Shown here piece after piece: positions 1 through 61,609 of a stretch of DNA of 61,609 nucleotides. The notes under the pieces are model-generated. The model did no database searches and was not told the DNA's origin. It saw nothing but the letters and a program-made list of their open reading frames with translations. Source of the stretch: Verrucomicrobiota bacterium. Lineage in GTDB: Bacteria; Verrucomicrobiota; Kiritimatiellia; SS1-B-03-39; UBA6053. How positions within the stretch are numbered: position 1 is the stretch's first letter; every line of letters begins with the position of its first letter. Both the position numbers and the translations under genes were made by a program. The DNA lies in assembly GCA_020831635.1 (NCBI GenBank), contig JAFIGC010000015.1, positions 1 through 61,609 of the forward strand, given 5' to 3'.

Positions 1-113
1 GGCTCGGGGGATTCAGGGGGCGAGTCTTGCGGGCGGGCCGGGGTTCTTGGGGAGGTTGCAATGGAATTCAAGGGACAAAAACGCTACAAAGTACGACCCC
101 ACCCCCCACCCCC

Positions 114-467
114 TTAGTCTTTGTTTTGAGCGTTTGCTTTGGGTCTTATATTTAGATCTATTAATATTAAATTCAGCCTCTCCCCTGAAAGGGGCGAAAC
201 CGAATTATTATCTGCCAGAAAAAAACGCCATCCTTTATCCGGCTCAGCAACTGAGAAAAACCAAACATACCTCTCGTTTTCAAAATATAACAATGCTCTA
301 TCTATATAGTAGATAGATACTTCATCGTTAAGCAAAAATACTTCCAGCAATTCAACGGACTTAATCAAATTTGGTTTAGGTATATCGTCTGGAGAATTAA
401 CAGCAGAAATTCTAATTTTTGCATTCATCAACAAGACAACCATAAAATAAAAAAATAGATGTTTCAT
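114..467 (-). CDS. small exported protein, possible partner of the RHS-tip protein
   Basis: A 117-residue protein of unknown function. It starts with Lys followed by a hydrophobic stretch (about residues 4-20), which looks like a signal peptide or single membrane anchor. The rest is a small acidic/aromatic domain. Its ATG overlaps the TAA of the upstream RHS-tip gene by one base (TAATG), so the two are probably translationally coupled. Small genes directly behind polymorphic-toxin tips often encode cognate immunity proteins, and an exported one would suit a toxin acting outside the cytoplasm; that role is inferred from position only. No family was recognised. Confidence 0.55.
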   Translation of the reverse strand: MKHLFFYFMVVLLMNAKIRISAVNSPDDIPKPNLIKSVELLEVFLLNDEVSIYYIDRALLYFENERYVWFFSVAEPDKGWRFFLADNNSVSPLSGERLNLILIDLNIRPKANAQNKD

Positions 468-1747
468 TAATCCAACCGATCATTCCATATATCACTCAAA
501 TGTAAGGAGAATGGTTTGGGAGCGCAGTTAATTTCATCAAAATTGCGCTTGAACCTGTCTCTTCGGGTCAAGGCTCTATTATTGTTATTTCTCCATCTGG
601 TCAAACGGGAAATCACCCTGTTGCGTTCAGGTCCTGGGGTATAGATTCTCTTATCATACTCTAAGTTTTCAATCATCGCGCTTGCGTAGTGAAAATCTCT
701 TTGTGCTTGTGCTAATGACCTGGCCAGATCGGCACAAATTACTTCACAATAATATCCTTCAAGTTGGTCGACTTCATCTTTAAGTAGATTCCACCATTTT
801 TTATAAATCTCAATATGACCTTGCTCATGTTCACGAACGGTTTGACCAATAGGGTCAAGAGCAACATCTGGATCTATTGAGTCTAGGAAAGAAACAAATA
901 TTCTGACGCTGCCCAAAACTTCCACATAATTAAAATTGGAAGGATGAGAACCACCTATACTACTGCCAGCAGGATGCTGAACAATATACCGACTCCAAAC
1001 AGATCTCACAAAGCCTAGGGGCGTATTTCCACTTGGATCAATATTCCCATCTGGCAATTCAATAATATACCCAATTTGACTATGTCTTCTTTCTTCAACA
1101 GGATCGGGGAATGATGATAGACGCAAACCTAGTATATCAAATCTATTTACTATACCATTCCCCACAAACCCATAAAGGTTATACCCCCCCTCTTCCCCAA
1201 TCGGATCGCGCTTCGGCCATTTTTCCGTTACGAAGATGTCGTAGTCGTAGATGTTGCTTGTGTAATGGTCGGTTTGGGTGCTTTTGCCGGGTCGTCGTGG
1301 GTGGTGGATTGATTGCTTTGCCAGGTTGTCGTCGTAGTCGTAGGCGCGGCTTGCGATTTTATTGGATGTTTTGGGTCGTCTTAGGTGTTTTTTTCGTGGG
1401 ATGGGGGGCAGAACGAAAAGGGCAAGGCTGAGTGGAAGCCTTTGACGACCAAGAGGATTGGTTGTGGCTTCGCTTGTGGTTTGTAAGGTCGTCGTAACTG
1501 TAGATGGCGGCCATGTGTCCAATTGGCATTGTTCATTGTTGGCAGGCGTCGTAGGTGTAGGTGGTTGGCTTGCGTACATGACGTGCCGTGTTTGCCGTGT
1601 GGTCGTTGTAGTCGTATGCAGTCCGGAAATTGGTGATGGAGTACGTGCGTGTGCGACCGTTGATGGGGTCAATGGTTCTTCTCCCGCATGGACCCATGGG
1701 GAGGAGAGCAGCAAAGCAAAGAGCGTCTTCATGAAGAAGTTGACCAT
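467..1747 (-). CDS. degenerate RHS-repeat protein with C-terminal HExxH metallopeptidase-like domain
   Basis: The chosen ATG gives a signal peptide ([16 protein letters not shown]...WVHA) and a 426-residue protein; an ATG at 1732 is also possible. Residues about 180-208 match the end of the RHS-associated core ([17 protein letters not shown], then NRFDILGL). A roughly 220-residue variable tip follows, with HEQGH at residues 307-311, resembling zinc metallopeptidases such as DUF922. Between signal peptide and core there is only a low-complexity Thr/Pro-rich stretch. YD-like motifs (YDYN, TYTYD, YSYDD) appear there in the +1 frame, interrupted by a stop, so the repeat region is probably frameshifted and eroded. 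The usual large RHS shell is absent. Upstream reading frame is made of interspersed repeats and is not counted as coding. It may be a functional orphan toxin module or a pseudogene. Confidence 0.55.
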
Positions 1748-1806
1748 GCATGGATGGTAAATGAGTGGAAAAAATAGCGCAAGCCTGAATTCGGAAAAGT
1801 TGTTAT

Positions 1807-1838
1807 GAACAGGAGGGCGCAGAGAGCGCAGAGGGGTA
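1807..1838 (+). repeat. interspersed repeat family E, partial copy
   Basis: It contains GAACAGGAGG followed by GCGCAGAGAGCGCAGAGG. The same motif recurs at 2488-2552, 27657-27720 and 51241-51303. Confidence 0.7.
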
Positions 1839-1950
1839 GCCTTCAAATCATGGGGATGGGAACCGTTTCCCGGGGCGTTGCCGCCGGGCTGTCGGGTGTG
1901 ACCCCGGTCCATGGTTCGATGTCCGATGTTTTCTTTTCTTCGATTCCCCC

Positions 1951-2028
1951 CCCCTTCGCCCCTGCCGATGCGGAGATCGGCGCTCCTGTCCCCTTTCGCT
2001 CCTGCCGATGCGGAGATCGGCGTTCCTG
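1951..2028 (+). repeat. interspersed repeat family A, two tandem copies
   Basis: Two copies about 40 bp apart of CCTTCGCYCCTGCCGATGCG continuing GAGATCGGCG. Each contains the small palindrome GCCGA...TCGGC. Further copies lie at 37231-37268, inside a 113-bp element with target duplication, and at 39254-39288 in inverse orientation. Confidence 0.8.
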
Positions 2029-2038
2029 TTTGCATGTT

Positions 2039-2084
2039 TTCCGAGCGTCGGAAGATTTTTTTCAGTGTCTTCCGAGCGTCGGAA
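2039..2084. repeat. family B palindromes (TTCCGAGCGTCGGAA) x2
   Basis: Two exact copies of the 15-bp palindrome TTCCGAGCGTCGGAA at 2039-2053 and 2070-2084. Related palindromes occur at 27531-27549, 27896-27910 and 27927-27941. Confidence 0.75.
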
Positions 2085-2103
2085 AACAGTCTTTTCACTT
2101 TTA

Positions 2104-2182
2104 CCTGAATCCGTGAGATATTTGCAAAGAAGGCGTGCAAGATCATGGAGCGAAAGGGATTGTAGGAAACCTAGGCATACCT
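2104..2182 (+). repeat. family C element, half copy
   Basis: It starts with CCTGAATCCGTGAGAT and runs through GCAAAGAAGGCGTGCAAGAT to GGCATACC. It matches the reverse complement of the right half of the 163-bp element at 5014-5176. The other end is missing, so this is a truncated copy. Confidence 0.75.
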
Positions 2183-2249
2183 CCGCATGATTTGGAGTCC
2201 ATTCTGACGATATTTCGTAAGTTTGACTTGTGAAAAATCGTAAGGCTTT

Positions 2250-2338
2250 TTCCCATCCCAACGGGATGCCACTCGTCAGACCGGGGTGAAACCCGGGGAT
2301 CGAGAATCCCCCCAAATGAACCCGCATCCCAAAGGGGC
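2250..2338 (-). repeat. family D interspersed repeat
   Basis: In reverse complement it contains CCGGGGTTTCACCCCGGTCT immediately followed by GACGAGTGGCATCCCGTTGG. The identical block occurs on the plus strand at 27990-28082. It includes the palindrome CATCCCGTTGGGATG. Confidence 0.8.
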
Positions 2339-2400
2339 TTTGCATGGCGGCAACCCCACTGAAATTCTTCGCTTCCTTCGTGACCCTCTGTTCAAAAACC
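2330..2400 (-). repeat. family F interspersed repeat
   Basis: In reverse complement it reads GGTTTTTGAACAGAGGGTCA and continues to GAAGCGAAGAATTTCAGTGG and GGTTGCCGCCATGCAAAGCC. It matches 51611-51720 and, more weakly, 27725-27818. Confidence 0.75.
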
Positions 2401-2420
2401 CTATTTCACGTTTACGGACC

Positions 2421-2473
2421 TTGCAACCCGTGAGATTGTGCGGATTCACAGCAAAGATCTCACGGAGTCAGGA
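2421..2473 (-). repeat. family C element, short palindromic form
   Basis: A roughly 53-bp near-palindrome with ends CCCGTGAGAT and ATCTCACGGAGTCAGG and internal GTGCGGATTC. It matches the left end of the 163-bp copy at 5014-5176 and the 51-bp copy at 50465-50515. Confidence 0.65.
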
Positions 2474-2487
2474 TTTATTCCTCTTGC

Positions 2488-2552
2488 TCCGATCCACTGA
2501 TTTTTTTTGAACAGGAGGACGCGGAGGACGCGGAGAGCGCAGAGAGGGAAAC
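2488..2552 (+). repeat. interspersed repeat family E
   Basis: It begins TCCGATCCA, runs through TTTTTTTTGAACAGGAGGAC and ends in a GCGGAGGACGCGGAGAGCGC purine-rich tract. Copies with the same layout lie at 27657-27720 and 51241-51303. Confidence 0.8.
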
Positions 2553-2626
2553 GGAATCGCAATCCACCCAATCCCTTTACGAATTCCCTCCGTGCCTTGG
2601 TGCCTCTGTGAAAACCAATACCCAAC

Positions 2627-2654
2627 AACGAGTATTCTCCAACGAGTATTCTCA
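2627..2654 (+). repeat. 14-bp tandem duplication
   Basis: AACGAGTATTCTC followed by C or A occurs twice head to tail. It lies just outside the 3' end of the glycosyltransferase gene. Confidence 0.7.
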
Positions 2655-2677
2655 GGAAGGCACAAAGGCACGGGTTT

Positions 2678-3340
2678 TTACACAATTCTGGCTTTCGGTT
2701 GCGGATGAAATCTGCCTTGGGGTTTATAGAGCGTCATCCATCCATTTTCGTAAGCCCGTTCCAGGTCCGCGCGGGTATCGATGTCAAAGTGAGGAGGCAA
2801 CAGGGCCACGCGGTATCCGTTTTGTTCGGCTTGGGCTTGTGAAACTTTCAGGGTGTCGGGTTGACTCCAGGGGATGCCCTCGAAAATCGCCGGGATCTCC
2901 TTGTTGAGTCCCAGCAGCACATAACCGCCATCTTCCGCGGGGGCGAATACGAGGTCGGTTTCTCCTTGAAGTGTTTGCAGGGCGGTCTCAAAGGTTTCCA
3001 CGTTGAGGCTGGGACAATCGGCGCCGATGCAAAATACCCGTTCGGTGCCTTCGGCAAATGCCCCGTGAACCGCAGTTTGGAGGCGGGCACCGAGATCGCC
3101 TTCGCACTGGGCTTCGTAGTCCCGATCCGCCCCCAGCCACGCTTGAAAACGCTTCAGGGCTTCGGGCGGATCATAGACGATGCGGGTATGCCAGGCTTTT
3201 GGGATTTGTTGAAGCTGCCGTTCCACCAGTTGACGGTAGACCGCCACTGCGGCCTCGTTGCCGAGATCTTTGGCGAGGCGGGTTTTGACGCGGCCGGGAT
3301 CGGGCGCTTTGACAAAAAGAAGCACGACGGGAGGTTTCAT
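2678..3340 (-). CDS. TIGR04282/DUF2064 family glycosyltransferase
   Basis: This 220-residue cytosolic protein matches the DUF2064 (TIGR04282) nucleotide-sugar-transferase-like family. The N-terminus has the diagnostic FVKAPDPGRVKTRLAKDLG motif at about residues 9-27. IGADCPSL (residues about 105-112) and FAPAEDGGYVLLGL (about 131-144) follow the usual order. Full length for the family. Its start overlaps the stop of the upstream MTAP-like gene by 4 bases (ATGA), so the two form an operon. Family members near arsenosugar or lipid genes are thought to transfer sugars; the substrate here is unknown. Confidence 0.85.
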   Translation of the reverse strand: MKPPVVLLFVKAPDPGRVKTRLAKDLGNEAAVAVYRQLVERQLQQIPKAWHTRIVYDPPEALKRFQAWLGADRDYEAQCEGDLGARLQTAVHGAFAEGTERVFCIGADCPSLNVETFETALQTLQGETDLVFAPAEDGGYVLLGLNKEIPAIFEGIPWSQPDTLKVSQAQAEQNGYRVALLPPHFDIDTRADLERAYENGWMTLYKPQGRFHPQPKARIV

Positions 3341-4107
3341 TCGAAACGGTACACGAAATTTTCGAAAGTAAAACCCTCCGTCGGTTCCCGGAGGGTTTGG
3401 ATCAGGCGGACGAAGGTTTCTTTGGCGGCGGCGAGGTTGTTGTTGAGAACCTCGATGGGGGTTGGCATGTTTTGCACCCCGTTGGCGTAATCGATGCCAA
3501 ACGCGGCCAGGGCATAAGGCAATTCCAGTTCGTTGGCCAGGACCGCTTCGGGTCCGCAGGTTTGCGAGAGAAAATCCACGCCCGCCGTTCTCAGGGCTTT
3601 GATTTCAGACACGGTATTGAACCGGGGGCCCGAGACGTGCGCATAGGTTCCGGATTGCGTTTGGGGGTCATGGCCGTCCATGGCGGCGCGAACGGCTTGG
3701 CTCAGTTTTGTGTGGAAAAGCGATCCGGCCAGCAGGTGACCGCGTCCGGGTTCGCCCGGCCGATCAAAGACCGTGCAGCATTGTCCGTCGCCCAGCCGGT
3801 TTTCCGGGAAATACAGATCGGTTGCCAGCAACGGGGTGGCCAAGGGCCAGTCGGGATTGAGGATCCCGCAGACCGAACAGGAAACCACTGCGGTGGCGCC
3901 CGCTTCTTTCAAGGCCAACAGGTTGGCTCGGTGGTTGATTTGGTGTGGGAGATACCGGTGTTGGGGCCCGTGCCGGGGCAGCAACAGGGTTTCCACCCCA
4001 TTCACTTTTCCCCGCAACAGCCAAGCGGTGCCGAAACGGGTTTCCCGTTCAATGGGTTCAAATTCAGGCAGGTCATAAAATCCGGAGCCGGTGAGGTATG
4101 CAATCAT
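3337..4107 (-). CDS. MTAP/PNP-family phosphorylase (methylthioadenosine or methylthioinosine)
   Basis: This 256-residue protein belongs to the purine nucleoside phosphorylase family 2 (MTAP branch), which phosphorolyses 5'-methylthio-nucleosides in methionine salvage. Visible motifs are the N-terminal GSGFYDLP, the phosphate/ribose loop RHGPQHRYLPHQINHRAN (about residues 46-63), SCSVCGIL and HVSGPRFNTVSEIKAL. The ATG at 4107 is preferred over an upstream TTG. It is the first gene of a two-gene unit with the DUF2064 glycosyltransferase. The loop SQTCGPEAVLANELELPYAL could be compared with bacterial MtnP/MTIP to settle adenosine versus inosine preference; I cannot decide from sequence alone. 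Confidence 0.85.
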   Translation of the reverse strand: MIAYLTGSGFYDLPEFEPIERETRFGTAWLLRGKVNGVETLLLPRHGPQHRYLPHQINHRANLLALKEAGATAVVSCSVCGILNPDWPLATPLLATDLYFPENRLGDGQCCTVFDRPGEPGRGHLLAGSLFHTKLSQAVRAAMDGHDPQTQSGTYAHVSGPRFNTVSEIKALRTAGVDFLSQTCGPEAVLANELELPYALAAFGIDYANGVQNMPTPIEVLNNNLAAAKETFVRLIQTLREPTEGFTFENFVYRFE

Positions 4108-4159
4108 TTTTTCCAATCGGGTGAGGTGCGTTGTCGACTTGCGGGTAAAGAGCCAAAAT

Positions 4160-4849
4160 TCAGCTGTGGACGCAAGGCAAAGGTGTTGTTTTTTTCATGG
4201 CGTTCCTCGCGAGACGGGTGACATAAAGGGTGACGCCCAGCGTGATGATCAGGCCGACGACGGTATAAATGGTTCTCAGTGTATCGGGTTCATCGGCGGC
4301 GGTGCGGGCCGCGTAACCGATATACACATATAGAAGGGTGCCGGGCAACATGCCCAGCCAGCTCGCGATCAGGTAATGCCAGAATTTGATGCCCGTCAGC
4401 CCCAGAAGCACATTGAGCACATTGTAGGGAAACACCGGGGAAAGACGCAAAAGTCCCACGATTTTCCAGCCCTGTTCCGCCACGGCCTCATCCACGGATT
4501 GAAAGCGTTCTCCGGTGGCGAATTTGGCGCGGACGCGGTCGCGGGCCAAGTATCGGCTCACCAGAAAGGCGGCGCCCGCGCCCAGGGTGGATCCCAAAGA
4601 CACGGCAATCATGCCATTCACCAAACCGAACGCGAATCCCGCCCCGAGGGTGAGCACACTGCCCGGGATCATGAAAACCGCGGCCACCATATAAACGACA
4701 ATGAACAGCAACATGCCCCATACCCCCAAACCGGCCACAAATTCATTGAAGCTGGATAGCCATTCCCGCACCGGGAGAAAGACAAAGAGCAGAAGGACGG
4801 CAAGGAGTAAGACGGCGATTTTCAGATAGGTTTTGTGCGGTGTTTTCAT
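4160..4849 (-). CDS. TVP38/TMEM64 family (VTT domain) membrane protein
   Basis: A 229-residue integral membrane protein with the VTT/SNARE-associated domain. An N-terminal membrane segment follows MKTPHKTYLKIAV; the conserved re-entrant region contains GSVLTLGAGFAFG and GSTLGAGAAFLVSRYLARD (about residues 70-115). Next comes the FPYNVLNVLLGLTGI loop with the typical RLSPVFPYN motif. The family includes E. coli YdjX/YdjZ and DedA-like proteins implicated in lipid scrambling and membrane homeostasis. The ATG at 4849 is used; a TTG in front would add only six residues. It is 52 bases from the MTAP-like gene on the same strand and may be co-transcribed. Confidence 0.88.
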   Translation of the reverse strand: MKTPHKTYLKIAVLLLAVLLLFVFLPVREWLSSFNEFVAGLGVWGMLLFIVVYMVAAVFMIPGSVLTLGAGFAFGLVNGMIAVSLGSTLGAGAAFLVSRYLARDRVRAKFATGERFQSVDEAVAEQGWKIVGLLRLSPVFPYNVLNVLLGLTGIKFWHYLIASWLGMLPGTLLYVYIGYAARTAADEPDTLRTIYTVVGLIITLGVTLYVTRLARNAMKKTTPLPCVHS

Positions 4850-5206
4850 AATTCCTTGCAATGACAATACGGTTGACCACTTGATTCATTACAAAAGTTT
4901 TGTGAAGATAAGACGTGTGGTGAACGAAATTATTCCCTGCATGTGCCCATGGACGTTAACGGTCAAATAAAAATGGGGTGGATTTTGCCGTGAGGTGCTC
5001 TAAAGGCTATTTTCCTGAAACCGTGAGATCTTTGCTTTGAATCCGCACAATCTCATGGGCTACAAGGGATTGTCGGGAACGCTCGACAGACCGCACGGGT
5101 ATGCCTCGGTTCCCGACAATCCCTTTCGCTCCATGATCTTGCACGCCTTCTTTGCAAAGTTCTCACGGATTCAGGATACTTTTCCAATTTTCACCTTTTT
5201 GCAATT
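4850..5206. other. intergenic region with a family C element
   Basis: A 357-base gap between divergent genes. About half is the 163-bp family C inverted-repeat element (5014-5176). The remaining AT-rich sequence should hold the promoters of both flanking genes, but no clear -35/-10 pair could be fixed. Confidence 0.6.
5014..5176. mobile_element. family C MITE-like inverted-repeat element, 163 bp
   Basis: Its ends are imperfect inverted repeats: CCTGAAACCGTGAGATCTTT on the left and CCTGAATCCGTGAGAACTTT in reverse complement on the right. An internal pair (GGGATTGTCGGGAACGCTCG against GGTTCCCGACAATCCC) makes a long hairpin. No coding capacity. Other copies are 2104-2182 (half), 2421-2473 and 50465-50515 (short forms). 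No clear target duplication is visible. Confidence 0.75.
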
Positions 5207-7438
5207 ATGATTTCCAAAAAAAACGATTCTTCTTGTTTCACTCTCTCCGCGCATCTGCACCGACATCAGGGCGTGCGTAAAATCGAAACCCGACCCTTGG
5301 CCTTGCCGCAGGGGCGCTTGCAGACGGCGGATGCGGTCTGGCAATATGCTTTGGCGGAGCAGGCGCCGGAAGAAAACCAACGTCGCTTTACCCTTGGGGC
5401 CGAAGTGAGGGAAGGGGAGGCCAAGCAAATTTCCGTGAGCCTGGATTTTGGTTTTCCGCAGTGGTCGGAGGCGGTTCATGTGTTGTCGCCGGGGGCGGTG
5501 TACAATGGCAATCGTTTTCCCGCCATTCCGGATCGCTATCCGCCACTGCCACCGCTGCGGACGGCGGACGAGCCCGATCAGCGTCCCCGCATCACACGCG
5601 TTCCCAGACTCTCTGTCGAGGCGGGCGCTTCTCGCATTGAAATCCCTTCCAGTGATCCCGCCATTCCCGGCATGGGCTTCTGGTTTCCGAAACAACAACG
5701 CGGGGTTTGGTTTCTGACCCCGGAACGCAATACCCAGGGCGTTTTCGGCTACACGTTGGAGGAAAACGAGGCCCGGAATGGGGCGGTGCTGCGCATCGGT
5801 TCCCCCTGCGTGCGCGAACACGCCTATGAAATGACCAACGATCAGGGTCCATCGCCCGATCAGGCGGCGGATCTGGTTCAGGGCGACCGGATGGAAATTT
5901 CGGTGCTGTGCGTGGAGCTGTCCTGTGCCTCCGTTCAGGATCTGTACGATGCGCTGGTGCCGTTGCGCAATGCCATGGTGCCGCGGCCCCGTCCGCCCTG
6001 TGAGATTCCGCTTTCCGCCGTATGGGAAATTCAGGAAGAAAAGCTCAATCGCGAAAACTGGGTCGAGGCCGGGGGGTATTACGCGGTGGGCGTGGAACCC
6101 ATGCGCTCGAAATCCATTCATCAGGACTGGCAGGCCGGCTGGGTTGGCGGAATGATCTTCACACACGCCCTGTATCTGCAGGGTGACGCCCGGTCCCGCG
6201 AACGGGTGCGGCGCAATTTCGATTTTCTCTTTGAAAAAGGTCAGGCGCCCTCCGGTTTCTTTTACGGGGTCATCCACAAAGGCCGCGTTATCGGGGATCA
6301 TTTCCGGGACGACAACGCTCCGTGGCACTTGCTGCGCAAAAGCGCGGACGTCCTGTTTTATGGACTTTCCACGCTGGCGGCGATGCCGGAAGCCGAAGTC
6401 AAAGCCGAATGGAAGCAGGGGTTCCGTGCCTGTGCGGATGCTTTTGTGCGCCTCTGGGATGCCAACGGTCAGTTGGGTCAGTTTGTGGACCACAACACCG
6501 GAGAGCTGCTGGTGTCCGGTTCGCTCAGCGCCGGCATCGCCCCGGCCGGTCTGGTGCTTGCGTCCCGCGCCTTTCCCGAGCGGGCGGCGGATTACTTGCG
6601 CGTGGCCGTCGCCGCCGCCGAACACTACGACAGCGTCTATCTGCGTGTAGGCCTCACCAATGGCGGACCCGGGGAAATCGCCCAATGTCCCGACAGCGAA
6701 TCCGTGGCCGGTCTGCTGGAAAGTCTGGTCACCCTCGCCGAGGAAACCGAAGAATTCCGCTGGGTGGATGCGGCCAGCCGTTGTGCAGCCCAGGCCGCCA
6801 GTTGGGTGTTCAGTTACGATGCCGCATTTCCGGACGACAGCACCTTTGGGAAGCTGGGCATGCGCAGTGCGGGCACCGTGCTCGCCAATGTGCAAAACAA
6901 ACACAGCGCCCCCGGTATTTGCACGCATTCGGGCCTCTCGTTGTTAAGGCTGTACCGTCTCAGCCAAAATACGTTTCACATGGACCTGCTCCGCGACATC
7001 GCCCGGGCCCTGCCGCAGTACATGTCACGGGCCGACCGGCCCATCGCTTGGAAAATCCCCTACAATCCGCCAGAATCCCCCGACATTCGCCACCTCAAGC
7101 CGGGATGGATGTGCGAACGGGTCAATGTCACCCAATGGGGGCCCACCGAATGCATAGGGGAGGTCTTCTATTACTCCTGCTGGTGCGAAGCCTCGCTCGC
7201 GTTGACCCGTGCGGAACTGCCGGGAGTGTACGCCCGCCCCGACACCGGAGCGGTTTGGTGTCTCGATGCGGTGGAGGCGGCGTGGACCGATGATGCCCGC
7301 AACGCCCTGCGTATCCAAAATCCCACCGCTTGGCCCGCGCGGGTCCGGGTCTGGTTCGAAAACGGCGTCCGCTCTCAAACCGTGGATGTCGACATTGCCC
7401 CCGGCGAAACCGCAGTGGCCGTCAACACGGAAAACTAA
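5207..7438 (+). CDS. cytosolic (alpha/alpha)6-barrel glycoside-hydrolase-like protein
   Basis: A 743-residue protein without signal peptide. The N-terminal ~250 residues look beta-rich. The rest is helical with features typical of six-hairpin glycosidases: MIFTHALYLQG, GFFYGVIHKGRVIGDHFRDD, PGEIAQCPDSESVAGLLESL and TQWGPTECIGEVFYYSCWCE, each rich in acidic and aromatic residues that could line a sugar cleft. I cannot assign a CAZy family. It is the first gene of a four-gene plus-strand run followed by a heparinase-like lipoprotein, so an intracellular role in breaking down oligosaccharides released outside is likely, but this is inferred from context. ATG at 5207 begins MISKKNDSS. Confidence 0.7.
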   Translation: MISKKNDSSCFTLSAHLHRHQGVRKIETRPLALPQGRLQTADAVWQYALAEQAPEENQRRFTLGAEVREGEAKQISVSLDFGFPQWSEAVHVLSPGAVYNGNRFPAIPDRYPPLPPLRTADEPDQRPRITRVPRLSVEAGASRIEIPSSDPAIPGMGFWFPKQQRGVWFLTPERNTQGVFGYTLEENEARNGAVLRIGSPCVREHAYEMTNDQGPSPDQAADLVQGDRMEISVLCVELSCASVQDLYDALVPLRNAMVPRPRPPCEIPLSAVWEIQEEKLNRENWVEAGGYYAVGVEPMRSKSIHQDWQAGWVGGMIFTHALYLQGDARSRERVRRNFDFLFEKGQAPSGFFYGVIHKGRVIGDHFRDDNAPWHLLRKSADVLFYGLSTLAAMPEAEVKAEWKQGFRACADAFVRLWDANGQLGQFVDHNTGELLVSGSLSAGIAPAGLVLASRAFPERAADYLRVAVAAAEHYDSVYLRVGLTNGGPGEIAQCPDSESVAGLLESLVTLAEETEEFRWVDAASRCAAQAASWVFSYDAAFPDDSTFGKLGMRSAGTVLANVQNKHSAPGICTHSGLSLLRLYRLSQNTFHMDLLRDIARALPQYMSRADRPIAWKIPYNPPESPDIRHLKPGWMCERVNVTQWGPTECIGEVFYYSCWCEASLALTRAELPGVYARPDTGAVWCLDAVEAAWTDDARNALRIQNPTAWPARVRVWFENGVRSQTVDVDIAPGETAVAVNTEN

Positions 7439-7493
7439 CGTGTTAACTTGATGCGGGCTTTCGTTTGGCGGATGTCCAGTGTAGAGTCTCATC

Positions 7494-10049
7494 ATGACAA
7501 ATCCCATTGTACGAATTCCCGGGCCGATCCTCCGGGGGACCTTGCTCCTGTTGTTGCTCACGGGTTGCGCGGGGCGTCCGCCGTCCGTGGAAGAGTCCCT
7601 GCCTTCCGTGGAGGCCCTTCAACCCTTTAGAAGTTCTTGGATGTATTCAACTGTTCTCAATCGACGTCCGGGGGACGGATTGACCGTCAATGTGAATCCG
7701 CCCCGTTTTTCATGGCCTTATCTGCGGGAAATCGTGGCCGAGGACATCCGCAACATTTCGCCCACGGTTTTCACCCTGGAAATCGCCGATGACACTGGTT
7801 TTTCAGATCCGAAGGTGCGGATCGAGGATACGCCCTACAATTTCCACAATGCCCTGGCGCCGTTGCCCCCGGGGACTTGGTACTGGCGGGTCGGATACGG
7901 TCCGCAACCCGATGTGGCGTGGTCCGAGGTACAGTCGTTTGTCGTCACGGAAGAGACCCCGGTCTGGGACCGTACCTTTATTACGGGCTCGGTGGAACGG
8001 CTTGGCGAATTGACCGGATCCCGCACCGCCCCGGACGGGGAAAACTGGCAGGAATGGAATGCCCGTTTGGCCGGGCATTCCGACACGCGGATGCGGCACG
8101 AAATGCTCTTCCGAGAGGCGGAACGGGTGATGGCCTTGCCGTGGTGGGATGATTTTCCGGAAACGGATCAACTGGGTCGTCCCACCCGCACTCGCGAAGA
8201 GCGCACCCGCTGGGTCACCATGCTCAAGAACCTCTCGGTGGTGGCCTATTGTTATCGGCTCAGCGGGGACGAGCAATATGCCGGCGCGCTCCCGCGCATC
8301 GTGCAAATGGCCGCCTGGCCCAAGGGCGGATTGTTGTCCCCGGAAAATCTGGGGGGGCAAACCAAAATGCCCTCCCAGGCGGCGGAGCTGTTTGCGGTGG
8401 TGTACGATTGGTTTCGCGATGAATGGACGCCCGAAGACCGGGACATCCTCAAGGAAAGCATTCGCTGGCGGCTGCAGGACATGTTTTTCGCCCCCAATTC
8501 GATTATCTGGCGGGACGGAGACAACATGCGTCATTTCGGATTGGCCTACGCGGCCGGTAGTCATCCCTATCAGAATCTTACCTGGGCCGTCCCCGCCATT
8601 GTGCTCATGGTCGGGGAATTGGAAATCGCCGACACCCTCTTGGAGCTGAGCTTGAATTACCTCACCGGGGTGACCATCCCCGACGGACCGGAAGAGGGCT
8701 ACAACGAGGGGCACGGGTACTCCAACGAAAAGGCGGGCACGTTGTTGGATGCGGTCCTCGTGGTGGAAATGCTGATGCCGGAGGCCGAACAGGGGCGCAA
8801 TCCGGTGATTCAAAATCTGATCGATTGGTTCGCCTATCTCTTTTCGGGTCCGGAAGACCTGCCTTGGGGGGATTCCTGGTTGGGCACCAGCCGGAATATT
8901 GGCGACGAAAATCTGCGCAAGCTGGCCATGCTCACCGGCTCTCCGCTGGCCAAATCACTCTGGCAAGAACGCGGAAGAGGCGAGTACGGTTCCAATGTGC
9001 GTAGCTTGTACAGTCGACCCTGGTTCGAATTCATGGCTTGGGACCGTTATGCCGAGTCCCTCGAAGCCCTGCCCGAAGCGGAAATCGATGACACACTGTT
9101 TTTGCCCGAGGCCGGCTGGGTTTTTGCCCATTCCCGTCCGATTTTGACCTTGGACGACTACAAACAAGCCGTGGGCATGCAATTCCAGATGCGTCCGATG
9201 GGCGGATACGGTCATTCCTTCGCCTCGGACGGCAGTTTTGTCTGGTTTGCGCACGGCGCCTTGCTCAGCGTTGGCGGCGGCTGGCGCAGTTGGGCCAGCT
9301 TGGGCTATTCGCGCAGTCCACTGAGTCACAACAGCCTGCTGGTTAATGGCGTGGGACATACGGTTGTGGACCCCTATCAGCCGCAACGTCCCTGGGCAGC
9401 GCGTCCGCTCGCCTTTGAACGCGGCGAAAATTTCACCTACTGGGCCGCCGATCTCAGCGAAGGATACCGTCCCCAGATCGAGGTCGATCATGTGGTGCGC
9501 CACGTCCTGTTCGTGGAAGGACGCTGGTTTGTGATTTTTGACGATTTGCAGGCCACTGAACCCGCCCATTTCACTTGGCTTTTCCATGTGCAGCAGGACG
9601 TGCCCATGCAAGTGGAGGATGATGGATTTCAGTACACCGTCAGCGAAGTGAACGCCGAGGTTCGCTTTGCCAATGCGCCCGGAACCCTGGAAATTCAGCA
9701 CGCCATCGGTCAAGAGGCCTACGTGAATCCCGACACCGGGGAGGATTTTTATCCGGTGGATATGGAGCGGGCCCGAAGCCGGGAGGAATTCCGTTCCTTT
9801 TTGACCCGACCGCTCAACAAACATAGCCTGCGGGTCCGCAATGTGGAACCGACCGCATCCTTTCAGTTCCTCAGTGTGCTCAACGCGTCACCCGACGGCA
9901 CGGACCTGCCGGAAATTGAAGTCATTGACGAAAAACGGGTGGCCCTGCACAGTCCCGACGGACGCCGCATCGTCGTATCCTTTGACCCCTCCGCCCCCGG
10001 CGATTTCACCATTGATCCACAAAAACCCCTCCAAGGAAACACCCCATGA
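7494..10049 (+). CDS. heparinase II/III-like lipoprotein (DUF4962 plus Hepar_II_III), polysaccharide lyase
   Basis: An 851-residue exported lipoprotein with lipobox LLLTGC (Cys about residue 25). A beta-sandwich segment follows (Val/Trp-rich, VNVNPPRFSWPYLREIVAED, TWYWRVGYGPQPDVAWSEVQ), as in DUF4962. The middle is an (alpha/alpha) toroid with MPSQAAELFAVVYDWFRDEW and EGYNEGHGYSNEKAG, and the C-terminal half is the heparinase II/III-like sheet domain with FASDGSFVWFAHGALLSVGG and SRSPLSHNSLLVNGVGH. The likely reaction is beta-elimination of a uronic-acid polysaccharide (alginate, heparin-like or ulvan-like). Catalytic residues were not pinned. Starts 55 bases after the preceding gene and overlaps the next by four (ATGA). 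Confidence 0.82.
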   Translation: MTNPIVRIPGPILRGTLLLLLLTGCAGRPPSVEESLPSVEALQPFRSSWMYSTVLNRRPGDGLTVNVNPPRFSWPYLREIVAEDIRNISPTVFTLEIADDTGFSDPKVRIEDTPYNFHNALAPLPPGTWYWRVGYGPQPDVAWSEVQSFVVTEETPVWDRTFITGSVERLGELTGSRTAPDGENWQEWNARLAGHSDTRMRHEMLFREAERVMALPWWDDFPETDQLGRPTRTREERTRWVTMLKNLSVVAYCYRLSGDEQYAGALPRIVQMAAWPKGGLLSPENLGGQTKMPSQAAELFAVVYDWFRDEWTPEDRDILKESIRWRLQDMFFAPNSIIWRDGDNMRHFGLAYAAGSHPYQNLTWAVPAIVLMVGELEIADTLLELSLNYLTGVTIPDGPEEGYNEGHGYSNEKAGTLLDAVLVVEMLMPEAEQGRNPVIQNLIDWFAYLFSGPEDLPWGDSWLGTSRNIGDENLRKLAMLTGSPLAKSLWQERGRGEYGSNVRSLYSRPWFEFMAWDRYAESLEALPEAEIDDTLFLPEAGWVFAHSRPILTLDDYKQAVGMQFQMRPMGGYGHSFASDGSFVWFAHGALLSVGGGWRSWASLGYSRSPLSHNSLLVNGVGHTVVDPYQPQRPWAARPLAFERGENFTYWAADLSEGYRPQIEVDHVVRHVLFVEGRWFVIFDDLQATEPAHFTWLFHVQQDVPMQVEDDGFQYTVSEVNAEVRFANAPGTLEIQHAIGQEAYVNPDTGEDFYPVDMERARSREEFRSFLTRPLNKHSLRVRNVEPTASFQFLSVLNASPDGTDLPEIEVIDEKRVALHSPDGRRIVVSFDPSAPGDFTIDPQKPLQGNTP

Positions 10050-10753
10050 AAACGATCACCCTGACACTCTCGCTCCTGTTTCTTCCCTGGCTGTCCCATG
10101 GTCAGTTGCTTTTTCACGAAGGTTTTGAAATTGAACTTCCCGAGGGTCAGACCACCCTGGGCAACCTGAATGGCTGGCAGGAGTCCTGGAACAGTGAGAG
10201 AGATTCCCAGGCGATGGTTCCGGAATACAATATGCACTGGGAATCGCCCTTCCCACCCCGTGGGCGGAACATTCAGATCAGCGGCACCCGTGAAGGCGCC
10301 TTCAAGCAATTGCCGGAAGCCTTGAACGGTCAAACCGTCTATTTCAGTTTTCTCTTCCGCTTTTTCCAAAAGGAAGGCGGCCTCGGCCAGTTCCGCATTC
10401 GCAGTGATCAAGGGCATGTGCTCGGCGCCGGCTTTCAGGAGGGCAGGTTTCAGGTGCAAGCCATCGGCGAGACCGCCACCTGGGGAAACGTGCGTGATCG
10501 CGAGAACTACATGATCATCGGGAAAATCACCATCAATGAAGATGGGAGCGAAGTGAATATTTCAGCCAACGCCTACACCACCCGGGCCTCGATTCCGCTG
10601 GAGGCGCCCGAGGAATGGAGCGGAGAGACCGGTCACAAGGGCCCAGCTCGTCGCTGGAACGGCGTGGAATGTTTTGCCGCGTCACAGAACGTGGCCTTTG
10701 ACGACCTGCGCATTGGCCTCACTTGGCGCGATGTGGCCGGAACCCGGCGGTGA
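10046..10753 (+). CDS. secreted beta-sandwich (laminin-G/concanavalin-like) protein
   Basis: A 235-residue protein with a Sec signal peptide (MKTITLTLSLLFLPWLSHG, cleaved before QLLFHEGFE). The mature part resembles jelly-roll domains seen at Verrucomicrobiota and Planctomycetota polysaccharide loci: LLFHEGFEIELPEG near the start, TVYFSFLFRFFQKEGGLGQF in the middle and FDDLRIGLTWRDVAGTRR at the end. It overlaps the lyase stop by four bases and ends 3 bases before the next gene, so it belongs to the same transcript. A carbohydrate-binding or structural role is inferred from fold and position. Confidence 0.7.
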   Translation: MKTITLTLSLLFLPWLSHGQLLFHEGFEIELPEGQTTLGNLNGWQESWNSERDSQAMVPEYNMHWESPFPPRGRNIQISGTREGAFKQLPEALNGQTVYFSFLFRFFQKEGGLGQFRIRSDQGHVLGAGFQEGRFQVQAIGETATWGNVRDRENYMIIGKITINEDGSEVNISANAYTTRASIPLEAPEEWSGETGHKGPARRWNGVECFAASQNVAFDDLRIGLTWRDVAGTRR

Positions 10754-10756
10754 GCC

Positions 10757-12112
10757 ATGCGTGGTTTTCTCCTCTCTCTGACCATCTGCCTCATGACCCT
10801 GCGCGCTGAAATCCTCCCCATGCCTCCCGATGGCTGGCCCGCCCGGGGCAGTCTCTTGGTGGAGTTTTCCCTGCCGGACATTTCCGGCACTTTGCGCGCG
10901 ATGCCGGAATACACCCAAGGCTACTTCGGCGGACCCATTTTCGAACTGCCTTTTGTCGATGCGCGGCTGTGGACCTCCCGTTCTGCAGGCCGCACCAGCC
11001 GCTCCGGGATCAATTTCAACGTTCGCACCACCGAGGACACCCGAAAAATGCAACAGTTGTCTCTCAGTCGTCTCGATGGCGACAAGCGATATCAGTTGAT
11101 CTATACCTGGGACGAGGAAGCCGACACTGGCAGCGCCTTTCTTCAAGGCGTTCCCCAGAGCGATCTGGGACACTGGGGGGCGGATGCCCCGCCCATGGCC
11201 GTGCCCGCGGAAGGAGAGGGGAGCGTGGGGGGCGAAATGCGGGCGGGGGCGGAGCGGGTTTCTTCCATCCACGTCCATGAATGGAAGCTCTTCGACCATA
11301 TTGTCACCGAAGCGGAAGCGCGGGACATGGCCAAGGATTTGCCGCCTCTCTCCGGCGAGGGCCGCACGATTTACACCCGTTCGCTGGCGCTGGAGGGGCT
11401 GGAACTGCAGTCCGTGTTCGAAACCGACTTTTCCCAACCGCTTGCGTTGACCCACGAGGTGGATTTGCTCGAAGAGGACCGACGGGTCCGCCTCCCCGAG
11501 TCCGAGTGGGTTCTGGAGGGCCCCCACGCCACCGCCGAGATTGTGGAGGACGGACTCCGCCTGCGCACCGCCGAGCCCGCGGATCGCCGGGACGGACACA
11601 TCGTGCTGTGGAACACCCGCGAGATGCCCGCCGATTTTCTGTTTGAATATGAATTCACGCCCAAAAACGACGAAAAGGGGCTGGGCATTGTCTTTTTCAA
11701 CACCCGCAACCCCAAAGGCGACACGATTTTCGACCTGGACCTTCCCCCCCGTTTCGGGCGTTTCCGAGAGTATATTGTCGGGGAGATCGATTCCTATCAC
11801 GTTTCCCCCTGGGCTACCGACGACACCACGCCCCGCCGCACCGCCAACATGCGCAAGAACAGCGGGTTCATGCTCGTCGCCGTCGGCAACGATCTGATTG
11901 GCGGCAGCGGCGCCGCCCCTCACACGGTGCGCATTCTTAAACGCGGCGGACACGTGCAGGTGGAAAGCAATGGCGTGCTCGCCCTCGAATACCACGACGA
12001 CGGGGTCAGCCATGGTCCCGTGCACAATCACCCCGGCCTCATCGGCCTTCGCTTCATGGCCCACGGCGAAGAAGTGGTGGTCCATCGGATGAAAGTTTGG
12101 GCGTTGAAGTAA
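10757..12112 (+). CDS. exported DUF1961 family protein with N-terminal LamG-like region
   Basis: A 451-residue exported protein with a short signal peptide (MRGFLLSLTICLMTLRA). Residues about 20-200 form a first beta-rich domain with HVHEWKLFDHIVTEAEARDM near its end. The C-terminal ~240 residues match DUF1961 (relatives of B. subtilis YesU in a pectin-utilisation cluster): HIVLWNTREMPADFLFEYEF, GLGIVFFNTRNPKG, YHVSPWATDDTTPRRTANMR and HNHPGLIGLRFMAHG. It closes the four-gene run and sits three bases after the preceding gene. DUF1961 proteins are concanavalin-like and often linked to uronate polysaccharide use; activity unproven. Confidence 0.8.
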   Translation: MRGFLLSLTICLMTLRAEILPMPPDGWPARGSLLVEFSLPDISGTLRAMPEYTQGYFGGPIFELPFVDARLWTSRSAGRTSRSGINFNVRTTEDTRKMQQLSLSRLDGDKRYQLIYTWDEEADTGSAFLQGVPQSDLGHWGADAPPMAVPAEGEGSVGGEMRAGAERVSSIHVHEWKLFDHIVTEAEARDMAKDLPPLSGEGRTIYTRSLALEGLELQSVFETDFSQPLALTHEVDLLEEDRRVRLPESEWVLEGPHATAEIVEDGLRLRTAEPADRRDGHIVLWNTREMPADFLFEYEFTPKNDEKGLGIVFFNTRNPKGDTIFDLDLPPRFGRFREYIVGEIDSYHVSPWATDDTTPRRTANMRKNSGFMLVAVGNDLIGGSGAAPHTVRILKRGGHVQVESNGVLALEYHDDGVSHGPVHNHPGLIGLRFMAHGEEVVVHRMKVWALK

Positions 12113-12146
12113 AACCTCAGCCCGACCCTGCCGAACGGGGGCAACA

Positions 12147-14867
12147 TCAGGAGGGGGGCGGGTTGGTTTTGAGAATTTTCACCCATCCGGCGCCGGCATC
12201 CATTTCCACTTGATCGTCCTCTTTCAGGGTGGCGATCAAACCGGGGATACCCACGATGGCGGGGATGCCCATTTCGCGGGCGACGATGGCGGAGTGGCTG
12301 AGGACGCTGCCGCGTTCGATGAGCAAACCGGAGATGCTGGGGTACAAGGGGATCCAACCGGGATCGGTTTTTTCAGCCACGAGTATTTCGCCGTTGAGAT
12401 TGAGGTCGTCACTGGGTTTGAGGATGATTCGGATCGGTCCGCGGGCTTGTCCGCCGCAACAAGAGGTACCGTGCAAATCGCCGTCTTCTCCGCTGGCCGC
12501 GGCGGGTGGGCTCATGGACTGAAAGGGATTGCGGCAGTAGACGAGTCCGTGGGTTTCGAAGCGGTCTGCGGGCGGTGCGGTTTGGCGATAGTCGTCGAAT
12601 TCGGCTTTACGCACATCGACGAGGGCCTGGATGCGGGTGGTGACGGCGGTGCCGCCGGCGAAATCGAAAATTTCTTCGACGGTGAGATAAAAGATGTCTT
12701 CGGGCGCCCGGAGAAGGCCTTCCTCGGTGAAGGCGTTGCCAAAACCAAGGAAGATGCGGCGCACGAGGCTGAAAACCCGGGTGCGGGCCAGGCGTTGGTT
12801 TTCGCGGTTGCGGACGTGTCGGCGGGTTTGCGTGAGCACCCACTGAAACAGGGTGTGCTTGCGAAGGCCCCATTTCAGGCGTTGGTTGCCGAGGTGCTCG
12901 TGTACCTTGGCTTCGGCGGCTTCGCGGGTTTGGGCCTGGCGTTGGGCCATGCCCTCGGGATCCGGGGCGCTGTCGGAAAGGGCGTAATTTCGGAAGACGG
13001 AAAAGAGGAAGTCGGGGGTTTCGCGGGGGGTGGGTTCTTCGAGCTTGAGTTCGTTCATGCCGCGGTCGCCAAATTGATCGAGATAGGCCTCGATTTCCTT
13101 GGAGAGGGACTCCGGAAATTTCCCGGCCCGCCAAAGTCCGGTCAGGGCGGCGGCATCGTGATCGCGCAAAAGGTCGCGCAGTTCCGGATCTTTCCGCATT
13201 TGCAGGGCGATACGCATGAGCATGCGGGGGGATTCGGAGGATTCGATTTTGTCATCGCCACAGAGCAGATCGTTTTGCAGGTTGCCTTGGGGATCGATGT
13301 CCCAGGCGAGCATGAGTTTGGTGAGGACTCCGTGGAAAATCATGGCGTAAAAATCGCTGAGGATGGGTGGTTTCCATTTTCGAAGCACTTCGTCTTCGAG
13401 TTCGTGGAAGCGGGCTTGGAGTTCGTGCGGGGGCAGGGTTTCCAAGGGCAGGACACGAACGCGGGCGTGCGTTTGGTTGAAGTCCTCCAGAAACCGCTGC
13501 ATTTTTGTGTCCACGGTAAAGAGATTCCAAATCATGCGTACCCCGGTCCAAAGCAGTCGGGGGAGATCGATCAAAAAGCGCTGCGCGAATCCGGCTTTGG
13601 GGGCGTCCGGGCTTTCATCCGCCCAGCTTTCTTTCACGCCCATCATTTTTTCCATGAAATCGCGGTTGTAGCGGTATCCGGGTAAAAAGCGGATGAGGGC
13701 GTACCAGTTGCGGAGATTGTAATAGACCTGACCGCGGATGAGGCCGAGCATGTTACTGAAAAGGGGTTGGTTGACGCGGCGGGTCTTGGCGGGAACCCCC
13801 ATGATTTCGAGAAACTGATCGTAAACGGAGGCGTAGGCGCGACGAATGAAGGAAAACGTGAGCGGGGTGGTGACCCCGGCGTAGCTTTCGATGATGTTGC
13901 TGTTGTCCCAAACCCGGCGGGGACCGTCTTCGGGACCGGCGGGCAGGGTGGTGATGGGGCGGGTTTGCAAGAGGTGGAGTTTTCCGTCGGCAAAGGCGAA
14001 TTCGATGTCTTGGGGCTTGCCAATGGCGCGTTCCACGGCCAGGGCCGCTTTGCGAAGTTGCTGGAGTTGGTCCGGGTTGAGGCAGGGATGGCCGGCGATT
14101 TCGGGGGGCAGGTCTTCGATGCGGGTGCCGTGCCCGGCCTCGGAATCAAACACGTGGCGGGCATCTTTTTCCCGGATTTCGGGTTCCATGTCGTCGCTGG
14201 TTTTCGACATGCGCCAGGTGTCGGTGACCTGGGTGCCCTGCACCACGCCTTCGCCGAGTCCGTAGGTGGCGTTGACGAGGAGGTGTTCGCGGTCGTTGCG
14301 AATGGGATCGGCGGTGAAGAGCACCCCTGAAACTTCGGCGGGGACCATGCGCTGGACGATCACGGCCACGGCGATGTCATCGGTGCCAAGTCCCTTGGCT
14401 TTCCGGTAGGAGAGGGCGCGGTCGGAAAAGGCGGAGGCATGGCAGGCTTTGATGGCGTTTTCGACCGCGTCGATGCCGCGCACAAACAAAAAAGAGTCCA
14501 TTTGTCCGGCAAACGAGAGTCGGGCCGAGTCCTCGCCCAAGGCGGACGAGCGGACCGCGAGGAAGTCGTCGTCGTCGGCGATTGTTGGAAGCTCTTGGGA
14601 CAGTTCTTCGCGAAACCCGTCGGGCAGGGGTGCCGTGCGAACTTGTTCACGCGCCGTGTGGGCGTCTCCGGTTTCGAGGGCTGAATCAAGCTGGCTGCGA
14701 AGTTCGGGGTCCTGCAGGCGGGTGCGGAAGAGGTCGGCATCCACGACAAACCAAGGCGGACCATCCACGCCCTCGATGTGATCAAAACGGGCCAGATTGG
14801 CGGCCTTGCCGCCGACGCGGGCGGAGTCGGTGGCGGCGGAACTCGAGGAAGCGTGGATGTGGTGCAT
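12147..14867 (-). CDS. PEP/pyruvate-binding phosphotransferase (PpsA / rifampicin phosphotransferase-like)
   Basis: A 906-residue cytosolic enzyme in the pyruvate-phosphate-dikinase superfamily. The N-terminal ATP-grasp domain shows VGGKAANLARF (about residues 18-28), AVRSSALGEDSARLSFAGQM, VIVQRMVPAEVSGVLFTADP and DIEFAFADGKLHLLQTRPIT (end at about residue 305). A ~470-residue central region has no recognised domain. The C-terminal swivelling domain carries the phosphohistidine motif SVLSHSAIVAREMGIPAIVG. PpsA needs a PEP-binding barrel after the His domain; here the His domain is last, as in rifampicin phosphotransferase-type proteins, so phosphorylation of an unidentified small molecule is more likely than PEP synthesis. 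It is an isolated gene facing the DUF1961 gene tail to tail (34-bp gap). Confidence 0.8.
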   Translation of the reverse strand: MHHIHASSSSAATDSARVGGKAANLARFDHIEGVDGPPWFVVDADLFRTRLQDPELRSQLDSALETGDAHTAREQVRTAPLPDGFREELSQELPTIADDDDFLAVRSSALGEDSARLSFAGQMDSFLFVRGIDAVENAIKACHASAFSDRALSYRKAKGLGTDDIAVAVIVQRMVPAEVSGVLFTADPIRNDREHLLVNATYGLGEGVVQGTQVTDTWRMSKTSDDMEPEIREKDARHVFDSEAGHGTRIEDLPPEIAGHPCLNPDQLQQLRKAALAVERAIGKPQDIEFAFADGKLHLLQTRPITTLPAGPEDGPRRVWDNSNIIESYAGVTTPLTFSFIRRAYASVYDQFLEIMGVPAKTRRVNQPLFSNMLGLIRGQVYYNLRNWYALIRFLPGYRYNRDFMEKMMGVKESWADESPDAPKAGFAQRFLIDLPRLLWTGVRMIWNLFTVDTKMQRFLEDFNQTHARVRVLPLETLPPHELQARFHELEDEVLRKWKPPILSDFYAMIFHGVLTKLMLAWDIDPQGNLQNDLLCGDDKIESSESPRMLMRIALQMRKDPELRDLLRDHDAAALTGLWRAGKFPESLSKEIEAYLDQFGDRGMNELKLEEPTPRETPDFLFSVFRNYALSDSAPDPEGMAQRQAQTREAAEAKVHEHLGNQRLKWGLRKHTLFQWVLTQTRRHVRNRENQRLARTRVFSLVRRIFLGFGNAFTEEGLLRAPEDIFYLTVEEIFDFAGGTAVTTRIQALVDVRKAEFDDYRQTAPPADRFETHGLVYCRNPFQSMSPPAAASGEDGDLHGTSCCGGQARGPIRIILKPSDDLNLNGEILVAEKTDPGWIPLYPSISGLLIERGSVLSHSAIVAREMGIPAIVGIPGLIATLKEDDQVEMDAGAGWVKILKTNPPPS

Positions 14868-14905
14868 GGGAGTGCGGAGTGCGGAGTGCGGAGTGTGGAG
14901 TGCGG
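14868..14905 (+). repeat. heptamer tandem repeat (GGAGTGC)n
   Basis: About five units of GGAGTGC/GGAGTGT sit between the start of the PEP-dependent enzyme gene and the relE stop. A related run (ACTCCGC units) occurs at 32308-32350. Confidence 0.7.
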
Positions 14906-15178
14906 TTACGAATCATTCAGGAAGCTTTCAAAAAGTTCGTAGACGACATCGCGTGTATTGGCATATTCAAGCAGAATTTCCTTGGAGGAAACCTGACGGT
15001 ACAGGATGCGCATGCCCCCGACGCGGAGGCGATTGTACCCTTCCAGCTTTCCTGAAAGGGGACGGATATTTCCTTGACCCTTCTCCAATCCGCGCAGGGC
15101 CAGCCGCACCCGGTGTTTTCGTTGGGGCGGGAGGGCGGTGAGCCATGCCTGTACCTGTTCAGAGGCCGAAATCTTCAT
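14906..15178 (-). CDS. RelE/ParE-family toxin
   Basis: A 90-residue basic protein with the RelE fold signature: helix LRLALRGLEKGQGNIRPLSG, then the strand pair YNRLRVGGMRILYRQV and EYANTRDVVYELFE. RelE toxins are ribosome-dependent mRNA interferases or, in ParE members, gyrase poisons. The C-terminal aromatic (VVYELFESF) fits the mRNase type. It overlaps the upstream Phd/YefM-type antitoxin gene by 20 bases, the usual antitoxin-first order. A fragment of a second relE copy is present at 16795-16863. Confidence 0.85.
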   Translation of the reverse strand: MKISASEQVQAWLTALPPQRKHRVRLALRGLEKGQGNIRPLSGKLEGYNRLRVGGMRILYRQVSSKEILLEYANTRDVVYELFESFLNDS

Positions 15179-15410
15179 GGTCCAAATCCAAGGGCTTGTA
15201 GCTTCCTTTGCCCGCTTCGGCGCGCTGAATCTCCTTCATCGCCTTGGGGTCGGACAACACATCCAAGGTTTCCATGAGCGCATCAAACTCCTCAATCGGC
15301 AGCGCCACCATCACCGGACGGTTTCGATTGCTGATCACAAAGCGGTTTCCGTCTTTGCAAAGCTTGGAAAGCTTGGCCTGAACTTCACTGATTGGATATA
15401 TAGAATTCAT
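15159..15410 (-). CDS. Phd/YefM-family antitoxin
   Basis: An 83-residue protein with the Phd/YefM DNA-binding fold at the N-terminus (YPISEVQAKLSKLCKDGNRF, then VISNRNRPVMVALPIEEFDA). The C-terminus is an acidic/charged tail likely to wrap the toxin. It neutralises the RelE-like toxin encoded immediately downstream and probably autoregulates the operon. Starts at ATG 15410, 131 bases from the divergent second TA operon start, so the two TA systems share one control region. Confidence 0.85.
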   Translation of the reverse strand: MNSIYPISEVQAKLSKLCKDGNRFVISNRNRPVMVALPIEEFDALMETLDVLSDPKAMKEIQRAEAGKGSYKPLDLDHEDFGL

Positions 15411-15541
15411 AATTATTTTATATAACTAAAATTGCGGAATTGCAAGTGGATTTTCCGGCAACACAACAGGGCGTTTCTTTTTTGATAGGAGAGGACAGGA
15501 AAAACTTGTTTTTTGGGCGGAAATGGGTCAAGTTGGTCATC

Positions 15542-15853
15542 ATGAAAGTCAAAGTGGGTCAACTGAAAGCGCATTTGTCGCAGTATCTTCGCGAAATGGA
15601 GGCATCGGGCGAACCGATTGAGGTTTGCGTGCGGGAGCGGCCGGTGGCGTATTTGACGCCGATTATGGAAAAGGACAATCATGCCGAGAGCGGACCTCCA
15701 CCGGAATTGGTGAAATCCTTGGCCGCGAATGGCATTCGCATTGTCCAGTGGGGCGGGGAAGATGATGATTTTGTGCCGACCCCGCGTCCGGCAGGTGATG
15801 GGAAGCAGATTGAGAACTCTGTGGTGGCCATGCGTGAGGAGAAGGATTGGTGA
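15542..15853 (+). CDS. Phd-type antitoxin of the PIN toxin
   Basis: A 103-residue protein starting at ATG 15542 (MKVKVGQLKAHLSQYL). The N-terminal 45 residues match the Phd/PrlF-like antitoxin fold seen with VapC toxins (LREMEASGEPIEVCVRERPVAYLTPI). The C-terminal half is loop-rich and acidic. Upstream in-frame sequence exists but lacks family similarity. The GTG start of the toxin overlaps its stop (GTGA). Confidence 0.8.
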   Translation: MKVKVGQLKAHLSQYLREMEASGEPIEVCVRERPVAYLTPIMEKDNHAESGPPPELVKSLAANGIRIVQWGGEDDDFVPTPRPAGDGKQIENSVVAMREEKDW

Positions 15854-16263
15854 CCCCACCGATTTTGTTTTGGGATGCCAGTGCGCTGGTGCCTTTGATG
15901 GTGGAAGAGGGCCGCTCCATGGAAGCACGTGATCTATGGACCCAAACGACGGAAGCCTATGCGTGGGAATGGGTTTTGGTTGAAGTGGAAGCCTCCTTGA
16001 TTCGTCGGAAAGCCTGTCAGGAAACTTGGCAGGATTGGCGGCAATTGCTAAAGAAACTTCGTTTGTTCTCGCTTCAGACCGAGGATTTGGGGAAGTTGCG
16101 TTTCTTGAATCGTGGAATGGGCCTCCGGGCGGCGGATGCGGGCCACCTTTTTATGTTTCACGGGCTGGTTCATTCTTTCTTCAATTTGGAACTTCTGAGT
16201 TTCGACCATGAAATGGTCACAGCGGCACAACAATTGGGCCTGCCGGGAATGGCACTAACTTAA
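15850..16263 (+). CDS. PIN-domain (VapC-like) toxin with element-altered C-terminus
   Basis: A 137-residue PIN nuclease. Acidic residues typical of the PIN active site appear in order: FWDASALVPLMVEEG at the N-terminus, the Glu in VEVEASLIRRKA, the Asp in LRAADAGHLFM and the Asp in LLSFDHEM. VapC toxins cleave tRNA or rRNA. GTG at 15850 overlaps the antitoxin stop. The last residues (GMALT) are encoded by a 354-bp inserted element (16247-16600). If the element and one target copy are removed, the frame would read LPVHPACIQS and stop, so the native tail was about five residues longer. The PIN core is intact. Confidence 0.8.
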   Translation: MTPPILFWDASALVPLMVEEGRSMEARDLWTQTTEAYAWEWVLVEVEASLIRRKACQETWQDWRQLLKKLRLFSLQTEDLGKLRFLNRGMGLRAADAGHLFMFHGLVHSFFNLELLSFDHEMVTAAQQLGLPGMALT

Positions 16264-16611
16264 GGGTCTTTTAAAACAGATTTTTGTGGTTGCCTTGGGC
16301 CGGAAAACGCCCCCGGCGGGCTCGTCCCGCCGGAGCGTAAGACCTGTGGCTAGACAGGAATCGCCTTGTATTCCCCGGCCCCTGCCGCCTTGCGCGGCAG
16401 GTGAAGAAGTCTCCCACGGAGCCAAGAAGCAAGGGACTTATTCACCTGCCGCGCAAGGCGGCAGGGGCCTGGAGATGGACAAGCTTACCCGGTCTAGCCT
16501 CAGATCTGATTCACCATGCGGGGCAAGCCCGCAGGGGTCTGTGGTTTCAGGGTTTTGACTGCGCCTGTACTTTCAATCGACCCTTAAGTTAGTGCCATTC
16601 GGGCCTGCCGG
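16236..16611. mobile_element. 354-bp MITE-like element with 22-bp TIRs and 11-bp target duplication
   Basis: The element (16247-16600) begins GAATGGCACTAACTTAAGGG+TC, and its right end is the exact reverse complement (22 of 22). Both ends abut direct repeats GGGCCTGCCGG (16236-16246 and 16601-16611), an 11-bp target-site duplication. Inside is a perfect 29-bp inverted repeat (16377-16405 and 16438-16466). No transposase frame is present. An 11-bp duplication and a TIR resembling IS4 suggest mobilisation by an IS4-family transposase elsewhere. Confidence 0.88.
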
Positions 16612-16973
16612 TTCATCCGGCTTGTATCCAGTCTTGAGCCTCAACCCTTGCTTTGGCGAAAGGGGGGGCGTGTGGGTGGCGTTGCGGTTGTTCCATGGGA
16701 AAAATTTTCTCAAGCGTATATGCAAGCACCCCTTTTTCTGATAGACTTCATTCATTCGAGTCCGAAGTTTTCAGAAGTCTGTAGGGTCGTCAATTTACTT
16801 TTCGTTGAGGAGAAGTTCAAGAAGTTCGTAGACGACATCGCGGGTATTGGCAAATTCAAGAAGTTATGACAATTCTTTTACAAGATTTGTGATGCGGGAA
16901 ACGTCTCCTCTCTGATAGAATCGATTCGTCGATGCCATTGATCGAATTTTCGAATATCCAACGAGGTGACGTT
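16612..16973. other. intergenic region with toxin-gene debris
   Basis: It holds the orphaned 3' tail of the PIN gene (to about 16642), a truncated relE fragment and, at 16961-16968, a GAGGTG ribosome-binding site ahead of the first giant gene. Nothing else was recognised. Confidence 0.6.
16795..16863 (-). pseudogene. relE-like toxin C-terminal fragment
   Basis: On the minus strand this encodes LLEFANTRDVVYELLELLLN and then EK-stop. It closely matches the C-terminus of the intact RelE-like protein (LLEYANTRDVVYELFESFLN). An in-frame TAA lies immediately upstream, so only 22 codons remain. It is a relic of a duplicated or lost toxin gene. Confidence 0.75.
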
Positions 16974-19900
16974 ATGAAAAAAATATTGTTTGTGCTGTCC
17001 GCGTTTTTGTTGCTGCCTTTGGCGAATCTCCTTGCGGAGTCCGACCCGGAAGTGCTTCCCGAATCGTCCCCGGATCGGCCTGCCGTCCGTGAGGTGTATA
17101 TTCCTTATGAGGAGTTTCGGGAGGTGTTCGAACGAACGGACCGGGGGGTGTTCCTTCCGTACGATGAATTTCGCGCCTTGGTGGACGCGGCCCGTGAAGC
17201 CGGAACCGTTGAAGCGCCCAAAGGCCCGAAAGGGGTTTTGATACAGGAAATCTCGGGAGTCGCGGAGGTCATGGGCACGCAAATGGTGCGGGTCCAGGCC
17301 ACGATCATTTTGGATGCCCTGAATCCGGCCTGGCATGAACTGGATCTGGGCCTTCAATCCGTAACCGTGTCCAAGGCGACGATCAATGGGGAACCGGCCC
17401 GCCTGAACGGCAATGCGCGGGAGGGATATGTGTTGTTGCTGGATCATCGGGAAGAGGCGGCCAAACGATATGAACTGGAATTGACTTTTGTCGCCCCGCT
17501 CATGCGGGCGGAGGAGGGCAACCGCATGGAAGGGGTGACCCGCGGGCATGGGTTTCGCTTTTCCCTGCCGTCCGCGCCGGTGAGCCGATGGGAAGTCGTG
17601 ATTCCCGAACCCGGCGTGGAACTGGCCACCCATCCGCCCCTGGCCATCGCCAATGTGCCGGATGCGGATGAAGCCAAGGAAACCCGGGTGGAAATCTTTT
17701 TGGCCTCCACCCCGACTTTGGATGTGCGCTGGATGCCTCGGGTGGATGGCGCCGAGGGGATGGATGCCCATGTGCAGGCCACGGTGAACCAATGGAGTTT
17801 GTTGTATGCGGATTTCACGCGTACCACGGTGTACGCGTCCCTGGCCATCAGTCGGGCCCCCATCGAATCGATTTCTTTTCGGGTACCGGAATCCGAACGG
17901 GTGGTGGACGCCTCCGCGCCAGGACTTCGCTCTTGGCGGGTGCGGGAGACGGAAACGGGGCAGGTGGTGGATCTTGAGTTTTTGGAGGGCGTACGCGGGG
18001 ATCGAAACGTAACCCTCGTGCTCGAAAATCACGAGGTGGATGCCGAACGCCGCGTGCCGCAAATCGAGGTGGTGGACGCCATCACCCAGCGTGGCGGGGT
18101 CGGCGTGGGACTGGACACCGGCTTGCGGGGGGAAGTGGTTTCGCGCGAAGGGCTGCAACGCATGGACCCAGCCCGGTTTCTGCCCAACAGGAGCCCGCGT
18201 CCCCAACTCGATTTTGTATATGAGTACCGCGCGGTTCCTTTTGCCCTGACGGTTTCCGTCTCCGAAGTGGAGCCGAGCATCGTGTCCCGCATGACCACCG
18301 CGGTCCGCCTCGAACCCTTGGAAATGCGCCTGAATGTGGTCGCGGAATTTGACGTGCGGCGCGCGGGCGTGTTTCATCTGGATCTGGACATCCCCGACGA
18401 ATACGAACTATCCAACCTTCGCGTGTCCACCGGCCCCACGCTCGACGGGCACACCCTCGGGGACCCCGAGGACGGACGGCGGGCCTTGCGGGTCTCCTTT
18501 GCATCCAGGGCGCAGGGAAAGGTGATATTGCAGTTTCAGTTGCGAAACGAACAAGCGGAAGCGGCGCTGATGACCCCGACCGGGGAAGAGGTGATCCGGG
18601 ACGTGCCGTTTGTGCGGGCGGCCGGGGATTATTTGGCTTCCGATGAAGGACATGTCCTGGTGAGCGCACCCGGTTTGTTGAATCTTCGGGTGCATCATAC
18701 CGAAAATTTGCGGGCGGTCCCCTGGGCCGAAGCCGGTGCCCACGCCCGCCAATTGTCGGGAGCAGCGACGCAATTCGCATTTCAATACGCCTCCGAACCT
18801 CCGAAACTGGAGTTGGCGGCCAGCCGGAAGGCGCCCCATGTGACCGTGGGCCAGTTGTTCACGATCATGGTTGAACCCGGCGTGGCCCGTTTCGAGGCGC
18901 ATTTGTTTGCGCAGATCCGCTACAGTGGCATCAGCGAATTGCGCGTGGACCTGCCCGCGGAACTTTCGGAGCGCATCCAGATTCAAAATCCGGAATTCCG
19001 GCGGCGGGTCTTGGACGATGCGCCAGACCTTGAAGAAGGCATGGTGGCCTGGATCGTGGAGCGTCCCGCGGACATGATCGGGGACGTGAACATTCCCTTT
19101 GCCTGGGAAACGCCGCTGGAGGGCGTGGATGTGGGCAAGGAGCAAGTTCTGGATTTGCCGCGACTGATCCCCCGGAACGTGGATCGGGCCTGGGGTCAAA
19201 TCGTGCTGCGCAAGGCCGGGTCGCTGGACATTGCCGTCTCCGAGGCCTCCGCCTCGCTTACGCCCGTGGATCCGCGCCATGACCTGATGCAGGGCAAAAC
19301 GTATGCGGACGCGGCCATGGCCTTTGAATTTCACCGCGATTGGCATTTGCGCGCGGTGGTCACCCGGTACGAACCCGCGCCCCTGAAATCCACCGCCATC
19401 GAGCGCGCATTGGTCCGCCAAGTGTTTACCCGGGGAGGACAAACCGCCGTGCAGGCGATTTACCGCATCCGCAGCACCCGCCAGCGTTTGGAGGTGCGGT
19501 TGCCGGAGGACGTAGAGTTCGACGCCCAGCCCTTGCGGATCAATGGACGGCCCATCATCTTGGAACGCGGCGCCGAGGGGCACGTGTACATTCCGCTGCC
19601 CGGCGTGGTCGCCGACGAGGCGTTTCTGTTGGAACTCCGCTATACCTTGCCCGGCGGACCCGGTCGCATCCGCCTCCCGACTTTCGTGGGGGACACGGCG
19701 GTTCAGGAAGTGAACCTCTCCCTGCATTTGCCCGAAAACGATGTCTATCTGGGGCACCGCGGGGATTGGAATCCCGAATTCATTTGGCGGGTGGGCGAGG
19801 GCTTTCGCCTGATGCCCCGGTCGGGGAAAGGTCCCCGGGAGTTGCTCAACTGGGTGGCCCAGGGTGTGTCCGTGGATGTCAACAGTCTGGATCAAATGCC

Positions 19901-20435
19901 CGTGGCCGGACAACATTTGCTTTTCAGCAGTTTAATGCCGGACACCCGAGACATCACCCTGCGCCTGTCTCGGGTCCCCTTGATTCTTTTTTATGGTGTG
20001 GTGATCCTTTCAGGATTTTTACTGGGATTGTTCTTGGTTCAAGTCAAGTTGGTCACCCGCCTTTTGGTGTCCGCGCTTTTGGTGTCGGGCCTGGTGCTGG
20101 CTTCGGTGTTTTTCCCTAGCTTTACCCGGGCGATTGTCAACGACGCCACCGCCGCTGCCGCCGCGATGGTGGTGGTGTTGTGGATTGTCTGGGATTTGAC
20201 CGTGCGATGGCCCCGATATCGGCAAAACCTGCGTTTGCAAACGGTACATGGGCACCAGGCCGAAAAACGCCCCATACCGGTGGCCGTGCCCCGGACAGCA
20301 ACGTCGACCGTGCCCAAGGCCCAAGAGCCCGAAGCTCAAGAGCCAAAAGCTCAAGAACAAGAGACGAAACCCGAGTCGAAATCCGAGCCGAATTCTGGGA
20401 CCGAAGAAAAAAAAGGGGACTCCGATGAAGCGTAA
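16974..20435 (+). CDS. giant exported membrane protein A (one module)
   Basis: A 1153-residue protein of unknown function. Signal peptide MKKILFVLSAFLLLPLANLLA. Residues about 42-72 contain a tandem motif, VYIPYEEFREVFE then VFLPYDEFRALVD. Next comes a roughly 900-residue beta-rich ectodomain with no recognised enzyme motif. About three transmembrane segments follow (residues 1001-1083), then a Glu/Lys/Pro/Ala-rich disordered tail (PKAQEPEAQEPKAQEQETKP). Large proteins with this [YL]-P-Y-[ED]-x-F start are found in Planctomycetota and Verrucomicrobiota but are uncharacterised. Start at ATG 16974 is supported by GAGGTG eight bases upstream. The 3' end overlaps protein B by 11 bases. Likely a periplasmic envelope protein held by its C-terminal membrane region. 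Confidence 0.75.
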   Translation: MKKILFVLSAFLLLPLANLLAESDPEVLPESSPDRPAVREVYIPYEEFREVFERTDRGVFLPYDEFRALVDAAREAGTVEAPKGPKGVLIQEISGVAEVMGTQMVRVQATIILDALNPAWHELDLGLQSVTVSKATINGEPARLNGNAREGYVLLLDHREEAAKRYELELTFVAPLMRAEEGNRMEGVTRGHGFRFSLPSAPVSRWEVVIPEPGVELATHPPLAIANVPDADEAKETRVEIFLASTPTLDVRWMPRVDGAEGMDAHVQATVNQWSLLYADFTRTTVYASLAISRAPIESISFRVPESERVVDASAPGLRSWRVRETETGQVVDLEFLEGVRGDRNVTLVLENHEVDAERRVPQIEVVDAITQRGGVGVGLDTGLRGEVVSREGLQRMDPARFLPNRSPRPQLDFVYEYRAVPFALTVSVSEVEPSIVSRMTTAVRLEPLEMRLNVVAEFDVRRAGVFHLDLDIPDEYELSNLRVSTGPTLDGHTLGDPEDGRRALRVSFASRAQGKVILQFQLRNEQAEAALMTPTGEEVIRDVPFVRAAGDYLASDEGHVLVSAPGLLNLRVHHTENLRAVPWAEAGAHARQLSGAATQFAFQYASEPPKLELAASRKAPHVTVGQLFTIMVEPGVARFEAHLFAQIRYSGISELRVDLPAELSERIQIQNPEFRRRVLDDAPDLEEGMVAWIVERPADMIGDVNIPFAWETPLEGVDVGKEQVLDLPRLIPRNVDRAWGQIVLRKAGSLDIAVSEASASLTPVDPRHDLMQGKTYADAAMAFEFHRDWHLRAVVTRYEPAPLKSTAIERALVRQVFTRGGQTAVQAIYRIRSTRQRLEVRLPEDVEFDAQPLRINGRPIILERGAEGHVYIPLPGVVADEAFLLELRYTLPGGPGRIRLPTFVGDTAVQEVNLSLHLPENDVYLGHRGDWNPEFIWRVGEGFRLMPRSGKGPRELLNWVAQGVSVDVNSLDQMPVAGQHLLFSSLMPDTRDITLRLSRVPLILFYGVVILSGFLLGLFLVQVKLVTRLLVSALLVSGLVLASVFFPSFTRAIVNDATAAAAAMVVVLWIVWDLTVRWPRYRQNLRLQTVHGHQAEKRPIPVAVPRTATSTVPKAQEPEAQEPKAQEQETKPESKSEPNSGTEEKKGDSDEA

Positions 20436-23400
20436 TCTCCTGTTGTTGTGCTGTATGATCCTGGGTTCGGTGTTCGCGGATGCGCCCCCTGAATCCACGC
20501 CCCGCATTGCGGTCGTGCCGCTGGCGGAACTTCCCGCGCTCCTGCAACAGCGGGCGGAACGCATTTTATTGCCCCTGGATGCTTGGGAGGACCTGCAACG
20601 GCGCGTCCGGGAGGCGGACGCGCTTCGTCCGCCCCAATCCGCCGCCGGCGGCGGTTTTGAGATGCGTCTGTATCTGCGAAGCGACCGGGTGTGGGTGGAA
20701 GCGGAGGGGCTTGTGGAAGGCCTTGCCGAGGGACTGCACGAACTGGAGATCGCGCATGAGGGCATCCATTGGACCCGGGCCGAGTTGGATGACGCCCCCG
20801 CCGAACTGGGCGGGGTCCCCGGCAAATCCCTCTCCCTGTATTTCGAAGGACGCGGTCAACGGCGCTTGCAATTGGGCGGATGGATTCCCCTGGTGGAGGA
20901 AACCGCCATGCGAAGCCTTCGCTTGACCCTGCCCGATCTGCCCGTGGACTTGCGGCTTTTCGCCTCGCCGGAAGTCGAAATCGTGACCGGCGCGGTGCTG
21001 CCGCTCGGTCAAACCGATGACGGCAGCGATCATGTCGAATATCTGGTGAGTCCCTCCGAAGGGAAGCTGCATCTGGTCTTTCGCGCCCATACTCTGGATG
21101 ACGGTCTGCCACCCATGATTCGCGCCCACCATACGTTGGTCTCGGAAGTGGAAACCTCGGGGGAACTTTTTTCGCTGCACACGCGGTTGATGTTTATGAA
21201 TCAATCCCCCCGGGTCGTGCATCTGAGCCTGCCCCCGGGGGTTTCCGTTTTCGATGTGGCCGGTGACGCCGTCCTTCGCTGGCAGGGGAGCGAATCCGGG
21301 GACCTGGAAATTCACTTGCGCAAGGATCTGCGGGGGGCGCAGAATCTGTTCGTGCGGGGGATGCGTGAAAATGAGACTTCGGAGGCATGGTCCCCGCCTT
21401 TGCCGAAACTACGCGGCGCGGAGTGGGAGCGGCATCTGATTGTCCTGCGCCTCAAACCGCCGCTGCGCTTGCAAAGTCTTGACCCCGGTGACAGCCAGCC
21501 GGTTTCCACCGCGAAAATTTTGTCCACCCTGACCCGGGAACAACGGGATCCGTCCGGCATTGTCGGAACCTGGTTCCTGGCCGGGGATGCGACGCCGCCC
21601 CAAGGCCGGTTTCATCAACCGCCCGTCGAAGTCAATGCCGTGGTTGATTTGCGGCTGTCCCTGCTTGAAGACAGCCAGCAGTTGGATGGCGGGGTGACCC
21701 TGGTTTCCCGGGGCGGGGGCGTATTCGATGCCCGGTTTGTTTTGCCCGCCAGTTGGGAGATCCAATTCGTCCACGACGAGCGAAATCAGGAATTGTCCCA
21801 TGAAATCTATGCCGAAGCGGAGGATCGCCAACGGGTGCATGTCTTTTTCGGCAAAGAAATGCCCGAAGGCACGCCCGCGAACATCCGTTTTCGGGCCAGA
21901 CGCGTGCCCGGGGACTGGCTGACCTCCGGCGGCACCGGGACGCTGGCTTTTCCCGATTTCGATTTGCCGGACGTGGAAGCGTATTCGGGCGGACTGGCGG
22001 TACAGACGCATGGGGAATTATCCCTGCGGGCCACGAGGCTGGAGGGGTTGACGCCCATGGATGAAAATGAAAAACGCCGATTCGGATTTCCCGCCGCCGC
22101 CTTGTCAAGAGCCTGGCGTTTTGAAGAACCCGGATATGCGTTGGAATTGGAAACCACCCGACTGCAAGCGGAACGACAGGCGGAAATTTTCTCGTTTTTC
22201 CGGATGGAACGAGAGTCCCTGCGCGCCCGGTATGAAATCATTCAGACCGTACGCCGCGCCCGGGTGCGGGATTTGTCGTTTACCCTCCCGGTGGTGCTGC
22301 CGGCCACGGCGGAGCTTTCCGGCGAAAAAGGAACCGTGATCGGGGAATTTTCCCGTGAACCCGAAGGGGAGGGGGAGCGGTGGACGGTGCGGCTGGCGGA
22401 AGGAGGGCTGGGAGAGGTTCACCTGAGTTTGGACGCCGTGTATCCGCTGGAGACGGACACCCCCATTCCCTTGCCGCTGCCCCGCGTGGTCGACGTGGAG
22501 ATTCAGTCCGGGCACGTGACCCTGGAGGGCACCCCCGAATACGAAACCACGGTGTTGGGCGCTCCCCGGGCCGTGGATGTGGGGGAAACCTCCGAAGCCG
22601 TTTATTTGCCCGGCTCCCGTTTGTTGGGGACGTTCATGTATTTGACCGATGTGCCGGAGATGTCCCTGATCGCAAAGGAACAGCCACTGGTTTTTGTTCC
22701 GAACGCCCTCATTCGCCGCCTGCGGCTGATGACCTGGCTTTCCCAGGGCGGCGTTCACCTCACGGAAGCCTGGTTCGAAGTGGAGGCGGACGCCGGGTTT
22801 ATTTCCGCCCATTTGCCGGGTGCCTCCGAAATTTGGTCGGTGCAGGTCGATGGCAAGGCCGTTGAACCCCGTTTGGGTGACAATGGACATTGGTTGATTC
22901 CCCTGCAAGGGGCGGCGGGCACAAGCGGACGAAGCAAACGGGTACAGTTGTTGTACGCCGGACATCACGCGCCTTTGTCGGTTCGGTCCCGCCTGCAATT
23001 GGAGGCGCCCCGTCTGGCCGTTCACGAACGCGAGGGGGAGACCCCGGAGTTGTTGACCATTGAAACCGAATGGGAATTGGTGTTGCCGAATGGGTTTCGC
23101 CTGGACACCTCCCGAGGCTCCGCGACGCCCTTGCACCGTCCCCGGCGTCCGCTGGCCATCACCGGTTTGGCCCGGGCATTGTGGATGCTTGGCGGAGGTC
23201 ACGAATACAATTTGGCCGGACGCGGACTCATCAGTTCCGGTAAAGATTCCAGGATGCTGGCCGGCGCACAGGAAGTGGATCCGCGTGACTTGGAGAGTGT
23301 TTTGTTTATCGAAGAAGATTCAGTTGATTTCTTGTTTTCGGACGCAGTAGATTCTGCACCGGCGGATCGGCGTGCGCCTCCGCCTGCCCCCGCCCGTCCG

Positions 23401-26400
23401 CAGGCCGGGGAACGTCTCGATACGGCAGTAGGGAGGGATCGGTTCAGGCGCGAATTGGCCCAGGTGCAATCGCAACTGCCGGACGCACCCACCGGGTTTC
23501 GCAGCCTGACCTTGGGATTGCAAGGCCGGCGGGACGGCATTCGCTTTACGCATTTGGGGGATGCTCCGGTTTTGGATGTCACCCTCAACAGCTCCAGCCG
23601 CTGGGATACCCTGGCTTGGGGCGCGGGATTGCTGGTCTTTTTCGGCGGCCTGTTTTTCCTGTCGGGAACCCGCAAAATGCGAATGGCCTATATTCTCGGG
23701 ACGATGCTGCTGGCCACTTTGCTGGCGGCCCTGCCGGGTTTGTTTGCGTTCGTGACCGTGTTCAACGCCGCTTTTTATGCCGCAGCACTGTTGTTTCCCT
23801 TTTATGTGATCGCGGGCATTTGCCGGTGGGTCTGCGGTCCCGTTGTTCGCTGGTTGCCCCGGGCTTTGGCTGCGAGTCTGTTTCTAATTTTGATCATACC
23901 GCCGGGTCTGGAAGCCCGGGAGCCGCGGCCAACGCCGCTTCCGCTTCCGGATGATCTCTGGATCATGCCCGCAAGCGAAACGGGTCCGCAAAAAATCATG
24001 GTGCCCGTGAAAACGCACGAAGACCTGATGGAAAAAATCCGAAAGCAGGATCAACCCGATGTGTCCAAGGAATTCACCCTGACCTGGCAGGCATCCGAAA
24101 CCCGTGTGTCGCTTCCGGAGGGCGGGGAAGACCGCCTGCTTTTGCACACGACCCTGCGGTTTCGCAGTCGCGGGATGCATGAGGGTTTGTTGCCCCTGAT
24201 GTCCGGGAACTTGAAACTCGTCTCCACCCATGTCGGGGCCGCCATTCAACTCGTGCGAACCCCGGAAGGGTTGGCCTTGCGGGTGAACGCGCCCGGTGAA
24301 CACGAACTCCGCTTTGCCCAGGAGGTGCCGGTCGCCGATCTGGCCGAAGGCAAACAAGTGGAAACCTTCGTTCCTGCCTTGGCGGGTCATCGTGTCCTGA
24401 TCCAAGTGCCGGCGGACACCGAACTGCATCTGTTGTCCGAACCCCAATCCCGGGTCATGCATTCCGGTACGGAGAGTGTCGAGGAGGAAACTTTCACCCG
24501 GGCGGACGGACAGTTGAAATTGCGTTGGCGGTCCTCCCATGCGCCGTCTTCCATCGACAGCGTCATGCAAATTGAATCCATGGCGGTTTTGGATTTGCAG
24601 CGGGAGGGTTCGACCCTGGTTTGGGACGCCGATATCCGCCTGCGCGGTACGACACGTTCCTTCGTCGATTTTGACCCGCCCGCGGGCTGGCGGATCGGGG
24701 ACGTCGAAGGCGACAATGTCCGCGGACGCGAGTTTCCGGGTGAAGGACCGACGCTGCGGGTGCACTTCCTGCGTCCGGTCAACGACCGGGTCCAACTCCG
24801 CATCCATTTCTTCCAATCCACGGAGGAGGAAGTGGTCGCGGAAGGCGGGGGACAAAGCCTGCGGCCGCCTTCGTTTCCCGGGGCCATGCGGCATACCGGT
24901 CAAGTGCTGATCCGCCATCCCGAAAATACCCGGGCGCGGGTGGTGTCCGCGGAAGGATTTCGGCGCGAAGAATTGAATGTGACCCCGTACCAAAGCCTGG
25001 TGCAAAGTTTGGAGGCCACCGTGTTGGCGTCCCAACCGTTTCAAACGCACGCCTTTTTCAATGCCAACGCCAGCCTGCGCGTCGAATTGGATCCCCTGAC
25101 CGCGCGTTATCAAGCCCATTGGGAGCGGATTTTCCGCATCGCCCAGCGCGAACAAATTCTGGAAACGCGATGTCGGGTGACCATTGAGGACGCGCCGCTG
25201 TATGTCTTGGAATTTGTCGTGCCCAATGCGCTTGAAATCACCTCCGTGGTCGCCCCGGGGTCCAGTTCCTGGCACGCGGAACCGGGCGAAACCGTCACCC
25301 GGCTCACGGTCCACGCGGCCAATGGCTGGACGCGGGAAGCCACGGTTATTTTGATCGGACGTTTTCAACAGGAATTGGAGGGCGTGCCCATCGAACTTCC
25401 CGGCATTCAACTGACCGGCGCCCACCGTGAGACCGGTGATTGGGTCATTCAGGCCGACCCCTTTTATCAGGTGGAAACCGAGGCCCTGAACGGCATTCGC
25501 CCCATACCCATGGAAAACGTACACGCCTGGCTGGCTTCCCCCCAACGGTCTTCCGCCCAACAGGCCCTGCGGTTTGACCGCGGGGATCACACCGGCAGGG
25601 TCGTGTTGCGCCGACGTCCCGCCGAGGTCACCGCCACAAGCTTTACCAACCTGCGGGTGACCGATCGGGTCATGGAAGAAACGCATCTGCTGGATTTCCG
25701 CATTCGGGGTTCCGGGGTGCGGGAGTTTGTCTTTGAGATTCCCGCCCACCTCGCCGAGGCCCATATGCGGATTCCCTTGCTGCGCAGCCGCGAAATCACC
25801 CCGATTTCCGGCGAACCGGAGCGCGTGCGGGTGCGGGTGGAATTGCAGGACGAAGTCATGGATCAGTTGCTGATCCTGCTGGAGCACGACCGGGCCCTGA
25901 AACCCGGCGCCGTGGAACTGCGGGGGCCCCGCATCCGCACCGGACGGGTGGGACGAAGCTATTTCACCCTGGAAAACGCCGGGCGCGACGAACTTCGCCT
26001 GCTCGACACCAACGGGTTGGAAACCCTGACCCGACAGCATGCCGAATGGGCCCTCGCGGCCACCCACTTGAAAGGGGACGCCACCCACGCCCTGATCAGT
26101 CGCGAAGGCGTGGACGATCCCATGCTGTCCTTTGAACTGCACGAACGAGAACAGGTACAAACCGTGGGCGCCAGCATTGGTCTGGCCAAAGTGGTGATGG
26201 TCATGGACGACAGCGGCGCCTACCGTGCCCAGTGGACCGGCCAGGTCGACAATCGCACTGAGCAATTTCTCATCATGGAATTGCCCGAAACCTCCCGATT
26301 GTTGATGGTGACTGTGGCCGGCAACGTCGTCCGCCCTGCGATGGATCCCGCCGGCGGCAAAGGGCGGATTCGGATTCCCCTGGTCAAAACCGCAGCCGGA

Positions 26401-27516
26401 GACTTGGACGTGCCCGTCAGCGTGATTTACGGGGGACAAAGCGACTTTCGGAAACTGCGTCGGGAAGGCTTTCCCTTTGCCCGTTCCGTGAACATCGCCA
26501 CCGAGCTGAGCCAGGCCGAACTGCATTTGCCCCGTCGCCGGAATTGGCTGCATTTTGATGGCAGCATGAGTTTGGTGCACGACGCGGCCGACTTCCAGGC
26601 CGGAGAATTGCAATACCAGACCCATGTGGCCAAACGACTTGCCGAAACCCTGAAAACCGGGGACGAATATGGTCGGACCCGGGCGATGTTCAATTTCAGA
26701 AACGTGTCAGGACAAATCGAAGCCGCCGCCGAAGATGAACGGTATGCGTACAGTGAAGAAATGAATCGCCAGCGTGAATCCGCCATCCAGGTGTTGAGTG
26801 AAGTGCAAGCCGACCCTTTTGGCAAGGCGAGGACCGATCAAGCTTTGGACAATCGTCTCAGTTTGAATCAACAGTTTGATGTCCAGGGGAATACCTGGGG
26901 AAACAATCAGGTCTTGCACAATCCCAGCAATTTCGCCGTGCCCGTGGAAACTGCCGAGGTTCGCGACGGCCAGGCGCAGCAAATCGATTATTCGCAACTC
27001 AGATCGGGGCGGGTCTCCGGGCGCGCGGTTCCGGATACCCCGGCACCGGGAATCAGCCTCTCCAAACTCGCGCAACCGCCGCGTCAGCGGGGTCAACAAC
27101 AGCAACTGGAAGCCTACGCCAGCCGACTTCACGAAGAAGAGGAGCAAGCCCCCGATGAGATTGCGCTGGAGAAACCCGTGGATCTCATGCCCCGACCCGA
27201 CCCGACCCTGACCCAGGTGTATCGTTTCACCACGCCCCGTGGCGATTTGCACGTCACCGCCTGGAGTCTCTCCCAGGAAGCCGAGGAAGGCTGGATACGC
27301 TTCGGTGCTTTCCTGGCGGCACTGCTGCTTGCCCTACTGCTATGGATGCGGCTGAAACGCCCGGCCCGAAAACCCGCAAGCGCCCGGGGCTGGTTGTGGC
27401 TCGGACTCGGTTTGTTGAGCATGTTGATCGGATTCCTGCCCGTCTACGGCATGATCCTCTTCGTGGTGGGCATCGTCTGCCTCGTACTCCATCGGAGGGA
27501 AGAGAAATACGTGTAA
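20425..27516 (+). CDS. giant exported membrane protein B (two modules)
   Basis: A 2363-residue protein paralogous in layout to protein A. Signal peptide MKRNLLLLCCMILGSVFA; then LAELPALLQQRAERILLPLD (about residues 33-52), the counterpart of protein A's YIPYEEF motif. A first ectodomain runs to residue ~1060, followed by a membrane cluster (about 1062-1160). A second module then starts with the analogous MVPVKTHEDLMEKIRKQ (about 1191-1207), an ectodomain to ~2285 and a final two-to-three-helix membrane region. A Gln/Asn-rich linker (QQFDVQGNTWGNNQVLHNPS) precedes the last helices. Start ATG 20425 lies inside protein A's last codons, so the two are co-translated. No catalytic motif recognised. 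Two paired hairpins follow the stop. Confidence 0.75.
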   Translation: MKRNLLLLCCMILGSVFADAPPESTPRIAVVPLAELPALLQQRAERILLPLDAWEDLQRRVREADALRPPQSAAGGGFEMRLYLRSDRVWVEAEGLVEGLAEGLHELEIAHEGIHWTRAELDDAPAELGGVPGKSLSLYFEGRGQRRLQLGGWIPLVEETAMRSLRLTLPDLPVDLRLFASPEVEIVTGAVLPLGQTDDGSDHVEYLVSPSEGKLHLVFRAHTLDDGLPPMIRAHHTLVSEVETSGELFSLHTRLMFMNQSPRVVHLSLPPGVSVFDVAGDAVLRWQGSESGDLEIHLRKDLRGAQNLFVRGMRENETSEAWSPPLPKLRGAEWERHLIVLRLKPPLRLQSLDPGDSQPVSTAKILSTLTREQRDPSGIVGTWFLAGDATPPQGRFHQPPVEVNAVVDLRLSLLEDSQQLDGGVTLVSRGGGVFDARFVLPASWEIQFVHDERNQELSHEIYAEAEDRQRVHVFFGKEMPEGTPANIRFRARRVPGDWLTSGGTGTLAFPDFDLPDVEAYSGGLAVQTHGELSLRATRLEGLTPMDENEKRRFGFPAAALSRAWRFEEPGYALELETTRLQAERQAEIFSFFRMERESLRARYEIIQTVRRARVRDLSFTLPVVLPATAELSGEKGTVIGEFSREPEGEGERWTVRLAEGGLGEVHLSLDAVYPLETDTPIPLPLPRVVDVEIQSGHVTLEGTPEYETTVLGAPRAVDVGETSEAVYLPGSRLLGTFMYLTDVPEMSLIAKEQPLVFVPNALIRRLRLMTWLSQGGVHLTEAWFEVEADAGFISAHLPGASEIWSVQVDGKAVEPRLGDNGHWLIPLQGAAGTSGRSKRVQLLYAGHHAPLSVRSRLQLEAPRLAVHEREGETPELLTIETEWELVLPNGFRLDTSRGSATPLHRPRRPLAITGLARALWMLGGGHEYNLAGRGLISSGKDSRMLAGAQEVDPRDLESVLFIEEDSVDFLFSDAVDSAPADRRAPPPAPARPQAGERLDTAVGRDRFRRELAQVQSQLPDAPTGFRSLTLGLQGRRDGIRFTHLGDAPVLDVTLNSSSRWDTLAWGAGLLVFFGGLFFLSGTRKMRMAYILGTMLLATLLAALPGLFAFVTVFNAAFYAAALLFPFYVIAGICRWVCGPVVRWLPRALAASLFLILIIPPGLEAREPRPTPLPLPDDLWIMPASETGPQKIMVPVKTHEDLMEKIRKQDQPDVSKEFTLTWQASETRVSLPEGGEDRLLLHTTLRFRSRGMHEGLLPLMSGNLKLVSTHVGAAIQLVRTPEGLALRVNAPGEHELRFAQEVPVADLAEGKQVETFVPALAGHRVLIQVPADTELHLLSEPQSRVMHSGTESVEEETFTRADGQLKLRWRSSHAPSSIDSVMQIESMAVLDLQREGSTLVWDADIRLRGTTRSFVDFDPPAGWRIGDVEGDNVRGREFPGEGPTLRVHFLRPVNDRVQLRIHFFQSTEEEVVAEGGGQSLRPPSFPGAMRHTGQVLIRHPENTRARVVSAEGFRREELNVTPYQSLVQSLEATVLASQPFQTHAFFNANASLRVELDPLTARYQAHWERIFRIAQREQILETRCRVTIEDAPLYVLEFVVPNALEITSVVAPGSSSWHAEPGETVTRLTVHAANGWTREATVILIGRFQQELEGVPIELPGIQLTGAHRETGDWVIQADPFYQVETEALNGIRPIPMENVHAWLASPQRSSAQQALRFDRGDHTGRVVLRRRPAEVTATSFTNLRVTDRVMEETHLLDFRIRGSGVREFVFEIPAHLAEAHMRIPLLRSREITPISGEPERVRVRVELQDEVMDQLLILLEHDRALKPGAVELRGPRIRTGRVGRSYFTLENAGRDELRLLDTNGLETLTRQHAEWALAATHLKGDATHALISREGVDDPMLSFELHEREQVQTVGASIGLAKVVMVMDDSGAYRAQWTGQVDNRTEQFLIMELPETSRLLMVTVAGNVVRPAMDPAGGKGRIRIPLVKTAAGDLDVPVSVIYGGQSDFRKLRREGFPFARSVNIATELSQAELHLPRRRNWLHFDGSMSLVHDAADFQAGELQYQTHVAKRLAETLKTGDEYGRTRAMFNFRNVSGQIEAAAEDERYAYSEEMNRQRESAIQVLSEVQADPFGKARTDQALDNRLSLNQQFDVQGNTWGNNQVLHNPSNFAVPVETAEVRDGQAQQIDYSQLRSGRVSGRAVPDTPAPGISLSKLAQPPRQRGQQQQLEAYASRLHEEEEQAPDEIALEKPVDLMPRPDPTLTQVYRFTTPRGDLHVTAWSLSQEAEEGWIRFGAFLAALLLALLLWMRLKRPARKPASARGWLWLGLGLLSMLIGFLPVYGMILFVVGIVCLVLHRREEKYV

Positions 27517-27530
27517 AAAAAGGAATAAAC

Positions 27531-27571
27531 GTCTTCCGAGTCGGAAGACCCCCACGAACTTGTTTCGTGGG
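27531..27571. repeat. paired hairpins behind giant gene B
   Basis: GTCTTCCGAGTCGGAAGAC (27531-27549) is a perfect hairpin and is followed by CCCACGAA...TTCGTGGG (27551-27571). There is no T-tract, so they are not classical intrinsic terminators, but they could stabilise the 3' end of the giant mRNA. Confidence 0.5.
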
Positions 27572-27656
27572 TGAACGGCACCCTCGGCTTCTTCCCGGAA
27601 TCCTCTACTGACCTCCTGATCTCGGACGAGATATTGGGGTGAAGACAGGAGTAACA

Positions 27657-27818
27657 TCCGATCCAATCCTCCGAATTTATTTGAACAGGAGGACGCAGAG
27701 GGAGCAGAGGGAAATGGCGGTAGAGTTCCCTTTGCTGCCATTGCTTGCTTCTGTTCCAATCCTTTGTGGTTTTTGAACAGAAGGTCGCGAAGGAAGCGAA
27801 GAATTGTAGTGGCGTTGC
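27657..27818 (+). repeat. family E then family F repeats
   Basis: E (27657-27720) contains TTTGAACAGGAGGACGCAGA. F (27725-27818) contains GTTCCAATCCTTTGTGGTTT and GAACAGAAGGTCGCGAAGGA. The same E-then-F order is at 51241-51720. Confidence 0.75.
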
Positions 27819-27895
27819 TCTGTTACACTTGAACTCAAGTTCAGACCGATTTGTCTGTAAAGGGCAGGAGTAAATTGCATACGCATCAATCATCT

Positions 27896-27941
27896 TTCCG
27901 ACACTCGGAAGCCGTAAAAATAATCTTTCCGAGCGTCGGAA
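27896..27941. repeat. family B palindromes x2
   Basis: TTCCGACACTCGGAA (27896-27910) and TTCCGAGCGTCGGAA (27927-27941) are spaced 31 bp apart, as are the two copies at 2039-2084. Confidence 0.75.
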
Positions 27942-27989
27942 AACCTATTGTGGGAAATCCAGAGGGCTTTTTCTATTGAAGCAGGGAAG

Positions 27990-28162
27990 GAGTGGCATCC
28001 CGTTGGGATGCGGTTTCGTGTGGGGATGCAAATTCCGGGGTTTCACCCCGGTCTGACGAGTGGCATCCCGTTGGGATGCAAGTTCCGGAATGAAACACCC
28101 ATTTCCCAATCGACCCCAACGGGGTCTCACCCGTCAGCCCGGCGGCAACGCCCCGGGAAACG
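27990..28162 (+). repeat. family D repeat and GGCGGCAACGCC module
   Basis: GAGTGGCATCCCGTTGGGATG occurs twice (from 27990 and from 28059) around CCGGGGTTTCACCCCGGTCT. The stretch 28126-28162 repeats the module seen in reverse at 1864-1901. The GGCATCCCGTTGGGATGC palindromes could fold in RNA. Confidence 0.75.
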
Positions 28163-28597
28163 TATCCAACCCGTTTGCCGACCCCAACGGGGTCGCACCC
28201 TACTTTGTCACGAGCTTTGTCGAAAGCTTTATCTGGGTTTCATTCTTAGAAACGTATTTGACCTTGCGATTAAACCACGTTTAAATGCCCAATAATTTGA
28301 GGTCTGATATTCAACGTAGATAAGCCGTGGGCAAGGGGCGATCAAGTCCCGCCGCCCACGGAAATTCCATTCATGATTTGTTCACCCTGAGAGGGTGATT
28401 CACACCGGAGCCACCCCATTTTTCACATGTACGCAGGGATAAGGCATCCTTTCAGGATGCACTTCATTTTCAACTGGAAACCGGGGGTATTTCGCTTCGT
28501 TCGAACCCCGGCTACGCTGAGTGCCCCTTTCAGGGCAAAAAAATCTTGACGTTCACTCAGGGAATTTACATGATACCCGAAAATTGCTTATTAACTC

Positions 28598-28604
28598 GTT
28601 AGGC
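28598..28604 (+). other. possible cassette-array boundary (GTTAGGC)
   Basis: GTTAGGC fits the integron core consensus GTTRRRY and precedes the first small gene by 20 bases, as expected at the start of a cassette. No matching R'' box or integrase gene was found next to it. Confidence 0.35.
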
Positions 28605-28623
28605 TCAAAGAAAGGATTGACGA

Positions 28624-29010
28624 ATGAGCTTCGTACACACATTCAGATGCTGGCTAAACGAATCACTTGCGCAGGATGTACCCGATTCCGTCAAAGCTTT
28701 TTCGTTCAACCTCTTTGAACCAGCTATGGTAGATGGCGTGAAATTTGGGGTTGAGGTTGTCGGAACAGGAGAGTTTGACGAAGACGATCCCGATTGGGCA
28801 TGTGATGAAGTCTGGGAGCCAGTCCCCAGAGGAATCTGCATTCCCGTCGATTTCTCCAGTGAAGAGTGGGAAACATGTACTCAGAAATTGAAGATATTGC
28901 TTCTAGGACAACTTGAAGTTGACTCTCCGGCGATGGGCATCCTCAAATCGAGGAATGGCATCGGTTTGGGCTTTATCGATGGTGATCTCGAAATCATATG
29001 GAAACCCTAA
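28624..29010 (+). CDS. small acidic cytosolic protein (cassette gene)
   Basis: A 128-residue acidic protein (TGEFDEDDPDWACDEVWEPV, CIPVDFSSEEWETCTQKLK) with no signal peptide and no recognised domain. The composition resembles immunity-type proteins, but there is no homology claim. Its last 13 bases overlap the next gene, so the two are one unit. AT-richer than flanking core genes. First gene of the cassette-like stretch. Confidence 0.65.
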   Translation: MSFVHTFRCWLNESLAQDVPDSVKAFSFNLFEPAMVDGVKFGVEVVGTGEFDEDDPDWACDEVWEPVPRGICIPVDFSSEEWETCTQKLKILLLGQLEVDSPAMGILKSRNGIGLGFIDGDLEIIWKP

Positions 29011-29351
29011 CCATTTCCGACACCGAACGAGTCGGTGTGGGAAAGAGAATAAGAATGCAGCATATCGGATTACAACGAGAAACAGAAGATGGTGAGGTGG
29101 AAGCCGTTTACGGTGAAGGAAAATCCATTGATTTGATTTTGCTCACCTCTAATTTGGAAAGAACATCATGCCTCCGGTTTATCGACCCCTATGGCGATAC
29201 AGTTTTCAATCAGTTACAGATACCAGTTCTTATCGAAGAAATCCAGGCTGTTGTCGCGAACGCTCAGGAATCGTTAGACATCACTGAAGTTATTGATTTT
29301 CTGAAGAATTCTATTGACCTGCATACACATGTGCGGTTTTGTGGAGATTAG
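28998..29351 (+). CDS. small hypothetical protein (cassette gene)
   Basis: A 117-residue cytosolic protein of unknown function with an N-terminal beta-rich part (VGKRIRMQHIGLQRETEDGE) and a C-terminal helix (VLIEEIQAVVANAQESLDIT). Overlaps the preceding gene by 13 bases and is probably translationally coupled to it. Between its stop and attC 29614-29673 lies an inverted-repeat element. Confidence 0.65.
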   Translation: METLTISDTERVGVGKRIRMQHIGLQRETEDGEVEAVYGEGKSIDLILLTSNLERTSCLRFIDPYGDTVFNQLQIPVLIEEIQAVVANAQESLDITEVIDFLKNSIDLHTHVRFCGD

Positions 29352-29431
29352 AAAGGTTCAACCATTTGTAGGTGGTGATGCTACGCTTCACAAAGCCCAA
29401 ACCCTTTGACACGAAAGAAAGAACATAATCA

Positions 29432-29607
29432 AACCACGGATAGCACGGATGAACACGGATCATGTGTGGGAAAAAGCACATGTGAACGGAGAAATCCGGG
29501 AGAAAAATCCAAACGAACGAGGGTATCGAATTGCCAAAACCCTGAAAAAAACTAAACTCTCAGAAGAAATGAATATCCGTGTACATCCGTGCCATCCGTG
29601 GTTAAAA
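29432..29607. repeat. inverted-repeat element (ACCACGGAT... / ATCCGTGGT)
   Basis: AACCACGGATAGCACGGATG at 29434 is mirrored by CATCCGTGCCATCCGTGGTT ending near 29603. The ~110-bp middle has no gene. This sequence type is widespread as a dispersed repeat in many bacteria. Its presence shifts the apparent start of the next long frame upstream, but that extension is repeat DNA. Confidence 0.7.
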
Positions 29608-29613
29608 ACAACC

Positions 29614-29673
29614 CGCCAACCATCAGTCGCACTCAACCTCGTAAACTCGGCCCGGTGGACTCATAAGATGAGA
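29614..29673 (+). other. attC-like site, degenerate R' box
   Basis: R'' CGCCAAC (29614-29620). Arms AGTCGCAC (29625-29632) and GTGGACT (29655-29661) pair apart from one unpaired extra base (G), the hallmark of attC. The centre is AACCTCGTAAACTCGG, shared with the site at 30936. The R' position (29667-29673) reads GATGAGA instead of GTTRRRY. Total length is exactly 60 bp, like the two intact sites. Confidence 0.6.
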
Positions 29674-29679
29674 TGGAAT

Positions 29680-30390
29680 ATGAAAACCACTTTGATTGAT
29701 CAGTACAACAAAGCCGGCTCTGAAGGCGACTTAATCCATCGAATGGGGATAGGGTTGTATGGGGCGTATTCATGGGTCATGGTTCTCCTATACGTGGTAA
29801 TCATTTCACATGTGAATGCCGTGGAAATTGGAGATACACGTTCCCAGGTTCTTGATAAAATGGGAAAGCCTCGGATGATTTTGAAAAAGGGAAACGCAGA
29901 ACATCTTTTCTGGGAAAACGGGATTTTCACTGAACTCGAAGATGGTCGGGTCGTCCGTTTCAATTCAATGGTCAAGGATGTTCATCAGAACAGCGGAGAA
30001 AATCCCAATCTCACTCAGGAACAAATCAACGCTAGATCGACGAAATCGCTTGATGCTGAGATTCAAGAGATTTCCGAATATACTACGATGAAAATATTGG
30101 ATAAGGTGACGACCCTCTTGTCTGAACAAGCGCCCTCCGCCCCACAGAAATTTTGGCAGGATTTTAGGGATGCACACAAGGAGACTGTGGTGACATTGTA
30201 TGCCAGGGATATACACCCTATCATTCTTGAAAACGAACATGACACTTATTCTGTTGTTGAAGAGTTCACATACACATTCACCAAGAGACACATAAAAAGA
30301 CTTATAAATTTGGCAGTTGATGATCTTGTGTCTGAAGGGTATCTCAGTCCTAACCGGGCGAAAGTAATTTTGGAGCACATGAATCGCTGA
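29680..30390 (+). CDS. exported hypothetical protein (cassette gene)
   Basis: A 236-residue protein starting at ATG 29680. After a charged leader (MKTTLIDQYNKAGSEGDLIH) it has a hydrophobic segment (YSWVMVLLYVVIISHVNA) followed by VEIGDTRSQVLDKMGKPRMI, resembling SmpA/BamE-like or DUF2845-type lipoprotein starts (a G-xT-xxxV-xxxMGxP motif). The C-terminal ~140 residues are helical. Start choice: the longer frame runs into the repeat at 29432-29607. Function unknown. Confidence 0.6.
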   Translation: MKTTLIDQYNKAGSEGDLIHRMGIGLYGAYSWVMVLLYVVIISHVNAVEIGDTRSQVLDKMGKPRMILKKGNAEHLFWENGIFTELEDGRVVRFNSMVKDVHQNSGENPNLTQEQINARSTKSLDAEIQEISEYTTMKILDKVTTLLSEQAPSAPQKFWQDFRDAHKETVVTLYARDIHPIILENEHDTYSVVEEFTYTFTKRHIKRLINLAVDDLVSEGYLSPNRAKVILEHMNR

Positions 30391-30569
30391 GTATCTTCCT
30401 CTGCGCCCAGTCCCCCGCCACAGAAGAAAATTTCAATGATTGAACAGGGATTGCGGTAACAAAAACATCGACTAAGGAGAATGAAATGGTAAGTATGAAG
30501 TCCACCCACCCATGCGGCTTAACCCGTCAAATAGGCTGGTGAGAACGCTTCGCGTTCCACAGTCTGATC

Positions 30570-30576
30570 GTTGGCA
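30570..30576 (+). other. possible attC R' box (GTTGGCA)
   Basis: GTTGGCA fits GTTRRRY and lies seven bases before the next small gene. Upstream CAGTCTGAT could pair imperfectly with CATCGACT near 30466. A full attC is not convincing. Confidence 0.3.
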
Positions 30577-30582
30577 ACATGA

Positions 30583-30966
30583 ATGAATGAGACAATGGAT
30601 ATCCTTTCGAGTCTGTACCAAGAACTCGATACAAACTGGCAGTTGACTGTATTGCTATTCATCGGAGTATATATACTCCTTGTACTCACGGGAACCATGC
30701 TCGCTTCCGTCCGTCGGCGGTGGGCCATCTCAGTGGCTCAGCCTGTCTTTCCTCTGCTCTATCCATTTTGGTGCTGGGCCAACTACCAAGCGTTCCTCTG
30801 GTCGAAGGGGCATGGCATTCCCTTGCTCTGGCGCCCCTTCACCATGATCGCGTGGATCATGCTCTGGGCAAGACCGCTTTTGTCTCTCTGGTTATTCACC
30901 ATGACCTTGCGAGTTAAATCAAACGAAAAAGAAATGGCCAACAAAACCCTTGGTCGAACCTCGTAA
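30583..30966 (+). CDS. small membrane protein (cassette gene)
   Basis: A 127-residue protein with three probable membrane segments: LTVLLFIGVYILLVLTGTML (about residues 21-40), WAISVAQPVFPLLYPFWCWA and FTMIAWIMLWARPLLSLWLF. No family recognised. Its last 10 codons lie within the following attC site, a common arrangement for integron cassettes. An alternative ATG at 30595 (MDILSS) is possible. Confidence 0.6.
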   Translation: MNETMDILSSLYQELDTNWQLTVLLFIGVYILLVLTGTMLASVRRRWAISVAQPVFPLLYPFWCWANYQAFLWSKGHGIPLLWRPFTMIAWIMLWARPLLSLWLFTMTLRVKSNEKEMANKTLGRTS

Positions 30967-30995
30967 ACTCGGTCCGATCAGGGTAAACGTTGGAT
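30936..30995 (+). other. attC site, 60 bp
   Basis: R'' GGCCAAC (30936-30942) and R' GTTGGAT (30989-30995). Arms ACCCTTGGTCG (30946-30956) and CGATCAGGGT (30975-30984) pair except for one extra T, as expected of an extrahelical base. The spacer AACCTCGTAAACTCGG is shared with the site at 29614. Confidence 0.75.
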
Positions 30996-30997
30996 TT

Positions 30998-31447
30998 ATG
31001 CTGATGAAATTCATACCTATCTTCATTCTTATGGCAGCGTTGCTTACAGGTTGTGCCACACCGATACCCGTTCAGGTGACACACACGGCAACAGGAGATC
31101 CCGTTGCCGATGTACTTGTACGTCGTCAAGGATCAGCAAACCGATGGGAAAAAATCACGAATCCTGTTGGAACTTTTTACCATCCAACCACGACTGCCGA
31201 AGCTGTATGGACGGATTCTGAAGGTCGAGGAATTTTCAACAAAATTGGCCGGAATGATTCGTACAGCATCGTTACAGCGTCAAGCGACCCGTTAACGGTG
31301 ATACTCGGCACCCATACCCTTTCGCTCGACCCGGGAACGAATACAGATTTCGCCGCATGGCAATACGATGCGCGAGAAATTGACGGGCAATGGCAGATCA
31401 ACGTCACGGAACCGGGCTGGAACTGTACGAGAGGTCAACCCAACTAA
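30998..31447 (+). CDS. lipoprotein (cassette gene)
   Basis: A 149-residue lipoprotein starting at ATG 30998 (or 31004), three bases after the attC R' box. Lipobox MAALLTGC gives a lipidated Cys at about residue 18. The mature part looks like a small beta-sandwich (VQVTHTATGDPVADVLVRRQ, YSIVTASSDPLTVILGTHTL). It is reminiscent of carboxypeptidase-regulatory-like folds. Function unknown. Confidence 0.65.
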   Translation: MLMKFIPIFILMAALLTGCATPIPVQVTHTATGDPVADVLVRRQGSANRWEKITNPVGTFYHPTTTAEAVWTDSEGRGIFNKIGRNDSYSIVTASSDPLTVILGTHTLSLDPGTNTDFAAWQYDAREIDGQWQINVTEPGWNCTRGQPN

Positions 31448-31574
31448 GCACCCATCTTGGCGGGGTCGGGTACGGCCGTACACCAGGTCGAGCGTCGGGA
31501 AGACCTATGATCCAAGCCTCCACTTTCCATTGATTTTTGTTGCAAAAAATGTCGCAAGATGCTTTATTTTAGGC

Positions 31575-32042
31575 ATGAAAACGGTTTACATCGAAACCAC
31601 CATTCCATCCTTCTATCACGAAACACGGGAAGAACCCATGTTTGCAGCGATGCGACAATGGACAAGGGACTGGTGGGCAGATGACAAAATAAATTATCAG
31701 AGCTTCACGTCAGATGCAGTGATCAATGAAATTGAATCCGGCAACCATCCGGAAAAACCCCAAAAACTTGCGCTAATGGAAAACATAGAGCTTTTGGCGA
31801 TTAACTGGGAGATCGAGGAAATCGTTGAAGTCTATATCTCGAATTATCTCATGCCAAAAGATGAATTGGGTGATGCCTTGCATCTGGCAATCGCCTCCTA
31901 TCATAAAATGGATTTTCTTTTGACTTGGAACTGTAAACATCTGGCCAACGCAAACAAACGCGACCATATTCGACGCATCAATGAACGACTTAAAATTTTC
32001 ACGCCTGAATTGGTCACCCCATACGAACTTATAGGAGAATGA
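31575..32042 (+). CDS. PIN-domain toxin-like protein (cassette gene)
   Basis: A 155-residue protein with MKTVYIETTIPSFYHETREE at the start, where the PIN Asp is replaced by Glu in YIETTIPS, as in a known subgroup of VapC-like proteins. Further motifs are FTSDAVINEIESGN, KDELGDALHLAIASYHKMDF and LLTWNCKHLANA. A likely antitoxin is encoded immediately downstream. The order toxin then antitoxin is typical of this subgroup. A ribonuclease activity is inferred from fold. Confidence 0.75.
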   Translation: MKTVYIETTIPSFYHETREEPMFAAMRQWTRDWWADDKINYQSFTSDAVINEIESGNHPEKPQKLALMENIELLAINWEIEEIVEVYISNYLMPKDELGDALHLAIASYHKMDFLLTWNCKHLANANKRDHIRRINERLKIFTPELVTPYELIGE

Positions 32043-32043
32043 C

Positions 32044-32211
32044 ATGCAAACCATTTCAACGATAGAAGAAGTTCGAGAAACGAGGAAGGAAATTTCCCGA
32101 CAATGTGACTTCGATCCTAAAAAATTAGTAAAGTACTATTTGGAACGGCAGAAAGCACGAATTCCAACCAGCAGTCACACCGAACCGCGAGTACGCGGTC
32201 CGGTGGACTGA
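32044..32211 (+). CDS. short antitoxin-like protein downstream of the PIN gene
   Basis: A 55-residue protein (starts MQTISTIEEVRETRKEISRQ) with one base between the PIN stop and its ATG. It is Lys/Arg/Glu-rich, consistent with a helical antitoxin, and contains CDFDPKKLVKYYLERQKARI. The last 17 codons, including the stop, are encoded within the attC site at 32162-32221. It pairs with the PIN protein by position. Confidence 0.65.
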   Translation: MQTISTIEEVRETRKEISRQCDFDPKKLVKYYLERQKARIPTSSHTEPRVRGPVD

Positions 32212-32221
32212 GACGTTATCA
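32162..32221 (+). other. attC site, 60 bp
   Basis: R'' TTCCAAC (32162-32168) and R' GTTATCA (32215-32221). Arms AGTCACACCG (32173-32182) and CGGTGGACT (32201-32209) pair with one extrahelical base (A). Inner stem CCGCG / CGCGG closes loop AGTA. This is the clearest attC in the window. Confidence 0.8.
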
Positions 32222-32408
32222 ATATGGAAGCCTTAGAAATAATTACGGGGCCGGGCGGTAGCTCGTAGAACTCGCTACGCGCACTCCAGGGACGCTTCGC
32301 GTCGGCATTCCACACTCCGCACTCCGCATTCGTCACTCGTCACTCGTCTTCCCTCCTCTTCTCTCTCATTGGGCTTGATTCCCGTCGAAGACTCTTTATG
32401 GGTTGTGC
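32222..32408. other. intergenic tail of the cassette region
   Basis: A GC-rich hairpin (GGGACGCTTCGCGTC) and an ACTCCGC tandem run (32308-32350) are visible. No gene. Probably holds the promoter of the glycosyltransferase operon. Confidence 0.5.
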
Positions 32409-33428
32409 ATGGATCTATCAGTTGTCATTCCCGTGTATCATGAAGAAGAAAATGTGGACCTCCTGTGCGAGGCGCTGCATGAGGCCTTGTCGCCGCTGTC
32501 GCTCTCGTTCGAGGTGTTGCTGGTGGATGACGGCAGTAAGGATCAAACTTGGCCGAAACTCAAGGAAAACGCGGTCAAATATCCGTTTTTGCATTTGATC
32601 CGTTTTCGCCGCAATTTTGGTCAGACGGCCGCCATGGCAGCGGGGATCGAGCACGCCCAGGGGAAAATCATCGTCACCATGGATGCGGATTTGCAGAACG
32701 ATCCCAAGGACATTCCGCTGTTGCTGAAGGCCATTGAGGACGAGGACATCGATGTGGTGAGTGGCTGGCGGAAAGACCGCAAGGATCCGTTTTTGAGCCG
32801 GAAGCTGCCTTCGATGATGGCCAACGGGCTGATCAGCAAAATCACGGGGGTGCATTTGCATGATTACGGATGCACGTTGAAGGCGTATCGTCGGGAAGTG
32901 ATCCAGCATGTGCGGCTGTATGGGGAAATGCACCGTTTTATTCCCGCGCTGGCGCATTGGGTCGGCGGCAATGTCATCGAAGTGCCCGTGAACCATCATC
33001 CGCGCCGCTTTGGCCAAAGCAAATACGGGATTGGGCGGACGTTGCGGGTGGTGTTGGACCTGATTACGGTGAAATTTTTGCTGCGCTACAGCACCGGGCC
33101 CATGCAGATTTTGGGCAAGGTGGGGTTGCAACTGGGCTTTCTCGGGATGCTGTTGCTGGGCATGATTTTCGGGCTCAATGTGGCCGCGAACCTGTTGGAC
33201 GCCGAGTTTTGGGGCTTTGATTTGGTGAAGCGTCCGGTGTGGCCGATCATGGGCTTCATGCTGGTGGGCTTTGGGGTACAGTTCGTGGGGCTGGGGTTGA
33301 TGTCGGAATTGTTGATCCGCACCTATCACGAATCCCAAAACAAACGGACCTATACCATTCGCGAAGAACGAATGCCGGGGGAATGCGTTCCCGAATCCGT
33401 TCCGTCCGATCCTGACGCCAAGGGCTAA
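32409..33428 (+). CDS. GT2 polyprenyl-phosphate glycosyltransferase (DPM1/GtrB-like)
   Basis: A 339-residue protein starting at ATG 32409. The GT-A domain has SVVIPVYHEEENVD (about residues 4-17), VLLVDDGSKDQT, RNFGQTAAMAAGIEHA and the metal-binding VTMDADLQNDP. The acceptor region follows with HDYGCTLKAYRREV. Two C-terminal membrane helices (FLGMLLLGMIFGLNVAANLL and PIMGFMLVGFGVQFVGLGLM) are typical of undecaprenyl-phosphate mannose/glucose transferases. It would transfer a sugar from a nucleotide sugar to undecaprenyl phosphate for later glycosylation of envelope polymers. Three bases separate it from the CPBP gene, so it heads an operon that also includes tsaE and tsaB. Confidence 0.88.
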   Translation: MDLSVVIPVYHEEENVDLLCEALHEALSPLSLSFEVLLVDDGSKDQTWPKLKENAVKYPFLHLIRFRRNFGQTAAMAAGIEHAQGKIIVTMDADLQNDPKDIPLLLKAIEDEDIDVVSGWRKDRKDPFLSRKLPSMMANGLISKITGVHLHDYGCTLKAYRREVIQHVRLYGEMHRFIPALAHWVGGNVIEVPVNHHPRRFGQSKYGIGRTLRVVLDLITVKFLLRYSTGPMQILGKVGLQLGFLGMLLLGMIFGLNVAANLLDAEFWGFDLVKRPVWPIMGFMLVGFGVQFVGLGLMSELLIRTYHESQNKRTYTIREERMPGECVPESVPSDPDAKG

Positions 33429-33431
33429 GCG

Positions 33432-34292
33432 GTGGAACTCGAACTCCCGATCGGCGCCCTGATTGCCATGGGTCTGGTGCTGACCTTTGGTTGCCTGGGG
33501 TGGATTTGGATTTTTTCCGCCACGGAGAAGCATCGGCGAAAACTTCGGGACGGCATGGCCTGGCTGGATTGGCGGCCTTTGCCGATGGGTATCGTCTTCT
33601 TTTTTTTCACCACCATCGCCCTCGGCATGCTGCTGAATCTGGTCGGTATTTATCTTTTGGCTCATTTTTCTCGGGCGGATCGGTTCGCGGACCTGCATCC
33701 TTTGGGTTTATTGATCGTGTCCACGTTCAGCATGCACGTGCTGTTGACCGTGGTCTTATTGTGGGTCACGCGTACACAATCCATCTCCCTTCATGAAGTG
33801 CCTGCCTGCCGGGGAAGTCATTTGTTGACCAAACTCCCCCAGGGTTTCGCCGGCTATTTGCTGGCGTTTCCGCTGGTGATCCTTGGCGGCATCCTTACGC
33901 AAGCCTTGTTGCCCCGTTTCGGATTTCACTTGGAACCCCAGGATTTGGTGCAAGATCTGGGACGTTTTGAAAGTCTACCGCAAAAAATGACGCTGTTTTT
34001 CTTTGCCGTGTTTCTGGTTCCGTTTTGCGAGGAATTGGTGTTTCGGGGCTACCTCTTTCCCTGGATTTCGCAGCGTACCGGATTTTGGGGCGGGTTGGTG
34101 TTGCACAGTTTGCTGTTTGCGTGGGTGCATATGAATGCGGCCAGTTTTTTGCCCTTATTCGCTTTGTCCTGTGTGTTGGGGATCAGCTATGTGTACACCA
34201 AAAGTCTGATGACCGCGTTTTGGATGCATGCGATTTTCAATGCGATGACTTTGGTCAATTTTTTCCTGTCCCAAGGGGCTCCACCTTCATGA
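33432..34292 (+). CDS. CPBP family intramembrane metalloprotease
   Basis: A 286-residue polytopic membrane protein, starting at GTG 33432. The family's catalytic motifs are present: CEELVFRGYLFPW (EExxxRG) at about residues 199-211, LLFAWVHMNA (second motif His) and FWMHAIFNAMTLVNFF (third motif). Four to six membrane helices are visible, including IVFFFFTTIALGMLLNLVGI. CPBP (CAAX/bacteriocin-processing) proteins cleave or bind membrane-associated substrates. Its stop overlaps the tsaE start (ATGA). Confidence 0.85.
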   Translation: MELELPIGALIAMGLVLTFGCLGWIWIFSATEKHRRKLRDGMAWLDWRPLPMGIVFFFFTTIALGMLLNLVGIYLLAHFSRADRFADLHPLGLLIVSTFSMHVLLTVVLLWVTRTQSISLHEVPACRGSHLLTKLPQGFAGYLLAFPLVILGGILTQALLPRFGFHLEPQDLVQDLGRFESLPQKMTLFFFAVFLVPFCEELVFRGYLFPWISQRTGFWGGLVLHSLLFAWVHMNAASFLPLFALSCVLGISYVYTKSLMTAFWMHAIFNAMTLVNFFLSQGAPPS

Positions 34293-34720
34293 AACAGCGT
34301 TGGACCAGTCACAACCCCGAGGAAACCCGGGCCCTGGGGGCGGAATTCGTAAAAAAATGCCTCCCCGGAGATGTGGTGTTGCTGCACGGGGATTTGGGCT
34401 TGGGGAAAACCTGTTTCGTGCAGGGGATGGCGGAAGGCCTGGGCCATGGGGGGAATGTGACCAGTCCCACCTATGCGCTGATCCAGGAATATGACACCAC
34501 GCCTCCGTTGGCGCATGCGGATCTGTATCGGTTGGAATCCGCCGATGCCATTTGGGGTTTGGGGTTGGATGAATGCATGGACGCGGGGATGATTTTGGCG
34601 GTGGAATGGAGCGAACGGGCTCCCGGATTTTGGCCGGCGTACGCCTGGCATGTCACCCTCGCGCCCGGTGCGGATGAACATTCGCGTGAAATTCAGGTTT
34701 GCCGCGGGGGCGGGTCATGA
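34289..34720 (+). CDS. tsaE: tRNA threonylcarbamoyladenosine ATPase TsaE
   Basis: A 143-residue P-loop protein starting at ATG 34289. Walker A LHGDLGLGKTCFVQGMAEGL (about residues 32-51), SPTYALIQEY, HADLYRLES and VEWSERAP are diagnostic for TsaE/YjeE. With TsaB, TsaD and TsaC it makes the t6A modification at position 37 of ANN-decoding tRNAs; TsaE powers the TsaB-TsaD cycle. Overlaps the CPBP stop (ATGA) and the tsaB start (ATGA). tsaD and tsaC are not in the window. Confidence 0.92.
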   Translation: MKQRWTSHNPEETRALGAEFVKKCLPGDVVLLHGDLGLGKTCFVQGMAEGLGHGGNVTSPTYALIQEYDTTPPLAHADLYRLESADAIWGLGLDECMDAGMILAVEWSERAPGFWPAYAWHVTLAPGADEHSREIQVCRGGGS

Positions 34721-35313
34721 AAAGGACGCTGGCATTGGAGTGGAGCAGCCGCAAGCTTTCCGTGGCCATCGGCGAAGTGTCCAAGGAGGCGTCTTTGGAT
34801 CGATTCCGGGCCCCCGAGGCCATGGGTTTGGTGGATGCGGCGATGGCGGAGAGCGGGTTTTCCGAAATCGATGAAATCAAGGTCGGACGGGGGCCGGGAA
34901 ATTTTTCGGGGATTCGTTTGGCTTTTGCGTGGGCGTCCGGTTTCGCGGCACCCGGCGGGGTCGAATTGATTTCGATTTCATCCTGTCGGGCACTGGTCAG
35001 TCGCATGTTGCAGGAGGAACCACGGTCACAAGGGATATTGATTCTTGGCGATGCGCGCAGGGGACAATGGTGGGGCGGGGTTTTTCGTCCGCAGCAAAGC
35101 GGGGAATGGGAAATGCACGCGCCGGAGGTCTGGTTGCGGCGGGTGCGGTCCGAAGCCGAGTCCGGTTGCCCTTTGCGGGTGATCTCCCCCGACGCGGAGC
35201 GTTTGGCCGCGGCCATTGAGTGCGAAGCCTTGTATCCCCATGCGCAGGATCTGCTGGCTTGGACGGGTCCGTCGGAACCCGCGGAGCCGCTGTACTTTCA
35301 TCCGCCTGTTTAA
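34717..35313 (+). CDS. tsaB: tRNA threonylcarbamoyladenosine protein TsaB
   Basis: A 198-residue protein starting at ATG 34717, overlapping the tsaE stop by four bases. The ASKHA-fold signature is visible: TLALEWSSRKLSVAIG at the start and VGRGPGNFSGIRLAFAWASG (about residues 54-73), matching the GPGSFTGLR loop of TsaB. TsaB is the inactive paralogue partner of TsaD. It is slightly shorter than the E. coli protein (231). Last gene of the operon; the convergent RidA gene begins within two bases of its stop. Confidence 0.85.
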   Translation: MKRTLALEWSSRKLSVAIGEVSKEASLDRFRAPEAMGLVDAAMAESGFSEIDEIKVGRGPGNFSGIRLAFAWASGFAAPGGVELISISSCRALVSRMLQEEPRSQGILILGDARRGQWWGGVFRPQQSGEWEMHAPEVWLRRVRSEAESGCPLRVISPDAERLAAAIECEALYPHAQDLLAWTGPSEPAEPLYFHPPV

Positions 35314-35314
35314 A

Positions 35315-35689
35315 TCAGCCTTCGGCGATGACTTCAATTTCAACTCGTGATCCCAAGGGCAACGCCGCGACTTGGACGGTGGAACGGGCGGGTTTGTGGT
35401 CTCCGAAGGCTTCCGCGTAGAGTCCATTGACGACCGCGAAATCCTTGAGGTCCGCGAGGAAGACCGTCGCTTTGGCCACATGATCCAAGGTTAAGCCTTC
35501 CGAATCGAGAACGGCGGCAATGTTTTTCAACACTTGTTGGGTTTGTTCGCGAATGCCCCCGGGCACCAAGGCTTTGGTTGCGGGGTCGAGCGGAATCTGA
35601 CCGCTGCAGAAAATGAGATTCCCCACGCGCATGGCTTGGGTGTAGGGACCGACGGCTTCGGGAGCTTGTTTGCTGGTAATTGGTTGCAT
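35315..35689 (-). CDS. RidA family reactive-intermediate deaminase
   Basis: A 124-residue protein with the complete YjgF/RidA pattern: EAVGPYTQAMRVGNLIFCSG (about residues 11-30), QIPLDPATKALVPGGIREQT, QVLKNIAAVLDSEGLTLDHV and the C-terminal Arg/Glu active-site strand RSTVQVAALPLGSRVEIEVI. The Arg in PARSTVQV is the usual substrate-binding residue. RidA hydrolyses 2-aminoacrylate and related enamines, protecting PLP enzymes. A single-gene unit, convergent to tsaB. Confidence 0.92.
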   Translation of the reverse strand: MQPITSKQAPEAVGPYTQAMRVGNLIFCSGQIPLDPATKALVPGGIREQTQQVLKNIAAVLDSEGLTLDHVAKATVFLADLKDFAVVNGLYAEAFGDHKPARSTVQVAALPLGSRVEIEVIAEG

Positions 35690-35729
35690 GGTTTGTCCCT
35701 ATAAACAAACCCGGAGGACTTTTGCAAGT

Positions 35730-35903
35730 TTATCCCGTGGAGGATTCCATTGTTTCTATTTTTTTCAAAACCTCGGCGGCTTTTTCGTGCAGTTCCGAGC
35801 TTTTGACAATGTTACCGCCCCGCTGGGCGTCCATCGCTTGCTTCATGAGGGCTTCGTACTCCTTGCGGAGTTTCTTTTCGGGTTTTTTGCTGAAGAATGT
35901 CAT
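35730..35903 (-). CDS. small DUF6435-like protein
   Basis: A 57-residue lysine-rich helical protein starting at ATG 35903: MTFFSKKPEKKLRKEYEALM, then KQAMDAQRGGNIVKSSELHE and AAEVLKKIE. It matches the layout of the DUF6435 family of short proteins (MF-F-K-x-P-K-KL...Y), whose role is unknown. An upstream in-frame start at 35945 would add 14 residues, but the family normally begins at MTFF. Transcribed divergently from the SufU-like gene across the 10-bp tandem array. Confidence 0.7.
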   Translation of the reverse strand: MTFFSKKPEKKLRKEYEALMKQAMDAQRGGNIVKSSELHEKAAEVLKKIETMESSTG

Positions 35904-35947
35904 TGGATCAATAGAACGGTTGACTAAGGAAAACCTTACAATCATCT

Positions 35948-36057
35948 ATGACCACGTATCACCAAGCATGACCACGTATCACCAAGTATGACAACGTATC
36001 ACCACGTATGACCAAGTATCACCAAGCATGACCATGCATCACCAAGCATGCCCACGT
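35948..36057 (+). repeat. tandem array of eleven 10-bp units
   Basis: Eleven consecutive decamers follow ATSACCAHGY, mostly alternating ATGACCACGT and ATCACCAAGC. The 10-bp period is one helical turn, so equivalent bases face the same side of DNA. It fills the gap between the divergent DUF6435-like and SufU-like genes and ends seven bases before the chosen start of the latter. Confidence 0.85.
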
Positions 36058-36063
36058 CCAACC

Positions 36064-36468
36064 ATGTACCAAAACCACCTCATTCAACTTTCAAAAGACT
36101 CCGCCTTTCGCGAGAAAATCAAGGCGGGGGAAGCCCGCTCGGAGATCAGGAATCCCGCTTGCGGGGATGAGTTGGCTTTGGCATTTGACTTGGTGGAGGA
36201 TACGATTCGGCACATCCGCCATGACAGTCAGGCTTGTGCGATCGTATTGGCCTCCACGCGCGTCTTGTGCGGGGGCATGGAGGGCGCTACGGTGGCGCTG
36301 GCGACGCGACGGGTGGAGGAGGCCATGGCGTTTTTTGAAGGGGAGGGGGATTGGGCGCAAAATTGGGCAGGGGAAGATATGGTCGCCTTGGGCGCGGTTC
36401 GGGCGCATCCCATGCGCATGGCCTGCGTGCGCCTGCCCTGGGAAGCGATGCGGAAAGCGTTAACCTAG
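36064..36468 (+). CDS. SufU/IscU-like iron-sulfur scaffold protein
   Basis: A 134-residue protein with three conserved Cys positions of the IscU/SufU fold: NPACGDELALAFDL (Cys near residue 32), SQACAIVLASTRVLCGGMEG (second) and MACVRLPWEAMRKAL (third). The CGD motif, the GxxC-like loop with A-C-A-I and the C-terminal LPW all match the SufU branch. ATG 36064 is used; an earlier ATG at 36028 encodes repeat DNA. It is not next to any sufS/sufB gene in this window, so it may be a stand-alone scaffold or a zinc-bound sulfur acceptor. Confidence 0.8.
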   Translation: MYQNHLIQLSKDSAFREKIKAGEARSEIRNPACGDELALAFDLVEDTIRHIRHDSQACAIVLASTRVLCGGMEGATVALATRRVEEAMAFFEGEGDWAQNWAGEDMVALGAVRAHPMRMACVRLPWEAMRKALT

Positions 36469-37124
36469 CCAATGCTGGCGTACGGTTTTTTGGCGGGGAC
36501 GCTGACGATTTTTCGTTCCGGGAGGATCAGGCAACTGAGTTTGCCGCCGTAGACGCATCCCGTATCCAGTCCGATGACCCGTGGACGCTGCAAACCGCCC
36601 AGGGCGGCCCAGTGTCCAAACACCACCAAGTCGTCCCCGGCGTAGAAATCGAACCAAGGGGGATTTTCCGGGTTTTTGAGGTCTTCTCCCGTTCCATCCC
36701 AAGTGCGAATGGTGACCAAATGCCAGGGATCGCTTTGATCGGGGTGCAAGCCCGGCACCAGTCCCGCGTGCACCAGCATTAGGTCGTGGTCCTCGTACCA
36801 GAGGGGCCAGTTGTGTACATCCTTGACAAAATCCGCGAAATACCGTCCGAAATCGTGCTGGAGGGCATCGAAATATTTGCCGTGTTTGTGAAATTTCCCT
36901 TCCACCAATTCCAGAAGACTCAGTTCATGGTTTCCCAAGATCGATTTGCCCTGATATTCCCGGTACAATTCCCAGGCACCGCGGGAACTTGGGCCTTTGT
37001 TGATCAGGTCGCCGATAAAAAGGATGTTGTCGGTTTTGGGGTCGGCCGAGACGGTTTTCAGCAACTTTTCCAGCTCTTTGTCACAGCCGTGAACGTCTCC
37101 GATGATGATGGTGCGTTGTGTCAT
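36465..37124 (-). CDS. metallophosphoesterase (ApaH/PrpE-like)
   Basis: A 219-residue cytosolic protein with the calcineurin-like metal-binding series: IIGDVHGCDKELEKLL (about residues 6-21), FIGDLINKGPSSRG, LGNHELSLLE, LMLVHAGLVPG and VVFGHWAALGG. This order and HAGLVPG fit the ApaH/PrpE class that cleaves diadenosine polyphosphates or removes phosphates from proteins. ATG 37124 (MTQRTIII) is used; ATG 37142 is an alternative. The stop overlaps the SufU-like gene end by four bases (convergent). Confidence 0.85.
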   Translation of the reverse strand: MTQRTIIIGDVHGCDKELEKLLKTVSADPKTDNILFIGDLINKGPSSRGAWELYREYQGKSILGNHELSLLELVEGKFHKHGKYFDALQHDFGRYFADFVKDVHNWPLWYEDHDLMLVHAGLVPGLHPDQSDPWHLVTIRTWDGTGEDLKNPENPPWFDFYAGDDLVVFGHWAALGGLQRPRVIGLDTGCVYGGKLSCLILPERKIVSVPAKKPYASIG

Positions 37125-37181
37125 GAGGGATTTCCCTATCATCCCGCGTTCGACATCGCAAGCGTCTCTATACCGGAAATG

Positions 37182-37312
37182 ATCGGATTTCAGGGTCAGC
37201 CACTTTGAAGGAATTCCGAACCGAATTCGCCCCCTTCGCTCCTGCCGAGGCGGAGATCGGCGCTCCCGTTTCCCCCCTAATTCCTTCAAAGTGGATGACC
37301 CTGATCGGATTT
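37182..37312. mobile_element. 113-bp MITE-like element with 25-bp TIRs and 9-bp target duplication
   Basis: The element (37191-37303) starts CAGGGTCAGCCACTTTGAAG+GAATT and ends with the reverse complement, with one mismatch. Both ends directly abut ATCGGATTT (37182-37190 and 37304-37312), a 9-bp target duplication. The interior is one copy of the family A repeat (37231-37268). It lies between the divergent phosphoesterase and agarase-like genes. Confidence 0.88.
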
Positions 37313-37362
37313 ATGTTCGTTCCTGCTTGGAATTTCATGGAAATGTGATTGATGACTTTGTC

Positions 37363-39234
37363 ATGACAGACTCTAAAATTTATGAGGCGAATTTGCAGGC
37401 GTGGATCATTCCGGAAAGTGGCGAGATCGCCAGCGTGGAACGTTACGAAGGTTTGCGGGATGGCGGGGGACACATGGTGGCCCGGCCCGTCCTGCGAGTT
37501 CATCATGCTTTGGCGCGGGACACTGTGGATGGCCTGGCGCTTCATTTTTCCCAAGACGGCGCTTTTTTGCAAGCGGATGTGACGGCTCTGGGCTTCCCGA
37601 ACGAGTGGTCGGTGCTCCATGGGCTGGAGGCGGAGGTCACCAACGGAGAATTTCCCCTCATTTTGGAGCTTACCCTGACGGGTGCCCGGGGGCGTTTTCG
37701 GACCCGGCAACCGCTTGCAGCGGGTGAAACGGCGACGGTTTTGTTGTCCGTTCCCGATTTCCCATTGGCCCAGGGAATTCACCCTCCCTGGCAACCGGCA
37801 TCGATCCGGTTGCAGGCCCAGTGGGGCGACACATGGGAAACGGAAGGACAACAGGTGGAACAGCGCGGAAATTGGCCGGCGACCTCAGACAACAAACCGG
37901 TGACGGTGCTGCTGCACAAGCTTCGCGCTTTGCCGCGCGGGGAGGACGGCCCCAAAGCGATCGTCGACCGATATGGACAACGCATCCATGCCGAATGGCC
38001 GGGGAAAATTCATGACGACTCGGACTTGCATCGTCAAAAGGAAGCGGAGCAAGTGTTGTCCCCCCTGCGCCCGCCTTCTGACTTCAGTTCTTTTGGCGGT
38101 TTCAAGCGGATGCCGCAACATGCCGCCAGCGGATTTTTTCGGGTGGAGAAAGATGATCGGGGAAATTGGTGGTTCATTGATCCGGAGGGGTGGCGGTTTT
38201 GGTCCGTGGGCACCACCGGCGTGCGTCTGTTTGACAACACCGTCACCACGGGACGGGAGGCGTTTTTCGAAGAACTGCCCGTTCCTCAGGGGCCGTTTGC
38301 GGCCGCCATCAATCCCAAGATCAACAGTCCGGCCAATAATCCGGGTGGGCGGGATACGGTGGCGTTTTACATGTGGAACGTGTTGCGGAAATACGGGGAT
38401 GTGAGGGTTTGGCGGGACCAGGTCATTCGCCGATTCCGCTCCTGGGGCTTCAATACCCTGGGGAATTGGTCCGAACTCGAACATTTTCGCGATGCCGGAT
38501 TTCCGCTCACGGTGACCTTGAGCACCCGGGTGCCGGGCATTGAATCGCTTCCGGGGAATTTACCGGATTTGCATCATCCGGAGTGGGAAGAAAAATTTGA
38601 AGCGCATGTGGCCGAAGTCGCGGGCGCGTGGCGAGACAACCCATATGTGTTGGGCTATTTCGTGGACAATGAAATGGGCTGGGGTCGATTGCAGGAAGGC
38701 GAACGCAAGGAATACGCGGAGCGGTATTTCAGTTCGGTGTCCCGTATTCTGAAAAAACACGATCCAAATCATCTCTATCTGGGTTGTCGGTTTGTGCGCT
38801 TCAAGCCGCATGTTGAGGTGTGTCGCGCGGCGGGGGCATCCTGTGATGTGGTGACGGTGAATTCCTATGACATCTGGCCGCGTCGGGAGGATTTTTCCGT
38901 GTGGCATCAGGAGACCGGGCGTCCGATTCTCATTGGCGAGCACCATCTACCGTTGGACACGCCCCGCCAGGTGCCGCCCTTGTATCCCGCCTTTACCCCA
39001 CAAGAGCGGGAAAGACTGTATGCGGAGTTGGTGGAAAAATGGGCGGGTCAGCCGTGGTCATTGGGGTGTCATTGGTATCAACACGCCGACCAGCACTTGA
39101 CCGGACGTCCCCTGGACGGTGAAAACCAGCCGGTCGGGGTGGTGGATATCACGGACACGCCTCACCCGGAGATGGTCCGGGCCATCCGCGCGGCCACGGC
39201 GAATATGTGGGAATGGCATGAATCGGCCGAATAA
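37363..39234 (+). CDS. agarase-like glycoside hydrolase (GH50-like)
   Basis: A 623-residue protein taken from ATG 37363; upstream starts run into the adjacent element. No signal peptide. After a ~230-residue beta-rich N-terminal part, the TIM barrel has FWSVGTTGVRLFDNTVTTGR, SWGFNTLGNWSELEHFRDAG, PYVLGYFVDNEMGWGRLQEG (acid/base Glu in DNE) and PILIGEHHLPLDTPRQVPPL (nucleophile Glu in IGEHH). These match beta-agarase families of the GH50 type that release neoagaro-oligosaccharides. Without a signal it would act on imported oligosaccharides, or the true start may have been displaced by the element. No agar-related genes adjoin it. Confidence 0.75.
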   Translation: MTDSKIYEANLQAWIIPESGEIASVERYEGLRDGGGHMVARPVLRVHHALARDTVDGLALHFSQDGAFLQADVTALGFPNEWSVLHGLEAEVTNGEFPLILELTLTGARGRFRTRQPLAAGETATVLLSVPDFPLAQGIHPPWQPASIRLQAQWGDTWETEGQQVEQRGNWPATSDNKPVTVLLHKLRALPRGEDGPKAIVDRYGQRIHAEWPGKIHDDSDLHRQKEAEQVLSPLRPPSDFSSFGGFKRMPQHAASGFFRVEKDDRGNWWFIDPEGWRFWSVGTTGVRLFDNTVTTGREAFFEELPVPQGPFAAAINPKINSPANNPGGRDTVAFYMWNVLRKYGDVRVWRDQVIRRFRSWGFNTLGNWSELEHFRDAGFPLTVTLSTRVPGIESLPGNLPDLHHPEWEEKFEAHVAEVAGAWRDNPYVLGYFVDNEMGWGRLQEGERKEYAERYFSSVSRILKKHDPNHLYLGCRFVRFKPHVEVCRAAGASCDVVTVNSYDIWPRREDFSVWHQETGRPILIGEHHLPLDTPRQVPPLYPAFTPQERERLYAELVEKWAGQPWSLGCHWYQHADQHLTGRPLDGENQPVGVVDITDTPHPEMVRAIRAATANMWEWHESAE

Positions 39235-39579
39235 ATTATGGGGCGAAAGGGGGCGGGAGCGCCGGTCTCCGTATCGGCAGGGGCGAAGGAGGCCAGCGAT
39301 GCGGATGTTATTGATGCTCGTAAATTCCCGCCCCTGAAGGGGCCCGGGGAACCGGCTAAAGGGCCTGTTGATTTATTGAAACGAAGAGGTTTTTAACCGC
39401 TTAAGGACGCTAAAAGAACGCTAAAATTAACTTAATTAAATTATTTTAAGCGTGCATTAAGCGTTTTTTATCGGTTTCTAAATAACTGCAATGAATAAAT
39501 CGACAGGCTCTTTATCCGGTTCCAAAGGAGGCTTTCGCCCATGTTTTTGGGTGTGGGTTTCAAACAAGCCCCTGATGAT
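39235..39579. other. intergenic region with family A copy and AT-rich tail
   Basis: The first part is the inverse family A copy (39254-39288). Two GC hairpins (CCGCCCCTGAAGGGGC) follow. The rest is AT-rich with CGCTTAA/TTAAGCG motifs that form an imperfect inverted repeat near 39395-39475, a possible weak terminator. No gene. Confidence 0.5.
39254..39288 (-). repeat. interspersed repeat family A
   Basis: The reverse complement reads CCTTCGCCCCTGCCGATACG and GAGACCGGCGCTCCCG. It is similar to the copies at 1951-2028 and 37231-37268. Confidence 0.75.
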
Positions 39580-39972
39580 TCAAAAATTTTTCTTTGGCCG
39601 GAACGGTTCCGTAAAGGCTTCTTCAAAGTCGAAGACGCCCGCGAAATCGGAACGGTCATCCTGTTCGGTTTTTCCGAGGAGTCCGAAATCGACCATGTTA
39701 AACACGATTTCGCCGAAGTCCTCGCATTTGTTCACGCCCCATTTGCGCAGGACGGACAGGGTGACCGGACCGAACTGATCGATGGCGTAGCAGCGAATGC
39801 CCTGGAGGAGTTCGTGTCCGCGAATGTGATGCAGGCTGCCTTCCGGGGATTTTTTGAGTTCCTTGACGGTGTATTCCAAGCCTTCGCGAACAAACCAATA
39901 GGCATCCTCGTGATACCGGGGATCCTGCATGCGGATGGTGCGGATGGTTTTTTGATATTCGGATTTGCTCAT
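39580..39972 (-). CDS. Minf_1886 family protein
   Basis: A 130-residue protein of the uncharacterised Minf_1886 family, named from Methylacidiphilum and typical of Verrucomicrobiota and Planctomycetota. Recognisable pieces are DPRYHEDAYWFVREGLEYTV, HIRGHELLQGIRCYAIDQFG and VLRKWGVNKCEDFGEIVFNM. Full family length. Overlaps the upstream DJ-1/PfpI-like gene by four bases (same strand), so the two are co-transcribed. Function unknown; the family supports the taxonomic assignment of this window. Confidence 0.88.
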   Translation of the reverse strand: MSKSEYQKTIRTIRMQDPRYHEDAYWFVREGLEYTVKELKKSPEGSLHHIRGHELLQGIRCYAIDQFGPVTLSVLRKWGVNKCEDFGEIVFNMVDFGLLGKTEQDDRSDFAGVFDFEEAFTEPFRPKKNF

Positions 39973-40490
39973 GCCTCGGAAACGGATGCGATCATGTCCA
40001 CCAGCGCCTTGGAAAAGGCGGGCAGGTCTTTGGGGGTGCGGCTGGCGATTTGGTTGCCGTCAATGACCACGGGCTCATCCATCCAGATGCCGCCCGCGTT
40101 GGCCATGTCATCCTTGATGCCCACGGTGCTGGTGGTGCGTTTGTCTTTCAGGACTTTGGCGGAAATCATGATCCAGCCCGCGTGACAAATGTGGGCGATG
40201 GGTTTGCCCGCCTCTTGGAATTCGCGCACCAGTTCGAGCACCTTGGGATCGCGCCGCAGCTTGTCGGGGGCGAATCCGCCGGGGAGGAGCAGGGCGTCGT
40301 AGTCTTCGGCGGCCACGTCGTGAATGGCGGCGTCGCTTACACAGGGATATCCGTGTTTTCCGGTGTAGGTTCGCTCCAACGCGGGGGCGGCCACCACCAC
40401 GTTCCAGCCTTCCTCCTCCAGCCGGAGCTTCGGGTACCAAAGTTCCAGGTCTTCGTATACGTCGTCGATAATGGCAAGGATGTGCTTCAT
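39969..40490 (-). CDS. DJ-1/PfpI family protein
   Basis: A 173-residue protein of the DJ-1/PfpI superfamily. The nucleophile elbow AHICHAGWIMISAKVLKDKR (Cys about residue 104) and the N-terminal ILAIIDDVYEDLELWYPKLR with Glu are the usual active-site features. LLLPGGFAPDKLRRDPKVLE is the conserved loop. Members act as glyoxalases/deglycases or chaperones; activity here unproven. It is the first gene of a two-gene unit with the Minf_1886 protein. Confidence 0.88.
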   Translation of the reverse strand: MKHILAIIDDVYEDLELWYPKLRLEEEGWNVVVAAPALERTYTGKHGYPCVSDAAIHDVAAEDYDALLLPGGFAPDKLRRDPKVLELVREFQEAGKPIAHICHAGWIMISAKVLKDKRTTSTVGIKDDMANAGGIWMDEPVVIDGNQIASRTPKDLPAFSKALVDMIASVSEA

Positions 40491-40624
40491 AAGGCAATCG
40501 GGGTTGGGGTTACCTCTGCAAAGTAGAGGTCTGGGGCGCGACTGTCAAGCTTGCGTCGGTTCGAAGAAATTGTTGAATGCAATTGTACTTGCGCTTTCGT
40601 GTCTTTGTGGTCAAATGTTGAACC

Positions 40625-41542
40625 ATGGAAACCTCTGGAAAAAAAGTGCGCGTCATTATCAACCCCAATTCGGGCTTGGGGGTGTCCATGCGCATTTTGT
40701 TGGACACGTTTTCCGAGTTGTGGGATTGTGACGAGCGGGAGGTGATGTATCAGTTGTCCAAATCCGCCGAGGATGGCCGCGACAAGGCGCGGCGGGCGAT
40801 TGACGATGGCGTGGAAATTCTGATCGTGGTGGGTGGGGACGGGGTGATCAACACCATTGGCAGTGAATTGTTGGATTCGGAAACGGTTTTGGGCGTGATC
40901 CCCACGGGCAGCGGAAACGGGTTCGCGCGTCATTTCGGCATTCCGTTGACTCCCAGCAAGGCCATCAAGGAATTGGTGACAGCGGAAGCGACGCGGATTG
41001 ACGTGGGCGTGGCCAATGACCGTCCGTTTTTTGTCACCTGCAGCATGGCCTGGGACGCGGCTTTGGTGAAAACCTTCGAAAAATCCCCGGTGCGGGGGAT
41101 TTTCCCGTATGTGTTTGCGGCCGCTTACGAATTGTTTGACTACAAATCCGAAAAATTCCGGGTGTGCATCGATGGCGCCAAAGAACGTGAATTCAACCGG
41201 CCCATGTTGTTCACGGTTGCGAATCTGACCCAGTACGGCGGGGGGGCGAAAATCGCCCCCAAGGCGACGGCGGATGATGGCTATCTCTGGTTGACTTGCG
41301 CACTGAAAGAGGACATCCCCAAACTGATTCCCAATTTGTTCAAGCTGTTCGACGGGTCGATCCACCAAGTGTCGGACATTCACATCGAACCGTTTCACAA
41401 AATGACGGTGCGACGTGAGACCTCGCAACCCATTCAAGTGGATGGCGAGTTGGTGGAGTCGGGGGCGGACGTGGAAATCAGCATTCGCCCCAAGGCACTG
41501 CGGGTATTGGTACCGCAGGCCTCGGGACGGGAAAAGGTCTGA
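40625..41542 (+). CDS. diacylglycerol kinase family (lipid kinase) protein
   Basis: A 305-residue protein of the DAGK catalytic family (YegS/DgkB type). It begins VRVIINPNSGLGVSMRILLD. The catalytic IVVGGDGVINTIGSELLDSE and VIPTGSGNGFARHFGIPLTP motifs are present (about residues 62-80 and 94-113), and the C-terminal beta-sandwich ends with QPIQVDGELVESGADVEISI. Such kinases phosphorylate diacylglycerol or related lipids with ATP in lipid recycling. It is a single plus-strand gene that converges on uxaE with no gap. Confidence 0.88.
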   Translation: METSGKKVRVIINPNSGLGVSMRILLDTFSELWDCDEREVMYQLSKSAEDGRDKARRAIDDGVEILIVVGGDGVINTIGSELLDSETVLGVIPTGSGNGFARHFGIPLTPSKAIKELVTAEATRIDVGVANDRPFFVTCSMAWDAALVKTFEKSPVRGIFPYVFAAAYELFDYKSEKFRVCIDGAKEREFNRPMLFTVANLTQYGGGAKIAPKATADDGYLWLTCALKEDIPKLIPNLFKLFDGSIHQVSDIHIEPFHKMTVRRETSQPIQVDGELVESGADVEISIRPKALRVLVPQASGREKV

Positions 41543-42823
41543 TCAGATGCCTTTTTTCAAGGCGTCCAAGTGTTTGCCAAAATGAACGCGCAGCACTTCG
41601 GCGTAGGTGCCGGGGTTGGCGGCGAGGCAGTTTTTGAGGGCGGGTCCGAGTTCGGGGTGGGTGAGCACGGTGCCAAAGCAGCAGTGGAGGATTTGACGTC
41701 CGGGGGCGGTGAAACCCAGTCCTTCGGGCACGTCTTCCCAGCATTCAAGGTAATGTTGTTCGAGCACGTGGGTGTCGGAGACGTCCCCGGTTTCGGGGGC
41801 ATCGGCCAAAGTGGCGTGCACATGGTAGGTGGCTTTGTCGCGCGCGTAGGAGGCGCGTGAAATGTCGATGATTTTCCGGAAGAGGGCTTCGTCGTGCTTT
41901 GCGGCCACGCGGATGGCTTCCAAATAGGAGGTGCCGGCGGTTTTCACATGAAAACGTCCACGCGTGGCCCGGGCGAAGGGGGTGTACATGGAGAGCTTGT
42001 CGGAGCCGCTGTGGAGGCTGAGCTTGTAGGGGCCGAGGGCCTCGCAGACGGCGTTGTGGTCGGCCATGCTTTTCTCCAGGGCGGTGACGTCCCCGATGTA
42101 ATCCACCCCTTTTTCCAGTTCGCCGATAAAGCGGGGCGCCAGGGAGACGAGGTTGACCTTGTGACGGATCAGTTGGTCGGCGATGATGTAGTGTTCCGCC
42201 AAGGTGGTGGGTTGTTCGGTTTCGTCTACGCTGACTTCGATTTCGTGTTCCCGGCCTTTGGCTTCGGTGACCTGCCGGATGTAGTGGGCCAATTTCCGGG
42301 CGTGAATGAGGGCCCGACCGTATTTCACGGCGGCGCGTTGCACCGCGGAGACCTCGAATTCGATGACGGTTCCATTGTTCAGGGTGATGGATTTGCCTTT
42401 GTATTCGGAAATCCAGTCGATTTCGGAGGCGACTTCGGCAAACTTGCCGGAGAGGGTTTCGAGATCGTATCCGTCCGCTTTTTCGTCCACGTAATCGGAA
42501 GGATCGATGGTGAAAAAAGTGAAGCCGGCTTCCACGGTAACATCGACGTCGGCTTCGGTTTTCAAGTGGTCGGCGTCGGCGCCGGTGGGGCCGTCCCATC
42601 CGGCGTCCATCATGCCGCGGAGGGCGTCGCTCATCACATCCTTCGCACTGCGCTGGGTGCGGGTCATTTCGCGGATGGACTGTTGCGGGAAAATGGGGAG
42701 AATATCGCCGCCGAATTCTTTGGCGGCGAGCACGTGGCCGGGGGTGGCGAGGCCAATGCGGTCTCCATAGCCAAAGCTGGGTTTCAAGCCGAGGGGGACG
42801 GGGTGGGGGGAGGGGGTGCTCAT
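41543..42823 (-). CDS. uxaE: tagaturonate epimerase UxaE
   Basis: A 426-residue enzyme matching the tagaturonate epimerase family, which interconverts D-tagaturonate and D-fructuronate and so links galacturonate and glucuronate catabolism. Seen motifs: FGYGDRIGLATPGHVLAAKE, AGWDGPTGADADHLKTEADV, AGFTFFTIDPSDYVD, VDYIGDVTALEKSMADHNAV, LSLHSGSDKLSMYTPFARAT and HVHATLADAPETGDV; the acidic/His residues in these form a metal site. Last gene of a minus-strand run of four genes. Fits with the uronate polysaccharide locus at 5.2-12.1 kb; no uxaA/uxaC/kdg genes are visible. Confidence 0.88.
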   Translation of the reverse strand: MSTPSPHPVPLGLKPSFGYGDRIGLATPGHVLAAKEFGGDILPIFPQQSIREMTRTQRSAKDVMSDALRGMMDAGWDGPTGADADHLKTEADVDVTVEAGFTFFTIDPSDYVDEKADGYDLETLSGKFAEVASEIDWISEYKGKSITLNNGTVIEFEVSAVQRAAVKYGRALIHARKLAHYIRQVTEAKGREHEIEVSVDETEQPTTLAEHYIIADQLIRHKVNLVSLAPRFIGELEKGVDYIGDVTALEKSMADHNAVCEALGPYKLSLHSGSDKLSMYTPFARATRGRFHVKTAGTSYLEAIRVAAKHDEALFRKIIDISRASYARDKATYHVHATLADAPETGDVSDTHVLEQHYLECWEDVPEGLGFTAPGRQILHCCFGTVLTHPELGPALKNCLAANPGTYAEVLRVHFGKHLDALKKGI

Positions 42824-42868
42824 GGGATGGGTCCTATGTTTTGAGGGGTTGAAAAATGTGTTTGTTCT

Positions 42869-44191
42869 TTAGTGATGTTCGGAGGTGAATTCAAGCGTGG
42901 ATGTTGATGAAGCCCGGTACATGCGGCGAATCCATTGGTCGTCATCGTGTTCCATCAGCGGCGGGTTGGGATGTTCCCAGGCGTCGAAGTGTTCGGGGCG
43001 CTGTACCACGAGAATGGCGTCACCGGGAGCGGCGCGGTTGAGGGCATGGGTGGCGGAGTCGGTGTTTTCCACGTGACGGCCCAGATGGAAGTCGAAGCGG
43101 GCGGAATTGACGCCGACAACGTGCAGCATGGGGGCGTCGGCCACCTTGGGGCGGGCATTTTTCAGAAAGCGGGCGCTGATGGCGTCGGCTTCGAAACGGT
43201 TGCGGGGAATTTCAGCGAGGGTGGCGAGCATGAGCAGCAATCCCAAAATCTTGAGGGATCGTTGCGTTTGGATTTTGGAGAGGATGTCACCCAAGATCCA
43301 GGCCGCGGGGGGCATGAGCATGAGGGCGTAGTGGTTTTGTTTGCTTACGGTCAGGGTGAGGAGCACAAAGGTAATGGCAAACCAAACCACTGGCGTCGTG
43401 GAAAGCGTTGCGCGCCGCAATTGTTTGGGGGCGGCCAGGCACAAGAGCAGCGCCGGCAACATCATCAGGGGGAGGGTGTACAAATAATAGGCCGCCGGAT
43501 TCTCGTGGGCCGTGTTGATAAAGGTGTCGTGTAGTTCGTTTGCGAGGGCGACGCGGGCTTCGGGATTGAGGTAGAGAAACCCGGTCCATGCGCCGGCACA
43601 GAGCAGGGAGGGAATTACCGCGGTCAGCCAATAGCGCAGGTTGAGGGACTGCTTGGTTTGCAGAACCAGAAAACTGATCAGGGGAATGACAAGTCCGGCG
43701 GGACCTTTGGAGAGGAAGGCCACGCTCATGCCTGTGGCGCTGAGCCATCCGGAGCGTTTTTCCCAGCCTGCGAAGGCCAGAACGATGCCTAAAATATTGA
43801 GCATGTCGGTTTCGGCAAGGCTGCCAAATCGCCAGATGCCATAGGTGGACAACAAACAGATCCCTGCCCAGAGGCCGTTTTCCCCCGTGTTCCGCATCAA
43901 GACGTGCAGCATGAGCACCGTCCCCGCGACGAAAAACAACCTGCCCGCCATAACGCTTTGGTGGAGGCCGGTCAGGCCAAATGGAATGGCGGCGGCCCAG
44001 TAAGGGAAAGGAGGTTTGCGGTATCGGGGGCGGTTTTGAAATTCCAGGTGTAGCGGATCCCGGTTTTCCACCATGTTTCTGGCGGTAATCAACACCCGCA
44101 ACTCCTGCTGACGCACCGGAGGGCGCAGGGCGGCGGCGGTGACAAGGAAAACCGCGGCCAGGAAAAGAATCCCCCGGGAAGAACGCATCAT
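42869..44191 (-). CDS. ArnT/GT39-GT83-like membrane glycosyltransferase
   Basis: A 440-residue polytopic membrane protein from ATG 44191. Features of the ArnT/PMT-type GT-C fold: a first periplasmic loop with RVLITARNMVENRDPLHLEF and RYRKPPFPYWAAAIPFGLTG, then a dozen hydrophobic segments with KGPAGLVIPLISFLVLQT and a periplasmic C-terminal domain. Such enzymes move a sugar from a polyprenyl-phosphate carrier to lipids or proteins outside the membrane, so it may use the product of GT2-like enzymes such as the one at 32.4 kb. Lies 25 bases after the YdjY gene in a minus-strand run. Confidence 0.78.
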   Translation of the reverse strand: MMRSSRGILFLAAVFLVTAAALRPPVRQQELRVLITARNMVENRDPLHLEFQNRPRYRKPPFPYWAAAIPFGLTGLHQSVMAGRLFFVAGTVLMLHVLMRNTGENGLWAGICLLSTYGIWRFGSLAETDMLNILGIVLAFAGWEKRSGWLSATGMSVAFLSKGPAGLVIPLISFLVLQTKQSLNLRYWLTAVIPSLLCAGAWTGFLYLNPEARVALANELHDTFINTAHENPAAYYLYTLPLMMLPALLLCLAAPKQLRRATLSTTPVVWFAITFVLLTLTVSKQNHYALMLMPPAAWILGDILSKIQTQRSLKILGLLLMLATLAEIPRNRFEADAISARFLKNARPKVADAPMLHVVGVNSARFDFHLGRHVENTDSATHALNRAAPGDAILVVQRPEHFDAWEHPNPPLMEHDDDQWIRRMYRASSTSTLEFTSEHH

Positions 44192-44216
44192 CTTGCTGTC
44201 GGATACCGCAAAAGGT

Positions 44217-45602
44217 TCAATTTTCCAAATCGTAGACAAACACTACGGGAAAGGTTTCCAAAACCGGCGTCAACCATTTCAGCAGGTCCTCGTGGCGAAG
44301 CTCTCCGGGCGCAAACACAAAAAGGACTCTCACCAAGGGCGGGTCATTGGTGATACGCTCGCCCCACGCTTCCGGGGAAGTCAAATCATGCCGACGTTCG
44401 ATGAGATTGGGACGGCGTCCCTCTCCCCACTGTTCGTCGATTTCGATGTAGTGGGCATTGACTTGTCCCTCGGTGTCCACTCGCAATTGAAGTTCAAGCG
44501 GTTGCGTGGGACGGTTGTTTCGGTCACGGTATCGGGCATCGGGATTGTAGGCCTGATAATACAACTGACCAGTGGGAGGCGGTTCCACGCGCAGCTTGTC
44601 CGAAGCGTTTTCAATGGCTTCCAATTGTCTGGAAAAATTGATCAACGTCGAAAGCGGCACTTCCGAGGCGAAATCGACTTCAATCCAGAAGATTTGGTCC
44701 TCTCGTTCGGCAAGATTTTGAGACAGCGCCTCCAGCGTCGTGGATTCCACACCGGGCAGCCCTTGGACCATGAGGTTGGCCTCGGCGTCCAAGACTTGGA
44801 TTTTCAGATCGGTTTCCGTGATGAGATCGTCCGGGGCGGGCGGGGTCAGATGCAGGATCACCGGGGCGGCTTCGGCGACTTCGATGGCGGGGTTGCGGTT
44901 GTAATGCCCGTACATGCCGGTTTTGGAACCCTGTTTGGGTAAATCGAACAGGGTATTGCGCAGATTGAAGGTGGACGCGACGCTGTTGGGGCCAAACACA
45001 TCCGCGGCATACACTTTGGTTTCGGGGTCCCCGGGGTCGGGAAGCATGGGGGCGCCGGTGAACACCCATGTGCCGGGTTTCATGACGCTTTCGTCGGGGT
45101 GGACGATCCATTCGTGCGCGGGCACTTCGATGGGTTCTTCGGCATCCTTGGGGACGAAAGAAAAAGTGGGGATCACATGGTCGCCGCGCGGCCAAAAGCG
45201 GTGCCGGGCCGGATCCACGGGACCGACGGGTTGGAGGCCGATGAATTCGAGCGCCTTGTGTATGTCGCTGGGTTTGGCGAAGGTGACCATCAGGGATTCG
45301 TAGTCTTGTCCGCTTTGCTCGTAGATCACGAAAAATTCAACCGGATCGCCGGGGATCATGCCCGTGACTTGTCCCCAGACCCAGATTTCCCGGGTTTCAC
45401 GGTTTGCCAAAACGAAAGGGGCGCTCCAGAATTCCGGATGGTCGGCCACCAACTGGGCGGCTTCCCGGTGTGAGACTTCGGTTTGGGGGCGAATGCTCGG
45501 GGTCGCACCCGGTTCGGCGGGAGCTGAAGGCGCCTCGATTTGAAGGAAATTGAGAAGAAGTCCGGCGAGCAGGGCTTGTATGGATTGGGCGAGATCTGTC
45601 AT
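44217..45602 (-). CDS. YdjY-domain protein
   Basis: A 461-residue protein from ATG 45602, with an N-terminal hydrophobic leader (LAQSIQALLAGLLLNFLQIE). A YdjY-like domain follows: GDPVEFFVIYEQSGQDYESL and VTFAKPSDIHKALEFIGLQP (about residues 78-120), then WVFTGAPMLPDPGDPETKVY. YdjY-domain proteins are common and uncharacterised in Verrucomicrobiota and Planctomycetota. The C-terminal ~220 residues are a second unrecognised region. Operon member between the ArnT-like gene and a small membrane protein. Confidence 0.75.
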   Translation of the reverse strand: MTDLAQSIQALLAGLLLNFLQIEAPSAPAEPGATPSIRPQTEVSHREAAQLVADHPEFWSAPFVLANRETREIWVWGQVTGMIPGDPVEFFVIYEQSGQDYESLMVTFAKPSDIHKALEFIGLQPVGPVDPARHRFWPRGDHVIPTFSFVPKDAEEPIEVPAHEWIVHPDESVMKPGTWVFTGAPMLPDPGDPETKVYAADVFGPNSVASTFNLRNTLFDLPKQGSKTGMYGHYNRNPAIEVAEAAPVILHLTPPAPDDLITETDLKIQVLDAEANLMVQGLPGVESTTLEALSQNLAEREDQIFWIEVDFASEVPLSTLINFSRQLEAIENASDKLRVEPPPTGQLYYQAYNPDARYRDRNNRPTQPLELQLRVDTEGQVNAHYIEIDEQWGEGRRPNLIERRHDLTSPEAWGERITNDPPLVRVLFVFAPGELRHEDLLKWLTPVLETFPVVFVYDLEN

Positions 45603-45654
45603 AATGTTGAAATCTATGGTGAGGTGCGAAAAAGGAAAGGGGAAAATTGCTTTG

Positions 45655-46296
45655 TCAGCGGGTTCGCCCGATCCGTTCATTCAGATAGCCCAAAAGTCGG
45701 TATCCGTTTTCATCGGGAATCCGGCCTTCGAGTGCCGGGGTGTTGGCCCATTCGGATTCGGGGGGCATTTCGTCAAGAATGAGACGATAACTGGGTTGAT
45801 CCCGGAGCGTCGTCCGGGGATCATACAAATTCGCCGCCGGGGTGAATCCCGCCTGCACGAGTTCTTCCAAACGGAGGGGGAGGCGTCCGGTTTGCATGTG
45901 AAAGGCCTTGGTTTGGCGGATGAGGATTCTCATGCGTTTTTCGCTGGTGGCCAGATTGGCGTCCGCCGGTTCGGCATCCATGGCGGGGAGCATGACCATG
46001 AAGATCAGCGGGAGCATGGCAAACCAAAACACCAAGGCGAAACCGCCCAACAGGGTGCCGCCCATGGCAAATCCGTAAGGGGCGCCGGGTGGGCGTTTGC
46101 GGACGGTGTAAACGCCCAGGGTCAAGGCACCGGTGGCGGCAAAAAGCGCTGGGGTGGCCGTGGCCATCAAGATGAAAAAGCTATAACGACCTTGCAGGCA
46201 AATGGTAATGAATGCAGCGGCCAACAAGAGGGAGGATACGGCCAGGGCAAGCGGGAGGGCGGGCAAACGGGGCGGGGCATGTATGGGCTCGGTCAT
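45655..46296 (-). CDS. hypothetical membrane protein with pilin-like tail
   Basis: A 213-residue protein starting at ATG 46296 (MTEPIHAPP). Four membrane segments lie in the first ~115 residues: ALPLALAVSSLLLAAAFITI, FFILMATATPALFAATGAL, GFAMGGTLLGGFALVFWFAM and LIFMVMLPAM. A soluble C-terminal domain follows with QTKAFHMQTGRLPLRLEELV and NLYDPRTT, similar to DUF4190/type-II-secretion-pseudopilin-like layouts. First gene of the four-gene run; the terminator at 46381-46410 separates it from the gene upstream. Confidence 0.65.
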   Translation of the reverse strand: MTEPIHAPPRLPALPLALAVSSLLLAAAFITICLQGRYSFFILMATATPALFAATGALTLGVYTVRKRPPGAPYGFAMGGTLLGGFALVFWFAMLPLIFMVMLPAMDAEPADANLATSEKRMRILIRQTKAFHMQTGRLPLRLEELVQAGFTPAANLYDPRTTLRDQPSYRLILDEMPPESEWANTPALEGRIPDENGYRLLGYLNERIGRTR

Positions 46297-46380
46297 GGGG
46301 TGTTCTGGTTGGGTTGCGGGCGTATGGGGCGATGAGGGATATTTGATCCATACATCAGAAAGAGGGAGGATCAACCCGAA

Positions 46381-46410
46381 AAAAAAGCCCGGCAATTACC
46401 GGGCTTTTTA
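46381..46410 (-). terminator. intrinsic terminator
   Basis: AAAAAGCCCGG - CAATTA - CCGGGCTTTTT forms an 11-bp hairpin flanked by A and T runs, so it can act in both directions. It follows the Lys/Ala-rich gene (stop at 46433) and precedes the membrane-protein operon. Confidence 0.85.
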
Positions 46411-46432
46411 TAAGGGGGATTCAGAAAGAAGC

Positions 46433-46840
46433 TTACTTCAATTTGGCCAATTTGGCTTGCTTGGCTTCGATTTCTTTTTCCAGTTTGGCAATTTCGGTTT
46501 CCTTGGCTTTGCCAATCAAGTCTTCGGCGATGTTCTTGATTTTGGTCAACTCGTCGGAAGTCAAATCCCGGTAAGTTTTTTTCAGCAGCAAAGCGGCCTT
46601 CTGGGATTCGCCAAGTTCGGGGGCGGCTTTGCGTCCGGTCTTTTTGGCGGCGGTTTTTTTGGCGGTCTTTTTGGCTTTGGGCTTTTTGGCTTTGGCGGCA
46701 ATTTCGGCGGCGGTCAACTTGCGGAAAGCGAACTCGCCTTTGTCGTTGGTCTGGATGTTGCCTTCGGCGTCGCGTACCCAGTCACAATTGGCGGGGGCGC
46801 GTCCGGGGCGTTTGGGGTTTTTTACTTTTTTGAATTCCAT
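46433..46840 (-). CDS. Lys/Ala-rich DNA-binding-like small protein
   Basis: A 135-residue protein starting at ATG 46840. A short N-terminal domain (RPGRAPANCDWVRDAEGNIQ and KGEFAFRKLTAAEIAAKA) is followed by a histone-H1-like KKPKAKKTAKKTAAKKTGRK stretch (about residues 53-72) and a charged coiled-coil tail (AKETEIAKLEKEIEAKQAKL). Such Lys/Ala repeats bind nucleic acid in bacterial H1-like and HupB-like proteins. No neighbour suggests a more specific job. Well-placed terminator downstream. Confidence 0.65.
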   Translation of the reverse strand: MEFKKVKNPKRPGRAPANCDWVRDAEGNIQTNDKGEFAFRKLTAAEIAAKAKKPKAKKTAKKTAAKKTGRKAAPELGESQKAALLLKKTYRDLTSDELTKIKNIAEDLIGKAKETEIAKLEKEIEAKQAKLAKLK

Positions 46841-47059
46841 GATTGGATCTTCCATCATATGGGGTTGTTACTGTGGTGCAGACTTGCTGCGGTTTGTGAG
46901 AAATACGTAAAGAGATTGCCCTGTTAATGTAAAATCCTTACTTTTGCAAATCATAAGTTAAACTTTTCAACTATTTTTTATGCCCGGGAAGTAAAACGGC
47001 AAAAGAATTGATCCAACTTTCCTGATTGATCATCGGCCAGAAGCCTGTATGGTGGGCAC
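46841..47059. other. divergent promoter region
   Basis: An AT-rich 219-base gap between the Lys/Ala-rich gene and holA. Promoters for both are expected here; none was pinned down. Confidence 0.4.
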
Positions 47060-48184
47060 ATGATTTCAAAAAACAAACAGGCCAATATTGTCTTATTGCA
47101 CGGAAACGATGAGTTTCTCGTGGACCAGAATGCACGAAATGTTTTGAAAGAGCTGTGTCCGGATGCCGAGGCGCAGGGGGTGCTGACCACGGTGCGCGGG
47201 GATGTGGACAAGGTGGAGGATGCCTTGAAGGCCTTGCGGGAAACGCAGGTGGCCATTCAATCTTTCTCGATGTTCGGTGATGAAAACGTCACTTGGCTGC
47301 GGGAAGTGAAATTCCTTTCCGGTGCGGCCTACAAGTCCAATGAAGTCAAAGAGTCCGTGGAAGGGCTGGGGACGACGTTGAAAGCCGGTTTGGGGCCCGA
47401 ACAAACCCTGGTGATCAGCGTTTCGGGCAAACTGGATGCCCGGTCCCGTTTTTTGAAAGCCGTCCAGGAAGTGGGCAAGGTGTATGAGTACTCGAAATCC
47501 ACCAAACCTTGGGAAGTGGAAAAAGAAGACATGGATCTTCTCACAACCCTCTTGGCGCAAAGAAAAATCAAGGCCGGGCCCGCGGTCCTCGAGGTCATGT
47601 TGGACCGCATCGGCGGGGGAACGCGCATGTTGGTGCAGGAGGTGGAAAAGTTGGATTTATATTTGGGGGACCGCCGGGACTTGACCCGTGAGGACGTGGA
47701 GTTGATGATCAGCCCCCTCAAGGAAGTCGCGGCGTATACCTTTGGAGAAGCGGTGGCCAAGGGGGAGGTGGATCGGGCCTTGTGGCTGTTAAAGCAGATG
47801 GAAACGCAAAAAGTCAGTTCCATCGCGGTGGTGGCCCAGCTTCACAATCAATTCCGGGAAATGGCACTTTACCGGGGCTTGCTGGCCAAAGGCATGGCTC
47901 GTCTGTCCTCCGGCTCCTCCCGTTTTGGCAACAAACTTGAATTGGATGCCTCCGGCGCGGAGGCGGTTGCGGTTGTGAATGGCGACCGAAAAAGCAGCCC
48001 GTTTCGTCAGGCGCAACTCGCCGGACAATCCATGCGTTTCTCCCCGGCCCAACTGGATCGGATGTCGAGAATGACCGCCGAAGCCTACCGCCAACAATTC
48101 CTCAGCGGTCTTCCCGGATTTTTACAATTGGAATTATTGGTATTGAGATTACTCACCCCACAAACCAAGTCTACGGTATCCTGA
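47060..48184 (+). CDS. holA: DNA polymerase III subunit delta
   Basis: A 374-residue protein of the HolA family. The N-terminal AAA+-like domain begins NIVLLHGNDEFLVDQNARNV. Further family pieces are LVISVSGKLDARSRFLKAVQ, the helical clamp-binding part, DRIGGGTRMLVQEVEKLDLY and FGEAVAKGEVDRALWLLKQM. HolA opens the sliding-clamp ring as part of the clamp-loader complex. Slightly longer than the E. coli protein (343). The stop (TGATG) overlaps the ATG of the DUF3108 gene by one base, so the two form an operon. Confidence 0.85.
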   Translation: MISKNKQANIVLLHGNDEFLVDQNARNVLKELCPDAEAQGVLTTVRGDVDKVEDALKALRETQVAIQSFSMFGDENVTWLREVKFLSGAAYKSNEVKESVEGLGTTLKAGLGPEQTLVISVSGKLDARSRFLKAVQEVGKVYEYSKSTKPWEVEKEDMDLLTTLLAQRKIKAGPAVLEVMLDRIGGGTRMLVQEVEKLDLYLGDRRDLTREDVELMISPLKEVAAYTFGEAVAKGEVDRALWLLKQMETQKVSSIAVVAQLHNQFREMALYRGLLAKGMARLSSGSSRFGNKLELDASGAEAVAVVNGDRKSSPFRQAQLAGQSMRFSPAQLDRMSRMTAEAYRQQFLSGLPGFLQLELLVLRLLTPQTKSTVS

Positions 48185-49020
48185 TGCGAAATATACTATT
48201 TTATACAATACTCTCACTTTTGATGACTTCGGGCATCCTTCGCGCCGAAGCGCCTGTCGACGATCCTTCTGGCGGGGTGCCCAAACCGGAAGTGGATCTG
48301 CCGTTTCCCGTTGGGGAAATTTTGGAATATACCATTTATTGGGGGTGGATCGGCGTGGGAACCTCCCATGCGACCACCAGTTGGAAATGGGAAGAGGACC
48401 GCTGGGTCATTTCGATTCGTTTCCGCACCCGGACCAGTGGCATTGCCGAACGGCTTTATTCCGTGGATGACAACGTGGAAACCCTGATCGACGCGGAGAC
48501 GCTCAAACCGATCCGCTTTACCACCGTGTTAAAAGCCGGGGATGAATTTCGGGACGAGGAAACCGTTTTCGATTGGGAAAAGATGGAGGCGCATTACACC
48601 CGTCGACGCCGGGGCGACCGGGAGGATGAACATAAATCCTATCCCATCCAGCCCGAAACCCGTGATCTGGTTTCGTTTATGTATTTCATGCGGAAAACCG
48701 ATTTTGAGGAAAACGAAAAATATGAGTTTGAAGTGGTCGTGAACGACAAGTTGTATGAATTGGAAGTCAACAGCCGAGAGTATGAACGGGTCAATCTGGC
48801 CAACTACGGGCGGATCAGAAGTCTGCGCATGGACCCCCGCGCGAGCTTCGAAGGCGTGTTTGTCCGCCGGGGCGAAATGGTGGTCTGGATTTCCGAGGAT
48901 GAACGGCGGATCCTGACAAAGATGGAGGCGGACACGCCGTTTGCCAATATCAAATTGTTGTTGAGAAACGTGCGGGGTCCGGGAGATGACGACTGGATCA
49001 AAAAGGCGGAGAAAGAGTGA
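48184..49020 (+). CDS. exported DUF3108 protein
   Basis: A 278-residue protein with a signal peptide (MRNILFYTILSLLMTSGILRA). The DUF3108 pattern is visible: LPFPVGEILEYTIYWGWIGV, IRFRTRTSGIAERLYSVDDN, TVFDWEKMEAHYTRRRRGDR, DLVSFMYFMRKTDFEENEKY and the C-terminal VVWISEDERRILTKMEADTP. A periplasmic lipoprotein-like barrel fold is suggested; function unknown but often near DNA polymerase or lipid genes. Co-transcribed with holA. Confidence 0.82.
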   Translation: MRNILFYTILSLLMTSGILRAEAPVDDPSGGVPKPEVDLPFPVGEILEYTIYWGWIGVGTSHATTSWKWEEDRWVISIRFRTRTSGIAERLYSVDDNVETLIDAETLKPIRFTTVLKAGDEFRDEETVFDWEKMEAHYTRRRRGDREDEHKSYPIQPETRDLVSFMYFMRKTDFEENEKYEFEVVVNDKLYELEVNSREYERVNLANYGRIRSLRMDPRASFEGVFVRRGEMVVWISEDERRILTKMEADTPFANIKLLLRNVRGPGDDDWIKKAEKE

Positions 49021-49095
49021 ACCCACGGATCTTGGGCTCCGGCTTGGGTTTGATAAAGGGAACCACGAATTTGCAGATGGATTCTGGCGTACAGG

Positions 49096-50394
49096 TTATT
49101 TTCCGGTACCGTGCAGGAGAAATTTCCAGAGGGGGAGGACGTTTACCGAGGGGTTTTGGAAGTTGTTTTCTTCGGTGAGTGTTACAATGTGGCAACGGGG
49201 TTCGGGGAGTTCGCTTGCGGCTGAGGCGAGGGCGCGAAGTTCCCGCTCGCGGGTGGCGGGCGTCTGAAGCGTCAGGCAAGCCTGGAGTATGTGAATTTGG
49301 CCGTTCTCGTTCCAAACAAAGTCCACTTTATGCCCTTGGCGGGTTTCGTAGTAGCCAGGTTGGAGACCAAGGCGTCTGAGAGTGAGATAGACCAAATTTT
49401 CCAAGAATGCCCCTCGGTCCGGCGTCTGTCCGGTGGAGTAGGCATCCAAAATTCCATTGTCCACAAGGTATATTTTTTTGGGGTTGATCTGGCGTTTCTT
49501 CTCGGAACGGGTCCACAAGGGGAGAGGAAAGAGAAGATAGGCGTCGGTGAGATGGCGCATGTAGGCGTAGAGATCGTCTTTCCCGAGGCGGAGCCCCCGA
49601 CTTTTAAAGTCCTTATAAAGCTTGTGAATGCTCATGCGGGTTGTGGGAGATGAAAGGGCTTGGTGGAGCAGGGCGCGGAGTGCCTCGACGTTGGAGACCC
49701 CGTGGCGTTCGATCACATCTCGGAGAACAACGGCGTCGACGTAGCTTTGGATAATTTCGCGGCGACGGTGGGCGGGAAGTCCCTGGACTTCCGGGAAACC
49801 TCCGCTTGTCATATAGTTTTCCGTCTGCTTCTGCAAGTGGAGCCGGGCATGGGAACCGGGGCGGACCCATCGGAGGTCGGGGGCGTGAACCCGAAGATAT
49901 TCAGGGAATGAATAGGGAAAGACTTCCCGGGCGAGTGATCGGCCCCGCAAGGAGCTGGCCAACTCAACGCTGAGCATTTTCGCGGAAGATCCGGTGAGGA
50001 AAATTGAAACGTTTTCCGTGTCCATGATTCTGCGAATAAAACGCTCCCAATCGTGTACGTTTTGGATTTCATCGAAAAAAAAATGGCAGCGTTCGTTCTG
50101 TTTCTCCGGTCGATCCGCGTAAAAGACTTCCAAAAGCAATTGAAAATGGGCGAGTTCAAAGCCGAATAAGCGGTCATCCTCGAAATTGAGATAGAGAATC
50201 TGGTCTCGGGGAGTTCCAGCGTCGAGAAGTGCTTTGATTTTCTGATAGCAAAGATAAGTTTTACCGACCCGACGCATGCCGATGAAGGCAAGTGCTTTGC
50301 CGGGGATTGACTCCACATCCGCGTCCCGATGGACAATTCCGGGCAGGTCCCGCTCCCAAAAATCCGCTATCAGGTGTTCCAGTGTTTGTTTCAT
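49096..50394 (-). CDS. AAA_14/DUF4143 family ATPase
   Basis: A 432-residue protein with the AAA_14 plus DUF4143 layout. Walker A is IGMRRVGKTYLCYQKI (about residues 36-51), Walker B FFFDEIQNVHDWERFIRRIM, sensor IFLTGSSAKML, and the C-terminal DUF4143 domain (FLENLVYLTLRRLGLQPGYY, DFVWNENGQIHILQACLTLQ) resembles a nuclease-like fold. These ATPases are frequent in archaea and PVC bacteria and of unknown role. Isolated gene; a family C repeat lies 70 bases upstream of its start. Confidence 0.85.
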   Translation of the reverse strand: MKQTLEHLIADFWERDLPGIVHRDADVESIPGKALAFIGMRRVGKTYLCYQKIKALLDAGTPRDQILYLNFEDDRLFGFELAHFQLLLEVFYADRPEKQNERCHFFFDEIQNVHDWERFIRRIMDTENVSIFLTGSSAKMLSVELASSLRGRSLAREVFPYSFPEYLRVHAPDLRWVRPGSHARLHLQKQTENYMTSGGFPEVQGLPAHRRREIIQSYVDAVVLRDVIERHGVSNVEALRALLHQALSSPTTRMSIHKLYKDFKSRGLRLGKDDLYAYMRHLTDAYLLFPLPLWTRSEKKRQINPKKIYLVDNGILDAYSTGQTPDRGAFLENLVYLTLRRLGLQPGYYETRQGHKVDFVWNENGQIHILQACLTLQTPATRERELRALASAASELPEPRCHIVTLTEENNFQNPSVNVLPLWKFLLHGTGK

Positions 50395-50464
50395 GATGGA
50401 TTACTTTCCTAAAAATAAGGAAAATACAAGCATAAAGCTTCCCAAATAAAATGAAACTATAAAG

Positions 50465-50515
50465 CCTGAATCCGTGAGATCGTGCGGATTCGAGCGAAGA
50501 TCCTACGGATTCAGG
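50465..50515. repeat. family C element, short form
   Basis: A 51-bp near-palindrome: CCTGAATCCGTGAGATCGTG ... GATCCTACGGATTCAGG. It is a compact version of the ends of the 163-bp copy (5014-5176). It ends two bases before the transglycosylase stop codon and may act in its transcript 3' end. Confidence 0.7.
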
Positions 50516-50517
50516 TG

Positions 50518-51165
50518 CTACTGTAGCGCCTCCGTGATCACCCGAACGTATTCCCGGGTGGAGGCAAAGGGGATATAGGGGAGGATGTTTTGTTCGTTTT
50601 CCGGGGTTTGTCTTTCCCAGGCTTGGGCGCGGCTGGGGCCGGCGTTGTAATAGGCCAGGGCAAAGGGCAGGGGATTGGCCCTGTGCGCGAAGGCGTCCAG
50701 CCCTCTTCTTAGATACCAGGCGGAAATTTCCGCGTTGAGATTGACATCGAAGAGTTCGGGTTCCGTGGGCACGGGGTTGCCGGTGACCTGTGCCCAGTGA
50801 CGGGCGGTGTTGGGCATGATTTGAAACATGCCGATTTCCCCCGCCGCCCCGCGGGCCTGCTGGCTCATGCGACTTTCCCGCATGGCCACCGCAACCAAGA
50901 GTCGGGGATCGAGCCGATACAATGCGGCCGCGCGGAGAATGCCGCGGTCGGTTTCGGAAAGGCCTTTTGCACGTTGGAACGCCCGCGCGAGGGCCTCTGG
51001 GTTATAGGTCTCCCAGTGCGCCTCGGTCAACCGCAACTCGTCCAAGGAGGTTCCCGCAAGCAAGCGGCGGTCAAAGTCGTGGTGACGTCGTATCACCATG
51101 GAGAAAGCCGAAAGTGACAGAATACAAACCAACGTCCGAATGAGCATGGGTGGGGGAAGACGCAT
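50518..51165 (-). CDS. lytic transglycosylase (SLT domain)
   Basis: A 215-residue exported protein from ATG 51165; ATG 51147 is an alternative. A short hydrophobic leader (MLIRTLVCILSLSAFSMVI) is followed by the SLT domain: VAVAMRESRMSQQARGAAGE (catalytic Glu in RES), EIGMFQIMPNTARHWAQVTG and ALAYYNAGPSRAQAWERQTP. It cleaves peptidoglycan with formation of anhydro-muramic acid. The longer in-frame extension covers repeat family E and is rejected. Upstream sequence is repeat island 3. Confidence 0.85.
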   Translation of the reverse strand: MRLPPPMLIRTLVCILSLSAFSMVIRRHHDFDRRLLAGTSLDELRLTEAHWETYNPEALARAFQRAKGLSETDRGILRAAALYRLDPRLLVAVAMRESRMSQQARGAAGEIGMFQIMPNTARHWAQVTGNPVPTEPELFDVNLNAEISAWYLRRGLDAFAHRANPLPFALAYYNAGPSRAQAWERQTPENEQNILPYIPFASTREYVRVITEALQ

Positions 51166-51852
51166 GGCTGCAATATGTCGGGATGCAAGGGGGCTGTCAA
51201 GTTGCGTTTGGGTTCTCTGTTGCCGATCCGAATCGGAACCTCCGATCCAATCCACCGAAATTTTTTGAACAGGAGGACGCGGAGGGCGCAGAGGGAAATG
51301 GCGGTGGGTTTCAGACCTCAATTTGGAGGTTGAAAACCACATCTTGATTCGCAGATTCAAATGCGCTTCCGAACAAGATGTTCCTGCGCCCCGAAGGGGT
51401 GCGGGCGAGAGCGGACGTAAGAGGTTGTGGCGCATGTCCTCGTATCGCCCGGACCCCTTCGGGGCCCACCTTTTTCGTTTGCATGTTCCCTGGGCCGCGC
51501 TCCTTCGTCGCTTGCCCCGGGCTCACCGCGACCACCCCTTCGGGGCGGGAATTATTCATTTGAATCTGCAATCCGTTTTTTAAATTTGACTTCTGAAATT
51601 GAGGTCTGGGGTTTGCCTTTGCTGCCTTTGCTTGCTTTTGTTCCAATCCTTTTGGTTTTTGAACAGAAGGTCGCGAAGAAAGCGAAGAATTTCAGTGGGG
51701 TTGCCGCCATGCAAAGCCCCTTTGGGACTGGAAATGCTCGAAAACCCAGCCGATATCCACATGAAATCAAATCCAGACCGATTTGTGTGTAATTCAGTAA
51801 AGAACGAACCGAAATCTGGAATTTCATCGGCTTTTGAGTATGTTGACAGGCA
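51166..51852. repeat. repeat island 3 (no gene)
   Basis: About 690 bases without a gene. A family E copy (51241-51303) is followed by inverted arms carrying CAGACCTCAATTT and GCAGATTCAAATG (outer arms near 51312 and 51597; inner arms near 51350 and 51555) around a GC-rich core with CCCCGAAGGGG hairpins. A family F copy follows (51611-51720). The E-F order matches island 2. Confidence 0.8.
51241..51720 (+). repeat. family E and F repeats flanking an inverted-repeat element
   Basis: E (51241-51303) contains TTTTTTGAACAGGAGGACGC. F (51611-51720) contains GTTCCAATCCTTTTGGTTTT and TCGCGAAGAAAGCGAAGAAT. The ~300-bp inverted-repeat segment between them is unique to this island. Confidence 0.75.
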
Positions 51853-54988
<3,136 letters not shown>

Positions 54989-55009
54989 CTAAAAAATGAG
55001 TCATAAAGC

Positions 55010-56605
55010 TCATTCGCCTGGTTTTTCGGATTTCGTGAATTTCAATTTCCTCACCACGAGGGTTCCGGTTTCGCTTTCCGCCCCGCCCACGCTGATTTGG
55101 ATTTCCTTGATCCGGGACAAATCCAACCCGGAGTCAGCTTGAAATTGGTGCAAGGGAATTCGTTTGACCGTGGGGTGTTCGCTGCGGGGCAGGGTGACTT
55201 CCGGACCGGGGTCGCCGAGACCGTTTTCGCCCAAGTTGTCCCTCAGACGCACGATGACCTCGTGACCCGGGGTTGAAGGACCTTCATAGGAGATCAACAA
55301 TTCCCCGTGTTTGCTGAGGTCGTATGCGGGATCACGTCCCCAATGATCCAAATTCAGGGCGAACCCCGCCCAGTAGTCCATGAGTTCGTAGTGGAAGCTG
55401 AAATGAACGCCTTGTTCATCCGAAGCCTCCTGAATAGGGTGCAACGCCCCATTCAATGCCCAGGTGTCGGAAATCAAATTATGGTGATTGTGAAAAATGA
55501 GCAAGGGATGAGGAGGGGCGTCGGCATGTCGCGGATACACTTTGTCGGGGTGCCGTGCCCAAATCGCGTGCAGGCCGGGAGCGATGTCCGAGAGGTCGCC
55601 ATAATCGTCCACGCCATTGGAGGTCCAGGGCATGATCCCCCGCCATCCGTTGGCATGGGCACCGAGGAAATCCTCCTCGATGCGGTGTCCGCGGGAGCCT
55701 CGTGCCGGGGATTCGGCGATCATGGCGGGCCTGTCGCCCCGCAGCCCATAGGCTTTTGGGTTCATTTGAAAGGGCTTGCCGTATTCACGAAGCTGCCAGT
55801 CATAATAATGGGGGGAATCGAAATCCAAGCGGGCCGCGGGGTCGGGAATTTGACTTTGCAAGGATTCGTCGCTCCACCAATTTCCCTCGTGCTTATCACT
55901 GTTCCAGCGAATGGAGGCGGCGCCCTGGGTGACGAGTACCTTGGACCGGGTGCGCACGGTTCGGGCCACTTCGGCCACATAGCGGATGATGCGATCCTTG
56001 GGGATCCCGGCGTCATTGTCCCCGGGAACCCCGGTCCATTCGAGTTCATTCCCGGGTTCGATGGCAAAAAGCCAGGGATTTTCCCCATGGCGTTCGACGA
56101 AAGGTCGCACGTAATTCCGCATCATGGAAGCGATCCCCTCGTCGCGCAGGTACATCTTTCGCCATGCCTCATGTCTCGGATTTCCGGTTTTGGTGTGGTC
56201 GAAAGAAATCAGCGTGGCCAGAATGTAAATCTCATGTCGGGCGGCCAACTCAAAGAGCGTGTCTAAATCTTGCCAATGCGCTTCCGTTGCACCGATAACC
56301 TTTCCCGATTCATCCACGCGTATCCCGCCGTCACCGTCGCCGCTCATCCAAATGCGGGTGGCGTTGACGCCGTTTTTCTTGAGGCGGTTAAAATGCGCGT
56401 CCCAGAAATCCGCGTCGAAATCGCCGCCGAAATCATTCCAAGCCTGCCAGGGCGTATTCACGCCATTGATCCAAATTTCCCGTTCCCCGGCATAAAAACG
56501 ATCCCCCTGCACCCGAATCCGTTCCCCATATTGGGCCAGGGCTGTTTGGGAGACAGCCAAAAGGATCATGGAAAGGGTTTGAAATCTGAATCGGAATGTA
56601 AACAT
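55010..56605 (-). CDS. exported GH5-like glycoside hydrolase
   Basis: A 531-residue protein from ATG 56605 with a signal peptide (MFTFRFRFQTLSMILLAVSQTALA). The (beta/alpha)8 barrel has EIWINGVNTPWQAWNDFGGD, LKKNGVNATRIWMSGDGDGG, WLFAIEPGNELEWTGVPG (acid/base Glu in NEL) and DRPAMIAESPARGSRG (nucleophile Glu in AES). A C-terminal beta-sandwich follows (KRIPLHQFQADSGLDLSRIK). The pattern fits GH5 beta-mannanase/cellulase-like retaining enzymes; subfamily unknown. It is 81 bases downstream of the macroglobulin gene on the same strand. Confidence 0.8.
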   Translation of the reverse strand: MFTFRFRFQTLSMILLAVSQTALAQYGERIRVQGDRFYAGEREIWINGVNTPWQAWNDFGGDFDADFWDAHFNRLKKNGVNATRIWMSGDGDGGIRVDESGKVIGATEAHWQDLDTLFELAARHEIYILATLISFDHTKTGNPRHEAWRKMYLRDEGIASMMRNYVRPFVERHGENPWLFAIEPGNELEWTGVPGDNDAGIPKDRIIRYVAEVARTVRTRSKVLVTQGAASIRWNSDKHEGNWWSDESLQSQIPDPAARLDFDSPHYYDWQLREYGKPFQMNPKAYGLRGDRPAMIAESPARGSRGHRIEEDFLGAHANGWRGIMPWTSNGVDDYGDLSDIAPGLHAIWARHPDKVYPRHADAPPHPLLIFHNHHNLISDTWALNGALHPIQEASDEQGVHFSFHYELMDYWAGFALNLDHWGRDPAYDLSKHGELLISYEGPSTPGHEVIVRLRDNLGENGLGDPGPEVTLPRSEHPTVKRIPLHQFQADSGLDLSRIKEIQISVGGAESETGTLVVRKLKFTKSEKPGE

Positions 56606-56685
56606 GGTTCTTACAACACGGGAAAACCTAATTTTACGCGTACTCCAAAATAAATCCAATCGTCGATGCTGATTGTGAGTTTGAG

Positions 56686-59600
56686 CTACTCTTCCGCGTC
56701 CGCAATCCGGAAGGTGATGCTTTCGGAGTGGCTGTTGAACTCGGGGGCATACATGCATTGGACGGTGGCGATTCCACTTTCAAAGGTGCCGCGGTGGCGC
56801 GCCCAGAGGCTGTACTCGAACACGTAGGTCCCCTTGGGCAGATAATCGATGAAGAAGTGGCTGGCGGTGTCGCGGGTGCTTTCGTAGTAGCGCAAGCCGT
56901 CCTGGTAACGGTACCCGCTGAGGACGTTCACGGGTTCGGCGCCGCTGCCGCGGTGATCTTGCAAATGCACGTACTCCATGTCGCGGTCCGCGCGCAACTC
57001 GATCCGCGCCACCAACTCGTCCCCCGGGGAAACCGGTCCCTCCACGGCGCGAAGCACCGGCCCGCGCGCCGTCGCTTCTTTGACATACAGTCGCTTGCTG
57101 ACCCGCAAGGGCGTTTCCGCGTGCGGGGTGACGTTTTCGATGTTTTCGAAATACTGCCAGTGAACGCTTCCCCAAGCGACGCCCTCGTCGGGTTTGGCCA
57201 CCTGGATCCGCCCCATTTCCGGTCGGATTTCCCCGCGTAAAAAGCGGGCCTCGTAAAACCCGGTTCCCGGCTCGATGTGCCCGGGCTCAACCCGTTCCCC
57301 GCCCAGCGAGATTTCCAGGCGTTCGTCCGAGGCGAGCCGGTCCGTCCCGCGCAAAAGGATAGCGTACACCGCGTCGGCGGTCGCCTTGGTCGATCTCCAG
57401 TGTTGGGTTTGTTTTTGTTTGATCAGCCAGACGGCGCATTCTTCCACGGCCTCCGCGTTTTCCATGATTTCAGCAAACGCCTCGATCATGAGCGCCTGGG
57501 ATTCGATGGGAGCGCGGTACCACCACCAGTTCCGTTCGGTGTCGCGCCAGTACATGCCCATGTCCTTTCCCATCACCGCGCGTTCGCGAATCGACCGCAT
57601 GATGTCAGCGGGAACCTCCCGCTCCCCCATTCGGTGCAGGGCCAGGGCAACGTGCGCCTGGGACTGGCGGCTTCCCAGGCGGATCCAGTCCGTCCTGGCT
57701 TTCTCCACCCAATGGACGAACGCCTCCCGGTGTTCGTCCGCGATGGGAAGGTTTTCAAGATAAAAACTCCGGCCGTAGAGATAGAAGGCGACCATCGGGT
57801 TCAAAGCGTCTGGATGCCGCCGGTGTTGTTCCTCCATCCACCCGTCGAGGGCGCGCATGGCGCGGAGCGCGGCGGCGTGGTCAACCTCCACCCCCAGATG
57901 ACGCAACCGCGCGAAACCGGTCGCGATGTACAGGGTGATGAACTCGCTGGGCCTGCCCCCGGAGAACCACGGCCAAAACCCACTGGGGTACTGCATGTCG
58001 GAAAGTTGCCGCAGCGTCCGCCGCAGTTCGTCGTCGAGTCGGTTTTCATCGAAGAGCACGCCGACATTGCGGCGCGCCTCGCTTTCGCCCACCGCCTGCC
58101 GCACCCATGGGGTTGCCTCAATGGCGACGGATTTGAGGTCCTCGTTTTTCTCCAGCGGACTGTCCAGCGCCGGAGTGTTTTTCCAAAGATTGAAAATCCG
58201 CCGGATGTTCGGGTCCGCGTTGGCGATGTGCCGGGCCAGCGCGTTCGCGTACAGTCGGTTGAACACCTGTTCGCTGCAATCGTGCGGGAATTCCATCAGG
58301 TACGGCAGGGCCATCACCGCGTACCACGCGGGCTTGGAAACCGCCTGCACGGTCAGGACCTCGCTGCGAAGCGTTTCCGACGCCCCCGATTCGAGCAGTT
58401 TGTCAAAGCGGAACTCCCGATCCTCCGGTCCGCGCACCGGCAGCGAAAGGGACGCTGTCAGGAAAATCCGGCGGCTGAGCACTGGCAGCCCTCCCTCCTC
58501 CCCGTCGCTGAAGGCGTCCGATGCCGCCACCGCGCGGTAAACCAAAAACCCGGTGCCGTCGGGGATGTGGACGCGCCAAAAATAAGTCCGCGACTCCCCG
58601 GCGGGGATTTCGAACGCAATTTCATTGTCCACGTTGCCGAGGGCCGTGTCCCGCGGGTCCAGGGTGCGCGCGTCGAAAAAGCGGAGCCGCACCCGTCCCG
58701 ACTGGTCGGTGTCGGACATGTTGCTCACGGTCACCGGAAACTCGAGCACGTCTCCCTCCCGCGCGAAACGCGGTGCCAAGGGTTGCACCATCAGTTCCTT
58801 GGCGGTCACCGCGCGGTCATCGAGAACGCCGCTTCGCATCATGGTGTCGTGCGCGAAGGCGAGAAAACGCCATTCGGTCAACGCTTCCGGCATGGTGAAG
58901 GTCATGCGCACGACCCCGTTTTCCTCCGTGGTGAGATGCGGCAGGAAAAACGCGGTCTCGTCCAGGTTTTCCCGAACCGCGACCGTGTCGAGATCGGGCA
59001 TGGCCTCCGGGCGCTCTCCTTGGACCATGAAGTCATCCCCATCGCTGTAAGTATACCCGCCCCCCACGCCACCAGCAAATCGAGATACTGCGGAGCTTCT
59101 CACCAACATGCCAGGCCATCCCATGACCATGCTCCCGTCAAGTCCGGGGTAGGATGGCCATTCCGCGTTCCAGGGTGAGCGCCACCTTCCGTGGATTCCC
59201 CGCATCACCGTCATCGCGTTTTCAAAGTGCGAGACCACCCGGGACCGGTCGTGGTACAAGCCGGGGAAGCGCGCGGGCCACGCGGGCGGGCGAAACGCGT
59301 CCAGGGAGGCGTCGTAAAGGGTTGCGAGCATTTCCGCGGCCGCCGCTTGCGCGTCCGGCCCTTCCACCACGGCGGTCCACTCCACCTTCCCGCCCGGCTC
59401 CAGTTTGGACCGGAACCGCTCCCACCGCACGGTGAGTTGTTTGTTGGACCACGGCACGTCCACCACCCGCTCGTGGACATGGGCGCGGTTTTCGCGCACA
59501 TGGGTGACCCGCACCACGAATCCCCCGCGAAACGCCTCCGGGACCTCCTGTTCGATCCGGACCTGGGTTTGGCCCTCGTCCGTCCAAAACCGTTGGAGGG

Positions 59601-61548
59601 TTTCCCCCCGGCGCTCGATTTCCACCAGGGCGGGGCCGCTTGCATAACCCGTGCCCCAAAACGCGGTGAACACCCCGCCCGGTTCGACCCTCCACCCCGG
59701 GGCGGCGAAATGGCTCGGCACCCGCGTGGAAAAGGTCTCCCCGGCGGGATCCAACACCAGGAACGTCTGCCGCGCGGTGACCGGACGGCCAAAGCGGTCC
59801 GTGCTTTCAAACTCCACCCGGTACGCGCCCGCCTCAAGATCCAAACGCCATTCCGCGTTCCCGGTCTCATCCGTTTCCACGCGCCGACGCGTGAGCAAGT
59901 CCCCCGTTTCCCACGCTTCCGGACGCGTTTCCGCGCGCTGATCGGTTTCATCCCCGCGCATCATGGCGCGAACCATATACGCTCCCGTGATTTCCAGGGG
60001 CGCGCGCACTGGCCGGTCCGGCTCGACAAGCGAAAAGACGGAAACGGTTCCCTCCGCCCGCACGGGATTTCCCTCCAGCGTTTCCGTCCGAATCCCGATC
60101 TTCGTCGCTTCCTCCGTTGATTGCCATTCCCCCGCATCCACCACCGACCGCATCGCCGCGTGGCCGACGCGGACCGTCCGGGATTTCGAACGGGTTTCCC
60201 CCGCAGCGTCAGTTACATCCACCTGAACCTCGAACGTGAACACCGGGTCGTCGCTTTCCGGGATTTTGGGGTCCGGACGCGCCGGAAAACTCACCGAGAA
60301 AGAGCCATCCCGTTCCGTCAAAGCCGTTCCGCGCACGATCACCTGGCGAGAGCCCACCCGTGACCTTCGCCACCACGCCCACGGGGGAAACCGCGGCTCG
60401 CGCTCCACTTTCCACCGGACCTGCGCCCCGCCAACCGCCGCCCCCGTGTAGGCGGTCGCGCGGCCCGTCAGCGTCACCTCGTCGCCCAGTCGCGGGGACG
60501 CCTCCGGGGCGTCCAGTTCCACCCGGTAGCGCGGACGCTTGTACTCCTCCACGCTGAACGAGGTGACGCCGCGTGGCCCCGAGGACACTTCAAGGGTCAT
60601 CTGGCCTGTCCGCCGCCCGTCCGGTGCGACAAAGCTGCCGCTGAACGACCCGTGATCATTCGTGCGGTGCGACTGCCGGATCACGATCTGTCGGTTCGCG
60701 TCCCGCAACACCACCGTGATGTTTCTCCCGGCCAAGGTTTCGTAATCATGCGTCGCGTGGTTCACCCTGTGGCTGATCCCCTTGTAGTGTACAGTCTGGC
60801 CCGGACGGTAGATCGAACGGTCCGTGAAAAACACGGTGCTCTCGAACTCTTCCCTTTCCACCCGCGCGGTTTGTCGAACCAGCCGGGGCCTGCCCACCTC
60901 TTGTCCGTTGTGCCGGGCAATCAGCATCAGGTTTTCACTGGTGTCCACGCGGAAAAATCCCTTCGCGTCCGTCACGGGACTTTCCTCCAACCGCTCCCAC
61001 CTTGGCTCCCTTCCCCAAAGGAAACTCCAGGCCGTGATCCGAGCCCCTTCCACCGGTCGGCCGCTTTCCGCCTCCACCACCAGCCCTTCCACGCCGTCGC
61101 GGCCCGTGTGCTGTCGCACCACCATGGCCAAATCGCCCACCCACACCATTTCGGCGCTGACCGGACTGTCCTCCGGGGGGAAGACGGGTTCATGACTGCC
61201 CAGCAGGAAATAAAACCCCGGCGCCAGTTCGTCCACCGGCACGGGAACCCGTTCCGTACGCTCGCGGTAATCCTCCGTGGCAGGCAGCTGTTCGCTCCAT
61301 TCGAGCACGGGTTCAATGGCCAGAACCCGTTCCTGAAACGCGCGGTCATACCATGACCCCGGGCTTTGCCAGGAAGTGAAAAACGCCTCGAAATCAAGAG
61401 GAACCAAGCGGAGGTGGACCTCCTCCAGATTCCGGTAGGTGACCCACAGCTCGGGGTCCGCCGACCACACCCGTTCGACACCGAGGACCGTCCGCGGCGC
61501 TTCAATCGCCTCGACAAGGGTCTCGCAAAGACGGGCTCCGACCGTCCC
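56686..61548 (-). CDS. alpha-2-macroglobulin family protein, 5' end beyond the window
   Basis: At least 1620 residues of a bacterial alpha-2-macroglobulin. The 5' end is cut: the frame continues upstream of the first usable GTG (61470) as LCETLVEAIEAPRTVLGVER and then runs into the G/C-run edge. MG-type domains fill the N-terminal half (EGLVVEAESGRPVEGARITA, YRPGQTVHYKGISHRVNHAT). The bait and ANATO-like region precedes FFLPHLTTEENGVVRMTFTM. The thioester motif is CSEQ (FPHDCSEQVFNRLYANALA), and the TED helices continue with YPSGFWPWFSGGRPSEFITL. It traps proteases by covalent coupling, in the periplasm. No pbpC is visible. The GH5-like gene follows. Confidence 0.85.
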   Translation of the reverse strand, partial: GTVGARLCETLVEAIEAPRTVLGVERVWSADPELWVTYRNLEEVHLRLVPLDFEAFFTSWQSPGSWYDRAFQERVLAIEPVLEWSEQLPATEDYRERTERVPVPVDELAPGFYFLLGSHEPVFPPEDSPVSAEMVWVGDLAMVVRQHTGRDGVEGLVVEAESGRPVEGARITAWSFLWGREPRWERLEESPVTDAKGFFRVDTSENLMLIARHNGQEVGRPRLVRQTARVEREEFESTVFFTDRSIYRPGQTVHYKGISHRVNHATHDYETLAGRNITVVLRDANRQIVIRQSHRTNDHGSFSGSFVAPDGRRTGQMTLEVSSGPRGVTSFSVEEYKRPRYRVELDAPEASPRLGDEVTLTGRATAYTGAAVGGAQVRWKVEREPRFPPWAWWRRSRVGSRQVIVRGTALTERDGSFSVSFPARPDPKIPESDDPVFTFEVQVDVTDAAGETRSKSRTVRVGHAAMRSVVDAGEWQSTEEATKIGIRTETLEGNPVRAEGTVSVFSLVEPDRPVRAPLEITGAYMVRAMMRGDETDQRAETRPEAWETGDLLTRRRVETDETGNAEWRLDLEAGAYRVEFESTDRFGRPVTARQTFLVLDPAGETFSTRVPSHFAAPGWRVEPGGVFTAFWGTGYASGPALVEIERRGETLQRFWTDEGQTQVRIEQEVPEAFRGGFVVRVTHVRENRAHVHERVVDVPWSNKQLTVRWERFRSKLEPGGKVEWTAVVEGPDAQAAAAEMLATLYDASLDAFRPPAWPARFPGLYHDRSRVVSHFENAMTVMRGIHGRWRSPWNAEWPSYPGLDGSMVMGWPGMLVRSSAVSRFAGGVGGGYTYSDGDDFMVQGERPEAMPDLDTVAVRENLDETAFFLPHLTTEENGVVRMTFTMPEALTEWRFLAFAHDTMMRSGVLDDRAVTAKELMVQPLAPRFAREGDVLEFPVTVSNMSDTDQSGRVRLRFFDARTLDPRDTALGNVDNEIAFEIPAGESRTYFWRVHIPDGTGFLVYRAVAASDAFSDGEEGGLPVLSRRIFLTASLSLPVRGPEDREFRFDKLLESGASETLRSEVLTVQAVSKPAWYAVMALPYLMEFPHDCSEQVFNRLYANALARHIANADPNIRRIFNLWKNTPALDSPLEKNEDLKSVAIEATPWVRQAVGESEARRNVGVLFDENRLDDELRRTLRQLSDMQYPSGFWPWFSGGRPSEFITLYIATGFARLRHLGVEVDHAAALRAMRALDGWMEEQHRRHPDALNPMVAFYLYGRSFYLENLPIADEHREAFVHWVEKARTDWIRLGSRQSQAHVALALHRMGEREVPADIMRSIRERAVMGKDMGMYWRDTERNWWWYRAPIESQALMIEAFAEIMENAEAVEECAVWLIKQKQTQHWRSTKATADAVYAILLRGTDRLASDERLEISLGGERVEPGHIEPGTGFYEARFLRGEIRPEMGRIQVAKPDEGVAWGSVHWQYFENIENVTPHAETPLRVSKRLYVKEATARGPVLRAVEGPVSPGDELVARIELRADRDMEYVHLQDHRGSGAEPVNVLSGYRYQDGLRYYESTRDTASHFFIDYLPKGTYVFEYSLWARHRGTFESGIATVQCMYAPEFNSHSESITFRIADAEE

Positions 61549-61609
61549 GGGGTGGGGGGGGGGGCCCCACGGGGGGGCCCCCCCCGCCCCCGCGGGGGCC
61601 GCCGACCCC
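61549..61609. other. low-complexity G/C-run window edge
   Basis: Runs of 7-12 G or C alternate here, unlike anything else in the window. They look like a contig-end sequencing or assembly artefact. The macroglobulin frame cannot be trusted beyond this point. Confidence 0.7.

Follow-up and report, generated by a model that had tools for sequence, protein, structure and literature searches.

A two-gene system of Verrucomicrobiota encodes three homologous exported modules, each with five tandem beta-domains

Here we describe a 10.6-kb two-gene system, A and B, whose products together carry 15 copies of one domain type, each of about 130 to 190 aa and arranged as three modules of five, with the copies of module 2 placed by alignment. 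This recurring Verrucomicrobiota system has no Pfam or NCBIfam entry; it shares its fold class with eukaryotic and archaeal Ost1 and with integrin legs but is linked to neither by sequence. We regard the A+B family as neither an artefact nor a case of ordinary annotation; it is new, phylum-wide and hierarchical in its 3 x 5 build, and its function is putative. Our preferred reading, to which we give a probability of about 0.45, is that A and B together make a scaffold or tether that is anchored in the membrane, spans the envelope and docks by the tips farthest from the membrane.

Results

Both genes lie on the forward strand of the window, the whole stretch of 61,609 nucleotides that was analyzed, which comes from a 6.0-Mb genome assembly of the class Kiritimatiellia, phylum Verrucomicrobiota (GTDB).

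16974..20435 (+), gene A, 1153 aa, with signal peptide, tip helix pair, five beta-domains, 3 transmembrane (TM) helices and an acidic cytoplasmic tail (translation, AF2, TM scan)
20425..27516 (+), gene B, 2363 aa, with modules 2 and 3 (translation)

The end of A and the start of B have 11 nt in common, with the ATG of B inside the last codons of A and a purine-rich aaaagggg upstream of it, and both proteins begin with signal-peptide-like N termini. Translation showed that an earlier note on this DNA had been correct about the coordinates, lengths, overlap and signal peptides of the two genes. Neither A nor B matched a family in Pfam or NCBIfam, a profile of the module found no match among PDB sequences even at E<=10, and a first search of the genome contigs with a single sequence gave no match.

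The earlier note had proposed that A (module 1) and B (modules 2 and 3) are a triplicated system, and three kinds of comparison bear this out. Between the ectodomains, blastp gave 1e-16 for modules 1 and 2, 1e-7 for modules 2 and 3, and 3e-6 for modules 1 and 3. When separate ortholog profiles were made for each module, hhalign aligned them over ~830-870 columns at 3e-36 (M1/M2), 1.6e-39 (M1/M3) and 6e-35 (M2/M3), with reversed controls at 0.6, 0.4 and 0.03. A profile built solely from the single-protein relatives of other genomes matched module 1 at 9e-74, module 3 at 3e-61 and module 2 at 3e-38, while none of 600 shuffled modules came below E 3. Modules 1 to 3 are homologous exported units of ~900 residues, far beyond chance; the possibilities that the ectodomains are unrelated, or that each belongs to a known family, were tested and neither held. 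Since the module tree gives each module position its own clade, the triplication is ancient, with the modules separate before the sampled lineages split, and in one genome they are three separate genes. A recent tandem triplication is ruled out by the same clades.

Each of these ectodomains, which had been described as beta-rich, contains five tandem domains that the earlier account overlooked. Compared with itself, the module profile matched at offsets of ~170 and ~340 residues (1e-37 and 8e-20), and the self-profile of module 3 gave the same repeat offsets. The AlphaFold model of A (pLDDT 79.5, with most of residues 85-930 above 90) has five beta-domains at aa 84-262, 262-431, 431-619, 619-803 and 803-932, the boundaries being set by eye from the strands and the repeat offsets.

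17223..17759 (+), beta-domain R1 of A (aa 84-262; AF2, self-profile)
17757..18266 (+), beta-domain R2 of A (aa 262-431), homologous to R3 and R4 (hhalign R2/R3 4e-23, R2/R4 9e-25)
18264..18830 (+), beta-domain R3 of A (aa 431-619; hhalign)
18828..19382 (+), beta-domain R4 of A (aa 619-803; hhalign)
19380..19769 (+), beta-domain R5 of A (aa 803-932), resembling R1 (hhalign R1/R5 4e-7)
20629..23121 (+), five beta-domains of module 2 (B aa 69-899; mapped by alignment and homology)
24061..26565 (+), five beta-domains of module 3 (B aa 1213-2047; AF2, self-profile)
26584..26883 (+), helical bundle of module 3 (AF2)

The inner domains R2, R3 and R4 align with one another at 7e-21 to 9e-25, and the outer pair R1 and R5 at 4e-7. 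The AlphaFold model of module 3 (pLDDT 82.9) shows the same five domains and, after them, a helical bundle, a disordered segment, a beta-hairpin of short length and the TM helices. The models of modules 1 and 3 agree on the five-domain build; they share some alignment rows and are therefore not fully independent, and at a pTM of 0.48-0.51 they do not fix the straightness of the legs.

In a Foldseek search of the PDB with the model of A, ribophorin I/Ost1 came first (6s7o_E, 3.8e-9, probability 1.00, at a query TM-score of only 0.13), followed by integrin alpha ectodomains and then by the N-domains of M1 aminopeptidases (LTA4H, IRAP). Module 3 matched integrin alpha (8t2v_A, 7e-10), RPN1/Ost1 (5e-8), PIG-T and M1 peptidases, and a BFVD search returned only stacked beta-sandwiches and M1-like proteins from giant viruses. 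All these PDB matches are beta-sandwich stacks of an extended or accessory kind. Because the repeated domains stack differently, whole-chain TM-scores over the query reach only 0.10-0.17, and the match is therefore one of domain class, the large tandem beta-sandwich, and not of shared architecture or shape. The fold class, whose likeness to ribophorin and integrin the earlier reading had not recognized, is known, but the family and the arrangement are new.

Ribophorin I/Ost1 (PF04597) may resemble A in its series of like beta-sandwich domains next to a TM anchor, but it has two such domains where each leg here has five, there is no sequence match between them, and the present proteins are bacterial. 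No Ribophorin_I match at E<=1 appeared in hmmscan of A and B, and PF04597 found no giant gene over 39 genomes, reaching only 0.47 elsewhere. OST1 has been reported in eukaryotes and in TACK/Asgard archaea (PMC11417166), and profile searches for the non-catalytic OST subunits gave no promising prokaryotic candidates (PMC4973528). Single domains of A and module 3 match the N-domains of LTA4H, IRAP and a Deinococcus M1 peptidase over ~215-230 columns, but the catalytic domain, GAMEN and the zinc motif of M1 aminopeptidases are all absent from A and B: a search for GAMEN and HExxH-x18-E found a lone HEGIH in module 2, which has no E at x18 and is missing in the ortholog at L049. The thigh and calf of the integrin alpha leg, matched with module 3, are likewise a beta-sandwich stack on a TM anchor, but the integrin beta-propeller and beta subunit are absent here and the TM-scores are only 0.1-0.17; the models of modules 1 and 3 have sandwich repeats only and no beta-propeller head.

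Each of the three modules is followed by a TM cluster (A 1004-1072, B 1063-1158 and B 2290-2355), with helices assigned from simple hydropathy and model helices and no dedicated predictor.

19983..20189 (+), transmembrane cluster of A, 3 helices (TM scan, AF2 helices)
23182..23484 (+), juxtamembrane slot of module 2 (a low-complexity linker in the window)
23611..23898 (+), four TM helices that separate module 2 from module 3, of which the last is signal-peptide-like (TM scan)
27211..27510 (+), pre-membrane beta-hairpin and C-terminal TM helices of B, two or three (AF2, TM scan)

With three TM helices after A and four between modules 2 and 3, all three ectodomains would therefore lie on the same side of the membrane. 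Export, membrane anchoring and the absence of enzyme motifs, all proposed in the earlier note, are supported. The slot of B varies in content among genomes and holds cytochrome c, secretin N-domains or disorder. That of G006 scores 27.7 bits as a cytochrome c (PF00034), above the cut-off of 21.3, and that of G390 matches an STN/secretin N0 domain (35.5 bits), with weaker matches in G491 and G343, which suggests that the module-2 slot may be a site where different cargo is plugged in. Cytochrome c and STN/secretin N-domains normally work in the periplasm, and their presence in the slot therefore supports export. Because modules 2 and 3 are encoded by separate genes in G390 (L133), B is best regarded as two genes fused into one.

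Directly after the signal peptide of A, two tandem helices lie ~18 residues apart in the motif YxPYxxLxxxFExxGRGVFLPYxEFxxLW, and the other two modules have N-terminal helices of their own.

17091..17204 (+), tip helix pair of A, EVYIPYEEFREVFERTDRGVFLPYDEFRALVDAAREA, in the most conserved 30-residue stretch of A
20503..20619 (+), N-terminal helix pair of module 2, VVPLAELPALLQQ...ILLPLDAWEDLQ (one of two copies by pattern)
23956..24054 (+), N-terminal helix motif of module 3, IMVPVKTHEDLMEKI (AF2 helix 31-44)

The pair is near-invariant in A across the phylum and is only echoed in the modules of B. Among 13 A proteins from several families, the 30-residue window that starts at position 37 is the best conserved of A (71% versus a mean of 47%), and both copies of the motif are present in 13 of 14 A proteins, L129 having a variant first copy. 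A profile of the tip gave one strong match per genome in ten genomes, always in A and at 4e-20 or better, and three of these genomes also have faint echoes of it where module 3 begins. A general sorting signal is ruled out by this single strong match per genome. Because the anchors are C-terminal, the peptide should be at the membrane-distal tip of A. The earlier note had pointed to a helix motif at the module starts, and the feature is real, but the pattern written for it, [FILM][LV]Px(4)[FLW], matches 0 of the 3 starts that the note cites and occurs at chance level.

Proteins of this type had been said to occur in PVC bacteria, and profile searches of class and phylum genomes confirmed this for Verrucomicrobiota: the A profile detected relatives in 71 of the 346 genomes of the class, and the module profile did so in 62 of the 289 genomes of the phylum. 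These relatives come in two recurrent forms, the three-module A+B pair and a single two-module protein of ~2100-2500 aa. The pair was read in the window and in L049, L051, L095, L096, L097, L129-L132 and L134, which represent several families; B is split in L133 and L135, and L136 has A only, up to the contig end. In all readable loci A and B are adjacent on the same strand, -11 to +29 nt apart. Among the Kiritimatiellia loci no third gene recurs next to the pair. Sigma and VWA genes are absent from the surroundings of every A+B locus, and neither an ECF sigma nor a zf-HC2/VWA/YfbK gene lies beside the pair in the window.

The two-module proteins form a sister family whose five-domain modules are homologous to those of A+B (hhalign 9e-44 to 6e-57). 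In 29 of the 34 loci whose upstream DNA is readable, a YfbK-type VWA gene lies directly upstream of them, most often bearing an N-terminal zf-HC2 domain and accompanied by an ECF sigma gene, a sigma/VWA linkage that had gone unnoticed in the earlier reading. By hand count, YfbK_C is found in 58 of 67 class genomes with a single-protein relative versus 67 of 275 without the family. There was no YfbK match in the complete genome G008, which has A+B only, or in the genomes of L052, L098 and L109, which have the two-module form without sigma/VWA neighbors. The window's own genome has unlinked ECF sigma and VWA/YfbK_C genes on another contig (C85; L150 5363-8505), with no giant gene beside them, no zf-HC2 match and a weak TPR. 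Gene pairs of this known kind (E. coli YfbK and the sigma/zf-HC2-VWA pairs) are linked to the sister family in most loci but are unlinked to A+B in the window or at any other A+B locus. The near-constant place of the sister family behind an ECF sigma and a VWA anti-sigma gene makes the function of the whole class directly accessible to genetics, and A+B is a minimal two-gene set for tests in culturable strains.

In the module-1 tree the proteins of the window and of the same-family genome G008 pair, but those of G006, also of that family, group with other families. A-family genes are absent from three genomes of the window's genus. Together these make an older transfer or differential loss of A+B likely, and a family distributed so patchily is not a universal envelope part. 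A recent import of the operon was rejected, since its GC3 of 0.70-0.72 equals that of the neighboring genes (0.69-0.75).

Several shorter sequences were seen in the relatives. Secretin-like pieces (PxLGxIPLLGxLF, STN/N0-N1) recur in linkers of the giant family and its YfbK partners, namely in the YfbK linkers of L053 (aa 693) and L055 (aa 277) and in the B slots of L133 and L135. The motif VKSPVIMKGIYxSRxPGxRG, possibly a common docking or sorting peptide, is common to the YfbK linkers of L055 and L056 and the module-2 slot of the L096 B protein (aa 1137). A pilin-like helix end, LLPALSxSRxRA, which we take to be typical of PVC prepilins, lies within giant and YfbK proteins (L099 aa 899, L056 aa 110, L058 aa 129 and L130 B aa 975). 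A third type of relative occurs in L061 (90-5563) and L062 as genes for 1165 aa and 646 aa, followed in L061 by an apparent response regulator and histidine kinase.

Discussion

The earlier note had spoken of an envelope system, perhaps a structural shell or scaffold; triplication, export and anchoring speak for it, and the scaffold or adhesive role is a matter of interpretation. As a scaffold or tether, each of the three legs would be exported to the periplasm, held in the cytoplasmic membrane by its C-terminal TM helices, and would span the envelope as a rod built from five beta-domains of the ribophorin/M1N/integrin-leg-like kind. At the membrane-distal N terminus, in the A leg at least, the short conserved helix pair would dock onto a partner, which could be another leg, an outer-membrane protein or the wall. 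Expressed together from a single operon whose genes overlap, the three legs would probably form one complex.

The strongest rival is suggested by the sister family's place behind a VWA anti-sigma protein. The giant ectodomain could be an envelope sensor, the periplasmic partner of the VWA anti-sigma factor that reports strain to the ECF sigma factor, and A+B could do the same with its sigma/VWA genes elsewhere or lost. The 29 of 34 sister loci directly behind sigma and zf-HC2/TM/VWA/YfbK genes, the YfbK excess in class genomes with a single-protein relative (58 of 67 versus 67 of 275) and the unlinked sigma-YfbK pair in the window's genome are consistent with such a sensor, which we consider possible but unlikely. 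However, sigma/VWA genes lie near none of the A+B loci, the three genomes with an unaccompanied two-module form have no YfbK match, and because A+B occurs without YfbK in the complete genome G008, a sensor role cannot hold unchanged for A+B. A wider proposal, which we hold to be doubtful, would place both in one phylum-wide class of ribophorin-I-like trans-envelope beta-rods with two branches, one a three-leg complex with a tip-docking peptide and the other a sensor read by the VWA anti-sigma protein, with the logic of integrin-like mechanosensing.

The rank of Ost1/RPN1 as the top Foldseek match of A and the PIG-T match of module 3 could instead point to glycan or glycoprotein handling, in which the domains, like the luminal domains of Ost1/ribophorin I or PIG-T, would hold substrates, either glycosylated or unfolded, on behalf of an envelope enzyme. 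According to a review, the luminal part of Ost1 has two domains that are alike and mainly beta, and Ost1 binds glycosylated peptides (PMC7226087). We think this role improbable, given that PF04597 finds no giant gene in 39 genomes and that no glycosyltransferase recurs beside A+B. The size of the proteins, their integrin-like legs and their beta-rich repeats would also suit an adhesin or shell exposed outside the outer membrane that sticks cells to substrates, but the cytoplasmic-membrane TM anchors at each module end, the cytochrome c and STN domains inserted into the same chain in relatives, and the lack of any visible sorting or outer-membrane export signal make it very improbable.

Around A+B in the window, two toxin-antitoxin-like pairs lie just upstream of A, a RelE-like gene with a YefM/Phd-like antitoxin (14906-15410, -) and a Phd-like gene with a PIN (VapC-like) gene (15440-16263, +). 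A 69-nt direct repeat, 81% identical, occurs at 14906-14974 and 16795-16863, and its second copy, ~110 nt before A, looks like a remnant of the RelE-like gene's end. The gap upstream of A also has an inverted repeat (16374-16472) of 38 bp, 95% complementary with a 23-nt loop. A low-GC island (28000-32000; 46.8%, where the window has 57%) directly downstream of B contains orphan ORFs and a weak PIN domain. Farther along, at 42869-45680 (-), adjacent ORFs of 456 and 487 aa with no Pfam match lie beside a tagaturonate epimerase gene.

Follow-up and report, generated by a model that had tools for sequence, protein, structure and literature searches.

The window, a stretch of 61,609 nucleotides, is contig 297 (C297) of a genome of 6.0 Mb in 308 contigs (G000). 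It carries a short tandem array between two divergent genes, for which Pfam gives DUF6435 (E 3.9e-17) and NifU_N (E 1.6e-7), in agreement with the DUF6435-like and SufU/IscU-like neighbours proposed in the initial annotation. The locus comprises:

35730-35903, minus strand: DUF6435 gene, likely start at 35903, with an open frame to 35945
35942-36057: segment replaced by a single base in the same-genus genome G002, where the BLASTN blocks 35320-35941 and 36058-37171 lie one base apart
35948-36057, plus strand: array of 11 head-to-tail 10-bp units, consensus ATNACCAHGY
36058-36075, plus strand: unit-like sequence CCAACCATGTACCAAAAC at the NifU start, in array register (G002 has CCGACCATGTATCAAAAT there)
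36064-36468, plus strand: NifU-like gene with the NifU_N domain (ORF 36028-36468)

The eleven decamers, counted earlier from the letters alone, were confirmed by direct reading, and the array as such with Tandem Repeats Finder and against shuffled sequence. Tandem Repeats Finder described the array both with a period of 20 (5.5 copies, 86% matches, score 164) and with a period of 10 (10.8 copies, 76% matches, score 104). A two-unit pattern, ATNACCAHGYATNACCAHGY, searched with up to 2 mismatches, matched 10 times across the window, each time within the array, whereas 100 dinucleotide-preserving shuffles gave a mean of 0.01 matches and a maximum of 1. The proposed unit pattern ATSACCAHGY holds for most of the array: nine of the eleven units fit exactly, but unit 5 (ATGACAACGT) and unit 11 (ATGCCCACGT) are each one base off. 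Likewise, the claimed alternation of two unit types stands at position 3, where G and C alternate strictly through 11/11 units (ATG versus ATC units), but is loose in the second halves of the units (C, A or T at position 8; T or C at position 10). Hence, the alternation of ATGACCACGT and ATCACCAAGC is approximate.

With likely start codons at 35903 on the minus strand and 36064 on the plus strand, the array takes up 110 of the ~160 bp of the gap, and it would occupy nearly the whole gap if the DUF6435 gene started at an upstream ATG (ORF 35730-35945). The NifU start codon lies 6 bp downstream of the array end. We rejected the array as coding sequence: of seven ATGs located within or next to it, four open just 7 codons, and the ATG at 36048 opens 40 codons in a frame that differs from that of NifU. 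No sigma-70-type promoter was found at 35700-36200, and the two terminator-like sites there (0.7 expected) both lie outside the array.

We found the same decamer, as ATNACCAHGY arrays, at five further intergenic places of the genome, giving six loci on six contigs:

C297:35948-36057, plus strand: 11 units, the window array
C3:2716-2815: array ending 60 bp upstream of a glucoamylase gene's open frame
C75:36490-36592: irregular array with 11-bp steps, starting in the stop codon of fba, the fructose-bisphosphate aldolase gene, and ending before a terminator (by eye)
C94:40111-40170, minus strand: array between two divergent genes
C225:12261-12450: 19 units, flanked by the 5' end of a small ORF on the minus strand and the 3' end of a PrsW-type protease gene
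C237:2890-3009: 12 units where two gene ends converge, one base short of a PIN-domain gene's stop codon

Upon testing their location against ORFs judged real, all six arrays lay between such ORFs, at most overlapping a stop codon. They occur at both 5' and 3' gene ends, and decamer arrays are therefore not confined to promoters. No flank is shared by all six. The C225 array shows a higher-order period of 70, and the C237 array is preceded by a diverged block (2810-2889) that we read as the decamer unit on the opposite strand, that is, inverted; a sequence model trained on the plus sequence of this block matches both of its strands, the plus strand somewhat better. This model (40 positions, built from 17 stretches of five of the six loci, with the 150 best first-look candidates scored per genome) recovered the same six loci in the own genome and no more below E 0.27. 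All 32 genomic occurrences of the exact 1.4-unit site ATNACCAHGYATNA fall within arrays, so that no solitary exact site lies outside them; elsewhere it gave one match in G002, and one match each was obtained in G000 and G001 with its reversed controls. Two units with 2 mismatches were found at six non-array places of G000 versus three for the reversed control, and such matches are therefore near chance level.

Variation within the units is centred on few positions. We tallied 65 units, trimmed from 75 by removing degenerate edge units of C3, C94 and C237, with the C237 block 2810-2889 read on the reverse strand and C75 omitted from both sets because its register is broken. The counts were A 65 at position 1; T 59 and C 6 at position 2; C 39, G 18, A 4 and T 4 at position 3; A 55 at position 4; C 64 at position 5; C 50 and A 13 at position 6; A 65 at position 7; C 25, A 20, T 20 and G 0 at position 8; G 63 at position 9; and T 38, C 26 and A 1 at position 10. 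Positions 3, 8 and 10 thus carry most of the variation, while positions 4 and 6 vary moderately, mainly through C94 and the C237 reverse block. Associations between the variable positions gave p 0.002 for 3-8, 0.057 for 3-10 and 0.081 for 8-10, and founder haplotypes as the origin of the variation are weakened. Variation at fixed positions points either to a constraint or to a polymorphic donor from which units were copied. Such a donor array could account for the pattern; against this, the 65 units comprise 36 distinct sequences, with fairly free combination of the variable positions.

In contrast to the array, its gene pair is found in relatives. Ten other genomes of the family were compared in total, with G001, G002 and G003 belonging to the same genus. 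G002 keeps the gene order (BLASTN identity of 82% over 36058-37171 and 76% over 35320-35941), and the gap between the likely DUF6435 and NifU start codons measures 160 bp here versus 45 bp for G002 and 43 bp for G003, making it ~115 bp longer here. The divergent pair carries no array in G002, G003 and G004 (by eye for G004), and because the pair in G002 lacks it, we conclude that this lineage acquired the array after it had separated from G002. NifU-like matches were also obtained in six other family genomes, but the DUF6435 match there sits on a different contig or at a distance of over 1 Mb. In G001, nothing NifU-like was matched. At three loci (this gene pair, fba and C94), G002 has no decamer array, and presence or absence of arrays thus differs between species of the genus. 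The fba locus carries five GACGART heptamers in G003 and a degenerate stretch in G001. At the C237 locus, the G002 contig ends too early, while G001 shows no decamers after the gene and has a different next gene. Eight flank pieces were searched for in the same-genus genomes G001-G003, with 40 candidates scored in each genome. Four of the pieces (C3, C225 and the downstream sides of C75 and C237) remained unmatched, and no ortholog of the C3 or C225 locus was found.

In wider searches, three units with up to 1 mismatch matched one of 345 genomes of the class, the own genome, with 0 for the reversed control, in a search that would miss relatives whose arrays use another consensus. The sequence model gave no match below E 0.28 among the 150 best candidates in each of the ten other family genomes. 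Three exact units were found in six stretches of an 84,980-species collection and in one viral contig, a requirement that misses weaker arrays, in a collection from which records near the window's genome were perhaps excluded. Each of these seven outside matches carries a single array with 3 to about 12 units, and four have G at position 8; we do not count these arrays of other bacteria and a virus as relatives and take them to be convergent.

We therefore regard the six genomic places, together with the absence in the closest relative compared, as more like a recently spread satellite than a conserved gene switch: the arrays are probably a young, lineage-specific family of dispersed tandem repeats, a form of short satellite DNA. 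In favour of this reading, the six arrays have one consensus and no flank common to all. Blocks of units would have been copied from one array into new places, by template switching or ectopic repair; at the NifU locus, this copying may have been guided by a chance unit match at the start codon, and slippage, one or two units at a time, would then have lengthened or shortened the arrays. The dimer and higher-order periods (20 here, 70 at C225) suggest such growth by slippage. No donor-recipient pair of arrays with identical unit order was identified among the six. The array itself most likely has no dedicated function, and its effect is probably incidental, a predicted leader or spacer of the NifU-like gene that is ~115 bp longer. 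The initial annotation had also offered a hypervariable microsatellite that tunes promoter spacing, and this has some support as a repeat tract that changes spacing, given the gap length relative to G002 and G003 and the periods that suggest slippage. The point that the satellite reading handles least well is the variation at fixed positions, which plain slippage and drift do not predict.

A chance match as guide for insertion or growth is supported at the NifU locus. The empty site of G002 reads GACCATGTATCA at the NifU start, a unit match in array register with p about 0.0003 when scored against 4000 stretches drawn at random from 23364 G002 bases, for sites picked after inspection. At the other empty sites, the seed is weak or absent (fba p 0.11; C94 p 0.50), and with significance at one site of three we do not adopt seeded insertion as a general rule.

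We weighed the alternatives in descending order of probability. The initial annotation had suggested phased protein-binding half-sites in a control region: a putative DNA-binding protein would occupy one unit per helical turn, controlling divergent promoters or loading at several places. The 10-bp period is consistent with it, as are the presence of six arrays in one genome and the conserved positions 1, 5, 7 and 9 (65, 64, 65 and 63 of 65 units) beside free ones, which resemble a recognition site. However, three relatives have the gene pair without the array, so that neither unit number nor sequence is conserved at the orthologous promoter; arrays also stand at 3' gene ends; the exact 1.4-unit sites are restricted to arrays; and the C75 array breaks the 10-bp phase with its 11-bp steps. 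We hence consider protein binding unlikely, and a helical-period array between divergent genes need not be a regulatory site.

Also unlikely is an element acting at the RNA level, where the transcribed array would influence translation or stability, as proposed for TAACTGA repeats. The array ends just before the NifU start, where none of the Shine-Dalgarno-like motifs tried was found; the ATGs at 36028 and 36034 within the array are in the NifU frame and would add 12 or 10 residues; and the C75 array lies between a stop codon and a terminator (by eye). Yet, NifU in G002 and G003 also lacks the tested Shine-Dalgarno motifs without having an array, the RNA structure of the array gave no signal relative to shuffles (z 0.10 and 0.02), and the C225 array is antisense to both of its neighbours.

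The genus holds a second family of short arrays, the GACGART heptamers, whose very unequal copy number offers a parallel for the satellite reading. Searched as three units with up to 1 mismatch, GACGART gave 521 overlapping matches in G003, 39 in G000, 2 in G002 and 1 in G001, a difference of about 500-fold between species of one genus, and none in seven other family genomes, with reversed controls at zero. Nine arrays from ten stretches yielded 49 units, with two stretches giving none. Position 4 is G in all 49; position 6 is G in 25, A in 23 and C in 1, a count that leans to R because the search fetching most stretches required R there; and non-consensus bases stand at position 2 in 9 units and at position 3 in 8. 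The window contains an array of this family at 32300-32348 on the minus strand (GACGAGT, GACGAGT and GACGAAT, then GCGGAGT-type units). Directly after the fba stop codon, G003 carries GACGART heptamers (L075:1784-1818) where decamers stand here (L030:6491-6596). It is very doubtful that both families are kept or written by a dedicated factor, be it a position-fixing protein or RNA or a copying enzyme unfaithful at set positions; if this were true, array alphabets would differ from species to species within the genus, even at a shared gene end (the fba stop codon). A reverse transcriptase as the writer was rejected: the only one found in the genome (L106:982-2748; best PADLOC match RT_UG9_small, E 3.9e-184, defence-type) is unlinked to the arrays.

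A purely local expansion from a native seed at each place, with no copying between loci, is highly improbable: it fits the seed in register at the NifU start, but not the unit common to six loci, nor the seeds lacking significance at two of three empty sites. Least probable is the array as cargo of a miniature transposable element, as with BrickBuilt of Porphyromonas; the C3 array does start one base after a 160-bp repeat, and a related repeat precedes C225 and C237, but no repeat adjoins all six arrays, and the segment gained relative to G002 consists of the array and about 5 further bp, at which neither terminal inverted repeats nor a target duplication were apparent on inspection by eye.

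The decamer family probably belongs to a known kind, that of dispersed intergenic short tandem repeats, with which it shares two defining features, one unit at several unlinked places and intergenic arrays; the unit itself appears to be new. The STRR of heterocystous cyanobacteria, a different phylum, are genus-typical short units (heptamers) in dispersed intergenic arrays. A limited search of titles and abstract openings found no dispersed bacterial decamer family. TAACTGA direct repeats are described from marine Beggiatoaceae, Cyanobacteria and Bacteroidetes as a 7-bp unit that forms 169 sets in one genome, most of them ahead of start codons; their function is a proposal, and close relatives of two of the Bacteroidetes are reported to have shorter gaps with no obvious repeats (MacGregor 2015, PMC4679880). 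They resemble the decamers in forming intergenic arrays of one short unit at many places, many ending within nucleotides of a start codon, whereas the decamer family has a 10-bp unit and six arrays, at 5' and 3' ends. The GGGNATC and GGGGA(C/T)T heptamers of Xanthomonas and Nostoc, for which variable unit number is reported (Rehm 2015, PMC4692102), similarly form dispersed, mostly non-coding arrays with one degenerate position. They are described as G-rich, quadruplex-folding and rare between divergent genes, unlike the decamer, which is not G-rich; and 90% of them have the same flanking genes in two Xanthomonas species (PMC4692102), whereas the decamer is absent in the nearest relative compared. 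BrickBuilt of Porphyromonas gingivalis is presented as a MITE-borne minisatellite, intergenic and species-restricted, at 19 places, and differs in that its 23-bp unit is embedded in an element that has a leader, a tail and inverted ends, which was not seen here (PMC4596501). The tandem repeats of Borgs are described as rapidly formed arrays with units unique per locus and generally perfect (PMC9879509); local repeats of this type were rejected here, given a unit common to six loci and a local seed significant at one of three empty sites. Satellites that moved to several loci are reported in Leptospira interrogans and Methanocella conradii, and the survey, covering 119 species of bacteria and 142 of archaea, describes non-coding satellite families that have moved for a single bacterium and a single archaeon; these are long repeats, unlike the 10-bp unit (PMC6749651).

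A small, probably young family with readable empty sites, next to a heptamer family of such unequal copy number, makes the spread of one unit to unlinked places without a transposon testable by strain comparison.

Several further features lie near the arrays or elsewhere in the genome. Toxin-antitoxin-like genes occur near three of the six decamer arrays (L033:3011-3741, a PIN domain by Pfam; L032:5333-6006 and L029:1552-1869, both by eye). The ~160-bp dispersed repeat has copies at window positions 5014-5178, L029:2554-2714, L030:4736-4900 and L032:11061-11189, which are 89-95% identical and partly similar to their own reverse complement; the L029 copy stops one base short of a decamer array. 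A second dispersed intergenic repeat occurs in both orientations at window positions 1950-2031, 37229-37282 and 39234-39293, with a tandem duplication at 1950-2029. An array of ACCAGCA heptamers lies at L033:283-348 or, in reverse complement, at L031 520-635, with similar sequence at the other locus, and these heptamers are perhaps a third dispersed tandem family.
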